Assembly: GCA_025765595.1 (NCBI GenBank)
Contig: JAIVFH010000044.1
Location: forward strand, 124,001 to 188,000
Source of the DNA: Obelidium mucronatum
Taxonomy: Eukaryota > Chytridiomycota > Chytridiomycetes > Chytridiales > Chytriomycetaceae
Direction: 5' to 3'
Length of the DNA stretch: 64,000 nucleotides
The position numbers were made by a program, and so were the translations under genes. Below are positions 1-64,000 of this stretch, piece after piece (the stretch's first letter is position 1; every line of letters begins with the position of its first letter). A model generated the notes under the pieces. That model made no database searches. It saw only the letters and a list, made by a program, of their open reading frames with translations, and had not been told where the DNA came from.

Positions 1-18
1 AAAAAAGGCATACTTACC

Positions 19-195
19 TGAGTCGGAGATGCTGGTGATCACGAAGGCCAGCTCTCCATGGATGGGTTTGGCCATTGCACACACGTGCTGGGCCCGTCTG
101 TGCACAACTCCTTCGGGGGTTCGTGGGACTATAATTTTTCTATCGGGAGTCTCGCTTTCGAGCAGACTCCTGGCCCTTCCTTCTCTTTAAGTGAA
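19..195 (-). other. Possible coding exon of an unrecognised gene, cut by the window edge
   Basis: On the minus strand an open frame of about 55 codons ends at a strong-looking 5' splice site, CAG|GTAAGT, near position 18. It lies just beyond the stop of the CRN-like pseudogene at 210. I do not recognise the peptide, and the rest of the gene would lie outside the window. It could also be a chance frame. Confidence 0.22.
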
Positions 196-209
196 AATGA
201 TGAAACTGT

Positions 210-1888
210 TTATTCCTTTAACAAACCCCACAAGCCTGTACCCAAGCAATCAAAGAAGTCGGGTTGCGTGGTTTCATTCAACAGCTGCACATCATTTTCC
301 ATATCCGTTGCTGGTGAAACCGAGCAAAGAACTCGCCTGATTACTTTTAATTCCAGAACATCAAGCATCTCCTTCCGTTCATCCTCAAATCCAGATAATA
401 CAGTCTTGGTGCTGTTGTTGCAGTAGAAAAAGTTGAAGTCTGTTGTATGGCAAGCATTCACAAGTTGTTGTTTGCTGCACTCGGAACTGGAATCAATCTG
501 AATCATATACACGATGTCATTGTAGATGACTGCAATATCCGGACCACAGAATTGATTGGGGAAAAAGATGTTGTTGTCCTTTTTGTACATGACAAAGGTG
601 CTAAAATCCGCGTGTCTTGATTTGATGATTGCTCCAGGAGCTGATTTGGTGGGATCCAACCATGAACGCGTAAGCCACCAAATATTTCAAAATGTAGTGC
701 TTCTCAGTCATTTGGGGTTTTGGGTATACTCTCAACTGTCGGCAGATTTCGTGCACAATATCTGAAACAGAAATGAAGTATTGTAGGCATTCGACAACAA
801 CGAGTTCCTCCAAGGAAACGGAAAAAATCGAAGACTTGATGGCCTTACAGAAACCAAGACCGTACTGAACTGCATCTGCTCCAATCTGGTCAGATAAGAA
901 GAGTATTGCAGCTTTTCCATTGAAAAGGTATTGAACCAATCCTTGAGTGACAATGGCTGCTACTGTTGAATCATCGACAATAGGATGGAAGCTGCACGTT
1001 CCTTCCCCCTTTTGCTCCTTCATTTTTTCCCTTACGCTATCCTTCCAATAGTGCCTGAGGGGAAACATCCCGCTTGCTGGATTTGATAGCACGAAAATAA
1101 AATCGGCCATGGCAGCTTCAATCGACGTTTTCTTGTCAACAACCGCATCCAAGAGAAATGCGACAAAACAAGGACGTCCAAGGAACAACTTGTTGAACGT
1201 TACAGATTCAACAATGTGCAAGATTCCTTCTTTGGAAAAAACATCCGGGCTGAGCATCTGTCGAATAAATGTTTCGGCTTCTGCCGCATTCAAGGGCTTT
1301 AGATTCGAAATTAGGCTGAACCCATGAACTACCCCACTCTGGAATGCTGCAGATTTCACCATTTCTCTCATATTGCGGTTCCAGAGATGATAAAATTCCG
1401 GAAATGGAGTTTTGATTCAAACACAAGTGGAGAAAAGAAGGGTCTCCCAGTTGTTGTACTTGTTGAGAAGATACATTCTCCCAAGAGAGAACGGTGAATG
1501 TCATCAATAACCAAGAAATCAAAGGTCCCCTTCATTCCTTTCAGTTGCCTTCCAACTTGGGAAGTGTGGTGCGTGGTGGCCAAGAGTTCAAACAGCACAC
1601 GGAATATATCGACGCCTCCGAAAAATTCCCGTGGATGGAGTTGCGCTACCAGGATCTGATCAGGTCTGGTGTACCCGTGGTCCATCAAGTATCCACACAC
1701 AAAAGCTTGGACAAAGTACAGCAACTCAATCAAGTATGTTGTTCGGTGTGGAGACGCATGGCACAGGTCATGACACCTTTCCATGTCGCCGGACCCGAGA
1801 TCCCAGATTTGCCGCGCCGTGACAAAATAGAAACCGTGCTGAGTGGTCAAGATCTCCAAAAGTTGTCTGGTTTTGCCGGATCCCGATA
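210..1888 (-). pseudogene. CRN-like NTPase gene, C-terminal part (P-loop to nuclease-like domain), broken
   Basis: Read on the minus strand, this segment starts inside a Walker A P-loop (GSGKT near 1880) and reaches a Walker B-like LVIDD near 1500. It then has an ISGT segment and a FLGRP..F segment, an arrangement I associate with the NTPase domain of Crinkler (CRN) effectors. The last frame (659-210) has a GPDI...Q-x-D pattern resembling the restriction-endonuclease-type nuclease domain of CRN proteins, but the expected lysine is replaced. Frame breaks near 1370 and 650 join three frames that would otherwise form one protein. The 5' part of the same gene lies 10.6 kb away at 12540-12792, beyond the inserted transposon. 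CRN proteins are host-directed effectors in oomycetes and occur in chytrids. The family call comes from motif memory; the breakage is seen directly. Confidence 0.62.
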
Positions 1889-1890
1889 CA

Positions 1891-1903
1891 CATCAGGAAA
1901 CTG
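1891..1903 (+). repeat. Left terminal inverted repeat of the Plavaka-like element
   Basis: CATCAGGAAACTG, matched on the opposite strand at the right end with one extra A. The flanking dinucleotide CA is duplicated at both ends. Confidence 0.75.
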
Positions 1904-1924
1904 GGGTTTTTGCCGAAATAAATT

Positions 1925-2115
1925 TTGATGCATTTGATGTATTTCAAGGATTTCAAATGCAACATGACGCATTTCAAATGAAAGAAATGATTTCCTTGCA
2001 TTTTAGATGCACTTAGATGCATTTCAAATAATAGAAATAGTTGCTTTCATTTCAGAGACAGAAAGATGCATTTCAAATAATTATAAATATTTTGATGAAT
2101 TTGAGATGATTTAGA
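1925..2115 (+). repeat. Subterminal ATTTCAAAT repeats, left end
   Basis: At least four copies of a TGCATTTCAAAT-like motif lie within 190 bp of AT-rich sequence just inside the left terminus. The right end (12190-12480) carries the same core in reverse orientation (ATTTGAAATG). CACTA-type transposases are known to bind repeated subterminal motifs, so these are candidate transposase-binding sites. Confidence 0.6.
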
Positions 2116-2177
2116 TGTGTTCAGATTCTAGCCAGGGACTATGTGAAACTGAGGGATTTCTGCAAGGAGTTGACTTT

Positions 2178-2335
2178 CTAGGGATTGATCCCAGGCACAT
2201 AAGGCAAAGCTAGGGGTTGATCCCAGGGACTCTAAGGGACTTCCTAGGGATTGATCCCAGGCACAAAAGGCAAAGCTAGGGGTTGATCCCAGGAACTCTA
2301 AGGGACTTCCTAGGGATTGATCCCAGGCACAGAAG
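2178..2335 (+). repeat. 66-bp tandem repeat, 2.4 copies
   Basis: Units start at 2178, 2244 and 2310 with a period of exactly 66 bp. Each unit contains two half-units built on CTAGGG(A/G)TTGATCCCAGG, itself an imperfect palindrome around GGGATTGATCCC. Further decayed half-units continue to about 2390. It lies between the subterminal repeats and the transposase stop and has no coding potential I can support. Confidence 0.8.
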
Positions 2336-2443
2336 GAGACTATTGGCCCTCTTGGGAGTTGATCCCCAGGACTTAAAGGAAAGTATAGAAATCAGAATTT
2401 ATTAACCAAAAATATCAAGGAAAATTAAAAAAATCAAAAGCAA

Positions 2444-5400
2444 TCAAAAAGAGCATGGAATTTGTGACCAAACGTACTTATCGGAATAGCTATTCAAATA
2501 AACTTGTCCACTTCTACCCTCCCTTCCATCTTGAAAAAATGGCACCACCCAAGCACGCATACCAACCTTTGCAAGTGGTACAACTACTGTACTTTTTGGC
2601 AATGGTTTTTCAAAAATCCAGCACCCAGTATTATTCTGCCTTTCAAGCGGGAGGGTATGGTACTGCTGCAACAACGCAAAGGATGTATTTGCCTTATGAT
2701 CAGCCTGGCATACCCTGAACAATGCAACAAGGCCACCGAGTGCCCAATTACTTCCTTTTATCCCATTTCCTGTACCTACATCATACAGGCAACAGTGCTT
2801 ATAGGAAGGGCCAGTCCGCAGATGTTGTATCGTTGGAATTCCATCTTCATCATGATCTGTAATTTTCACTGTGCGATAGAATACAGCCTGTAATTTCATT
2901 AATGTGTGAAAACTAACAAAGACTTACTTTGTTGGTTGCAAGTTCCAAGTGCTTGCTAATCTTTGCCTTGATTCCAGAATATTGCAAGTCAGACGACTTG
3001 TCAAGGATATGAAAAAATGACATATGCATCTTGTGTTGAAGTCCCATCCCAATTTTTTGTGTATTCTCAGCCCAACCAAAAACGCGCGATAAGATTATCA
3101 TTTTGTCCTGACGGGCAACAAAACGCATCATCTATAGTTATTTTTAGATTCGAGACTTTCAGCTTATCTTTCAGAAAAGACCTGCTCTTCAGCATTCTTT
3201 CGGTTGGATGCAAGATATGCTTTGACTACATCATTAACATGGCTTGCCTCAACAGCTTCAGTGCCGTAGCCATCAGGAGCACCAAGTTTTCGAATCAAAT
3301 GCGCAAATTGGCCAAATGTGTGGAGTTTCGGAAAGCAAAGCTTTGACTGTAACTTAAACGTTAATTCTGAAATAAATCAGCTGTGCAAACCTTTGAGTTT
3401 GCCAAAAAGCATTTTATCTGCTGCTCAAATTGAACAAATTTTTGCTGCATGGCATCTAAATCAGTATCCGTGAACGCCGTTGAAGAGATAGTCATGACTA
3501 AGTCATTAAAGGTTTTGAAGCATTCCAACTGTTGTTCATCTAACAAGTCAACTGTGCAGAGTAGCAATGACTAAAATTTCGTGTTAGGGGAATAAAACCT
3601 AGCATATGCATCACCTTCATAATTGCTTGATAGTCGTCCCTTGTGAGACGGCTGTGCAACGTTACACCATTCTTAAACGTTTTAATACCTGGAAATTTTG
3701 CAGGAAATTTTGAAAGAGTGACAAATCTATGATAATTTAAATGATGCAGCCAAATTAAGGAGGAAAGCATCACCTTGAATCAAGTAAATCAAGCCCATTC
3801 TCTGGATACTCTTCTTCAATATTAGCTTTAATAAAAAGCCACAAATGATGAGCAAAAACCCCAGATTCATTGACATGAAGCTTGTCTGGAGTAATCGCCT
3901 CATGAATACAAAACGTTGGACCAAGAGCATAGAATGCATTCTATGTCAAATTTAGTTTAAGTGCAGACTTGTCATTAAATCTCACCTGGATATGTTCAAC
4001 AATGCTGTGAGCCTGAAAAAATTTTGTCGTGAAGTCTTTGCGTTGATTTGGCTACCTTGCTGAATCAATTCCTTCATTTTCTTGGTTGTCTTGAGGTCGT
4101 AGAATTTTCCACATGGATCCCCACAATCACACAAATGGTCTTCTGGAACAAAACAGCATGTCATTGGTGCAGATTTTCCTGCGACAGTCAACGACAACAT
4201 GCATAGTTCTGGATAATCTCCATTTACATGCATAAGTACAGGAAAATACCAGCGGATTCTTCCATCAGGGCTTTCCAACTCAACACCTCTAATACGTTAA
4301 ATTTATATAAACACCATTAAAATATTTTAACATACTCTCTTATCCAGTCTTCAATGTCTGATAAAGCAGTCCTTAGTACAGCATGGAAGAATGCCCTTTT
4401 GAAAGCCAAAAGCCAAGCCGGGGATTTTGACTCACTGTTGGAGTTTTTGTGAATTTTTGGCATGTAGAATAGTAATTGGCGAGATCGATTTGATAGTATT
4501 TTTCGGTAGCCCTTGTTTAAATTTGCTGGTTACCCAATTTTGTTGTTAGTGAACTAATTAGTGGTGCTTAGTTCTTTCAAACCAAAATCTAAGTGAAACG
4601 GATGGAATGATTTTTTCCCAAGCTTTGTTGCTATAGCTGCGTCAGATCCGATAGTGAGAAGCAGTGCCGTTGCCCCATCTGGTAGCATATTCTAAAGTAC
4701 AGTTTCAGTTTAAGTACAGTAAAGATGCTTATACCTGAAGTGTCTCACAGCGATCTGATGACCATGCCTCTGAATAAAGGCGATTGTTTTGAGAATCGAT
4801 TTGCCGCTTAAACTTATATTGAAAGTGGCTGTCAAGTGAACGATCTTGAAGCGTTGTCTGAATAACTTTTCACATATGGCGAATGTAAACATTAGAGTCC
4901 ATTGTTTGATAATAGCGTTTAGCAAGCAGCTTAAATTCCGGCGGCAAACTAATTGAGATTTCTTCGAATGATATGTTGCGCAGCTCGTAATCCTGAAGTA
5001 CAATTGACATGAAATTCAAAACTTAAAACGGCATTTGCTTACCACACTCAATTGCAATTCATCCACAGCATCGAGGAGCTTTTTTCCAGATTTAAATGTA
5101 CATAGGGACTCCTTTGGGAACCATCTTGACTGAAACTGCAGGAGTCTATGAAAGATTCACGTTAAATTTTGCTAATTGTTTAAACTTACTTAGTGATTTC
5201 CGATTGTCCCATCGGATTATCAAGAATAACGTGCTTCATGAAACTTATGTCAATTGGCTTGAATTTTCGCATTATCTCACGCTTTTGTTGCAGGAAAGTA
5301 GACTCAACAATTTCTGAATTTACTGGTTTTCCTATTTATTTTATTTTTATTAGTTTTATTTAAATCAATGGCGTACCATAATTTCGGTTGGGTTCTTGAG

Positions 5401-5689
5401 GTTCTGGAGTATGCGATTTTGCAGGGGAAGTTGGGCCATTTTGGCCAGAACCTGGAAATTGTTCCATATCCTCATCGGCATCAAAATCTAGAAATATTTA
5501 ATACAACACTGGATTCCATTGATAGTTTTACCTCGAATATTTTCTTCTGGTGTCTGGTGCTGAGGCGGTCTGGTGGGTATGTTTGCGTTACTTTCTGTCA
5601 CATGATATTTGTCATAATGAGCCGATAGCAGATGTCTTGCTCTTTTTCCTGTGAAATGTTTTAGACACCAGTTGCAGTGCATGCTCATT
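2444..5689 (-). CDS. Plavaka-type transposase, multi-exon
   Basis: Several exons read on the minus strand, joined by short introns. From the N-terminus they give a C-x2-C...H...H zinc-finger-like segment (near 5600-5690), then a block with SPDGRIRWYFPVL and a cysteine-rich stretch (4278-3982). Next come a block with NAFYALGP...ITPDKLH (about 3935-3780) and one with FPGIKTFKNG (about 3715-3610). A helical block with HLIRKLGAPDGY follows (about 3340-3170), and then a C-terminal part with VVPLAKVGMRAW (2899-2444). This order matches the Plavaka transposase family as I know it. Introns such as the one between 3984 and 3935 have proper GT..AG ends, so the gene may be intact. Exact exon limits and the start (ATG at 5689 or upstream) are unresolved. 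It is divergent from the companion gene at 5775. Confidence 0.72.
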
Positions 5690-5774
5690 TTGCACGTTTT
5701 TTCAAAATGAGAAAAAACGTGACGAAAAGTTGAGTTCAAAATCAAACAATAAACACAATACACGCAAAGGAACA
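5690..5774. promoter_or_regulatory. Shared intergenic region between divergent transposon genes
   Basis: About 85 bp separate the likely minus-strand transposase start and the plus-strand companion ATG at 5775. Both genes must start their reading frames from here, so a bidirectional promoter is inferred. No specific motif was identified. Confidence 0.4.
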
Positions 5775-6113
5775 ATGAGAAAGATCCCTTCTTCAGACAA
5801 TGAAGCTGCTTCAGATGATGATGCTATGGTGCAAAAATAGTAAGAGCTGTCATTCTTTGAAAAGCCCAGATGCATAGTCACTTCTAAAACTGATCACAGC
5901 AGAAATCCACGCAAAAAGCGAAAACAAACCAGATCAAATAGTCCAGTCCTGGATGATATGTTTGATGAAGAAGAAGAAGCAGATTTTAATCACAATGACG
6001 ATGACTTGGAGAGTGATCAAGAGAACACTTCCCCTGAAAAACCAATTCCCTCAAACTTAAGGTATTTATTTACCTATTATTTATTTAATTTATTTATACA
6101 GTAATTCAGGAAG

Positions 6114-6118
6114 AAGAC
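6114..6118. repeat. Target-site duplication of copia 1 (AAGAC)
   Basis: AAGAC precedes the left LTR at 6114-6118 and follows the right LTR at 10857-10861. Ty1/copia integrases make 5-bp duplications. Confidence 0.9.
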
Positions 6119-6383
6119 TGTTGGATTTTGGATAGTTTTTGGATGGTAGTTGGAATTAGTTGAAACTGAATTCGCGTTTCAGAATGGTTCAACGTTGTGA
6201 TTAGATTTTTTGGGCCTGGAATTCGTATTTAAGGAGTGGTTTTCCCCTTTGTTTTTCTTCATTGAATTCTGTGTTATTTATTTGGTTTGACACATACAAA
6301 CAAATAGGTAAAATATATTGTGATTGAATTCTGTGTTATTTATTTGGTTTGACACATACAAACAAATAGAATATCCACCGACA
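6119..6383 (+). repeat. 5' LTR of copia 1
   Basis: 265 bp, TG...CA ends, with a TATA-like GTATTTAAGG near 6226. A 47-bp segment beginning ATTGAATTCTGTG occurs twice within it, 63 bp apart (about 6263 and 6326). Confidence 0.92.
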
Positions 6384-6429
6384 CGTTATCAGCACCAAGT
6401 TCTACGATTACGATTGCGATCCTTAGACT

Positions 6430-9400
6430 ATGGGCGACGATTTCTACAAGGCAATTCAGTCCTTTGAATCAAGAAGTGCCGATTGGCCGCATTTCTATTT
6501 AAAGTTTTCAACTGTCCTTGAAGCGAAAGATATATTGCACGTCTTGGACAAACCACCGACGGAAGCCAAGGATGAGACTGCTCTTGCGATTGCGGTGAAG
6601 CAATGGAAGCAAGATGATGCCAAGGCTAGGGCGTATTTGGTCGGCAAATTGGGTGGTGACGCTCTCAACCTCGTCGAGCACTGCAAGACTGTAGCGGATA
6701 TGATTGCGGTCTTTAAAACTCAGTATGAATCGGATTCAGCGTCTTCGTCGTTGTCAAGACTGGATCGATTACTGGATGTGTCCTATAAAACTGGATCGGA
6801 GGTGTCAACTTACCTCGGTACTATGAATGGGATATTCACTGAGATTGCTCACAATGGAGGCTTGGATATCGATAAATTGCATGCTACTCTGTTGTTGCGT
6901 GGCTTACCTGACGATAATGATTGGCGTGGATTCAAAACGGCCATCAGAGCGCAGGAAGAGTCGAATCTATCCAAGGAGAAGATTTCTCGCTTGGTAACCG
7001 AACATGCGAATGAATTGAGACGCAAGTCGGGTGGTGGTGAAGGTGGGACGTTGAAGGGTGCCAAAGGCCAGACGGCTTTTGTGGCAGGGGATGATGAATG
7101 TTTCAGATGTGGAAATTCTGGTCATCGTTGGAAAGATTGTAGAAGTAAGCCGAAGCCAGGTTGGAAGGATCGGTCTGCAGGTGGAAAGGGAAAGGCAATG
7201 ACAGCCCAACCTGTGAAGAAGGATAAATCATCGAAAAAGGCGGTTAGCTTTTCATTCATGGCGAATGATAAGTTGGTATCGGATGTTGGATCTGGTTTAT
7301 GGATCGACGATCTGGGGGCGACGAAAACATATTGTTTTGATCGTCGGGTCTTCAAATCTTATGAAGATTATGTTGGAAATGTTAAAGTGGGTAACAATGA
7401 GGAGTTAAGAATTAGCGGTGTGGGTATGGTGGAGTTTAAGTCAGTGTTGACAGATGGTTCTGTGACTACTGTTACCTTGGAAAGGGTTTACCACGTACCG
7501 GACATGGCAGCAAACCTCGTTTCGACATCAAGTTTGGATGCGAAAGGTGTTACAACGGAGTCGTCAAAGGGAATTCGCCGCTTTATGTTGAATGGCGTGG
7601 AATTCATGCATTCTGTGAAGAATCGCGACGGGCTCTGGATTCTTGCTATTGAACCTAAAAGTGCATCTGCGCACATTGGGTTAGTAGCGGCTGATCTAAA
7701 ATTGTGGCATCAGCGGTTGGGGCATTTGGGTCTCGACAATATGAAACGTTTGCAAGGAATGGTAAACGGACTTACCTTGTCTAAAAAGGATTTGGACGAA
7801 GGATTGGGCTTCTGCACTGCTTGTGTGGAGGGAAAACATCAGCGACGTAGTTTTAAAGCATCAACCAATGAGCGTGCGAAAAACCCGATGGATTTAATCC
7901 ATATTGATTGGGTAATTGTCAATGTACCTGGGTTGGATGGCGAAACGTTGGCGTTGGTAATGACGGACGATTGTACTGGAATGCGGTTTTCATTTCCGGT
8001 AAATCAACGCTCTGGTCTTCAATTGGTCAAGATTTTCAAGGCTTGGCAGCCATGGGCGGAACGTCAATCGGGTCACAAGTTAAAGTGTATTCGATCTGAT
8101 AATGGGAAAGAATTCAAGGAGGGCGAATTTGCGCGCTACTTGGAGAATTTGGGTGTGGAACAACAGTTTATTGTTCCATACGAACACGAACAAAATGGAG
8201 TTGCCGAAGGTTCAATTCGGATCCTGTTTGAAAAAGCACGCACAGCGCTACTGGACACCAAGAAACTACCGTTGAAGTATTGGGGTAAAGCGTTGACGTG
8301 TATGACTTACGTGGCAAATAGGTCGCCGTATGCGGACTTAAAAGTTACACCAATTGAGGGGTTTACTGGAGTTAAACCTGATTTTGGGAAAATGCCATTG
8401 TGGGTGTTTGGAGCTGCTTGTTGGGCGAAAGTGCCAAAGGAGCTGGTTAGGGGTAAAAAGAAGTTAAACTCGCGCTCAAGAGCATGTTTATTTCTTAATT
8501 ACGTTCAAGGCGGTCATGCCTATGAGGTGGTGGATGTTGTGACGAAAGAGGTTTTTGTTACCACAAACCTGAAGTTTGATGAACGTGGTGATTCTTTTGA
8601 GGGAAAGTTTCCGGAAGAATTGGATGACATGTGCGATTTGTTGAGTGGAAGTGATGGAGAAGATGAAGATTATAAAGTAGCTCGTGTGGACGAGGGGGTG
8701 ATGGGAGGTGGTGAAGTAGATGAGGATGATGTACCTGATGAAGCCACGGATTATGCTTCTGAATATGGAACGGCGCCATCGCCAGCATCATCAACTACAA
8801 CGTCAATGTTTGGAACTCCTACCTCAGCTACGGCGTCTTCGGGTCCGTCTACACCAACTCAGTCGCGTCCACGTCGATCTATCTTGAAAAAGAACTACAA
8901 TGAGGATTCGGAAGATGAGTATGGGCATTTTGCTTACGCTATAACAGTCCCTAGAACCTATCAGGATTTAATGCGGCTGAGTCCTGAAGAACAGCGGATG
9001 TGGCGTTTGTCAATGGAAAAAGAATACGATGCACTTACCGAGGATCATGATACATGGGATTTGACAGCCGATAAGCCAAGAGATAAGAAGGCGTTGCCAT
9101 CAACTTGGGCTTTTGCAAAGAAAGAGGGTCCGACGGTTCTACCAGAGGAAGCTCGCAAGTCTTGCTTGTGTGTGCGAGGAGATTTGCAAACATATGGGGT
9201 TGATTACCTCGAAACGTTCGCACCGGTTGCGAAGTTGGCGGCTATTCGGGTCGTTTTTGTATTGGCGGTTGCGTGGAAAATGGAAATTCACCAATCTGAT
9301 GTTAAAGGTGCGTTTGTCAATGCGGACTTGGAAGGCGAAGAAGTCTGGATGAAGCAACCACCGGGTTTTGAAAAGTTTGGGCCTAATGGGGAAACTTTGT

Positions 9401-10530
9401 ACTGTTACCTGAAGAAGGCACTGTATGGTTTGCGTCAAGCGGGAAACTGTTGGCGAAAAATGTTGAAAGCATTTATGGAAAGTATTGGGTACTTAGCACT
9501 TATCGCGGAGAAGTGTATTTTTGTGAAATTTAGTACGTTTTCTGGGAAACCAATAATTATCATCGTCTGGGTCGATGATATACTGGCGTTATTCTGCAAA
9601 TTGGACCGAGAGGAATTCGATCGATTCTGGAAGGCGTTTACGACCAAGTTTACAGTTAAGGACTTGGGGAGTGTAGCACGGTACGTTGGAACAACTATCA
9701 AAAGGAATGTTGAGGAAGGGTGGTTATCGATTGATCAGACTTCGTCCGTTTTGGAGATTGTAGGAGAGTATCAATTGCTAAATGGGAAGGAGCGAAAGAC
9801 TCCGTTTCCAACTGGTGTGCGACTGGAGAAGTCTGCCGAAGGAGACGTTGAGACGGAACACAACTACCGTAGTCTTGTTGGGAAACTGATGTATCCGATG
9901 GTTTGGTCGCGACCGGAGTTGAGTTTTTACCTTGGAGCTTTGGGTAAACACAACTCGAAGGCAAGTACGGCACACTGGAATGCTGGACTGGAAGTTGTTC
10001 GTTATCTGTCAGCAACTTCAAATTACGGTCTTCACTACAAAGACAATGGTCACCTGAATCTGGAAGTTTGGGTGGATTCGGATTGGGCTGGAGATATGCA
10101 GACGGGTAAATCGGTCTGGAGCTACCAAGTGTTCTTGGGAGGCAATCTTGTAAGTTGGAAAAGCAAGCAGGACTCTATTACCTCAACATCGACAGCAATG
10201 GCGGAAATCGCGGCAATCTTTTATGGTCTTGGTGAGGGACTCTGGCTGATGGAATTGTTGAAGGAACTTGGAATCGACATCAAATCCTTCAAAATCTACA
10301 GCGATAATATGCCTGCAGTTAAGATCGCGAATAGCGATAAGGCGTTGGAACGGATTAAGCACGAAGTGGTTCGCGTGGAATTTATTCGCGATCATGTTCG
10401 ATCCGGAGTTGTTACAGTTGGTCACGTCGCAGGGATAGAGAATTGTTCGGATATTGGAACGAAGAATTTACCGTATCCATCGTTCGCGAAACACAGGGAG
10501 TTCATGGGAGTACGACCTGTTAGTGGCTAA
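6430..10530 (+). CDS. copia gag-pol polyprotein
   Basis: The 1366 residues run in copia order. First is a gag domain, then a CCHC zinc knuckle (CFRCGNSGHRWKDC, about residues 222-235). Next is an aspartic protease with WIDDLGAT near residue 292 where DSGA is usual. A GAG-pre-integrase segment (WHQRLGHLG) follows, then an integrase core with Asp near IHIDW, Asp in RSDNGKEF and Glu in NGVAEGS. Next is reverse transcriptase with SDVKGAFVNADL and the WVDDIL catalytic box, and last RNase H with VDSDWAGD. The reading frame is complete. The protease Leu in place of Ser next to the catalytic Asp, and STSTAMAE where copia RNase H usually has SSTEAE, are departures from the family pattern. Reverse transcription and integration are the expected roles. 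Confidence 0.95.
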   Translation: MGDDFYKAIQSFESRSADWPHFYLKFSTVLEAKDILHVLDKPPTEAKDETALAIAVKQWKQDDAKARAYLVGKLGGDALNLVEHCKTVADMIAVFKTQYESDSASSSLSRLDRLLDVSYKTGSEVSTYLGTMNGIFTEIAHNGGLDIDKLHATLLLRGLPDDNDWRGFKTAIRAQEESNLSKEKISRLVTEHANELRRKSGGGEGGTLKGAKGQTAFVAGDDECFRCGNSGHRWKDCRSKPKPGWKDRSAGGKGKAMTAQPVKKDKSSKKAVSFSFMANDKLVSDVGSGLWIDDLGATKTYCFDRRVFKSYEDYVGNVKVGNNEELRISGVGMVEFKSVLTDGSVTTVTLERVYHVPDMAANLVSTSSLDAKGVTTESSKGIRRFMLNGVEFMHSVKNRDGLWILAIEPKSASAHIGLVAADLKLWHQRLGHLGLDNMKRLQGMVNGLTLSKKDLDEGLGFCTACVEGKHQRRSFKASTNERAKNPMDLIHIDWVIVNVPGLDGETLALVMTDDCTGMRFSFPVNQRSGLQLVKIFKAWQPWAERQSGHKLKCIRSDNGKEFKEGEFARYLENLGVEQQFIVPYEHEQNGVAEGSIRILFEKARTALLDTKKLPLKYWGKALTCMTYVANRSPYADLKVTPIEGFTGVKPDFGKMPLWVFGAACWAKVPKELVRGKKKLNSRSRACLFLNYVQGGHAYEVVDVVTKEVFVTTNLKFDERGDSFEGKFPEELDDMCDLLSGSDGEDEDYKVARVDEGVMGGGEVDEDDVPDEATDYASEYGTAPSPASSTTTSMFGTPTSATASSGPSTPTQSRPRRSILKKNYNEDSEDEYGHFAYAITVPRTYQDLMRLSPEEQRMWRLSMEKEYDALTEDHDTWDLTADKPRDKKALPSTWAFAKKEGPTVLPEEARKSCLCVRGDLQTYGVDYLETFAPVAKLAAIRVVFVLAVAWKMEIHQSDVKGAFVNADLEGEEVWMKQPPGFEKFGPNGETLYCYLKKALYGLRQAGNCWRKMLKAFMESIGYLALIAEKCIFVKFSTFSGKPIIIIVWVDDILALFCKLDREEFDRFWKAFTTKFTVKDLGSVARYVGTTIKRNVEEGWLSIDQTSSVLEIVGEYQLLNGKERKTPFPTGVRLEKSAEGDVETEHNYRSLVGKLMYPMVWSRPELSFYLGALGKHNSKASTAHWNAGLEVVRYLSATSNYGLHYKDNGHLNLEVWVDSDWAGDMQTGKSVWSYQVFLGGNLVSWKSKQDSITSTSTAMAEIAAIFYGLGEGLWLMELLKELGIDIKSFKIYSDNMPAVKIANSDKALERIKHEVVRVEFIRDHVRSGVVTVGHVAGIENCSDIGTKNLPYPSFAKHREFMGVRPVSG

Positions 10531-10591
10531 AGAAGTTCAGTGAAGTGTTTGGGGGTTGTTCATCACAAGTTAAATTACGAATTAGGGGGTG

Positions 10592-10856
10592 TGTTGGATT
10601 TTGGATAGTTTTTGGATGGTAGTTGGAATTAGTTGAAACTGAATTCGCGTTTCAGAATGGTTCAACGTTGTGATTAGATTTTTTGGGCCTGGAATTCGTA
10701 TTTAAGGAGTGGTTTTCCCCTTTGTTTTTCTTCATTGAATTCTGTGTTATTTATTTGGTTTGACACATACAAACAAATAGGTAAAATATATTGTGATTGA
10801 ATTCTGTGTTATTTATTTGGTTTGACACATACAAACAAATAGAATATCCACCGACA
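10592..10856 (+). repeat. 3' LTR of copia 1
   Basis: 265 bp, identical by eye to the 5' LTR, followed by the AAGAC duplication at 10857-10861. Confidence 0.92.
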
Positions 10857-12189
10857 AAGACTAAGTCTGCTGGTAAAAGTGTGGATAACCAGGATGAAAC
10901 TCCAAGATCAAGGTAGTATCACAATCTTGATCTTCTTAATTTGATTATTTATTATTTATTATTATTTTACCAGAGCGTCTGCATCTCAATCAGCATCAAA
11001 AACACAATCCAGGTTAGTTGCGTCTATTTTTGTTTGATTTTTTTAATTCTAAAAAAGCCACGTAGTCTCAACAACCGCAACCAGGCCAGGCCCAATGCCA
11101 ACATTGAATACCAGGCGCCACCTCACTCAAATAATCAAGCAGGGAGCTCGAGACCCACGCCACCAGTCCTTACGTTTGCTGCTGCCCTGAATCCTGAGTG
11201 AGTGTGCAATGTTTTGACCAATGCTCCTGACACCTAACTCAATATTGCCAATCAATAGGCGCAAAGCCGCAATCTACACGAGCTTCAAGGTGGCCGCTTT
11301 GACGGTGGACTTGTTTCCAGTCCCTGGTGCACCTCAACAAGTCATTGCGTGGCAGGCCTTTGCCAAGATGCTTGGCAATGGCAACAGCGTCACTCAAACC
11401 AAAGATCAATACTCAGCGGACAAATTGGCGATTTTTAATTATGTGAGTTGCTTTCTTTTTTATTTGGACCGCTTTCGCTCAACATTATCAGCACATGACA
11501 AAAACACAAAAGTATCGCAGTGACATTCTGAACAGGGCTGCCAAGTTCATCAAAGCCAACAATCCATACAATCTTCCAGAAGGCTCCGAGGGTGCCGCTG
11601 CTGCCGCTGCTGACCTGATCACAACTGACTCCAAGTACGTACAACCAAAATTGACTAAAATTCATCTAAAATCGTCAATTTATTCTACAGGTATCTATTT
11701 GTATCGAAAGTATCATCCAGTGGTCGTTTGTTGCTCCAATCCCAGTTTCTCAGTCCAGCGTTCCTTCGAGTTGCAACCCACATTGCTACTGATAGCTCTG
11801 TCAGCAACATCCGCAATTTTCGGGAACTTTCGAAACATCCAGAGTTCATGTTTGCCTGTGCCGCTGTTGTGAGTGTGCTTTTTTAATTCTTCACCTTAAT
11901 CAATCACTCATTATCACATTGGGCAGACTCGCCACCTCCTGGAACGAATTGCGCTACAACAAACCGGAACTTTCAACGAATCATGCTCATCAGCCCTGGT
12001 GTACTCGGAATACATGGAGATTTTGGCGGATTCTTCGACACAGGCAAAGATGGAACAGAAAGCCGAACGGTTTTATTTGGAATTGGAAAAAAAAATCAAG
12101 AAGAAGCCTGATGTTGGTGGCCAGAAGTGTGACAGTGATGTTGGTAGTGACGCGGAAGCGAATTGAGTGTGTTTATTTGGAATAAATCA

Positions 12190-12480
12190 GTGTTTCAAAT
12201 GCATTCTCAATTATGTCAGATTACGTGTAACATTACAAAATGCATGAAATGATTTAGTTTATTTTAAAACAATTGCAAAATGCTCAAAATCATTTATGAT
12301 GATCTCGCTCTATTTAGAAATTCAATGAGATATTTGCAAGAATCTCAGATATTCGCCAAATCCAGCAAATGGATTCAGATCTGGGAAAATCATTTCCTTA
12401 GATTTGAAATGATTTTGAAAATTTCAGGTATTTGAAATGCGATGCGAAATCCTGGCGAATCGATTGGCCCATTTGAAAAA
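12190..12480 (-). repeat. Subterminal repeats, right end of the Plavaka-like element
   Basis: AT-rich stretch with several AAATGATTT and ATTTGAAATG motifs, the reverse complement of the left-end ATTTCAAAT motif. No coding potential seen. Confidence 0.55.
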
Positions 12481-12525
12481 TTAAGACACATTATAATTTA
12501 TTATGTTACAACTAATCGCATTTGG

Positions 12526-12539
12526 CAGTTTTCCTGATG
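12526..12539 (-). repeat. Right terminal inverted repeat of the Plavaka-like element
   Basis: Reads CATCAGGAAAACTG on the minus strand and pairs with the left end at 1891. Confidence 0.75.
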
Positions 12540-12792
12540 CACAGAAGAGGACTTTTATATCATTGGCTCCGTCGAGGGTATAATCCGTTCTTCTGTCAAT
12601 CAGGAAGCTCTCTAAGCAGTTGTTGCGGAACTGTGCAGAGTACGGGCGGTCGAGCCGGAATGGGGCAAGTTGATTCATTTTGAAGTGGAGGAGCTTGATG
12701 GCATCTTGGGTAATACATAGATTGAGGCGGTTCTCGAATACAAATTCTTGGCTAGAGGTTTGAAAAAGTGGCTTTGGTGCAGCTGGCGTCAT
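12540..12792 (-). pseudogene. CRN-like NTPase gene, N-terminal part, cut off by the transposon
   Basis: The minus-strand frame starts with ATG at 12792 and encodes about 84 residues (FENRLNL..., FLIDRR..DYTLDG) before running into the terminus of the Plavaka-like element. The frame on this side of the transposon is in phase with the P-loop segment that begins at 1888, once the element and one target dinucleotide are discounted. This is therefore the 5' end of the same gene. No ubiquitin-like CRN header is visible before the ATG. The gene cannot make a full product as it stands. Confidence 0.6.
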
Positions 12793-12869
12793 GGCTACAG
12801 TTCTGACGTTGCTCTCGTTTTTTGGGGAAGAAAAAACAAAGTGAAAACTTTTCCATAGTAATAAGCTGT

Positions 12870-13108
12870 TTATTGATCAAGATTGATGTGAATTATGTTT
12901 TCCTGGGTCCCAAATACGCACTGGACACTCTCAAACGAGCCCACCTTGAAAAACACAGTTATTCTGTTTGAATGATTTCGGACATTTGTCGGTTGTCCTG
13001 ATTTGCTGCGTCGAAGATCCACCACTACGTAATCTGATGCGCCCAGTTTAAAGTACTTTCCAGCTGGTGAGAATCTCAACAAATGCTCCGCAATTCCGTC
13101 ACCATTAA
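12870..13108 (-). pseudogene. CRN-associated nuclease-like gene, 3' part, split by copia 2
   Basis: The minus-strand frame ends with a stop at 12870. It contains GKYFKLGASDYVVVDLR and a segment ending in TVFFK..F..V.CVFG, which resembles the end of the restriction-endonuclease-like domain found on CRN proteins. It runs without a stop into the copia 2 LTR at 13109 and continues in phase on the far side at 20129. The host gene is upstream of, and on the same strand as, the CRN-like NTPase gene, so the two look like a tandem pair. The family call rests on remembered motifs. Confidence 0.5.
13104..13108. repeat. Target-site duplication of copia 2 (ATTAA)
   Basis: ATTAA occurs at 13104-13108 and again at 20129-20133, directly outside the two LTRs. 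Confidence 0.88.
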
Positions 13109-13310
13109 TGTTTGATATGTCAAACGGGAATTCTGGATAATAAAGTTATTGTTTATTGTAATTCACTTTTTCGGAGTTTTAATTAGTAATAGAATGTTCC
13201 AGAATCGTCCCGCCCGCCATACACGTCCAACAACGGAATCCTGACGTATCCTTGAGTTGTCCGTGATCGTAATAGCTGGACTATTGGCGTTCTAGTCAGC
13301 GGATCAAACA
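13109..13310 (-). repeat. 3' LTR of copia 2
   Basis: 202 bp, TG...CA, with the same termini as the copy at 19937-20128. It carries an extra 10 bp (TAATAGAATG-like) near 13190. Confidence 0.88.
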
Positions 13311-13443
13311 CCCCCTTGCGACAATGTGCAGCGGGTTGACGATCACTATAATATCTTCCCCCTTGCGGCAATTTGCGCAGGTTGGAGCTTTTACTTAATA
13401 ATTTTAAATTTTAATAATAAATATATCCCCCCTTGTATTTATT

Positions 13444-14067
13444 TCAAAATTTGAAGTGGCGAATAGCGTTTGCTCGCTCATCTCCATTTTGTAATTCGGT
13501 AAGAGTCCTCATACCCATTTGTCTTACAAGCTCTTTATGTTGTTTTACTGGTAATGCTTTTGTAAGGATATCAGCAACCATTAATTCGGTTGGACAATAA
13601 ATTAATTTTATTTCTTTGTTTTCTAAGTGTTCTCGAATAAAGAACATTTTAATATCCATGTGTTTTACTCTCGCATGATGTACTGGATCAATCGCGATAG
13701 CCATGGTTGACATATTATCTTGGAAGATTGTCATCGGATCTTCGATTTCAATATTTAATTCTTCCAATAACATTTGCAGCCATCTCGCTTCTTTGACAGC
13801 TTCGGTAAGTGCAATAAATTCAGCCTCAGTCGATGATAATGCAACTGTTGATTGTTTCTTTGAGAACCAATTGATCAGGCAGCCGAACGCATAAACGACA
13901 AAGCCGGAACGGGACTTTCGTTGAGGTTCGCCAGCGTAGCTCGCATCTGCCATTATGAAAGGCGCAGTTTTGCCTTTTAGTTTTATTGGATCACCCGTGA
14001 TTCGGGACATCATCGGTGCATCAGTATCTTGGTCATTTGCGTTTGGATCGTCCGATGCCGTATCCAT
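13444..14067 (-). pseudogene. copia 2 RNase H portion of pol
   Basis: About 207 codons with the copia RNase H pattern: ADASYAGE, a WFSKKQSTVALSSTEAEF segment (standard SSTEAE), FQDNMSTMAIA and a terminal ADILTKALP. It should continue from the RT frame at 14145, but an intervening stop or frame change separates the two. In an active element it would degrade the RNA strand during reverse transcription. Confidence 0.85.
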
Positions 14068-14144
14068 GATTATAACTGGATTTTGCGTCGGTTTATAAAA
14101 TAGACCTAAATCGTAAGTAAATCTTACGTATTTTAAAACTCTAA

Positions 14145-16946
14145 TTAATGCATCGTAATCGCATTGTCTAGGTTTATTTTGGTATTGCTCAAGTCTGGTC
14201 TCGTCACTTGCGCCAGGTGAGATAGTTTCATATTTATCGATAATATTTGTTTCTTTATCTTATTACATATGATTAGTGGACTGTTTTCATTGTGTGTCCA
14301 AGATTCACTTAATGGCGATTCCTTCATTTGGTCTCGGGTAATATCCCAAAAACCGGTTTCTTTCAATAATTCTTTGGTATAATTCGTTTGTCCTAACCAT
14401 ATTCCGCCATTTATTCTTTCAATTTGGACTTTTAACATCCAGTTGGCGTTATCATTTTCGGTAATTGTGAATTTTTGTTTTAAAAGAGTTTTAACTATTT
14501 CGATCGCGTCTTTAGAATTACTCGCAATTAGAATGTCATCTACGTATATAAGTACTATTATCATTTGTTTTGTTTCAGAGTCAAATTTAAACATCATACA
14601 GTTATCGGATGCAAGTTGTTTGTATCCATTGTTCTTAAAATGGTCGCGAATAACTTTATAAAATTCTCGCGAGGACTGGTGAAGTCCGTATAACGTTTTC
14701 TTTAATTCGGCAATTAGTGGGTCACCTTCATTATTTGTTTCTTCGAAACTGGGTGGCATTCTCATAAAATTCTTTTCTCTTAGTATTCCATGTAAGAACG
14801 CGGTCTTTATGTCTGCCGTTGATGTATGCAACCCAAGTAACATAGCAAGAGCTAAAGTTAATCGAATGGCTTTCATTCTAACAACCGGTGAGAATGTTTC
14901 TTCATAGTCTTCATTTTTAATTTGACCTGATCCAACAGCAACAAGTCTTGCTTTGAATCTTTCCAGGAAACCTAAAGGATCCTGTTTGTAGTCGAATACC
15001 CATTTGGAATTTATCAACTTTCTGCCTTCGGGTAATTCTTTTATGCTTTTCTTGTCGAAAACCCCCAAGTCTCTCAGCGATTCAAATTCAATCAGCATCG
15101 CTTTCTTCAGGTAACTTGCGAATTTATGATTTATTGCTTCTTTTAAATTCTTCGGTACTGGACCTAAATCGGAGACTTTTATTTTCCCAGGCGGTGTTGC
15201 TGAATCAGCAACGTCATCCCAGTTTATTTTATCTTTTGGAGCCCGTGTGCGATTTATATTCACCGCAGCGGCTTTAAATTTTATTTCTTGTTTGTTTACA
15301 AAGTCATCGAGTTTTCGGTATTGTTTTTCTATTTTCTTTCGATGGTTTCTGTGTTCAATTGAATTACTTGATTTGTTTTCGTCATCAGCTAATAGTTTAA
15401 ATAATTTCACATTATTTGTCATTAATTCGTCTAAGACGATCGAGGTTAATACTTCGGGTATGTCTTCGACGTTATTTTCGTTTATTTCAAATTTATAATT
15501 AACGCCATACATTTTAGGTTTCGAGACGATGTTTTTCTTCAATGGTTCCATCACATTGAGTTTCGGTCGTTTCGATCCAACATCCGCAGTCGTTGGCCCT
15601 TTTTCTTTGGCATTTGGTTCTGTATTTAATTTTGGAATTAATACTGGTTTGTTTTCCGTTTTCCGTTTCTTATTTATTTTCTTAATGTATTTAATTTCAT
15701 CTGATTTAGCACACTTTCCTGCCAACGGGATTCGCGCTTCTCCTTCAAGATCGCTCATGTCGCTGATATTGGGAGATTCTAAATCAAGTGAGTCTACTTC
15801 ATCTTTTCCATTTGCATTCAATATTTCTTTTTCTTTTGGATTTTTATATTGAATCACCTCTTCCTCAGGACACCCGAGGGATTCTGCGTGTTTCGCTGGA
15901 TTTGTGTGGTTCTGGCCGGATACGTTCACAGTCTCCAGTCGGAGTTGACCCTGGAAATTTAAGTTTGTGTCTAGGACCTTTGTTTCAGTTCCGGAAATAT
16001 TTGGCGGTTGCGTTTCTCCGGTAAGTACCACTTCTTTCGGGACACTTGCACCAAATATTTCAGCCGTACTCACACCCTTGAATTCTTCAACATGTAGGTC
16101 TTTATATGCCGATTGTTGAAGTAGGAACGGATTCAAGTGATGCGGTCTCAGGACTAGACCAGGAAAGATTGTCGGGTAACATCGAATGTGGTACTCGGTA
16201 TTCACAGACGCCGTTCTAAAATTATAAACCCGCAGCAGCGAATTACCGTCAAATCCCAAGAAAATAACCGGTTCTCCTTTATGGAACTTGGTTCTGCGGA
16301 CGAGTGGGTCTTTTATTTTTCTGACCTCGGCTCTTATTTCTTCGGGAATTAACTTCATCGCTAGGCAACCAAATGGATGGAAGTTTCGAATATCTATATT
16401 TATTGGTCGTGGTAATTGTTGGCACGGTATTTTCTTTGTAGTTGAATGCACTGACGCATTTTCTGTTAGTACAGTATAATCTAACGCAAACTCTATATAT
16501 TCAGGTGGGAGAAGACTCTGTTGTAGGGCACACGCCGCTCTATGGCCGGTTACTCCAATTGGTTGTTCGGCTCCACCATTAAATTCTTTTATATAACTTG
16601 GCGAAGGTTTGTGTTCCCATAAGTTATCAGGTTTTTCACAAAACTCATTAAAATCTTTTGTATCCATTTCACCTCTATCAGATCTCCATTCAACTATTTT
16701 AATGTTATGTTTCTTTTGTATTTTCTCACCGAATTCTCCAATCTTTTGGTCTAAGTCTTTCTTGTTTCGATGCCATAATAACCATTTAAATTTTGTACAG
16801 GCGTAAACAATCAGACTTGCATATTTATATCTATGATACGTTTCCATTAATAGTGGGAATGTATCTTCGTATAATGTGTATCCAAAAGTCGGTGCGGTAA
16901 GTTTTGACGAACCAATTGGTTTTCTTTTAATGGCAAATGTTAGAAC
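14145..16946 (-). pseudogene. copia 2 integrase core and reverse transcriptase portion of pol
   Basis: A long minus-strand frame of about 930 codons. It enters from the chromovirus insert and begins the copia part at AIKRKPIGSS. It has the second integrase Asp in WRSDRGEM and a Glu in IKEFNGGAEQ. A long acidic/basic linker follows, then RT with SKWVFDYK, TADIKTAFLHG and the YVDDI catalytic box. The first part of the integrase zinc domain lies on the other side of the insert, so no intact integrase can be made. The frame stops at 14145, before RNase H. Confidence 0.85.
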
Positions 16947-16949
16947 CAG

Positions 16950-17600
16950 ATAGTCAATAAAAGACTTAAGGGTTCTTGAAGGCACGAGGGCTTAGGGGGC
17001 ACGAGGGCTTGTCCAATAACGGCTTGAGGTCACGAGAGACGGGATTGAAGAGTTACAAAACTGAAGACTAACACAGAATGTATTGAAACTGAACTAAAAC
17101 TCAGAGCAGAAAGCTTGCTATTTATGCAAGTTCTGGGATTTCAAATAACAAAAGTTCAAAACTGAAAACAAACTGAAAATCAAACAGAAATTGTGATAGC
17201 AAGAGTGATAGCACAATAATATGTGAAATCAAGAATGATATCACAAAATGAAACTGAAAAACTTAGTAAAGTGACAAATCAAAGATGACAAATACAAAAA
17301 TAGAAACTTAAAGTAAAAAGTTACTAGCGGGAATCGAACCCGGGTTTCCACCGTGAGAGTCGCGCGTAATGACCACCAAGCTACGGAACTATAGAGAAAT
17401 ATGCCTATAAGACTGGTAATTCCTAACATCATCCCCTTCTTTTCTTGCGATTGCGAACACTTGTAGCAATCGCACCAGGACCAGGCTTATCGGGATATTT
17501 GGCATGGAATTCAGAAACCAACTCAGCAGAACCAGAAACATTGGCAGCAGGCTCCCAAGAGCGGTCAGAGTTAGAATAACCCATCCAGTGCACTAAATAT
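16950..17600 (-). mobile_element. Chromovirus (Ty3/gypsy) 3' fragment inserted in the copia 2 integrase
   Basis: From 17600 down to 17429 the minus strand encodes the end of a chromodomain (VHWMGYSNSDRSWEP, then ELVSEFHAKYPDKPG) and a short basic tail ending in TGA. A sequence starting TGTTAGGAATTACC at 17428 then runs about 460 bp to about 16966, with a TATA-like CATAAATAG near 17120, as expected of a 3' LTR. Copia coding sequence resumes on both sides. Only the last part of a chromovirus is present: no RT, integrase or 5' LTR. I see no target duplication, so this is a template-switch, repair or deletion product rather than a standard insertion. Confidence 0.75.
17320..17391 (-). other. tRNA-like sequence (A and B box) inside the chromovirus LTR
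   Basis: The minus strand has a TAGCTTGGTGG A-box-like and a GGTTCGATTCC B-box motif at tRNA spacing, with CTCTCAC where an anticodon loop of tRNA-Glu(CTC) would be. The acceptor ends do not pair, so it is not a functional tRNA gene. It may be a captured tRNA or SINE segment in the LTR. Confidence 0.55.
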
Positions 17601-19911
17601 TACAGTCCGTATCGCATTTCGAAAAATCAAATTCAATGTTTCTTTCTTTTAACGTGCGACATACGCCTTTTACACCGATGTGGTTTAATTTATAGTGCCA
17701 TTTCATATAATCATTTTCTACTTTCTTATTTTGTGAAGTTGGCATAATAAATTTCTTTTTCTTTTCTTCTTTAGCGTTTAATTGCTCATCTTTCTTATCG
17801 CTCGGTTTTGTTTTATTAGTTTTGGTATTATTTGCTTTTTCTTTGTTTTGTCGGATTTTCGAAATTTCGAGATAATATAAGTCGCCATGCCTTTTCCCTA
17901 TTTGAACCATTTGATTTAATTCTTTTAAGTATAGATGTACCGCATTTTTGTTTAAAACGATTGCGTCGTCCGATTCACCCAGTAGGTGTGTGACTGACAT
18001 CAATGCTTCAGTTAACTCAGGTACGTATAACACGTCTTCGACTTTTCTCTTTATTCCATTTCCGATTTCCAGAACAATAGTTCCGTATCCTTCTACCGGA
18101 ATTTTTGAGTCGTTTGCTAAGTATACGTATTTTCCGTTCGATGGTCTAAAGTCAATTAAATCCTTTTTATTCGGAGTCATGTATTTTGATGCTCCACAAT
18201 CAACCATATCTTTGGTTGTCTCGGTATTTAATTTAACTTTGTTTGCGATCAATTTGTTACATTTTTGGCAACCACAACATTTTATTTCAAATAATCCGAC
18301 TTTGTTTAAAATATTTTCAAATAACTTCAATAAATAATTATTATCTTTCGATAATTCCGTTGTAAATTCAAAGTTTGCCTCTTTACTCATCGGAATCTTC
18401 GTCGTTGTCATCGGAAGAGTTTCTTTCAGAGTCGTCATTGGTTTTTCTGGAATCTTCTTCGGTTCCTCCAACAAAACATGCTCTGGTGGGTTCAACTTCC
18501 TCCTTTTTGTATTTTGTTTGTTAATATTATTTATATTATTTTCATTTGAACTTACGTTCAACAAAGCTTGAAGTCTACTCATGTCTTCTTCTTTGACTTC
18601 GACATGATTTCCACGCGTACGTTGTTCAGTCTTTGGCTTCTTTTTGTAAGTACTTTCACGTTCGCGTTGAAACTTGCTTCGTTTTGACTTTGCATCCAAA
18701 ATCGCTTTCTCCAACTCCTTGTGTTTACCAAATTTCATCATAGTGTTGACTTTGGAACAATCTTTGAGTTCGTGAGGAGCTCCCGAAGGATGAAGGACGC
18801 ATTGATTCACCGGGGATTCACTACGTTCGCGTTTCTTCGACTGGTAACTATTGTTTTGTTGTCGATTTTCGTCTTCGCGTTCGTATTTCTTACTGTATCG
18901 CCCCCCCTTGTAATATGGATCAAATACAGACGAATTTGCTTTGGCTTTGGCCGCGGTTTGTTCCTTTTCGAGTTCGTTTTGATAATCTCGAAGACATCCA
19001 CTCATTGCATCCAGCAAGGTACGTGCCGAATTGAACTTATTGTGGCCGTCTTTGCGAATTTCTGAAGCAACATGCATGAAACAGTTTCCCATTACAGTGT
19101 TGGGATTGGGAAGCATAGCCTTACATGCCGCTAAAAACAAATCTGTCAAGATATTGTCCAACACCGTCGTTTCATCATTCGGTGCGTATCTTGGCTTTAA
19201 AACTTGTGCTTCGTCTTTGAACTTTTCAGCTTCAGCCAGGAACGACTTCAAATTGGCAGCGTCATTGCGTTTGAATTGACCCGCTAGATTCAAGACTTTC
19301 GTAAAATACTCCGAGGCCTGGGTTCCCGAGGCATCAACGTGAGCGATTTCCGATTCCAATACTTTGATGGCGTTGAACAAGGTAGGTTTCGCCTTAAACT
19401 TCTCATCGCGAGACACTTTGTTGATTAAATCCGCATCTTTATGAAATAATTCATAAAGTTTCGCGAAAGCTTCAGCGTGGCGCGACTTAATTTTCTTCGC
19501 CTTTTCAACCTTCTTGTTGTATTGTTCAAGTTCCATGTCGTACGCCTTCCATTGAGATACGTACAAATTGTTTCTGTTTTCGTAACTCTTAATTGACGCG
19601 GCGTTTGCAGTAATATTGGTATTTGCTGTAGCAGCGTCCAAAGCACCCTCTTCAATAGTTTCGGGCATCAAGACCGGATGTTCAGGTCGTTGAATAGTTG
19701 GCTCCCTTGGCCCCGCGATGGTTTTATAGTCCATCAACTCATCATCTTCGGTGAATTCATTATTGAATCCGAGACTTTGATAAATAATGGCCAAGTCTTT
19801 TTGACATTGTGCCCAGTTAAGAGCTGTGTAGCCCCCTTCATAAGTTTTGCGAAATTTCCCAATAAGGAAGTTCGCGTTTTTGTTTTGGCTCGAGTTGTCG
19901 TTTGAGAGCAT
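17593..19911 (-). pseudogene. copia 2 gag-protease and start of integrase
   Basis: The 772 codons start at an ATG at 19911, about 25 bp inside the 5' LTR. The first half is a charged, helical gag. A protease-like segment VDCGASKYMT follows near 18190, with Cys where copia protease has Ser in DSGA. Next is the GAG-pre-integrase motif MKWHYKLNHIG. The frame ends at CDTDCNI, inside the zinc-binding part of integrase, where the chromovirus insert begins. No CCHC knuckle of normal spacing is obvious. Confidence 0.85.
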
Positions 19912-19936
19912 TATTACGTCGTTAAATACGTTGTTG

Positions 19937-20128
19937 TGTTTGATATGTCAAACGGGAATTCTGGATAATAAAGTTATTGTTTATTGTAATTCACTTTTTC
20001 GGAGTTTTAATTAGTTCCAGAATCGTCCTGCCCGCCATACACGTCCAACAACGGAATCCTGACGTATCCTTGAGTTGTCCGTGATCGTAATAGCTGGACT
20101 ATTGGCGTTCTAGTCAGCGGATCAAACA
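19937..20128 (-). repeat. 5' LTR of copia 2
   Basis: 192 bp with 8-bp inverted termini, followed by the ATTAA duplication at 20129-20133. Confidence 0.88.
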
Positions 20129-20300
20129 ATTAACAAATAATTCAATACCCCAGCGAAGGTCTCCATTCAAGTAAAAGTCAATCTCGCCAAGAACAGTTCC
20201 TGATTGAATCTGGATAAATCTTTGATAGCTCTGGACAAATTGAGCAATCCGCCCTTGCAAACCGAGCCAAAAACAAACGCTGAAAAACCGGGATTTGATT
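20129..20300 (-). pseudogene. CRN-associated nuclease-like gene, 5' part, split by copia 2
   Basis: The minus strand encodes LGEIDFYLNGDLRWGIEL just before the copia 2 insertion point. The E-x-D...G-I-E spacing resembles the catalytic core of REase-type domains on CRN proteins, though the residue after GIE is not the usual lysine. The frame is in phase with 13108-12870. The true start is unclear: a stop lies in this frame near 20305, and an ATG in another frame at about 20308 suggests a further frame break or an intron. Confidence 0.45.
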
Positions 20301-20409
20301 ATTCATCTGATATTTGAAATAGAAATGCGTATTTACTTCCTTAAACTTTTACATCCAGTGGATAAACGTAGCGATAAGAAAAAACAGCTGAAAAAGACAC
20401 TCGTCTCTG

Positions 20410-22122
20410 TCAACACCCACGATTCTCTTCCGCCCACCCCACCAACTGATTCTGAAAACACTGAATCTTCCCAACCCGTTTGTAATCAATACCCCCACCT
20501 CCCAAACTCCAACACTCAATAAACCCATTAATCTTATACACACTCGCACCCATACTAACACCCGCACCTTGAAAATGCGGCTGCACCGTACTCGTCCAAA
20601 ACCACTGCACAACCTCCCAATTCGTATACTCATCATCACTCACCACGTCGGGATTCGTCACTATATCCGGTCTCCCCAAATAATCCGCCGCTTTCTGGTA
20701 ATTGTCATGCCACGTGAGTTGAATGTAACCACGGCCGTAATACCACCCGTACGCGCATCCACCGTATTGACACGCCCATTCTTTGGTTTGCGTGAATCCG
20801 CCGGATTCGTGTGCGAGGTTGCCCAGGAGGATCGCGAGCTCTTGGAGACCGCCGGGGAGCGGGGATGTGAACCCGCGGACGACTGAGTCGTACATTCCGG
20901 AATGGCCTGTGCAGATTTGGACGGCGGTGTCGAATTTTTGTTTGTCGATGAGGGAGGATATTGTTCCAGGGCGGTTGGATGGTGGGGGTGGGGGTGGTGG
21001 AGGTGGAGGGGGTGGTGATGGGGATGGTTCTTGAGTTGTGGTGGTTGTGGTAGTTGTCGTTGTACTTGTTGTTGCTGAAGTTGTGGTTGTTGATGTCGTC
21101 GTCGTTGTTGTTGTTGTTGTTGTTGTTGTTGTCGGCTGGGTGGTAGTAGACGACACGTCGGATGTCAAGTTTGTAGAACTAGGGAATAATGATGCAGAAA
21201 CTAAAGATGTACCAGACGGAGATGATACGGTTACGCGTCGCGTGGTTCGAGATACACTGTTTCCAGAGGAAACAGTTCTTGATGGACGGCTAGAAGATGT
21301 CCCATCAATAGGGATTGGTAACATGTCTGATTCATTGTTTGGAGAGTCCAAAGAATCAGTTTGTACAGCTTCTGGCACAGTTCCATTTTCATTGCCCCCG
21401 TTTTCATTGGGTATGATATCGCCGTTGCTGCTCAAATCAGTTCTGCCACTGCCACTGCCATACCCGACTGCTTTCTTTTTGATGATCCAGACAACGATTC
21501 CAAGCACAACGAGAAACAAGAACAAAGCAATCAGGATGTAGGTCCATTTCTTTTTTCGATTCAGTTTCTTCGTGTGTAATACTGAATCATCATCATCGCC
21601 ATCCGAGTCGTGATTGGCGCGCAGAGTGTCCATGCGTGGATCCATAAAGAACGATCTCCGTGCGCCCATCCTGCGTTCCGCGCGCTCCAGGATTCTAATC
21701 TCCGACCGTGAATCGTCAGAGACTTCAGCGTACTTTGCCTTGTGGCGAGTCTTTGTCTCTGCCGTCGACGCCAGAAAGCGGCCCTTGTCGCCTGCCGAAG
21801 AAGACGCACAGACTTCGTCGACATCGCCGAGCAGCGCCTCGAAGCGCTTGCTCGAACTCGAAGCGTAAGAGCGCAGCACAGCCTCGCAGTCATCGTAGTC
21901 TTTGTTCTTTTCGTCGCTGAAGTCGTTGAAATCGTACGAAGCAACGAGTCGGCGCAGCTCGATGTCTTCTCGCTGTTCTTGTTGTTCTTCTTCTATTTCT
22001 TGCTGATAACTAAACAGAAACGACCAGCGGCTCGACACTCTCACAGACTGTGACTGTGACTCCGCCGCCCACGAAAACCGCGGCAGAAAGACGGCAGCCG
22101 TCGAGCGCCGCCTGGCTTCCAT
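20410..22122 (-). CDS. Membrane-anchored GH19 chitinase-like protein
   Basis: 570 codons in a single exon. A charged cytosolic N-terminus of about 190 residues comes first, then one hydrophobic segment (about 190-213, ILIALFLFLVVLGIVVWII), giving a likely type II orientation. A Ser/Thr/Pro-rich linker with long Thr and Pro runs (about 325-380) is followed by a GH19 chitinase domain (about 386-570). The domain has the HESGG motif with the catalytic acid near residue 439, a second acid in TKEWAC, and the YYGRGYIQLTW signature of GH19. It should cleave chitin at the cell surface or wall. It belongs to the same architecture family as the genes at 55782 and 57744, and it lies 73 bp downstream of the APH-1 stop on the same strand. 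Confidence 0.88.
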   Translation of the reverse strand: MEARRRSTAAVFLPRFSWAAESQSQSVRVSSRWSFLFSYQQEIEEEQQEQREDIELRRLVASYDFNDFSDEKNKDYDDCEAVLRSYASSSSKRFEALLGDVDEVCASSSAGDKGRFLASTAETKTRHKAKYAEVSDDSRSEIRILERAERRMGARRSFFMDPRMDTLRANHDSDGDDDDSVLHTKKLNRKKKWTYILIALFLFLVVLGIVVWIIKKKAVGYGSGSGRTDLSSNGDIIPNENGGNENGTVPEAVQTDSLDSPNNESDMLPIPIDGTSSSRPSRTVSSGNSVSRTTRRVTVSSPSGTSLVSASLFPSSTNLTSDVSSTTTQPTTTTTTTTTTTTTSTTTTSATTSTTTTTTTTTTQEPSPSPPPPPPPPPPPPSNRPGTISSLIDKQKFDTAVQICTGHSGMYDSVVRGFTSPLPGGLQELAILLGNLAHESGGFTQTKEWACQYGGCAYGWYYGRGYIQLTWHDNYQKAADYLGRPDIVTNPDVVSDDEYTNWEVVQWFWTSTVQPHFQGAGVSMGASVYKINGFIECWSLGGGGIDYKRVGKIQCFQNQLVGWAEENRGC

Positions 22123-22692
22123 TTGTGTTTTTTGTTTCTTTTTCTGCTTCGGCGCTCCTTTTCAATTTGTTTATTGATGAAAAAATGAAACTCATCATTC
22201 AAGCTTCTTTTGCCGAACGACAACAGTGCCGAAACAGAGTCCCAGGTTGAGAGACAGCACAAGCACAAGCGTGAGCAGCGAATACCAACAGCCGCCAGAT
22301 AAAGTGGATGGAATCAACGTTGTCTGTGAGAGTGTGTGCCCGTTGATCAGTTACTAAGCTAACTGAAAACGCGAAGAAGAAACAACATACACTGTACGAT
22401 GCTCCAAAATGTGACAGCAAAACATATGGAACTTGCCAGTACGATTTCCTCCACAAGGAGTCAAACGCCAAGACTCCCCACGTTGTATGAAGAAAGATGA
22501 ACAAACACGTTGTTAAAGCTATCGGAATTCTGTGGTGTTTAGCGATAGGTCTTCCCCACATACCCACACTCGACATAATATACCTGAAATAAAGAACATA
22601 TCATGAGATGGACACGAGTTGCAGTAAATCATTCCAGGGTTCGATGAATTCGCTAGCTGCGTGACAAACATGACAAGGCCAGACATGATTCC

Positions 22693-22696
22693 ATAT
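22693..22696. repeat. Target-site duplication of the gypsy element (ATAT)
   Basis: ATAT at 22693-22696 and 29554-29557. Counting it once restores the APH-1 frame, which supports a 4-bp duplication. Confidence 0.85.
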
Positions 22697-23469
22697 TGTT
22701 TGGACGAATTCTGTTTTCTTATTTTCGTTCGCTCTTCTGCATTCTATTCTTTTAATTTCCTATTAATTGCTTACCTTATCGGTTGGACCATTGGGCTTTA
22801 CGACAGTATGAGTGGGGGATGAACTTGTGTGGGCGGAATCTGCGAGTTATTCTGTGCGAGTGGTGGGATTTGCAAGACAGAATTTGTCTCGGAATCTTCG
22901 CAGGTGTGATCGTCGCTCTCGCAACTTGTTTACAGCCACTAAAGGAATTGTGTTGCTGTCAAAAGGTGTGGGTTGTTAGTTGGGTTGATCCGATGCTCAT
23001 AGTCACAAAGGTTGGATAACGGATCGCGTTGGGTTCTAAAGCTACAAGTTCTTAAACACTCTTTATTATCGATAAGGTAGCATTAGGTTCTATTCTCTTT
23101 TAGTATAATAAAATAACAGAATTTGTCTCGGAATCTTCGCAGGTGTGATCGTCGCTCTCGCAACTTGTTTACAGCCACTAAAGGAATTGTGTTGCTGTCA
23201 AAAGGTTGGATAACGGATCGCGTTGGGTTCTAAAGCTACAAGTTCTTAAACACTCTTTATTATCGATAAGGTGTGATCGTCGCTCTCGCAACTTGTTTAC
23301 AGCCACTAAAGGAATTGTGTTGCTGTCAAAAGGTGTGATCGTCGCTCTCGCAACTTGTTTACAGCCACTAAAGGAATTGTGTTGCTGTCAAAAGACTCTC
23401 TTTATTAGGTACACGCAGACAAAGCTACGCGACCTGTACTAGGTGTTGGCGATACATCCCAGTCAAACA
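22697..23469 (+). repeat. 5' LTR of the gypsy element, rearranged repeat array
   Basis: Built from a 62-bp module A (GTGTGATCGTCGC...) and a 66-bp module B (GTTGGATAACGG...). The order is A 22904, a unique 45 bp, B 23011, a unique 66 bp (its end duplicates the sequence before the first A), A 23143, B 23205, A 23271, A 23333-23394. Confidence 0.9.
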
Positions 23470-23524
23470 GCAATTGGGCCTGCTACGTCTGTAAATCCCA
23501 AATACCTAGAAATTGTAAATCACC

Positions 23525-24118
23525 ATGTCGAAATTCGACTTTGCTGAGAAATTCAGCGGAGAACTACAAGAGGGCATTCCTGTCCAGAACCCGAAAATGT
23601 GGGCCGACGAGTTCCAACGAGCCATTATGGCTGACCCGAAAATTATTACCCCCTTCGCTCGCATCAACAAACTCAGCAAATTACTCGAAGGGTCCGCTAA
23701 AGTTTGGTACAATAACGGCATCCATGATTGGCTGGATGTTGTAAATGGGATTGCGAATGTGTCATTTGAATTCGTATTGGATTCTTTTGTTGCTCGCTTC
23801 ACACCCGAAAACCTGGACGAAACGATTATTAGGGCCCTACGCGAACTACAGCAGGACCGGAATGAAGACGTCCAGAGTTTTCATGACACGATCGTCAAGT
23901 TTATTGGACAACTTTCCGCCGAAAAGAAGCGAGATAATTTCGGAGATAAAGGGTTGTCAGTATTTATTGGAGGACTTCTCAACGACCCACCAACAGAATT
24001 ACAGCGCTGGGTTCGCGATCGCTCGCCCAACACTCTCGAAATCGCCCTTACAAATGCAATCAAGATTGAGGCTGATGCTATTGTTACAAGTGTATTAGCC
24101 CTGAACCGCAAAAGTTAG
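23525..24118 (+). CDS. gypsy gag (capsid) protein
   Basis: The 197 codons begin at an ATG about 55 bp inside the 5' LTR. The sequence has the helical retrotransposon gag pattern, with WADEFQRAI, LEGSAKVWYNN and a central FVARFTPEN...ALRELQQ block. The stop TAG at 24116 is overlapped by the pol frame, which is open from about 24076 in the -1 phase. A frameshift in the 24076-24118 overlap is therefore the simplest way to make Gag-Pol. No canonical slippery heptamer is visible. Confidence 0.88.
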   Translation: MSKFDFAEKFSGELQEGIPVQNPKMWADEFQRAIMADPKIITPFARINKLSKLLEGSAKVWYNNGIHDWLDVVNGIANVSFEFVLDSFVARFTPENLDETIIRALRELQQDRNEDVQSFHDTIVKFIGQLSAEKKRDNFGDKGLSVFIGGLLNDPPTELQRWVRDRSPNTLEIALTNAIKIEADAIVTSVLALNRKS

Positions 24119-24132
24119 CAGTTTCAAAGACG

Positions 24133-27100
24133 TTGACTGCCGAAGCAATCACCGGTGGCCTCATATCCGCAAATGAGGGTCTCTCTGCCGTCGAAAAGGA
24201 CTTAATCCGACGAATCGAAGCGGACACTAAGTTTGAGAATAACGAGTTAGACAACTTCTTCAAAACAATGATGGAAGGGAAACTATTATCAGCAAATTCC
24301 GTCGCTATTCTGAGATGGATGGACTGGAAAGAAGGGAGAAGCAAAGCCTCTGCCGCCAAAAAGATCCCTTCCGATAACGGCCGACCAAGATCCGGCGATA
24401 CGGCGCGCGAGTCAGGCAGCAGAGCTGGGGGACCAGCAGGCTCCACTAACTTCAAGGATCAACCACGTGATAACAACAGACCCCCTCGCGATAAGAGCAA
24501 CGTCACCTGTTTCGACTGCGGCGAGAAAGGGCATTACCGTGGAGATCCCAGTTGTCCAAACGTTGGCTCTTCTAACAATCAGAAAACCAAAGTCCCATCG
24601 TCGAAGGATAATTCAAGGAAAGTCGACGATATGGAGAGAATGCTAGCCAAAATTGCACTTCAACTATCAAACCTCAAAGGGAAGAAAGCAGTCTCTTTCG
24701 AAACCTCGGACGAAGATAGCGATAGCTCAGACGACTCAGGATTTCGTGTTGTCAAAGGGAATTGTTCCCGTATAGTCCAGCTGAACAAGGAATTAGAACC
24801 GGATTCAGATTCTTGGATTAGTGAACCTATCGAAGTCTTTCGTGCAAACGCAGCTACCGGGAAGAAGAAAATTGAAATCGGTCAGGACATAATCGATTTC
24901 GTGAAGTCCATTCATATTCCATACGCACTTGCCACTGCCTACGGTTCTCGCTTGAATACACAAATTCGAAGAGCCACGCTATATCTAGAAAAGTTGGAAA
25001 AGGATAAGAGAACCGCCAAGAATCCGAAAACTACAAAAAGTGCTCCGGTTGCTGAGCCCAAAAGAAAGCGAGCCAGAGGAGAACAAGTTAGGACCATCGC
25101 CTATAACGCCGGGAGTTCAACGGGGAATACTCTAATAGTGGATCTCGAAATTCTGGTCAAAGGTATCAAAGTCAAGGCTCGCGGTTCGATCGATCCCGGA
25201 TGTGAGAAATCACTTATCAGCGATAAGTTCGCTACCAAAAATGGGATTACCGTAGGAAAGCCAAAATACGGAATTGAATGCGTTCGAGGTAGAGTTACGG
25301 CAGCAGAAGGACATACAGTCGACGCCATCCCTATCACCCTTCAGGGTCGTACTGGAGAAACCAAACTCCCTGTGTTCAAGACAAAATCCGATTGGGATCT
25401 GTTATTAGGCCAGGACTTTCTCAGTTCCATGCGAATCATGGCGGATTTCCAGGATCATGAATACTTCTTCAAAGATAAGATGGAGAAAATCAAAGGGAGT
25501 AAGGATAGCGCCTCAGGCAACACCAATCTTGGCCTCGAAGTTGGAACAGATTCTGACTCGGAAGAGGTTGAGGTGGATTCTTCCGATGATGAAGTTGATT
25601 TTGAAGTTGTCGGAGCAAACTTTTGCAAAGTACAACCACTGGATGAGACCCTGTTTGAATCGGAGCTAAATGTCTCAGTTATCGGCGGAGAACAAAGCCA
25701 AATTTCTTTCAGTAACGCATTTATTGGGAAAACTCCGAAAATTGTCCTGAAACCATCCGAACTCCCCACTTGTAAGGGCGCGCGCTGTACCGTCGAAGAG
25801 TTGAAGGAAATTCCTATTGGCGACGGTAACCTGACGGAAGAGCAAATCCAGGAAGTTCGAGCCTTAAACGAGGAATTCAGCGATATCTTCTACAACAAAG
25901 TCAGCGAAATGCCAGTTACGGACATGGTCGTGCACGAGATCAAGTTGAAACCAGGAGCAACCCCTTACCGCGTTCGCGCAACGCGCCGTTTCGCCCCGAA
26001 GGAAGAAGCTTTCCTCCAGGCAGAAACCATGAAGTTGCTTGAGGGCAAGCAAATAGCCCCTATGGATGGACCCTGGTGTGCTGGAGTCACAGTGGCCTAT
26101 AAGAAGAACGGGAAAATGAGAATGTGCGTTGCCTATCTCAAATTGAATGATGCTACCGAAAAGGAGTCCTTCCCAATCCCTGACGCTCAAAGAGAATTGG
26201 ATCGAGCAGCTGGTCACTTGTTCTATTCGTCGGCCGATGGATTCAGTGGATTTTGGGTTGTCGGAATCAAGAAGGAAGATCAGTACAAAACAGTATTCCG
26301 TGTTCCGGGTCTTGGGACCTATGGTTGGCTCGTAACTCCGATGGGCATGACCAACATTCCGCACACCTACAATCGTTTCACAAGCCTAGCCTTCCATGAT
26401 CTAATTATGTCAAACCGCCCGAAGTATTCGCAGTTTTTTGATGATAATCTCCTTTTTGCCGACCTGTTCCTACAACATCTTTCAGATTTGAGGGAATTCT
26501 ACGTATTGTGTCGCAAGGCGAAGTTCGCATTGAATCCTGGGAAAATCCTTCTTTTTATGTCCAAAGTGGTGTTCTACGGCCATTTAGTCGATAAGAGCGG
26601 GCTAAAGGTAGATCCGGAACGTATTAAAGCGATCGAGGATTTCCCAGTTCCAGAAAGTGCCGATGAACTAAGACGAGCACTAGGAATGATCGGTTTCAGC
26701 CGAAGATTTATTAGACACTATGCCGACTTTTCCGCTGCACTCACTCATCTCTTGAAGAAGAATGCCCCTTGGCATTGGGAGGAAATTGAAGTTTGGGGCT
26801 GGCAAGGCTTGCTCACAGCGTTGAAAGAAGTTCCAGTCCTTGTTCCCTTCGATTGGTCTAGAAGCGCTTTACTCCATGTCGACGCATCAAAATTTGCGGT
26901 CGGAGTTGTTCTCGGCCAATTCCCCAAAGAATTCGAACAATCGCCAGATTTCGAGAAAATCTTGAAGGAGTCGGAACAGAACGTTGAACTACAGAGGAAG
27001 CTCTGCCAGATGATGTGCCCGGCATATTTCTGGAGTAAGCAGCTTAATTCCGGTCAGATGAAGTACTCAGCGTGGGAAAAGGAGTGCGTCTGCCTGGTTG

Positions 27101-28755
27101 GATGTGTTAAAGTTCTTCATTGTTACATCTTTGGTCGCCGTAATATTACTTTCACGGACCAGTTGGTTACAAAGTCAATCTACAATAGCGAAGATCTCGT
27201 CGGAATGCATGCGCGCTGGAAAGGGGTCCTCATCAACTACGATTTCTGGTTCCTCAAGCGCGCGGGTGTCCTCAACGCAGACAGTGACGCGCTCACAAGA
27301 GCTCGTTTCTCTCATGACGACGGTCTGGGGGTAGACGAGGAAGGCGTTCTCACCTGGGATGTGTTCCAAGCCTGTGTTTTTCCCCTTACCAGGAAAAGAT
27401 CCGCATTATCCCATAAGTTCTTCCAGTCTCGTTGGTACGGTAACATAGTCAGGTTTCTTCAAAATGGCGAGGTTCCACAAACTCTCACCACAAATCAGAG
27501 CCGCTATCATTTCAAGCAGAGGGCAGTCCAATTCTGTTGGCACGAGGGTGTTCTGTTCTACGCGAAAGTTAAACGACAGCCTTTGTATTGCGTGTTGGAG
27601 GATGAGGTCTACGACATCCTGTGCAGAGTACATGACGAGGGTGGCCATTTTGGCTTGAAGGTTACCCTTTCAGCAGTATTACGTCAGTTCTGGTGGCCAA
27701 CTGTCTACCGGGATACCGCGGAACATGTCCTGACTTGCGAGCGCTGCCAGCGATTTGGAACTTTAGTACGCCGAACCCCGCTGGAGCCCTATGTCCATCT
27801 AGAAGTCTTCGAAATGGGCTATTTTGATTTCTTGACATTGCCCAAGACGTTGCGCGGCTTTATTGGAGTACTCACTTTCACAGAAGCTCTAACAAAACAT
27901 GTCACCGCTTGGAAGTGTAAAGAATTCACAAGTAAAGTCAGTGCGAATGCTCTATCGGAGTTAGTTCGGTTCTTTGGAGGTCCACGTGTAGCAGTCGTCG
28001 ACAACGGGACCCATTTCCTTGGCGAATTTAAGGCAGAATGTAAATCGCTGGGAGTTCGGATCATCACTGTTCTGCGATATCAGAAGGAAGCCAACGGACA
28101 AGCCGAGTCAACCAATCGCTTGTATCTCGAACGCGCTCGGAAAGATTCGAATTCCCATCTTTCCGACGAGGAATGGGTTCTGGGGACATCTGACGGCAGA
28201 TTGGTCGACCCTGATTGGGATAAGACACATGACGAACGCGTCGCGAAAATCAACCAACGAATCCCAGTCGGGAAGACTTTTTCGCCGCAGGAATTGCTCT
28301 TCGGATTCAGCCAGCGCGCTCCGCTTATTCGCAGAGGGCATGCGGATAAGCCGTCTCTCAGCGAAATTGAGGAGGTTATCAGCCACTTGAATCCAGAAAA
28401 ACGACTCCCTACTCTGGAATCCATGCGAGAAGTTGCAATCCAGGAAATCGAAGATTCAGCGAAATCTATGTGCGAAGTCTGGGACAAACGCGCTCAAACC
28501 CGTGGTTTTGAAGTCCGCGACGAAGTCCTTGTCTATGATTATTCTCTGTCAGTCGACCGTTCCGCTGGACGCAAAACTAGTAAAAGATGGGTTGGTCCTT
28601 TTATAGTGTCGGAAGTTGGGGATCATGGCCGCTACGGTCTAGTCCGCAAGGGTACTACATCACCAGTTGTCTATTCGTCCGTTCGCAGTCTCAAGCCACA
28701 TCGAATTCGTAACAGTAACGCGTCAGTCTCCGAAGACGGAATTTCTTCCGCGTGA
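24133..28755 (+). CDS. gypsy pol polyprotein (protease, RT, RNase H, integrase)
   Basis: About 1540 codons; the frame is open from about 24076, with no ATG needed if it is reached by frameshift. In order: a zinc knuckle CFDCGEKGHYRGDPSC with a longer last spacing than CCHC; an aspartic-protease-like segment with DPGCEKSLI where DTG or DSG is usual, plus LLLGQDFL; RT with ADGFSGFW and the FFDDNLLF catalytic box; RNase H beginning LLHVDASKFA; an integrase zinc domain (HDEGGHFG...CERCQRFG); a catalytic core with Asp in GYFDFL, Asp in VVDNGTHF and Glu in NGQAEST; and a C-terminal GPF module. It replicates and integrates the element. The altered protease and zinc-knuckle motifs deserve checking. 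Confidence 0.92.
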   Translation: MTAEAITGGLISANEGLSAVEKDLIRRIEADTKFENNELDNFFKTMMEGKLLSANSVAILRWMDWKEGRSKASAAKKIPSDNGRPRSGDTARESGSRAGGPAGSTNFKDQPRDNNRPPRDKSNVTCFDCGEKGHYRGDPSCPNVGSSNNQKTKVPSSKDNSRKVDDMERMLAKIALQLSNLKGKKAVSFETSDEDSDSSDDSGFRVVKGNCSRIVQLNKELEPDSDSWISEPIEVFRANAATGKKKIEIGQDIIDFVKSIHIPYALATAYGSRLNTQIRRATLYLEKLEKDKRTAKNPKTTKSAPVAEPKRKRARGEQVRTIAYNAGSSTGNTLIVDLEILVKGIKVKARGSIDPGCEKSLISDKFATKNGITVGKPKYGIECVRGRVTAAEGHTVDAIPITLQGRTGETKLPVFKTKSDWDLLLGQDFLSSMRIMADFQDHEYFFKDKMEKIKGSKDSASGNTNLGLEVGTDSDSEEVEVDSSDDEVDFEVVGANFCKVQPLDETLFESELNVSVIGGEQSQISFSNAFIGKTPKIVLKPSELPTCKGARCTVEELKEIPIGDGNLTEEQIQEVRALNEEFSDIFYNKVSEMPVTDMVVHEIKLKPGATPYRVRATRRFAPKEEAFLQAETMKLLEGKQIAPMDGPWCAGVTVAYKKNGKMRMCVAYLKLNDATEKESFPIPDAQRELDRAAGHLFYSSADGFSGFWVVGIKKEDQYKTVFRVPGLGTYGWLVTPMGMTNIPHTYNRFTSLAFHDLIMSNRPKYSQFFDDNLLFADLFLQHLSDLREFYVLCRKAKFALNPGKILLFMSKVVFYGHLVDKSGLKVDPERIKAIEDFPVPESADELRRALGMIGFSRRFIRHYADFSAALTHLLKKNAPWHWEEIEVWGWQGLLTALKEVPVLVPFDWSRSALLHVDASKFAVGVVLGQFPKEFEQSPDFEKILKESEQNVELQRKLCQMMCPAYFWSKQLNSGQMKYSAWEKECVCLVGCVKVLHCYIFGRRNITFTDQLVTKSIYNSEDLVGMHARWKGVLINYDFWFLKRAGVLNADSDALTRARFSHDDGLGVDEEGVLTWDVFQACVFPLTRKRSALSHKFFQSRWYGNIVRFLQNGEVPQTLTTNQSRYHFKQRAVQFCWHEGVLFYAKVKRQPLYCVLEDEVYDILCRVHDEGGHFGLKVTLSAVLRQFWWPTVYRDTAEHVLTCERCQRFGTLVRRTPLEPYVHLEVFEMGYFDFLTLPKTLRGFIGVLTFTEALTKHVTAWKCKEFTSKVSANALSELVRFFGGPRVAVVDNGTHFLGEFKAECKSLGVRIITVLRYQKEANGQAESTNRLYLERARKDSNSHLSDEEWVLGTSDGRLVDPDWDKTHDERVAKINQRIPVGKTFSPQELLFGFSQRAPLIRRGHADKPSLSEIEEVISHLNPEKRLPTLESMREVAIQEIEDSAKSMCEVWDKRAQTRGFEVRDEVLVYDYSLSVDRSAGRKTSKRWVGPFIVSEVGDHGRYGLVRKGTTSPVVYSSVRSLKPHRIRNSNASVSEDGISSA

Positions 28756-28763
28756 GGGCATGC

Positions 28764-29553
28764 TGTTTGGACGAATTCTGTTTTCTTATTTTCGTTCGCT
28801 CTTCTGCATTCTATTCTTTTAATTTCCTATTAATTGCTTACCTTATCGGTTGGACCATTGGGCTTTACGACAGTATGAGTGGGGGATGAACTTGTGTGGG
28901 CGGAATCTGCGAGTTATTCTGTGCGAGTGGTGGGATTTGCAAGACAGAATTTGTCTCGGAATCTTCGCAGGTGTGATCGTCGCTCTCGCAACTTGTTTAC
29001 AGCCACTAAAGGAATTGTGTTGCTGTCAAAAGGTTGGATAACGGATCGCGTTGGGTTCTAAAGCTACAAGTTCTTAAACACTCTTTATTATCGATAAGGT
29101 GTGATCGTCGCTCTCGCAACTTGTTTACAGCCACTAAAGGAATTGTGTTGCTGTCAAAAGGTTGGATAACGGATCGCGTTGGGTTCTAAAGCTACAAGTT
29201 CTTAAACACTCTTTATTATCGATAAGGTGTGATCGTCGCTCTCGCAACTTGTTTACAGCCACTAAAGGAATTGTGTTGCTGTCAAAAGGTTGGATAACGG
29301 ATCGCGTTGGGTTCTAAAGCTACAAGTTCTTAAACACTCTTTATTATCGATAAGGTGTGATCGTCGCTCTCGCAACTTGTTTACAGCCACTAAAGGAATT
29401 GTGTTGCTGTCAAAAGGTGTGATCGTCGCTCTCGCAACTTGTTTACAGCCACTAAAGGAATTGTGTTGCTGTCAAAAGACTCTCTTTATTAGGTACACGC
29501 AGACAAAGCTACGCGACCTGTACTAGGTGTTGGCGATACATCCCAGTCAAACA
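28764..29553 (+). repeat. 3' LTR of the gypsy element, regular A-B repeat array
   Basis: 790 bp with a regular array ABABABAA. A (62 bp) starts at 28971, 29099, 29227, 29355 and 29417; B (66 bp) starts at 29033, 29161 and 29289. The period of AB is exactly 128 bp. Confidence 0.92.
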
Positions 29554-30117
29554 ATATCCAAGTCCACTTGCTGTTGTTTGGTGTAATCTGTGTCAGAATA
29601 TGCGTTTTCGTTCCGACTGCTTTTTGTTTCAAGCCACTCTCACCATAACTAAACTTTAATCGATTCAATGACTGTGGCATTCCCGAGATTTTCGTCAATC
29701 CAATTTCAGGAATTCTGTAGAGTTATGGACTGGTTTAGCATGCACAGTGGTTTCAACACAAATCAACCACTCAACTTGATCAAATACCAAAACAAGACAC
29801 GAAATAATTCTTGTAATGCGATCGATAGCCCCAGATTGAAAAACACATTGGATTTTGTTGTTGTTGAGGCTGCAAACCAGAATCCAGACGCCAAAAGCAT
29901 AGAAAGCAGCCAAAAGAAGGCACTAAGAGGGGATTTGTTTTTCATTTGTAAGTCATTGAATGTTGGGTCTGTTCACTAGTGTTCTATCCCCAGCCTCCAC
30001 CCACCTGCAGATCATTAGAATCGCTAGTTCACCACTGTGGTATGCCGTCACTGCAAAAGCTCCTGCTGCTGGTCCATACGCTGTAAACAAGTTCCCAAAG
30101 AATGAAGATGTTGGCAT

Positions 30118-30161
30118 ATGGATAGATCTATTTGTTTTTATTTTGTTTCTATTTAAAAAAA
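30118..30161. promoter_or_regulatory. Very short head-to-head interval between APH-1 and SEC13
   Basis: Only 44 bp separate the APH-1 ATG (30117, minus) from the first candidate SEC13 ATG (30162, plus). If SEC13 starts within its next exon the gap is about 100 bp. Transcription start regions must overlap. No TATA or initiator motif is assigned. Confidence 0.4.
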
Positions 30162-31750
30162 ATGGTTTAATTAGCTCAACATCTCTCTGTCTTCAAATCT
30201 AACCAGATCCCTTGAGCAGACTGCCTCAGCCGCCGTCCCTTCATCAGCCGTCAATTCATTCGATACAAACCACGAAGACATAATTGTAAAATATCAACCT
30301 TTTTCTGATCGCTCATGAAAGGGACGTCAACTCAAAAATCAAACAACACATTCATAGCACGATGCCCAACTGGACTACTACGGCCGCCGTCTAGCAACCT
30401 GCTCTTCAGACTCATTCATCAAAATCTTTGAAGTCGACAACGACTCACATCGACTCGTTGATACTCTGAAGGGGTAAGGACATGCAACTGCTGGATAAAA
30501 CATGCCAACAACTGCCACGTTGCTAAAAAAACAGCCCACAAAACAAACCAAAAAATTCCATAAAAAAAACATACACAACCATAATAGACACAACGGTCCT
30601 GTATGGCAAGTCGCTTGGTCTCACCCAAAGTTTGGCGCGGTTTTGGCTTCTTGTTCATATGATGCCAAAGTCTTTATTTGGAGAGAATACAATGGCGTTT
30701 GGAGTCGGGTTTTGGAACACGCTGATCATGTTTCGTCAGGTGAAATTTGTTTTTTCCAGTCTGATATTTTTTTTCGGGAAGGAGTGGGGTTATGTTGGGA
30801 TCGGGGAATGGAAAGGCATTTTCTTTGGACTCGTCAAAGTGGTGTAGTGTTTGTAGTGAGTGGGATGAGATGGACGACCGTTCTTGAACGAATCGAATGC
30901 TTATATCCCCAAACTCCCAACATTAGTCAACTCTATTTCCTGGGCGCCTCACGAATACGGCCTCGTTCTCGCTTGTGCTTCATCAGACGGAAAGATTACT
31001 GTAATCACTTGCAAAGGTAAAAAAAAAAAAAAAAAAAAGAAGAACAAACAGAATCTTCTTTTAAAGGCTAATATCGGGATTTTTTTTTTAAAGAGGACGG
31101 AGCTTGGGATACTCAAACAATCCACGCACACGCGATCGGTGTCAATTCAGTGACTTGGGCGCCTGCCGTTGTTTCCGGAAGTTTAACTACAACTACGGGT
31201 TCCACTGCATCTGCGGGACCAAAGCGATTGGCGAGCGCTGGATGTGATAATTTGATCAAGATTTGGAGGTTGGTTTTTTTGTTGGTGGTTCTTGATTTAT
31301 TTTTTGGGGGGGTTGCTGATGGCATCTTCTTTTCAGAGAGGATGAAAATGGATCATGGAAAGAGGAAGAAACATTACAGGGCCACTCTGATTGGGTTCGA
31401 GATGTCTCGTGGGCGCCTAGCATTGGACTTCCAACGAGTTATTTGGCTAGTTGCTCTCAAGTAAGCGAACAATTGCTTTTTGTTTGATGTGTACACCATT
31501 TAATTAATTCCAAACCCCTCACTCCCAACAGGACAAGACAGTCCAAATTTGGACGCAAGATGCAGCAACCTTGAAATGGGCGCGAAAGCCATTGAAGGCG
31601 GAACCGTTCGGCGATGTCGTATGGAGAGTCAGTTGGTCAACTGCAGGCAACATTTTGGCCGTTAGTTGTGGAGACAACAAAGTGAGCATGTGGAAAGAGA
31701 ATTTGGAGGGCGAGTTTAACCAGATTGGGGAGGCGAATGAAGGGATGTGA
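30162..31750 (+). CDS. SEC13: SEC13, WD40 protein of COPII coat and nuclear pore
   Basis: Exons read 30220-30285, 30358-30473, 30588-30739, 30927-31016, 31094-31268, 31337-31460 and 31532-31750, all with GT..AG introns. The start codon is probably an isolated ATG at 30162 spliced to 30220; this is the weakest point. The protein is about 315 residues with SEC13-specific segments in order: [78 protein letters not shown] and [18 protein letters not shown]13 forms the outer COPII cage with SEC31 and is also part of the nuclear pore Y-complex. The intron at 30740-30926 is longer than its neighbours. Confidence 0.93.
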
Positions 31751-32113
31751 AGCGGTTTGAGATGAAACACATTTCAAATAATTAAGCGGGGGAGACTCGA
31801 AATATTTGTATGGGCTAAAATCAGGCTAATATAACCTTTTTTTTGTTGCTGTTACTGTTTTTTTGGTCGCTGCTGATTACCTTTGCTTGTTTGGGGCAAG
31901 CTGAGGTATGATATTACTAATTATAGCGCTCGTTAAGCACCAAGGTCACGACTATGACACAAAAAAGACGGCAAAAGTCCTCGCAGCGGCTCGGTCTAAT
32001 CTAATTTTGGACGGACTTGATGTGCGCATTGGCTTGATGGTCTTATATTTTAACAGATATTTAGGTCTGAAAAGTTGTATAGAAAAACTGGAAATAGGTA
32101 CAGATAAAATCGC
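31751..32113. other. Intergenic, no gene seen
   Basis: 363 bp between the SEC13 stop and the zinc-finger gene start on the same strand. It holds T-rich stretches near 31840 and presumably the SEC13 3' end and the next promoter. No specific element was recognised. Confidence 0.5.
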
Positions 32114-33484
32114 ATGGATACCTCCACCCTGCCCGACCGGCCAATGACCGACCTCGACACACCCGAAGTGATGGACGCCGTCAAGTCCCTGCTGTCTCTG
32201 TGTGACTCGGGCGAGTCTTCAGGTTCTGGCTACACTTACTTGTACCAACACAGCCCGCCACGACTTCCGCACCACAACCAGCAGCAGCCTCTAAACGCCC
32301 AGCACAACTTCATCGCTCAGCCAGCTGACTCAAATCCCACTTACACCACCCTGCCGCTTCTTGAACTTCCAACACAGTCTCAATCAGTTCAAGACACCAA
32401 TGGAGTTCAAGAGTCATTACCATCATGGCCCAAGCCCCAAACCCTCCCATCTTCTCCTTTCACTTCTTTTCGCTCATCACACGCAACAACAAACTCCGAA
32501 CCAAAAATTCCGTCTTTTGAGCAGCTCTTCAGCAGCAGTGGTGGTGCTGGTGCTGGTGGCCGCAGTAATACAGCAAAATCTAAACCAGCAATGCCATGCC
32601 CAAACCCATCATGCCAAGAAATCTTCACTTCCTACGCCGCTGTAATCCGCCACTGCATGGACTTTTGTTATGCAACAGTCCACATGACAGACGCAAGAGG
32701 AAACTATGGAATCTGTCCCATCCACGTGCCACTCCCTCCCACCACCGCCGCCGACTCCACCACCCCGTCAACAACAACAACAATGATCCAATGTGGCAAA
32801 AAATTCACCGGCAACAACTGGAAAGTAAACCTCGTAACACACTTCAAAACACACGACAAGAACCGCGAAAAGGAATACACATGCGGAGACTGCGGCAAAC
32901 AGTACAGGAACGAAAAAAGTCTTGCGAATCATGCCAAGGAGCATGCGGGCGGGATTTTCCCGTGCACGACGTGTGGGATCGGGTTCCCGACAAAAGTGCG
33001 AAGGGATCGGCACGTTGCTGTGCAGCATCGGGAACAGAAAAGAAGTAAAAGAGGAGCAGGAGGAGGAAAGGATTCTGCAAAGGTGAAGGAGGAGGCTGAT
33101 GATTTGATGGAATTGGAGGATGAAGGTGTGGATTATTCTAAAGTGTTGACGGGGGAGTATCCGCAAGTTTATTCAGCACCAGGCTCAAGGGGTGAGCGAA
33201 GGTCTTCGCTGCGTGGTGGCGGTGGTGGTGTTGGTTATGCCGAGGGTGTCGGACTACAGTATTCCGGGCACCAACCACCACCACCACCCCAATATTCTGG
33301 AAATTTCCAGGAGAATATGCATAGCGAGGGACAGCAGCATCAGTGGAGCCATCACCACAGTCAATTCGACCACCAGGATGGGCAAAATCTTCAACACGAA
33401 CATCTGCGCCATGAAAAACAGAATGAGTCAGTTATTGCGGCTCCAATAATCGCGTCCTCTTCCAACCCTACCACACAGAAATGA
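32114..33484 (+). CDS. C2H2 zinc-finger protein, probable transcription regulator
   Basis: 456 codons in one exon. The first 150 residues are Gln/Pro/Ser-rich and look disordered. A first Cys/His cluster at about 160-190 (CPNPSCQEIF...H) has long spacing. A second follows at about 220-250 (IQCGKKF...H...H). Two standard C2H2 fingers lie at about 254-305 (YTCGDCGKQY..H..H and FPCTTCGIGF..H...H) and are followed by a basic stretch QKRSKRG that could be a nuclear signal. The last 150 residues are Gly-, Pro- and His/Gln-rich. DNA binding is the expected activity, but targets cannot be inferred and I do not recognise an orthologue. Confidence 0.82.
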   Translation: MDTSTLPDRPMTDLDTPEVMDAVKSLLSLCDSGESSGSGYTYLYQHSPPRLPHHNQQQPLNAQHNFIAQPADSNPTYTTLPLLELPTQSQSVQDTNGVQESLPSWPKPQTLPSSPFTSFRSSHATTNSEPKIPSFEQLFSSSGGAGAGGRSNTAKSKPAMPCPNPSCQEIFTSYAAVIRHCMDFCYATVHMTDARGNYGICPIHVPLPPTTAADSTTPSTTTTMIQCGKKFTGNNWKVNLVTHFKTHDKNREKEYTCGDCGKQYRNEKSLANHAKEHAGGIFPCTTCGIGFPTKVRRDRHVAVQHREQKRSKRGAGGGKDSAKVKEEADDLMELEDEGVDYSKVLTGEYPQVYSAPGSRGERRSSLRGGGGGVGYAEGVGLQYSGHQPPPPPQYSGNFQENMHSEGQQHQWSHHHSQFDHQDGQNLQHEHLRHEKQNESVIAAPIIASSSNPTTQK

Positions 33485-35225
33485 GAATACACTTCTTCCT
33501 TTTTTTTTCAACGGGATTAATTATATTCAACACTGTAAATAAAGTGAAGCAACGCAGGAAATCACGCTTATAATGTTTAATACCGGATATGTGCTTTTTT
33601 TGAACTGATGGATGCTACCCAGATGTGGGTGTGTGATCTCGCTTACAAAAAATAATAAATGCCAACTGATCCATTTTACCATTATACTATATGATACGCA
33701 AAACTCTTCATATTCGACGGTGTAAAAAGTGAGGCTGTTGCACAAGGTTTTATTTTTAGAAAAAAGTTTGAAAATAGATCGATAGAAAAACATGAATACC
33801 TATACCCAATACTCTCTTATCCTTCACCCAACCCATCAAGAACGCAGAGAGTATGATTTAAGACTGATAATTTGAAGCCTGAGATACCCAACTGGCATGG
33901 TAAGGCCTTAGTCCATCAACCCGCCGCAACTCACTTGTCTTCTCCAGAAGCGGCAATCCCTCACAGAAATACATGCCAAAATTTCTGTAAAAAACAATGG
34001 CCATCGCATCTGAGAATATCATAACTGTACTCATAGCCGAGTGGTACGCCTTACGGATGACCCAAATCGTCAATAACCCAACAAGTTCAACGTCAGACTG
34101 GATATCAATAAATCCCGTTCTTATTCAATCTATTGAGTCAGAAATAATACTCGCGGGTCTTGAAGAGAGCAAATAATTATTCAATTCGGCAGCTCTAATT
34201 CTTGAACGAATTGAAGCTTCAGATTAATTCCTCACGAATAGCCCGCGAAATATCAAAGCTATCTGTATTTGCCTATCAGAGGAGTCAATAATTTAACCTG
34301 GAGGGGCGAATTATTCCCACTGTTTGTTCCGTCTCGAAGTCCCAAGTCCAGCTCCTCCCTGCAACTCTGAAACGGCTTTGGAAATGCAAATGCAAAGATA
34401 TTCAGTGGTATTTAGGAACCACCAGAAGCTGCCACTGATAATACTGCGTCCGAATGAAATCCAACAGTTTGTCAGCAACACCACACCTTTAGTGATGAAA
34501 AACCAGGAATCAAAGCTCCAACAAAACAAACAAATCAGCATTTCAAAGCTTATCGATACAGAAAAACATATCAGCATGTCGCTCATCTGTTTGTTCAAAA
34601 AGCGAGGCCGAAACAAAACACATTGAAACACTTCCACCTTGACTTTCTGGGCCAACGGAACGTGTTTTCTTGCTGGAATTTTACCGTAGCTCTTGTATAG
34701 CTCAAATAAACAGAAGTCGCAAGCGCTGGCTCATTCTATTTGGATCCATTTTGGGAGTTCGTTGGTGTTGGTTGGCTTTTGAGATGGATAAAAATTCACT
34801 CAGAAAAAAGGAATCGTTGGTGACAGTAAGAGTTTCCTCTTTCCCATCCTTCTATCGCGGAGTTTCCTCTGTTCTCTTGTGGCTCTATTCGACAAACGGG
34901 GACGCGTGTTATAACGCTGTTGTTGCTGGGAACCATGTTTGAACTGTAGCACCATTTTACCCGCACCTTTTTTTCAATACGCTCTGTTTTGCTCCTTTCG
35001 ATCTCAGTGTGTACAACAGTGGATCCTGCTGGCGTCAGATTCTTTCTCCTCCCCAAATTATATTCCCTTATCGAAGACGTGTTCCCTCATCTGCAGTCCT
35101 ATCAGTGATTTACAATTGTGGAGATCACTAACTGGGAGGAAAATTCTTTTCTTTTTACAGTTAAAATCAAAATGGCACCATCTTTCTCCAAGTGCCTTCT
35201 CGAACTTCCACAGCTACCGGTGAAA
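33485..35225. other. 1.7-kb region without a supportable gene
   Basis: Short open frames exist on both strands: for example 34073-33858 (minus), 34655-34311 (minus), 34324-34626 (plus). None shows a recognisable domain or a consistent exon chain. A minus-strand stretch near 34650-34715 contains YGKIP in a setting that recalls endosulfine proteins, but the diagnostic FDSGDY motif was not found nearby. A multi-exon minus-strand gene is possible. Confidence 0.35.
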
Positions 35226-37374
35226 ATGAATACGAACGCAGCAAAAAAGAGAAAAAAAAATAAGAAAGTATGTATTCATTGATTTTATTTCTCTGTCTTC
35301 GTCATTCATTTTGCTTTTGCAGAAGCCAAGTTCTGCCTCGCTTTTAACGAAACTGACAAGCCCTTCTCAAATTGCGCTCGAATGTTCTCCAAAGAATCCT
35401 TGTTTTTTCCCTGCTCTGCCGCCTGGAGTGTCCTCGCCAAAAATTGCTTCAGTTGATTTAATCTTGTCACTTAATTGTGGTGCCTCTATTGCCTCAGCAA
35501 ATGTCTTCGTAAAGCCAACATTCCAAAGTAGACCTCAGAATCAATCATTGTACCATATTGCCACCAGGGTTGCGGCCCTATCTTACTCTCGATATACTGC
35601 AGAATCTTTGAGGTCCCAACAAGATATTCAGGCACCATCAAGTGCAGCTTCTCTAAAAATGCGAAGTTCAGCCAATCCTTCCCACGCTTTTCAGAAGTTC
35701 ATCGAGGGCCAGTCGCTTGTCTCTCTGACAAGAATTTCGACTGTAACTCACGGTTTTTCATCGCAGTTGATTGTTGAGAAATCGCTTCTTGCAAGTTCAA
35801 ATTCTTTATCGGCGAAATCATATAGTATCATTGCAAAGTCAACGCCAGTATATGCTTGCAATTCCAAAATTTGCACACTCGCAATTTCAATCAAAGCTTG
35901 CCTGAATGCCAAATTGTTGATGCGAGTTCCAAACGCTCAAGTTCTTGATCAATATGCCATGCCATCAGGACCTGGTTTGCCAATTCCAATAGTTTCACGC
36001 CCATTGGAAAGATTTATTCTGGATATGCAACCGCTTATTCCTTCAAGTTCACAGACGTCAGCCATCCAAGTTATGCCAAAACAACCTGCAGCGCTGTGGC
36101 TGATCTCACCTGCAGATGAGGACGAAAAAGAAAAAGAAAAAGAAAAAGAAGGAGTACAGGAAGAAGAAGCTTTCTTTCTTCCAAAAGCACCGAAGCTGGC
36201 CGCTAGAGTCATCTCAGGCATAGAAGTCGGTGGAGTCACTTACAAATCAAATCCAACGCCAGCAGCCAAATTAGACTCATCAAAACCCGCTCTAAGCATA
36301 TTTGATGAAATACGGTTGCTTGCACTGGAGCTTCAACACGCACCAACTCTCGACACGGATCGAGATGAGATCCGGGCGCGGCAGGCAGTCTGCAACTGGC
36401 TCTGCATGCCACAACAGCAACTCCAATACCAAATTCTTGGAATCGTTGGATTCTCGGAGTTCGGAGCTGTTGTGGCAGCAATTGACCATCAGAATGGCTT
36501 GAAAGTGGCGATCAAGTTGTTGTACAAGCAACATGCAGCTGAGCCACTGCCAATGGAGATTGCCGCTCTCCGAGACCTCAATTCCAAGGTCAGGCATCCA
36601 GGAATTCCTCTGTGCCTTCAAGCCTGGGAAGCCCAAGAGTGCTTCTTTCTGGTGACACCATATCAGGAACCGTGCCACCAGGAGCACAAGGCTATGCCAT
36701 TCTTGCCGCTGGCCTACTCCGTCCCAGGACCACTTTACAACCCCTATTACATGGAGCACCATGTAATCCCGGTTGTAAACGGCACTTCTGATTTAGAAGT
36801 GTTTGTGGCAATGGCGCGAGGCATTTCCTGGCGCTCGGGGGGCAGAGGGTTCCTGAAGCGCAAGCTTGTCCAGACGCTTATTCTGGACATTGCCAAGGTT
36901 CTGGAGCCCATCCACGGCTTGGGGTATTGCGTAGGCGACATCAGGGCAAGAAAGGTCCTGGTGGCAGGCTCCAGCAACCCTTGTGGGTTTGAGGTGGCTT
37001 TGGCGGCCAACAGGCAGATGCGGCCAACATCTGTTTTGAGGGACCAGAGGAGGGGTCTCTCGGCGTGTGTACCAGAGGGTTTGGTGGGGGCAAATTTTAT
37101 TACAGATGGAATCAGTGCCGATGTCTATCAGTTGGGGCTTTTAGCCTGTAGATTGATGACAGCGGATGATGTCTTGCCACAACTTGCTGTTGACATTGAC
37201 AGCAAGGCCATCACTTATGGGATGCTGTGTAGGGCACCTAATTTTGTGATGGAGCTGCCTGACCTTGATAGAGAGGGGAGGCAACTGTTGTGTGGTATGT
37301 GTGACATCAACCCCCAAAGTCGACTGACAATTGGGGACATCTTGAGCAATTCCTGGCTATACGGAAATATTTGA
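35226..37374 (+). CDS. Protein-kinase-like protein, probable pseudokinase
   Basis: Exon 1 is 35226-35267 (MNTNAAKKRKKNKK), followed by a 55-bp intron (35268-35322) and exon 2 at 35323-37374; about 698 residues. The first 330 residues are Ser/Ala-rich with an acidic Glu/Lys run. From about residue 390 there is a kinase fold: VAIKLLY with the beta-3 lysine, a helix-C-like Glu in MEIAALRDL, then CVGDIRARKVLV in place of HRDLKxxN. GFEVA appears where DFG should be, VPEG resembles APE, and ADVYQLGLL is the conserved D-x-W/Y-x-x-G. The altered HRD and missing DFG suggest weak or no catalysis. A damaged duplicate lies 270 bp downstream. Confidence 0.72.
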
Positions 37375-37639
37375 ACAAGAGCCTAAGCGACCACCCAAAG
37401 TGAAGACCATGTTAAACTTAAGCCAATCAAAATAAACAACATTCACTTTGATAAGCAAAAACCCTGATTATTCCAGTATTCAAAAGCAGCTTGATTCCGA
37501 GATACGTATATATTAAACTCATGTCAATAGCAATAGACTGTCATTGGAAACAGAATGAAACGCCAGATCCCGCAACAGCGGCTCATTTAGGTGCACATTA
37601 TTTGTTGCAGTCATTCTTTTCCATGCTAATGACCACTCA

Positions 37640-38335
37640 TAAAACAGTTGCAATCAAGCTGTTGTACAAGCAACATGGAGCTGAGCCACTTCCTGTTGAG
37701 ATTGCTGCTCTGCGGGATCTCAATTCCTAGGCTCGGTACCCAGGAATTCCTCTGTGCCTTCAAGTCTGGCAAACAAAGGAGTGCTTCTTCTTAGTGACAC
37801 CATACCAGGAGCCGTGCCACCTGACCGGATTCCAGGAATTCCTCTGTGCCTTTTCAAGTCTGGGAAACCCAAGAGTGCTTTTTTCTGGTAACTCCATACC
37901 AGGAGCCGTGCCACCAGGAGCCTAAGGCCAAAACATTATTGCAATTGGCATTCTCCCTCCCAGCCCCACACTACAATCCATATTACATGGAGCACCATGT
38001 AATCCCGGTTGTAAACGGCACTTCTGATTTAGAAGTGTTTGTGGCAATGGCGCGAGGCATTTCCTGGCGCTCGGGGGGCAGAGGGTTCCTGAAGCGCAAG
38101 CTTGTCCAGATGCTTATTCTGGACATTGCCAAGGTTCTGGAGCCCATCCACGGCTTGGGGTATTGCGTAGGCGACATCAGGGCAACTGGTGGCAGGCTCC
38201 AACAACCCTTGTGGGTTTGAGGTGGCTAGGGCGGCCAACAGTCAGATGTGGCCAACATCTATTTCTAAGGAGCAGAGGAGGGTTCTTTCGGCATTTGTGC
38301 GTTTGGAGGGGGTGCATTTTATAAAGGGAATCAGA
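37640..38335 (+). pseudogene. Broken duplicate of the upstream kinase-like gene
   Basis: Starting with VAIKLLYKQHGAEPLP (37645), this region repeats the kinase domain of the 35226 gene with stops, frame changes and an internal repeat of the CFFLVTPYQEPCH segment (37785 and 37880). It has no N-terminal region and no C-lobe after about 38300. Positions 37981-38185 are nearly identical to 36745-36949, while flanking parts are far more diverged. It is not expected to encode a working protein. Confidence 0.85.
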
Positions 38336-38672
38336 TACCAATAACACATTGTCTTGGCGATTCCAATGACAAACTGCCTTGGTGATTCGGGGTGTCTGAT
38401 TTCTTTAACTTATAAAAAATTACATATACTCAACTTAGCTGTTATAATGGTGTGGGAGCTATAGGATGAGCATTTGGACTCAACAGTACAGGGATAAAGA
38501 TAAACACACAACCTTTCTTTTTGCAAGATGGCTTGATTCTTGAATAAAACACAATGAATAAAACACAACACTGATGGAGTGATGGTACGTATGGGATGGA
38601 GCTGAACCCATTTGGAGGCTTAGTCCGTAGAACGAACCTTTTCTAAATCAAAGCAAACTCGCCAAGACTCTA
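38336..38672. other. Intergenic, no gene seen
   Basis: AT-rich stretch of about 340 bp after the kinase pseudogene. It holds a short imperfect duplication (CTTGGCGATTC / CTTGGTGATTC near 38355 and 38380) and AATAAAACACAA repeats near 38550. It probably contains the promoter of the next gene. Confidence 0.45.
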
Positions 38673-39830
38673 ATGAGCACATCTGCAGCCCTTCTTGCGT
38701 CTCTGCAGCCATCGCTAACTCTGACGAATCTTCCTCTCGATACTGGCTCAGTTTGTGTGGGCAGTTCTCTGACCTTCAACCTGACCGTTGCCAATCTGGC
38801 AGCAATCACCGATGCAACCAACGGACCCGTCTTTGTGTACTTTGAAGTCCGCGGCACTGATTTGTCAGCACCGGCAGCGCTGCAGAGGCGCAGCTGGCTG
38901 TCGATGGCCGGCGGCGTCGATCTGCATTCGATGCTCGTTTCAGGCAGCGGCGCTTCGAACAAGAAGGGGTCGTCGGGCGGAAGCAGCGGCGGGGGGCACA
39001 GCTCGGGCGGCTCGAGCAAGGGTTCGTCAAGCTCAAGCTCAAGCTCGAGCTCGTCTAGCAAGGGATCGTCTTCTTCAAGTTCATCATCGTCTTCATCTTC
39101 TTCGAGTTCAAGTTCAAGCTCTAGCTCCAGCAGTAAAGGATCGACAAGCAGCTTTTCAGGAAGCAGCGGCAGCAGTTTAAGCAGTTCAACGTCAAAGGGA
39201 ATTACAACGGGAGGAACAACAAAAGGAATTGGCTCGTCATCATCGTTCAGCGGAGCTAAGGGTCCAATTGTGGGTGTGAATGCTCCCTCAAAAAATGGAT
39301 TCACAAGCACAAGCTTGAGCGGAGGTAGTCGAGGGCTTTATACAAGCAGTTCGCCACCCAGATACAGCGCATCAAGATCAATCACTTCGTATCCAAGAGT
39401 ATCATACGGAGTTTTCCATTATCCAATCATTATTCACTCGCCGTGGATTTACCACCGACCAATCTACTACCATTATCCGTATTATTATGGCTATTCGTCA
39501 GCTCCAATTACAGTGACGACAGAAACATCCACAAGGAATGATACAGTTTATGATGCATTGCCATTAGTTTCTCTTCCCGAGTTTTTCAATGACACGACAA
39601 GCAACACAAGTGATAACACTTGGAATGATATTCCGCTTGAACTGACGGGATATGTTTACCAAATCCGAGCCAATTTCTTTTACAAAAAAGATATCAATTC
39701 CACAACTGATGGAATGGCGTTTGTTACGAGCCAGTACTTTGGAGTGAGTGACTGTTCTCTTTTGAGCGATGCTCATCGTGTGACTATGAGCACTGTTGTC
39801 CTCGGTCTTTTGTCTCTTCTGCTCTTTTAG
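38673..39830 (+). CDS. Ser-rich, probably GPI-anchored cell-surface protein
   Basis: 385 codons, single exon. An N-terminal beta-rich-looking part (TLTNLPLDTGSVCVGSSLTFNL region) is followed by a Ser/Gly-rich segment (about 95-160) with long serine runs broken by Lys-Gly. Next is a Tyr/Pro-rich patch (WIYHRPIYYHYPYYYGY, about 255-271) and a segment with several N-x-T/S sites. The C-terminus is a short hydrophobic tail (TVVLGLLSLLLF) that fits a GPI signal. The signal peptide is weak as read, so the start could lie in an unseen upstream exon. Function unknown; the composition suggests an O-glycosylated wall or surface protein. Confidence 0.6.
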   Translation: MSTSAALLASLQPSLTLTNLPLDTGSVCVGSSLTFNLTVANLAAITDATNGPVFVYFEVRGTDLSAPAALQRRSWLSMAGGVDLHSMLVSGSGASNKKGSSGGSSGGGHSSGGSSKGSSSSSSSSSSSSKGSSSSSSSSSSSSSSSSSSSSSSSKGSTSSFSGSSGSSLSSSTSKGITTGGTTKGIGSSSSFSGAKGPIVGVNAPSKNGFTSTSLSGGSRGLYTSSSPPRYSASRSITSYPRVSYGVFHYPIIIHSPWIYHRPIYYHYPYYYGYSSAPITVTTETSTRNDTVYDALPLVSLPEFFNDTTSNTSDNTWNDIPLELTGYVYQIRANFFYKKDINSTTDGMAFVTSQYFGVSDCSLLSDAHRVTMSTVVLGLLSLLLF

Positions 39831-39874
39831 TTCTTGTATTTTCTTTAGAGTATTCGCATCCTTATTGAATATGA

Positions 39875-42012
<2,138 letters not shown>

Positions 42013-42101
42013 GAGGAATAGATAAAAATGTGATTTGGCGAGTATTCTCTTGTTCTCTTTGATTCCTCTTTGATAAGCGCTTCGCCTCGAAATAAAAATT
42101 C

Positions 42102-43389
42102 ATGTCTAACTTCCACAATCAATCACCCGTGCATTCGCCATCAGCTACAACGCTGACTGAAGAAGCCCCAAGCTTCTTGAACTTGGATCGCATTCGACAT
42201 GAACTAGTCCAAATGGAAGACTCTATCGTGTTTGGTATGACTCTCTTTTGATGATCAATTACAGGGTGTTAACCAAATCTCAATCTTAGCATTAATTGAA
42301 AGAGCCGGATTCGGTAACTAATTGTGGCAAACTTTCTCGACTTACGGCAAGACCCATAACAACTGTATTTACGCCGACAGCCATGAGAACTTTGAGTTTG
42401 AAACACCAGTAAACACTTCATTCTTGGACTATCTTATGGCAGAAATGGAGGCCGTTCATGGTAAACTTCTCAATTTTGATCTTATCTCCCTTGGCAATCT
42501 TGTGAGGTGGGCAGACACACTGTTATCTAACCTCCAACTCCTCTCCAAACCCAATAATGAAAAAAAAAATCGAACAGCCAAAGTTCGACGATACACATCT
42601 CCTGACGAATATCCATTCTCGTCGAATCTTCCGAAGCCTGTGCTGCCGCCGCTTAAATTCCCTCAACTTCTTTACCCAAACACCATCAATTTGAATTCAA
42701 CGCTGAAAAAGATTTACATAGAAAAGGTTTAATATTGCTGTATAATTTTTTTTATTTTTTAGTTGTGCTCAAAATGCTTGTTTGTTATTAGGTGATTCCA
42801 TCACTTTGTAAAGAAGGGGATGACAAAAACTATGGATCTTCAACCACAAAAGACATTGAGGCGCTTCAAATTTTGTCTCGAAGAATTCATTTCGGTAAGT
42901 CATTCTGCTCCCTTCGTTTGTAGAGCTCCTCACTTAAAACTATCCCCCCGCGCTTCTTCTAACTCACTAGGCAAGTTTGTCGCGGAGGCAAAATTCCAAG
43001 ACCCCAAAACACAGCAAGAATACATCCGCCTCATCAAAGCAAAAGACCGTGATGGAATCGAAGCACTGCTTACAAACCGTGCCGTTGAAGAACGGCTCTT
43101 GAAACGTCTCCGCCTCAAGGCGTTTATTTTTGGCCAAGAAATCGATGAAACCATCACTGGTACAGATTTAGCTGCTGCAATGGACGAAGCGAGTTGGCGT
43201 GCCCCAGGAACGCCATTGACTGAGAAACCAGCCACGCTTCTCTCGGAGAAAAAGAAGATTCGAAAGATTGATCCGGATTTGGTTGTTAGTATTTACGAGC
43301 AGTTTGTTATTCCGTTGACTAAAGATGTGGAGGTGGAATACCTGCTGGGACGGTTGGAGTACTTTCCAGATTTCAAGCCGACTTTGTAG
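42102..43389 (+). CDS. ARO7: Chorismate mutase (fungal AroQ type)
   Basis: Exons are 42102-42234, 42290 to about 42460, 42578-42726, 42792-42894 and 42971-43389. Family segments appear in order: [64 protein letters not shown], then [31 protein letters not shown] and a C-terminal [21 protein letters not shown]. The enzyme converts chorismate to prephenate for Phe and Tyr synthesis and is an all-helical dimer. One problem is that after ERAGF near 42312 the frame meets TAA at 42318, while the following sequence stays in the same frame. I could not find an intron of the right phase, so a non-standard splice, sequence error or mutation is present there. Confidence 0.88.
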
Positions 43390-43494
43390 ATGAGTATTAT
43401 TGGGGGTCAGGGAGATGTAGGAGTATGAACAATAAATGCATTCCCGGAAGCCACCGGACCGGGTGGCAAAAAAAAAACAGTCAAAAACCACAAA

Positions 43495-45598
43495 ATGACG
43501 CAGCTCATCTCAACAAAAACTACAACCACAACGACGGTTACCGGTCCAAATGGAACCACCAAAACAACCGTAATCAAAACCGTGACGTCTACTGCAGCCT
43601 CAGCTTCGGGCGGAAGCTCGGATCAATCAGTCTCTGAGTTCATTGACTCATTCAACCTAGAATACGAAAGCAAGCATAAAGCATTCGAAAATAACTTTTG
43701 GGCAACGAAAATGAACTTGGCTGGAAATAGCTCTGAAGACTTGGCTCGGACAAAGAATGAGTTGGACCAGTTCCTGGGAAGTGTTGAAAACCTTGAGAAG
43801 GTAAATATCACGACTATTGCAGTACACTATGAACAACCTCTGAACGCCGAATAAAAGGTGAACGGATTCCTGGCAAGACCAGACTTGACTGCCGATGAAC
43901 GCAAGACGCTGCTGATTTTCCAAAGGACATTCAAGTGCTACATCATCACCAATCCAGAGGGAGTAACCCTTCGTGAAGAGCTGAATGCCCTTGAAGCCAA
44001 ACTTGCTGAAGACCGTCGCGCAATGAAGCTTGGCTATGTGAACCCGGAAAATGGGGAATTCGTTGCCGCTTCAACTGTCCAACTCATGACTCTTATCCGT
44101 TCATCAGAGAATGAGGCGTTAAGAAAGAGCTGCTATGAAGGTCTTCGCTCTATTGGGCCCTTTATTGCACCACAGTTTATCGAAATCGTCAACAAGAGAA
44201 ATAAGCTTGCTCGGCTCCTTGGGTTTGTGGACTTTTATGATTACAAGGTCTGTTATTTGCCAGAACCAGCTTTATTCTTCCCTTTTTATGGTATTAATGG
44301 ATGCTTGATAGGTACAAGCAGCTGAAGGCTTCGGCAAGGCAACTCTATTCCCTATTCTCGAAACTCTGGTTCAACGTGCACGCCCAATTCTTGACGACAC
44401 GCTTGAAAAACTCGCCAATGAGAAAGGTGCTGATGCGTTGAAGCCATGGAACACGTCTTTTGCACTTGCTGGTTCTCTTGCAAAGGAAAAGGATCCTTAC
44501 TTCCCATTCGAAACTGCTGTGAATGCCTGGGCGCGATCCTTCGCTGCTTTGGGAATCAAGTACGAAGGCGCCACGATGCAGCTCGATCTTTGTGACAGGA
44601 AGGGAAAATACTCCAACGGATTCTGCCACTGGCCACAACCCGCTTGGACTTCGTCTAAGCGCGGATGGGTTCCCTCGCAAGCCAACTTCACTTCACTCGC
44701 CACTCCTGGACAAGTCGGAAGTGGTCTTAATGCTTTGGTCACGCTCATGCATGAAGGCGGTCACGCAGCGCATTTCGCAAACGTTCGTCAACCTTCCCCT
44801 CTGTTTTCCCAAGAACGCGCCCCAACATCCATTCCATATGCCGAGAACCAATCCATGTTTTTGGATAGTCTTGTTGGAGACGCTGCCTGGCTTGCCAGAT
44901 ATGCATACAGCAAAGACGGACAAGTGATTCCCTGGGAACTGATTGAAAAGGAGATCCAAACAATGCACACGTACAAGATTTTCCGTCTTACGGCTCTCTG
45001 CTCAACAGTCATGTATGAGCGCAAGCTTTATGAAGTTCCTGAGGCGGAATTGACTCCTGAAGCTTTGTTTGCTCTTGCTGATGCCACTGAAATTGAAGTT
45101 CAAGGGATTATGTCTGGTCGTCCTTTGCTTGCTGTTCCACACCCACTCACTGATGAATCCGCGGCGTACATGCATGGATATGTTATGGCTGAAATGGCCG
45201 TCTTCCAAACCAGAAAGCACTTTTTGAAAAAGTATGGCACCATTGTTGACAACCCACAAATCGGTGAGGACCTCAAGAGCGTATACTGGGTTCCCGGGAA
45301 CAGTCGAATGTTTTTGGATTTGGTCAAGGAGATGACTGGAGAAGAGCTTTCTGGAGACGCGTGGCTGGAAGCGTTGAGGGTTCCAACTGAAGTAAAGATT
45401 GCCAGTGAAAAGGCAGCCTACTTTGAGGCTTTGGAAAAGGGCCCCAAGTTCCAGCCAACTGAGAATGTCGACTTGGATATGCGGGTGATTTTGGTTCATG
45501 GAGATGAGGTCATCAGTGACAGCAGTAAATTGGAAGGCGGTTTGACACAAGCGTGTGACATCTTTAAGACGTGGATTGGACAAAACTTTTCCTCTTGA
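43495..45598 (+). CDS. M3-family metallopeptidase (oligopeptidase-like)
   Basis: Exons are 43495-43800, 43858-44247 and 44312-45598, with introns of 57 and 64 bp; about 660 residues. The zinc-binding HExxH motif is LMHEGGHAAHF (about residue 445) and is followed by ENQSMFLDSL with the third-ligand Glu region, as in M3 peptidases. The N-terminal 45 residues are Thr/Ser-rich, and the rest is helical, as expected for the clam-shell fold of oligoendopeptidases. It would degrade short peptides in the cytosol; no signal peptide is seen. HEGGH instead of the HEFGH common in thimet-type members points to an OligoF-like or uncharacterised subgroup. Confidence 0.85.
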
Positions 45599-45781
45599 AT
45601 ATTCAGCAAAAAGAATACTACAGCGCACAATTCCAAAGCGCTTCAAGAAGACAAGAGTAGCGCTGTTTTTTTTAACGTTTGTCGCGTCTCTCATTAAAAA
45701 TAAAACTCATTCCTTAACAAGCTGGGATTAATGGAAATTAATACTGTTTTTATTGTTTTGCTGCATATCAAAAAAATACAA

Positions 45782-48700
45782 TTAACTGCATTGACCATTT
45801 CCACCAAAACCAGAACTTCCTTTTATTCTCCAAATTTCGACATCGTTTGCATCATACAGAGCAATCGTCGCATTCAGGACTGGATCAGTTTGAATGCACA
45901 AATACCGTGACTGTATATCCATAGTCGCATGATTTGTGACACCTACAATCGTCCCATTCACAAACATGACAATATTTCCGTCCTTTTGATACGATAAAAG
46001 AGTATCAATAGACATGTCAGGGGTATCAGATGTCCAGATGACTTGTTCTTTGAATCGAATCGTTCCTCGATATAACACTAAATTGCTCGGAATCTTTTCC
46101 GTGTTTTTACTTGCTGTGCGGGAGTTTATCATAAGAAGCTGCAATTTGCAACACACCATTAAACACGCTCTCGATACTCACTTGTCCAGGTCAAATAGAA
46201 ATCTTGAAGATTCATATATGCCAGAAAGCCCAGCGTTTCTCCTGGCAATAGACAGGTTCTGTTTTGCCCATTGATTGGTGGCCGGGTGTGGCCAAGTTGG
46301 ACATTCGTTCCAATCCGCGATAAGTTTGTTGCATTCGAAAATATGTTGGACGCAGCGTCACTTGGTTTCTCAATCGTTCCATCAGATGTCCAAAGGATCC
46401 TCTCGGTTTCTCCAAAAAGGGCAAGCGTACCATTTCGACGCAAGCATAATTGTGAGGATTTGATTGACATATTGAATGGAACGAGTGAGATGTTGGTTTC
46501 ACGCTGATCCAGCTCGACAAGGCGCAGAGATCGATCCATCCCATACTTGAAATACATTGCCCCAGATGATAGCCGTTCGGTACCAGTATTCCAGATATCC
46601 TTTTTAATTCTAACCGCAGTTCCCTGATAAATTTTCAAATTCCCATTTACTGCAAAGAGTTGGTCATGGATCAGCAACGAAAGCATAATTCGCAAGTTCC
46701 AATGTTGATATACCTGTTAGACTCAGGAATATGTCTTTGACGCTCATGTACTGACACGGTCGCATAGTATCCCCAGGAAGCATGCAAGAAACGGATTCAT
46801 TACCAACTGTGATTGCATGCCCCACAAGACCACAAGCATCGCCCCCGAATCCACTGAACCCATTTGTTGACGGATTCTTCCAGACTCGTTTCCATTCGTT
46901 ATCCGACACAATATCCAACAAAGCAAGATAGCCCCTTTCACTGACGCAAAAGTGCGTACTTCTCTTAGCTTGTGATGCACTTGAATTTGTGATGGAATCA
47001 GCGTTCATGAGTTCCTGCAACGAATCGTAAAAAACCAGGCGACCCGCGGGCTCAAAGCTGAATCGAGGCGATTTTCGAATCCCATGGCTGATTTGCGCAC
47101 TCCAAAGAATTGTCGACTTGTTTCCTACTTGATGACGCAAGAACAGGTTTCCTTCGGCTGTGTGAAAAAAGAAGAAGCCGTTTAGAACACTGTTTCCTCG
47201 AAACCTGATTACAAAAAAAAACAAGGAAAGAAAAGAAACAACCAAACCTGTCATATTCATACTATAGTCTCCCGATCGAAGTGATTGACATGGGATGAAG
47301 CTTTCCCCGCGCTGCATACACGAAAACTTTTCGCCTTCAAGCGATGTTTTGTAATGACCCAACACAGATGCCATTCCAGGAGACCGACATGAAGCAGCTC
47401 CAAATCCACTGAAAGTTCTGTTCTTCAGTGGAAGGGACCAGACAGTCGTGTGATTGTTCAAGAGAACCAGGTCGCCAGTCTCAACCAAACAGAATCTAGA
47501 GTTTGGTAAACCGCGAGTAAAGTCGCCCGAAGTAGCTCCAGGAATGGATTGATTGTGGAATATCCCAACGGTGCCGTCTTCGTGGTATTGGAAGTTTGCA
47601 TTTCCAGAAAGGGGGGATGTAATTGTCCATATCAACGAAGTGAGGTCGTTGCTGGGAGACCCTCGCCGTAATTCAATGCTTGAAAATTCTAAGATAGTGA
47701 TTAGAACGCTTCAGTTGCACCATCACCAAACCTGTCATATTCAAGAAGTATTCTCCAATCCGCAAGTATTGGCAGGGGTTCATCACAGCCCCGCGACTCA
47801 GGCATCGAGCGTAAAGCGCGTAGGGTTCATTATGTTGCTCCATATCGATTCCTGTGTCACCGTTGTGCAAATACACTGTCTCATACGTTATAAGAGGAAT
47901 AACGTCTAATGGGGCCTTTCTGACAATATCCGCCAGGTAACCCACAGCACCGCATGATTCATTGGATGGGTTTCGGTTAAATCCAATTGAAATTCCTTGC
48001 GATGACCAGATAAACTCAAAGTTGGTGCGATTGTAGACGCCAAAGTAACCATCAGAATGCAAACATAAGAAGCAATTGACTGATCCGTTCCGTACATCAG
48101 ATGCATGCAACACAGTTTCATCATTTTGAGACCATACATCGACGACTTCAATATTTCCGTTTGGGTGGTATTGTAAGACTGCATGATTATACATCGTCAC
48201 AGAAACCTGCTCCTCGGATGAATACCATAAAATATTGTTCCCAGTCTGATTCTGCAGTACAAAGATGCCGTTGTTTTTTGGCCTCCATAATTGATAGCCA
48301 GCCAGTTGAATTCCCAACCAACCAATACTTGATCCTGGCGGTACACATATCATTCCATCAATCTCTATTGCGAAACTGTGCAATCCATCATTGAAATAAA
48401 ACATTGTTGTAGAGAGCACGGAAAGGTCTAAGGTGTGTTGATACGAGTAATCTGGTTGAGGCAGTTTGACTAGTCCGGCTGATATGTAATCAAAACTGAT
48501 GCAGTAGGTTAGGACCGCCGGGTTTGTTGAAAATGTGCTGATTGTTTCGTTTCTCAGGTGCACCGTTAGGGAGGCCGAATCATCCGTAGATGTCATAGTC
48601 AATTTGTAATCTTGATTACGATCCATTGTTCCACCACCCGCTGTGAATAAAAGACGGTCTGGGGCCCCGATTGGCCCGCTGTACAGTCCAATATTTGCAT

Positions 48701-51700
48701 CCTCTGTTTGAAAAGCTTCATTTAATAATTGTAGGGGTGGGAAGGCAGGCAAACATTACCTGTCAACTTCAAATACTTTGAACCAAATCTTATATATTGG
48801 CAGTAGCTGACGGAAACATTTGGTGAAAGACACATGCCCACTGTATAAGTATCTTCAATCCATGGACTCCCCACCGGCCCACAATCCGAGGTATCCCCAA
48901 ATACCGGATAGCTCCATTTCCGCTCCGAGTCAATAAAAATAGAAAACTCCCCTGATGAGTGGATACAAACAGCATTGGCACCTTGAACGTCTTCTGTCAG
49001 ATAAAAAAGCACGGGCAGCCAAGGATTTCGAATTTCCACATATCCATCCAAGCTGAAAAGCAAGTAGCTAAATTTGCCCAAGGAAAGAGATCGCCACACT
49101 TCCCGACTCGATGGCAGGGATGGATTGCCGATTGACCGTACCAAAGCGCCATCCTCTAAGAAATTCATGTCAATTTCATTAACCCCAGATACTGAATGGC
49201 TTACCATCCATCCATATATATGACTCGCCAGATCGCATGTACTGGCACGGTTTCAACATCGCACCAGGCTTTAAACAGGTCAACTGCTCGTTGACAAACC
49301 ATCCAATGGATCCACAACCGTTATACCACCCAGATGCACCCGAGGACTGCCAAATAACATCAAAGCGATCAAAAAGCGTTAGTTTCCCTTCTGGCGTCAA
49401 ACACAAGTCTGTAGCAGGCTTGTTCAAAGTCAACAGCCCCGTTTCTGAGATGACTCGCTGGTGACCGTCATATAGAACCAAGTTTCCATCGGTTTGGAAG
49501 GCAAACTTGTAGTCCAGAGACGGTGGGTGTCCTTGATGTCCAGTACTCCAAATCAATGATCCAGCAGTCTCGCTGTTACTAGAGAATATTTTTAAATTGG
49601 AGTCATGGTCCAGAAAAGCATAGTAGTCGCCAGTCTTCAACATTTGACAGGTCTTGAGAGTAGTTCCAGGAAGAATACAGCCACTAGCTGTACCGTTGTG
49701 GAATCGAGGCTTTCCAACATCTTGAAGAGACTCGCACTCAAGCGTAAATCCAGAGTTTCTCCGGTTTCGATTCACGCTTCTGGGATTACTCCATACAATG
49801 TCAAGAAAACTCTTGCGATACACTGTTAAAGATCCTTCGCTGTCAAGACAAAGACGACTGGCGTTCGCGAAGAGTATCGATGAAGAAGAACCTCTCATTG
49901 GTTGTAATCTAAACCCAACCCCAATGTTTCCGTTCACGTCGAAATCCAAAAAATAAGCACGCGATTCACTCTGGGGTAATCCAGCGTTCCATACACGCTT
50001 TGATTTGTCCCATTCAAACCCCTCATAAATAGCAAGATCGCCCGTTTCTGAAAGAATCAGTCAATTCAAGATGAATGCCACCAAAAAGAAATGCTTTATA
50101 CCACCTTCAACCACGAAAAAAAAGTCGCCTCTACGCATATACTGGCAGACTTCCATTCTTTCCGAAGGTCGCAAGCAAATAGCCGGTTGATCCATCTCAG
50201 GAATAACCATTTCCACAGTTCCAACAGGTCGGCACAGATTCCCTCCAAACCCATAGAACCCCGGTTGAGTTGGAAATACCCATAAAGCTTGACTGGAGCT
50301 ATTATGTACCGAAAGCTTCGGCCAATAAGGCGCCTGATAGATTCCCAGATCTGCACCTGAAGGTGTGCCCAACAGCGATACTCGAAGACACAAGGCATCC
50401 CCGCCAGAGAAAGGAAACCGAAAACTATTCCTGGCAATTCCATCTGCGTCAGTAACAAGAAGCTCGCCATCATCCTTGAATGACAATGTATAATCGCCGA
50501 AACGTTGACGAGCAAAGCCAGCATGCCATACAACTTTTTGATTTTCGTCTCTAAGAACAACATTTCCGGCCAATTCACCCGAACCTGTGTTGTGTAATTG
50601 TCAGGTACAGCTTCCACAATCCAAAACTCATCAAAAATACCTTCGACACTCAGACTCCTATACCAAACTACAACCCCCCTTAAATCATTAAGACTCTTGT
50701 ATAGTCCTGAAAATCGCCTTGTATACATCTTCTTATAACTAACCACCAGGGCGGTGCTTGTAGTGACAGTCATTCCTCGAAACAAACATCTAGTCTCCCA
50801 GGATCCACTTCCCATCATCCATGTGTTCCCATACAAAGAATCGGCCTCCAAAGGAGATTCTATAGTCTTGCGAGGACGGAACCCAAAATATTCTATTTCA
50901 AGTAAAGGCCAGACTTCAAGTCGATGTTTTGGAAATGAGCTAAAAATCGGTTCTCTTGCTGAATCACCAATGGTCAAAAACATGTATGAGGGATTCTTTA
51001 ACGGGTATTTTGTCAGTGAGCTCCCATCTTCCCTCTTGATGCTGAGAGAGTCCCCCGAAAAGAGAAGCGAGTACTTTTCAACATCAGCCCCATTAAAACC
51101 AGTTGTGAATATTCGCGAAAAATTCTGTATGTACATGACGAGATTGCCATCACCTTTTTTTGTTGTCGTTTGAAAGATCAGAAATTAGAACGGTTGGAAA
51201 ATATGGAAGTTGGAAAACTCACGTTGCATCAACAGAGAAAGTCCCTGGTAGTAAATGTACTGGCACGAGAGAATACTTTCTCCAGGAAGTAAATGTACAT
51301 TTGATTTATCGATTGGGCTATGGGCAGGAAGGTATTCAATACTTTCGCACAAGTCCAATCCAGCGATAACACTCGGCATAGAATAGAGTCCACCAGTGGT
51401 CGATTGAATACAAGAAAACAGGCTAGATGAGTTCAGAATTGGATCTGACCAAGTAAACGATGTTCCTCCGTTCGGGCTTGATATAGAAATTGAAGAAGTC
51501 GTGTCAAATGAGAAGGAGTAATCCTTCGGCTGGTTTCCTGAGGCACCCATAGTCCAAAGAACATTATCTCCTTCACGAAGCACTAAATTACCAGCCAAAT
51601 CTCCCGAAGCTGTTCGAAGGCGGCAGTTTTGTTCACTTTGTTGCAGAGGATGATACAAATAAATAGAAAGTCCTCACTTTGCATCATAAGAGTATGATTT

Positions 51701-52354
51701 CCGAGGATCAAATACTGACACGGTCCAATCCGCTGCTTTGGGAAGCAAAAGTCGCCATTCTGTCGCCGCATCATCAAACCAATATCCTCACAGATGTGAA
51801 ATCCAAAATTAGAACTTGGCAGATTCATGTACCACACGTCCCCAGCCAAGCCAAAAGTAGAGTCCGAATATACACAGAGATCTCGGCCAAAGACGGGATA
51901 GGTGAGTGCAGTGATTACGACCCCATTTGGGTCAATAATCGAGAGTGATTCGTTGCCGTGGCGTAAGACATATCCATCAGAGTAGTAGTCCACTGGTATA
52001 TTCGTAGTCCATAATGGACGTGGTCTACTGGTTGCGGGATCTGAGAAGTACAAGGCCAGGTTGGCATCGCCTATTGCTTGACGTCAAACTCAAAACACCC
52101 AAAAAAGACCAACCAGCCTCACGTTGCATAACCAAGTAAGAGTAGTCAGCGAGTAGATATTGACATGGTCGCAGCTCTGAATTCGCTGGAATGCATTGAC
52201 CAACATTCTGTAGTGTGGGGCAGTCAGCAACCCCATGGATGCTGGGTATCGGTTGAAGCACTGAACTTGGTCTCCACGGCTCTGGAACTCTTGGTGCAGT
52301 ATGCCCGTAGGCCTTCACAGAAGCCACAAGGCTGATAATATTCAAAAGCAACAT
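45782..52354 (-). CDS. Secreted multi-module bulb-type (B) lectin-like protein
   Basis: One gene, about 12 exons, with an intron after nearly every module. It starts with ATG at 52354 and a signal peptide (MLLLNIISLVASVKAYG). Each module of roughly 150-200 residues ends or begins with a C-x2-PG...CQY(M/L)...GDY-type block, seen near 52180, 51710, 51260, 50770 (degenerate), 50150, 49650, 49250, 48800, 47770, 47290, 46760 and 46210. Modules carry mannose-binding-lectin-like strands such as TDGNLVLYDG (near 49480), VWSLPLKN and ILWSAQI. N-glycosylation sites are frequent. The last exon ends at 45782. Carbohydrate binding at the surface or outside the cell is the likely role; a target is not inferable. 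Exact exon limits need transcript data. Confidence 0.75.
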
Positions 52355-52413
52355 TTCACAATTTCCTGCAAGCCAGCCACACGCTGATTTATTAATATCT
52401 TGGTTCAAGAAAG

Positions 52414-52556
52414 TCACTCCTGACCCTCAAGCAACTTCAAACTCGCACCACCACCCGTCGAAACGTGAGAAAACCTGTCCTCACGCCCAGTCTTGGCAAC
52501 AGCCGTAGCAGCGTCACCACCACCAATAATCGTCGTAACTGACGTCGATTTTACAA
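52414..52556 (-). pseudogene. Phosphoglycerate kinase C-terminal fragment
   Basis: The minus strand encodes [17 protein letters not shown] and then [18 protein letters not shown] followed by a stop. This is the unmistakable C-terminal part of phosphoglycerate kinase, including the STGGGAS motif near the nucleotide site. The normal last ten or so residues are absent, and no other PGK exon (for example the NGPMGVFE region) is seen upstream within the window. It is most likely an isolated fragment left by duplication, lying 60 bp from the start of the lectin gene. Confidence 0.75.
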
Positions 52557-52569
52557 CCAAGTAAGACAA

Positions 52570-53111
52570 ATCTGCAGTTATCATGACGCTAGGGAAATTC
52601 AAAAGAACTTTTTGAGTAATCCAAGGGTTTATATAGGATCCTGGATCTGTGGGTTTCATGGAGTATTTCCACATCAGTGTGTCGTTTTTGAAGTTTTTTG
52701 ATGACGGCGTCAAAGTATTGGGGCGCTTTCCTCCAAGCTCCGATAGTTGCATCCACCGTGGACATTGATTTTTAACAGGCTTCCGTGTAATGGAACGGGA
52801 TAATTGAGTCTCCAAAGACTGGATGTGTTCTTGGGAAGACACCTCCAAACATCAAAACTGCATATCCAGGCGAGGCAAGAGAGAGTCTTGAATAGGTCAT
52901 TTTCTTTATCGATATGAAGGATGAGAGATGTTTCGATACCAGAGTAGGCCTTGTCTTTGAGGGACGGGAGATATGTTTGAAGGGTTCTTAAGAAAGTCGT
53001 TTGCGTCAAAGAATTGTTTGATCTTTTGACTTCTTTTGATATTGGGCAAATAACAGGGCAAATAAACAATATCCACTTGCGTTTGAGTGCCAACGTGCTG
53101 CACTTAGTCAA
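52570..53111 (-). other. Unrecognised, probably degenerate coding remnant
   Basis: Two overlapping minus-strand frames carry coding-like sequence (AYSGIETSLILHIDKEND near 52930, and in another frame [15 protein letters not shown] near 52730), with frame changes between them. I do not recognise the family. It may be a pseudogene fused to the PGK fragment. Confidence 0.3.
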
Positions 53112-53310
53112 GCTTATTCAGAAATTCATTGCAGAGATCCAATCTTGCACAGCCACATTTATTTACATATTTATACGGACCCGAAGAGGCGGAGCCGCTC
53201 GAAAACAAGTGAATCTCATAATTTCAACTGTGCTTATTCAGCCCTCAAGAAATCACAGTCTTGGCGAACAACAATTTTCAACCCGAAAAAAGAAACAAAA
53301 CAAAAAACAA

Positions 53311-55345
53311 ATGAGTGGATTTCTTGTTTCCGACGAACGACCAACATCAACGCCTTCAACAGCAACTGTTGAAATTGCGTCTGTCTCGGAGTCCTCAACT
53401 GTGGGCCTTATGCTGAGCTGGAAGGACCTCGGCTACTCTGTCAAGGACAAGAGCATCTTGGCTGGTCTGAGTGGATCAGTGGCGCCTGGCCAAGTCCTTG
53501 CAGTGATGGGTCCCAGTGGTGCCGGAAAGAGTACTTTCTTGGTGAGTATCACTGGCAGTCTTGCCGTTGCTTCATTGGATCAATATTAATATCTGTTTTT
53601 AAAGGATGTGATCGCAGGACGTAAGGGAAACGCCGGAACAATGCACGGCAAAGTCATGCTCAACGGAACCGAGCGTCCAATGAAAAAGTACTCTTCGTAT
53701 GTTACCCAGGACGACTCTCTGATTGGCTGCTTTACTGTCCGCGAAACCGTTCGCTGGGCTGTGGAGCTCAATTTGCCAACGTACGGCAAGAAGGAAAGAG
53801 AAGAGAAGGTGAACGAACTTTTGGCTCAATTTGGATTGATGAAGTGTGCTGATCACGTTGTGGGTGATGCTATTTTGAGAGGCATCTCTGGTGGAGAAAA
53901 ACGTCGTCTTTCCATCGCCATTCAGTTGGTTAAGGAACCAAAGGTGATTTTCTTGGATGAACCCACTTCGGGTTTGGACAGTGCGGCGTCGTTCAAGGTT
54001 ATGGAGGCTATCAAAGATCTTGGTGAGTGATCGTCCTTTTTATCTGTTGAAAGCATTTGCTTACAGTCAACCTTCAGCCAAGCGCAGAAACTGTACGGTC
54101 GTTTGCTCAATTCATCAGCCAAGTCCATCCACATACTCTCTCTTTGACAAGGTCCTCTTTTTGGCCCGTGGAAACACAGTCTACTTTGGCGAAAACAAAG
54201 ACATCGAAGCTGAGTATTTTAAATCAGTTGGATATGAAATCCCGTTGCACATGAACGTTCCTGACGCTGTCTTGGACCACATCAACGTCGACTTCTTGGG
54301 AGATGAGAAACTCGCCGATACTCGCATCAACCACTTTGTTGAATCTTGGGACAAGTCCGAGAACCGCACGCAAGTTATTTCCCAAGTTGATTTGGAGGTC
54401 ACCAAGGGAAGCACTCCTTCCACAACCGATGCTGGCATGGTCATTGGCGGTGGCGACTACACCCACAACTTTTTCAAGCAAGTTGAAATCTTGACCCGTA
54501 GAAACTTTGCCAACGCAATCAAGAACATTTTGCTCTTCTGGGTTCGCCTTGCAATGTACCTCGCCATGGCTATTCTTATGGGAACTACTTGGTGGCGTAT
54601 GAGCTTGAACCAGAATACTGTTCAAGACAGATTCTCTGCCATCTTCTTTGCGATTGCATTCCTGGCATTCATGTCTGTCGCGGGTATCCCAGCCATTCTC
54701 GAAGAACGAGCCGTTTTTTATCGAGAACGCATGAACAGAACGTACCGTGTGGGTGCCTATGTCGTTGCTAACACGCTCGTTTCTCTGCCATTTGTCTTTT
54801 TGATTGCGATTGGTTTCTCCCTCCCGGCGTACTGGATGATGGGAATGAACCCTGGAGCATCCAACTTCTTTACTTTCGTTGCTTACTTGTGGTTGGCGCT
54901 TTACGTTGCCGAATCCATGGTTATTCTCCTTGCTGCGATTTTCCCAATCTTTGTGGCCGCATTGACACTTGCCAGTTTCTTCAACGGTCTCGAAATGGTC
55001 ACTCAAGGTTACTTTGTGCGTCGTCAGAATATCCCAGCGTTTTGGAGATATGGATTCCATTACTGGAACTACCAAAAGTGGTCCTGGGAGGCTTTGATTG
55101 CAAACGAGTTTGTGGGGCTTACTTTCGATTGTAATCCGAACCCATCTGGAAAAGCTGGCTGTTTCTGTTCGATTCCTTCCAGTTTGGGGCCAGATGCTTG
55201 TACTTTTTCGGGAGAGGATATTATCGCAGAGTATGGATACACGGATTATTCGTACTGGAAGAGTGCGGTTTGTTTGGTTGCGTTGATTGTGTTTTTTAGA
55301 TTGGCCTTCTATGTGACTTTGCGTGTCAAGAAACCAAAGGTGTAA
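53311..55345 (+). CDS. ABCG-subfamily (WBC) half-transporter
   Basis: Exons are 53311-53541, 53605-54022 and 54078-55345, with introns of 63 and 55 bp; about 638 residues. The N-terminal ATPase domain has Walker A GPSGAGKS (about 68-75), signature ISGGEKRR, Walker B VIFLDEPTSGLDS and an H-loop in CSIHQPSPSTYSLFDKV. The C-terminal half has about six membrane segments, and a Cys-containing external loop (CNPNPSGKAGCFCSIP) before the last one, as in ABCG proteins. Half-transporters act as dimers and export lipids, sterols or drugs; the substrate cannot be told. The nucleotide-binding domain precedes the membrane domain, as is typical for ABCG. Confidence 0.93.
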
Positions 55346-55781
55346 ACACTGAAAAATAAACAACAGCATTTGAAATAAAAAAGAAAGGATGCGTTCCGTG
55401 ATTGTCATTGATTGCAATATAAAATGGTCGAACTAATCCAGAAATAATCTGGTTTTCGTTCGACAGGAATAACGAAGTTCATTGAGGACACTAGATAATA
55501 TTTTCTGAACACTCATAGAGAGAATGCAAGTGAATTTGAACCTCACGATAATGTCACCGCAATAGGCCAATTCGCAAATGAGAGTACTTGAAGCTCTGTT
55601 TTAGTTTAACCTGGCCTCGAGAGACAGTCGAACTGCCAAGACAGTGAAGATGCACACTCCACGCAACTCCAATGAGAGACGCCGGCAAAGAGGAGCCAAA
55701 GAGGAGCCGACAAATCACATTTTTTCACATTTTTTCTTTTCTCTTTTTTGCCCCCTCGCCGCTCCCGAAATTCTTCCAAAC
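55346..55781. other. Intergenic, no gene seen
   Basis: 436 bp between the ABC transporter stop and the GH19 gene ATG. AATAAAC near 55360 may serve as the ABC gene's polyadenylation signal. An in-frame upstream ATG at 55650 could lengthen the GH19 protein by 44 residues, but 55782 fits the paralogues better. Confidence 0.4.
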
Positions 55782-57392
55782 ATGTTTTCAGACACAGCAA
55801 CCCGAACAGCGGCCGAGCCGCGCCGCTCGAATGCGTTCCGCCTGAGTTCGTTTCTTCCGCTTTACGCCGGCGACGACGAGACAAAGTCTGTGTTTTCGCG
55901 GCTCAGTTTGTTCTTTGCAAAGCCGGAGTTCGATGTCGACTTTGACAGCGACAGCGGCTCGGAGAGCGGCGGTGATGATGATGAGGATGGGCAGGGCGGG
56001 TTTCGGGTGTCGCGCTTCGTGGGCGGCTACGACTCCGAGAAGCAGAAGGGGTACAAGGCGTGCGTGGACGTGCTCGAGGTGGGTTTGCTGACTACTGATG
56101 ACTGTCTCTGGTTACAAACTGATCACTCGCTGCTACAGGGGTACTCGCGGAAAACAAGCAAGCACATTTCCGCAATGCTCGAAGACGATTGTCTGAACGA
56201 GAAGGCTGGTGCCAGCGACGATGGGTTCATGCTGGCCAATGCCGATTCAAGATCCGAAAAAGTCATTATGCGACAGGCAGAGCGAGAGCTTTCTCGCAAG
56301 GATCAAGTCGTCGGATGGGCAAAGAGCAACAAGCGACGACTGCTGTATCTGTTGTGCATTGGCATTCTCTGCGTTGTCGTTGGTGTTGTCATTTGGGCAG
56401 TCCAGAAAGGAAGATACTCGTCTGTTTCAAATGGCATTTCTGGATCAAATGCATCATCTTTCGGTGCTGGCAACGAAGGAAGCGACCATGGCGATTCTGC
56501 AGGCGATAATTCCAATTCCAATAGCAACGAATCAGTTGGCAGTGTCCCCGTCCCGGCTTTAGCGTCCAGTTCTCAAGCATCTATTTCGACTTCTTTTTCA
56601 TCTTCTATCACGTCTTCGCCTTCTACCTCGGCGTCTGCTACATCCCGTTCAGTTACTAGCAGAAACATCACGTCCACTACAAACTCAACCAGCTCAACCA
56701 CAACTTTAGCCACGACAACATCCTCGACCACCACCACCACAACCACAAGCACAACCACAACATCTACAACAACAACATCTACCACGACAACAACCACCGA
56801 ACCACCCCCGTCTCCAACCCCACCACCACCCCCAGCACCAAAGTCCGGAACAATCGCCGCACTCATCTCTCAATCCGCTTTCGATTCCGCAGTATCCACA
56901 TGCACAGGCCACTGGGGAATGTATTCCGCAATCACATCAGGTTACTCCCACGCCCTCCCCGGCGGCCTCCCCGAACTCGCCCTCCTCCTCGGAAACATGG
57001 CATGGGAATCCGGCGGTTTCAGCCACACCAAAGAACAAGCCTGTCAAGACGGCTCCTGCGCGTACGGGTGGTACTACGGACGTGGATACATTCAATTGAC
57101 GTGGCAAGCCAATTACCAAGCCGCTGCTGACTTTTTGGGAAGACCTGAGATTGCGAGTAATCCTGACTTGGTTTCCAATGATGAATACACGAATTGGCAG
57201 GTCGTTGAATGGTATTGGTCGCAAAAGGTTGGACCGGTGCTTCAATCGAATGGGTACAGTATTGGCGCGAGTGTGAAGGCGATCAATGGGGGTATTGAAT
57301 GTGGTGGGAATGTGTGGGGTGGTCGTATTAGCTATATTCAGTGTTTTGCGAATCAGTTTGGGACTTGGGTGGATCCAAACTCTTGGTGTTGA
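55782..57392 (+). CDS. Membrane-anchored GH19 chitinase-like protein, paralogue 2
   Basis: There is a 60-bp intron at 56079-56138 whose length is a multiple of three, so the unspliced frame also stays open. Splicing gives a product collinear with the paralogue at 20410. The cytosolic part is about 165 residues, with a membrane segment at about 166-187 (LLYLLCIGILCVVVGVVIWAV), a Ser/Thr-rich linker ending in a Pro run, and a GH19 domain (about 345-515). Catalytic motifs are kept: WESGG with the acid near residue 388, a second acid in TKEQAC, and YYGRGYIQLTW. It is expected to act on chitin at the cell surface. It is adjacent to, and on the same strand as, the third family member. Confidence 0.87.
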   Translation: MFSDTATRTAAEPRRSNAFRLSSFLPLYAGDDETKSVFSRLSLFFAKPEFDVDFDSDSGSESGGDDDEDGQGGFRVSRFVGGYDSEKQKGYKACVDVLEVGLLTTDDCLWLQTDHSLLQGYSRKTSKHISAMLEDDCLNEKAGASDDGFMLANADSRSEKVIMRQAERELSRKDQVVGWAKSNKRRLLYLLCIGILCVVVGVVIWAVQKGRYSSVSNGISGSNASSFGAGNEGSDHGDSAGDNSNSNSNESVGSVPVPALASSSQASISTSFSSSITSSPSTSASATSRSVTSRNITSTTNSTSSTTTLATTTSSTTTTTTTSTTTTSTTTTSTTTTTTEPPPSPTPPPPPAPKSGTIAALISQSAFDSAVSTCTGHWGMYSAITSGYSHALPGGLPELALLLGNMAWESGGFSHTKEQACQDGSCAYGWYYGRGYIQLTWQANYQAAADFLGRPEIASNPDLVSNDEYTNWQVVEWYWSQKVGPVLQSNGYSIGASVKAINGGIECGGNVWGGRISYIQCFANQFGTWVDPNSWC

Positions 57393-57743
57393 TTTATCTT
57401 TTACACAATGTCATATGGAAATATTTAAAAAAAAAACCCCCCTCTTTTATTTTTAATCGTATCCGTTCTTCCTTGGTTTTTTTTTAATAAGGATCTTTGG
57501 AATAAATTCGTTCTTCTTTCGATGTTTCTTTGAGCAGATAAGTTCGGAATCATTCACTTGCAATGTGAATGCGTTTAATCACATTTATATTATCAAAGTG
57601 GCTACTTTTGGGTAAAAAAATGGAATTGCATTGACGGGTCTTTGGTTTTGGCTCGACTTTTTCTTACTTGTTCTTCTTTCTTGGCGCCGAAATAGAGCAA
57701 CAACTGAAAAAAACAAAATATTTAAATCGACAAAGACACACAG
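57393..57743. other. Intergenic, no gene seen
   Basis: About 350 bp of AT-rich sequence between the two plus-strand GH19 genes, with A/C and T homopolymer runs near 57430-57490. It presumably holds the 3' end of one gene and the promoter of the next. Confidence 0.45.
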
Positions 57744-58842
57744 ATGGCTTCAATGTACAACCATCGAACTGCTGCCGCAGCGGAAGAAAACGCGGCGTTT
57801 CTAACCAGTGCAAACAAACCGTTCCAGGTATCCAAAGAAGAAGTCGTTGCCGAACAAATCCGAAGTGAACGAGCAAGCAAGAGGCGAAAAGTGTGTATTT
57901 GTCTTGTATTGTTTGCAGTAATGGTTGCATTGTTTCTTGGCCTTGGCTTGGGTTTGGGGTTGGGGCTGAAGCGATCATCCAATGAGAGTGGTAGTGGCGG
58001 TAAGGATGATCCAAACAACAAGATGACTGCCAATACTGCCTCCGGATCGTTGTCTACTACTATTTCGCGGACAGCTACAACCACTGCCACTGTGACTAAC
58101 TCTGTGACAAGTCTGTCGTCAACTGGATCGGGAACAACAAACAGACCCACAAGCACCACATCCCAATCCGCAACGGCGACAGTAACATCTTCAAACTCAA
58201 TCAGCAGTTTGATTAGCGAGCAAACATTTACAAAAGCCGTCGAGCAGTGCGGAATAACTGCCGTTGCCCCATCAACAATCTACCAAACACTCAACAATGG
58301 ATTTTCAAAAACACCAATCCCCGGGGGGTTATCCGAGCTTGCTCTTTTAATGGGCCAAATTGCATTTGTGTCGCTTGGATTCACGTTCACTCACTCTCAA
58401 CCGTGTGTTGGATCCACGTATCCCACGCCTCAATGTCCAGATGGGTTCTATTATTCGAGAGGGTACATTCAGTTGACGGGGGAAAAGAATTATAGAGCCG
58501 CGGCGAATGCATTGGGACGAGAGGATTTGTTTGTTGATCCGGATTTGGTGGCTCGTGATCCAAGTGTGAATTGGGCTGTTGTTCAATGGTAAATGGCCCG
58601 TAATTATGCGGATTTCTTTTTATTTACTGGATGTGGTTTTTTTTTTGTTCGTAAGGTATTGGACGAGTACTGTTCAGCCATTGTTGGCCAGCAATGGATA
58701 CACTTTGGCTGCGAGTACGCAAGCAATGAATGGACCCAAGGAATGTGGACCTGGAAAAACTATTGCAAGTGATCGAATTAAGTACGTGCAGTGTTTCCAG
58801 CAGCAGTTTGTTGGCGCATCTGATTCTGTGACCACCTGTTGA
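57744..58842 (+). CDS. GH19-like membrane protein lacking catalytic glutamates
   Basis: Exons are 57744-58588 and 58656-58842, with a 67-bp intron; about 343 residues. The architecture is that of its neighbours: a short cytosolic part, a membrane segment at about 49-74 ending in repeated Gly-Leu, a Ser/Thr linker, and a GH19 domain from about 155. Where paralogues have HESGG or WESGG this protein has AFVSLG, and where they have TKEWAC or TKEQAC it has THSQPC, so both catalytic acids are gone. The structural signature YYSRGYIQLTG and the C-terminal cysteines remain. It is likely a non-enzymatic chitin-binding or regulatory relative rather than a pseudogene, since frame and splice sites are intact. 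Confidence 0.82.
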
Positions 58843-59039
58843 GCACAATGAGGTAATCAACCCCCTTTCTGTTGCTGTTTTTTTGTAAGACTTAAAAAAA
58901 ATGTTCGTTTTAATAAGAGCACAATCCGCTGGTACTTTGTTGGTGGAAACATTGTTGGGGAGGTGAAACTTGGAAATTTTCCGAAGCCATATATCGATTT
59001 CCCTTTTTTTTTCTTTCCTACAACACCAACAAATTCACA

Positions 59040-59889
59040 ATGGCTGACCACGAAGAAGAGGAGCACGAGACCTTCGAGGCCGTTGGTGCCGGAGCCTCCC
59101 TTACCTACCCAATGCAATGTTCTGCTCTTCGTAAGAACGGACACGTTGTCATCAAGGGCAGACCTTGCAAGATCATTGATGTATGTACATTGATTTTGCT
59201 TTTTTCTTCCATTATGTTCTCCGTTACTAAAGCAGCTTTTAACCCACACACCCTTACTTCTTCTGCCTGCTTGTTTATTGTCTCTTGGTTCTCCCTGTTC
59301 TGTCTATGCGTATCGACTGATTATAATCAAATTGAATGATTCGATCTGGCCCTATCCACCTTCTTGAACTGATTACACAGAGTGAGTATTGATGTCAGTT
59401 GCTGCCTCGAATTCAATCGAATGCAATCCTCTGCTGTTAAGACTGATTATAACTAACGTACTCTTTTTCGTTTAGTGGTACGAATTCGAAACTTGCTGAA
59501 ACAGTCAAACCACCGCATTATAATACTAAAAAAACCTTCCTTGTTACTAGTCCACCTCCAAGACCGGAAAGCACGGACACGCCAAGGTCAACCTCACCGC
59601 CATCGACATCTTCACCGGAAAGAAGCTCGAAGATGTTTCCCCATCCACCCACAACATGGAAGTCCCCAACGTCACCCGTACTGAATACAACGTTCTTGAC
59701 GTTGATGACGGTTTCCTCTCCTTGATGAAGGAAGACGGTACCACCAAGGACGATGTCAAGGTCCCAGATGGAGAGTTGGGCGACCAGATTGAGAAGGAAT
59801 TCGCTGCCGGCAAGGACTTGTCTGTTACTGTTATCACTGCTATGGGTGAAGAGGCTGTTATTGCCGTCAAGGATGCTCCAAAGGCCTAA
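59040..59889 (+). CDS. Translation factor eIF5A
   Basis: Exon 1 is 59040-59180 (47 codons) and exon 2 is 59551-59889, with a long 370-bp intron. The product has the acidic N-terminus, [25 protein letters not shown], then [15 protein letters not shown], which includes the lysine modified to hypusine, and the usual C-terminal OB fold. eIF5A relieves ribosome stalling and helps termination. Simple splicing yields IID-STSKTG, one residue shorter than the usual ID-M-STSKTG or VE-M-STSKTG. A 3-nt micro-exon or another acceptor in the 59181-59550 intron is possible. The call itself is secure. Confidence 0.94.
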
Positions 59890-60157
59890 AAAAAAAGATG
59901 AAAATATATTTAGTCATTTGTTTTTTTCTTTCTTTTTTAATGCCTTCTTCCCCTCCGTCATTATACATTGTCCTTTGTCGTTATTTTTGTCTTCTTTTTT
60001 TTGATCTTTGGTGCTTTGGTTGTTGATGATTTCGGGATCTGAGAGTAAAAAGAAAAATAAGAAGTGATAATTCTTAATGCGAGCTTGTGCTATTGCTGCC
60101 CTTCAGGAGGCTATTTCGCTCGAGCACGCAGATGCTGAATAAAACAACAATATTATT

Positions 60158-62278
60158 ATGGATTTAAAAAAGGTCAAAAAAATGAAACGGCGAGCCTCTC
60201 TTGTCGATTCAACGCCCAAAATCTTGTGGGAGCATGCTGCGTTGAATGTGACAGACAACGATCGACGGTTGGAAGCCGTCTTTGCAACCTACCACGATGG
60301 GAATCTCTGGTTTCCGAAATCCAGTGAAGAAAGAAGCCCTGAGAGTAGAGAGTGTGCTCGAGCGGCAGTGTTGAAAACCTTGGAGCATGAAGCAAAAACG
60401 GTGCCTCTGAAAGTCGGAGAGCTAGCAGAGATTCAAGATAGTGTCGCACGCCTCTTTCTCGAGACCATGAAGCAGCTGGAATGTGAGAAGGACGGGATTT
60501 GCTTGTGGCGTGATGCCCCTCTTCCCAAATGTTCCACCCTACAAGAAGCAAAGATCCAGCGTCTAGCACCTCGCGTATACACTTGGTATTCTGGGATTTC
60601 TGATTTCGCATTTGGTTATTCAGGCGACGCTAGCATCCACAGATGCAATGAAACTGACTTGGGGGTATGTGTGGATGATTTACCAACGTCGTTCTTCTTG
60701 CCAATGGTTTGTCCTGCCGAGGTTAAATGCTTAGTAGATATTCTTGAAAATATGATGGATGATGACATCACTGGCCAGTACAATCCCACTTGCCATTCAG
60801 ACGATATCCTACAGACAGCATCATATGCACTCTATTGCATGCTCCGTATTTTACCACATCTGACTGATGTCCAGAAAGTTGAAGTGTTTGGCCCAAATAT
60901 TTCAATGTATGCGCTTCTATTGACGCACACTTGCTGCCAAATTATCCGAGTATCCATCACAGGATTTGGTCCTGCAGGTCGAGTTATTCTTCATTGGGGT
61001 GACGTGTTACGTGGGCAGCAAATGGCGAATGCTCTGGTTGATTTCGTTTCTTGGGTCCGTGATCTTCTGGCAAAAGTAACCATATTTGAAGCTGCCATGA
61101 AAGAACCAGGTTCACCAAAGTATATCTGGTTGCCTGTCTCTGAATACAAGTCAGTATTTGCAACCATGGAGACAGACGTGACCCAAGTGATTCTTGCTTC
61201 ATTTATGAATCCTGTGATTCGTGTTGGTGACCGTGTTTACCGACTGTTTGAACATATCCTGTCAAATAATTGGAGATCCAAGATTAGTAGTCTTAGAGTT
61301 CTGTTTTTACAAAAGCAACGAGTTGCGGCGGAAAGCCAACGAGACGCGGCGAAAAACCAACGAGTTGCGGCAAAAAACCAATGAGTTGCGGCGGAAAACC
61401 AACGAGACGCGGCAAAAAACCAACGAGTTGCGGCGGAAAACCAACGAGACGCGGCAGAAAAGGAACGAGACACCCTCGCAAATTACTTGACTCAACTTCT
61501 GCAAGGCACAATGACAGCTGCCGATTTGCCACCAGACTTTGTGGCCAGTTTTGGATTGAAACCCAAAGATTCCGTGGCGAAATACGTGGCAGACACTGTA
61601 CTGGTTCCACTTGAATCGAAAACCAAAGATTCTGTGGCGAAATACACGGCCGAGAGCGTACTGGTTCCAGAGGACAGTTTTCATAACCCTTTCAATGATT
61701 GGGTATTCGCAAAGTACTTCATTTCAATGCCATACTATGGGCGCTCGTTGGATTTAATCTTTGAAGAAGATGCTGAATGTGCCACTCCTGCTCGCCTCAA
61801 AAGCCTATTTCTCTCTGTTATCGACAAGTCTTTGCTTCCTCTTGAATCTGTGTCGTATTCACACATGGATATTCGCTTGGCCAATGTTGTTTTAAGTGAC
61901 TCTGTTGGTTGGTCTGATGCCTGTTTGATAGACTATGATTTTTGCGAAGACTTGGGAATGTCAAATCCCATGAACAGAGTAGAAACTCGATATCCACCGG
62001 AAGCAAACGTTCACAAAAATAGTGACATTTGGATGCTGGGTATTGTTTTGTTGAATTTGGGTGTTTGTGGTCGTGGGTGGGAGAAGCTGCGTGATCATGC
62101 AGAAGTGGAGTCGTGGGTGAATGCTCAACTGAACTCGTTTCAGAATGGTGAAGTAGCGAGTAGAGAGGGTGTTTTTGAAGGTGCCTTACAGCTTGCGGCT
62201 GAGTGCCTCTGTGTGAATCCCAATGAGAGAATGGGTGTTGCCGCTGTGAGGGCAAATGTTGATTTGTGGCAGGTTTGA
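60158..62278 (+). pseudogene. Kinase-like protein gene with a single in-frame TGA
   Basis: One frame runs from ATG 60158 to the stop at 62276, broken only by TGA at 61382-61384. The first 380 codons are unrecognised and helical. Codons from 61313 form tandem heptads of the type QRVAAEN / QRDAAKN, likely a coiled coil; the TGA sits exactly where the repeat has CGA. Downstream a 21-codon unit with KDSVAKY is repeated twice, followed by a kinase-like C-lobe: HMDIRLANVV for HRDLKxxN, IDYDF for DFG, and SDIWMLGIVLLNL. The N-lobe is not clear. Either the gene is inactivated by one point mutation, or two shorter proteins are made (the second could start at ATG 61511). Confidence 0.7.
61313..61480 (+). 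repeat. 21-bp (heptad-coding) tandem repeat
   Basis: About eight copies of a 21-bp unit (CAACGAGTTGCGGCGGAAAAC-like, with an alternating CAACGAGACGCGGC version) encode successive heptads. The fourth copy has CAATGA in place of CAACGA, creating the stop. Confidence 0.85.
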
Positions 62279-62639
62279 TCGCATGTCAGATAATTTGAGT
62301 TTATTGAGTGTGCCTTTCCAATGTATTCAACCAATGTATTCAACCAAAGTCATCTCACTAGTTTGCTTTTCATAACGTGCCTTCTTTCTTGTAAAGCAAT
62401 TTCATCTTCAATTCTTGCAGCAACATCTGCTGGAACCACTCGAATGAAGGAATAGATTGGGGGATATGGGATAGAGCACGCGTGTGTTTGTTGTTATGGG
62501 TGGACCACCAACGTGTCCGAGGAGGAGGAGGAGGAGGAGGAGTGTGATAGCAAAGATAATTTGAGTTTATTTCTTATTGAATAAACCAACTCCGAGTTTT
62601 GTTGGGTATGACTATATTTTTAACGAATCTGAAAAGCGA
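62279..62639. other. Intergenic, no gene seen
   Basis: About 360 bp with a short direct repeat (AATGTATTCAACCAA twice near 62320-62345) and a GAG-triplet run near 62520-62541. It lies between two plus-strand genes. Confidence 0.45.
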
Positions 62640-64000
62640 ATGAAAGTCAACTCAAGTCTTCTCAATCCAAAGTACCGAGTCAATCAAACCCTTGTACCAA
62701 GTGCTTAATATTAACGAGTCTATACTTTCTTAGCTTCAATGGATACCGGCTGAATTTCAACTCCTCAACCAAAGTCCTGCCTCTCCCAAAACAATCGCAA
62801 CCCCACAAGTGGAAACCCAGCGACTCCTCATTGAACCAACACAAAAAAATGATGGCTCATTTGTCTTTAAACTCAGTGTCTCGTGGTCTGTTTATCGATC
62901 AAGCCGGGACGTTGCAGTGCGTCAATTCTGACGCTGAAGAAGTTGTAATGACTTCAGTTTGCAAAGTTCCAGTGGTTTCCCAAACAGAGTTGAGTGCTTT
63001 TCCTACAGTGCAATGTCTGGAGAATAAGGATGTGGCGATTTGTTGTGACGGGGATTCGATTTTGTCTCTTGTGGATCTGAGAGTGAATCGTATCACGGCT
63101 TCAGTCTCTCTATCAACCGTAACTGGAACATCTGTCAATGAACACAATGCGGCTTACCATGGCCACGTTCTAGTGGCAGCATGTCGCGTTGATGCCACAA
63201 CAATCACAGTCGCCACTCGGCAAGACGCATTCTAGAGCAACGGAGACTCCTGCCGTATTTCATGTTTTCGATTGAGTTCAAGGGAGGACTTGAAGCAAGC
63301 AGGTGGTGGCGATGTCAGCGTGGAATTGGTCTCTCAAGCTGTCGGTCCAACAGCACCATTATCCGTATTGCTTGATTCGGCTCAGCTCGTTATTGTCTTT
63401 GCCGATAGCATGCGACCGTTTCAACAAGTCTTTCCAGTTTTGAAGCCTGAATTCGGACCACCGCGACCTCCAGCGTCCGTTGAAACCATACAACAGAATC
63501 CGTTTGACAATTCAGGAGCACCCGATCCATCGCCCGCCCCTCTGCACCCGAAACCAAATGCATTAACTCTTTTGGATGATGCTATGGAAGAAGACGAAGA
63601 CGGCGATAATGGAATCTATGAAAACACACGTTCAGAAGGCGGGACCAGCATCCTCTATCTTCCAACCGTCGTCGCGGCGGCGGCGGCAGCGGCAACAAAG
63701 AGCAAGCAAACAGTCATTAATATACCTACATCAAGTTTCCTGTGCAGTCAACCAGACTCTATGTCTGTCTGCCTTAAATCCAGTGTAGATGGGATCATTT
63801 GTTCTGTATCATCGTCGGCGCCTCCACCACCGTCAGCAACAGCAACAGGACCACCAGAAATCACACATGTATCCACATTCGACGCGTTCGCATACATTTT
63901 CTCGTCGAAGCGAGATAAACGGTTCGCGCTTGTCACTCGAGACGGCGGGTATGCGTTCATTGTTGAAAGCAGTCGATACCTGTACGCGTACAAGAAAGCG
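62640..64000 (+). CDS. NUDCD1: NUDCD1 homologue, 3' end near or beyond the window edge
   Basis: Exon 1 is 62640-62671 (MKVNSSLLNP), intron 62672-62733, then exon 2 from 62734. This reads FNGYRLNF, matching the conserved N-terminus LLDPRFEGYKLSL of NUDCD1. A 48-bp intron at 63188-63235 (GTTGAT...TTCTAG) removes an in-frame TAG. The C-terminal part ends with TFDAFAYIFSSKRDKRFALV...YLYAYKKA, which matches the NUDCD1 segment around ASKRDKKF. In the human protein a CS (p23-like) domain lies between these parts; here that interval is a Pro-rich acidic linker (about 63450-63620), so the CS domain seems absent. NUDCD1 is linked to the Hsp90/dynein NudC group. No stop is seen before position 64000. 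Confidence 0.72.

Follow-up and report, generated by a model that had tools for sequence, protein, structure and literature searches.

Insertion of a mobile element into a Crinkler (CRN) gene has been described in Phytophthora infestans, in which the CRN gene PITG_23144 carries a gypsy LTR retrotransposon in its C-terminal domain (PMC5289972). Among DNA transposons, PlavakaB elements are defined by CATCA..TGATG ends and a target-site duplication of 2 or 3 bases, and the Plavaka families described in that source were reconstructed from Agaricomycotina (PMC12730594). A window of 64 kb from Obelidium mucronatum (contig C44, 124001-188000, in an assembly of 48.3 Mb and 694 contigs) contains, on one member of a homologous chromosome pair, two Crinkler-type sequences that were very probably already degenerate when they received two independent insertions. 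Obelidium is a chytrid of the order Chytridiales with a saprobic lifestyle, and diploidy is common among chytrids.

The window contains two adjacent three-level stacks, one consisting of a host sequence termed gene B, a Plavaka transposon and the retrotransposon copia-1, and the other of a host sequence termed gene A, the retrotransposon copia-2 and a chromovirus fragment. The initial annotation had described a four-level nested block; insertions within insertions are indeed present, whereas a single four-level stack is ruled out, since neither of the two neighbouring stacks contains the other. Its junctions for copia-1, copia-2 and the Plavaka element proved correct to within about a base, and the matching flanks CA, AAGAC and ATTAA are each a target-site duplication on both sides of the element. 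The order of events that it had read from the breaks, with the host genes first, then Plavaka, then copia-1 inside Plavaka, and copia-2 separately, is retained, as is the location of the second copia with its chromovirus fragment in the other CRN-like gene.

The counterpart of this region is found on contig C104, which is colinear with C44 (C44 114001-188000 versus C104 41803-95107, with interruptions). The two contigs differ by 1005 substitutions in 43,376 aligned bases, counted on an alignment chain that omitted one stretch matched in other C44-C104 comparisons, and their divergence close to the nested block is 2.4-2.7%. One continuous C104 stretch aligns to window positions 1-1887, 12532-13108 and 20126-22696, and C104 is free of both the Plavaka and the copia-2 insertion. 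Each of the three insertions can thus be set against an uninterrupted counterpart from this assembly, on C104 for Plavaka and copia-2 and on contig C163 for copia-1. Misassembly of unrelated repeats, which might be suspected as the elements are many-copy repeats, is hardly credible, since a matching target-site duplication accompanies each of the three insertions and the host flanks align within a few bases to the single C104 stretch. The colinearity of C104 with 74 kb of C44, broken by gaps that resemble insertions, also makes it unlikely that C104 is a segmental duplicate and the block a paralogue difference in a haploid genome, and two further contig pairs in the assembly match at 97-98% as well. 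C44 and C104 are taken here to be alleles and not a duplication, on the basis of colinearity and not of read depth. Within window 1-1887, nine indels separate C44 from C104, seven of them of one base, and the extra bases are in C104 in all nine; because these indels all have the same direction, part of the frame breaks may stem from errors in the assembly.

Gene B, encoded on the minus strand, was delimited by alignments to the Rhizoclosmatium globosum protein P0003 and by its C104 homologue. The 3' part (213-1890) encodes a P-loop NTPase and an endonuclease-like domain and is frame-broken, while the 5' part (12540-12816, P0003 residues 127-215) ends just before the P-loop, with no header found. 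Searched separately, the four pieces of gene B match P0003 in order (residues 127-215, 217-390, 395-618 and 619-768), and a P-loop NTPase domain like that of Crinkler genes is present. The Plavaka insertion point lies directly before the SGxGKT of this P-loop, whose five fixed positions are identical in 36/36 aligned homologues, the alignment having taken in 36 of the 37 relatives found. The endonuclease motif shows the same change in C44 and C104, at a position that is fixed in 33 of the 35 homologues with a residue there. Frame breaks away from the insertions are present in C44 and in C104, and a 503-codon frame crosses the Plavaka site in the latter. The gene B header was not found by tblastn, a weak test in which the header of the control on contig C15 was found only with its own sequence. 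Headers of the gene B type are strongly divergent, so that absence of a header is weak evidence. The intact relative on C15 matches the O. mucronatum protein BDR26DRAFT_817945, and a second relative likewise matches contig C29.

Gene A is a C-terminal Crinkler stub in both haplotypes, with the endonuclease end preceded by an NTPase end of about 30 residues. The last 78 codons of its endonuclease domain (12873-13108, minus strand) match residues 569-645 of P0041 at 48% and a Phytophthora palmivora CRN at 49%, and the remainder (20129-20302, minus strand), comprising the NTPase end (20211-20288, in another frame) and the endonuclease start, matches residues 545-566 of P0041 at 68% and has a C104 homologue. 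P0041 is a chytrid protein listed with the header family PF20147, and the P. palmivora match is named as a Crinkler (CRN) family member by one source. A tblastn search (E <= 0.01) of the 64-kb window and C104 50001-60000 detected neither a header of the gene A type nor the main NTPase part, and it did detect its control, a relative on contig C86. A chitinase frame (PF00182) ends about 100 bases from the stub. Of the two tandem CRN-like genes first proposed here, the CRN relationship is borne out by the homologue alignments, but gene A amounts to a C-terminal stub only.

The CRN identity of the host sequences rests on homologues, because the Pfam search gave no family for the host pieces, the PF20147 header included, and mostly none for the intact relatives. 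Homologue alignments confirm the supposed similarity of the host pieces to CRN families. P0003 itself carries PF20147 (32.3 bits, cut-off 24.6), which is absent in eight of the nine B-type relatives scanned and rare among relatives at large (1/37 in one homologue set and 3/65 in the other). The endonuclease domain was recognised by sequence in both genes, with a degenerate motif in gene B and no Pfam family match. In a Foldseek search with the model of the intact relative P0001, a mouse cytoplasmic lattice chain was the one match that reached E <= 0.001, its TM-scores being low, and STAND/AAA and viral endonuclease matches were weak, and at least a fifth of the rows in the VIA-align list for P0001 cover just residues 164-588. 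Judged from sequence, the copies in the window are remnants derived from Crinkler genes and not working members of the family.

The PlavakaB-like DNA transposon in gene B spans 1891-12539 (no strand assigned), with the ends CATCAGGAAA..CCTGATG and a 2-base target-site duplication, CA, at 1889-1890 and 12540-12541. Its termini were set from other copies, in which the match starts at the first base in 10 of 13 left-end and 11 of 17 right-end matches, counts that include the window's own copy. Nine other copies were read, eight at both ends and the one on contig C170 at one end only, and further matched copies were left out. Intact ends with a perfect 2-base duplication were found in seven of the eight copies read at both ends, and the eighth, on contig C20, was left out of the count because one end is altered. 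The window element bears CATCA..TGATG ends, which fit PlavakaB. A transposase part at 3985-4296 on the minus strand matches PF18759 with 29.6 bits (cut-off 26.3), and a second part at 4735-4920 on the same strand, containing one in-frame TGA, matches PF18759 positions 36-99 with 23.4 bits, below the cut-off. The transposase, in which PlavakaB membership would further call for C(2)C and H(3-4)H motifs, is thus in pieces. On the plus strand lies a putative companion gene, whose 5' part (5844-6118) is an ORF cut by copia-1 that continues in the copies on C163 and contig C3, and whose 3' part (10857-12175) occupies several frames and is probably spliced, with no gene model. Four pieces of the companion gene (one 5' and three 3') were scanned against Pfam without any family above the cut-off, and TET/JBP is not among their Pfam matches. 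None of the papers searched mentions both Plavaka and Chytridiomycota, a result that holds for those papers only, and a PlavakaB-type element is now placed in Chytridiomycota.

Copia-1 (6119-10856, plus strand) has LTRs at 6119-6383 and 10592-10856 and a single open frame at 6427-10530, in which RVT_2 and integrase core domains were matched by Pfam. The target-site duplication AAGAC flanks it at 6114-6118 and 10857-10861. The Plavaka copy on C163 is without copia-1 and shows AAGAC only once; it is 98.8-99.8% identical to the window element over two compared stretches of 521 and 446 bases. Copia-1 is also missing from the copy on C3. The PlavakaB-like transposon is thus lodged in gene B directly before SGxGKT, with 2 bases duplicated, and copia-1 is lodged in the putative companion gene of the transposon, with AAGAC duplicated. 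The two copia-1 LTRs are 100% identical, without a single difference in 265 positions; with haplotype divergence taken as 2.3-2.4%, the chance of such identity is 0.0014-0.0020, and it can be said with some confidence that copia-1 postdates the haplotype split.

The uninterrupted counterparts match the junctions originally inferred, with the reservation that three substitutions mark the insertion point of Plavaka: C104 carries them within four bases relative to the C44 flanks. Such clusters occur elsewhere four times in 12,929 aligned bases, and the one here may have arisen by chance or have been left behind by excision. In the latter case the C104 site, which might have been filled once, would be a scar: Plavaka would have sat at the P-loop before the haplotype split, left C104 and stayed on C44, a history that is considered rather improbable. 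If the scar were true, the Plavaka insertion would predate the haplotype split, and a chytrid PlavakaB would be visibly cut-and-paste, with movements readable from the two haplotypes of one strain. At the other Plavaka sites, six of seven left flanks were searched for scars, the one on C11 being omitted for low complexity and six right flanks being unused. The second matches were mostly repeats, and only C170 had a single second copy, on contig C68 at 96%, which differs from C170 at the junction base; the stretch read on C170 did not show the other terminus of the element.

Copia-2 (13109-20128, minus strand) has LTRs at 13109-13310 and 19937-20128, ORFs at 17593-19947, 14145-16991 and 13444-14259, and the target-site duplication ATTAA at 13104-13108 and 20129-20133. 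RVT_2 was matched in the Pfam scan, which gave no integrase-core (rve) match; the integrase region holds the chromovirus fragment. The LTRs, of 202 and 192 bases, differ by one substitution and one 10-base indel. The chance of one difference in 192 bases at haplotype divergence is 0.05-0.06, and copia-2 is placed after the haplotype split with less confidence than copia-1, its LTR date being just weakly under the haplotype divergence. Copia-2, an insertion independent of Plavaka, is lodged in the endonuclease stub of gene A, with ATTAA duplicated, and it carries a 664-base fragment of an abundant chromovirus.

The fragment (16938-17601, minus strand) is the 3' part of a chromovirus, comprising the chromodomain end, identified by eye without a domain search, and the LTR; at one end it stops exactly at the LTR terminus, and at the other it is truncated. 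Of the loci compared, the 11 that match best carry it with 96-98% identity and share its boundary, and a twelfth, L042, carries part of it, 40 of the 124 candidate chromovirus places having been scored. The copia-2 copy on contig C40 lacks the fragment and is continuous there except for about ten bases, while the stretch taken from contig C51 gave no match. Further copies sharing the fragment could have escaped, given the lack of a match on C51 and the share of chromovirus places scored. It is conceivable, though doubtful, that the piece was gained by template switching during reverse transcription and was carried in with copia-2. The microhomology ATATT at the truncated end and the absence of a target-site duplication around the fragment would agree with such an event, but the other end is exactly an LTR terminus, as in integration, and C40, the sole informative other copia-2 copy, is without the fragment. 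We infer instead that an integration-like joining at the LTR terminus was combined with microhomology joining at the other end, where a few copia bases would have been lost.

The decay of both genes most likely preceded the insertions, because the truncation of gene A and the change in the endonuclease motif are common to both haplotypes. The insertions would have survived since the genes were already non-functional, and they would be neutral passengers rather than what brought the decay about. The initial annotation had instead regarded the block as a record of effector-gene decay in what may be a transposon-rich compartment, a reading by which intact tandem Crinkler genes were struck and then degraded. 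The break that Plavaka makes in gene B at the P-loop would be enough alone to end the gene, and C104 retains the 503-codon frame over the site; however, C104 gene A is the same stub, the motif change is found in this insertion-free haplotype too, and transposon-free frame breaks also occur there. The lesions common to both haplotypes have already weakened the view that transposons caused the decay, and it is now very unlikely. The host frames had further been described as in phase across every insertion, which agrees with one C104 open frame across each host site but leaves aside the breaks that occur without a transposon. With decay placed before insertion, the locus is an example, backed by uninterrupted counterparts from one assembly, of Crinkler-type genes that had most likely been stripped of key parts by the time transposons gathered in them. 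Nested insertions in effector-like genes should therefore not be assumed to have caused gene loss unless a second haplotype is at hand.

The nested block is genuine, clean and well resolved, yet fairly ordinary. Each element is of a known kind; what the case contributes is the two-haplotype resolution and the PlavakaB-type element in a chytrid. This element shares with PlavakaB, a member of the CACTA/EnSpm-Mirage-Chapaev-Transib clade, the PF18759 transposase domain, the CATCA..TGATG ends and a 2-base duplication, and differs in its chytrid host and in a putative companion gene whose four scanned pieces gave no Pfam family over the cut-off. Copia-1 and copia-2 resemble Ty1/copia elements in their Gag, integrase or RVT_2 domains, TG..CA LTRs and 5-base duplications, whereas the foreign chromovirus fragment in the integrase region of copia-2 is unlike them. 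Like CRN genes with a P-loop NTPase and an endonuclease, gene B aligns in order to a PF20147-headed Rhizoclosmatium protein and gene A matches chytrid and Phytophthora CRN proteins, but the window copies are headerless as searched, truncated, frame-broken and interrupted. The locus resembles PITG_23144 in having an LTR retrotransposon within a CRN C-terminal domain, and differs from it in its two stacks, its empty-site haplotype and its additional DNA transposon.

Besides the PlavakaB-like DNA transposon and copia-2, a third insertion specific to C44, the contig carrying the window, was located at window 22697-29553, where the colinear contig C104, read as the other haplotype, is uninterrupted. 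The inserted segment is flanked by ATAT at either side and bears a 1559-codon frame, and by eye its sequence looks like that of a Ty3/gypsy element. On C104, a piece resembling copia-1, the LTR retrotransposon nested within the Plavaka element, was found at 65866-67848 (L033) within a stretch seemingly absent from C44, and is perhaps an insertion specific to the C104 haplotype.

At the C104 site matching the target-site duplication of Plavaka (window 1889-1890 / 12540-12541), three substitutions are clustered at the insertion point, on the haplotype devoid of the element. Inside the Plavaka element, tandem 66-base repeats occupy window 2172-2369; two of the copies are almost the same, and one further copy is at 64%.

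A further tandem of Crinkler-type sequences was encountered at C384:5960-9388 (L037), in which a gene A-type endonuclease end is followed by a gene B-type gene at a spacing of ~1 kb. Two more contig pairs, C74/C352 and C319/C494, share 97-98% identity, a sequence similarity that fits uncollapsed haplotypes.
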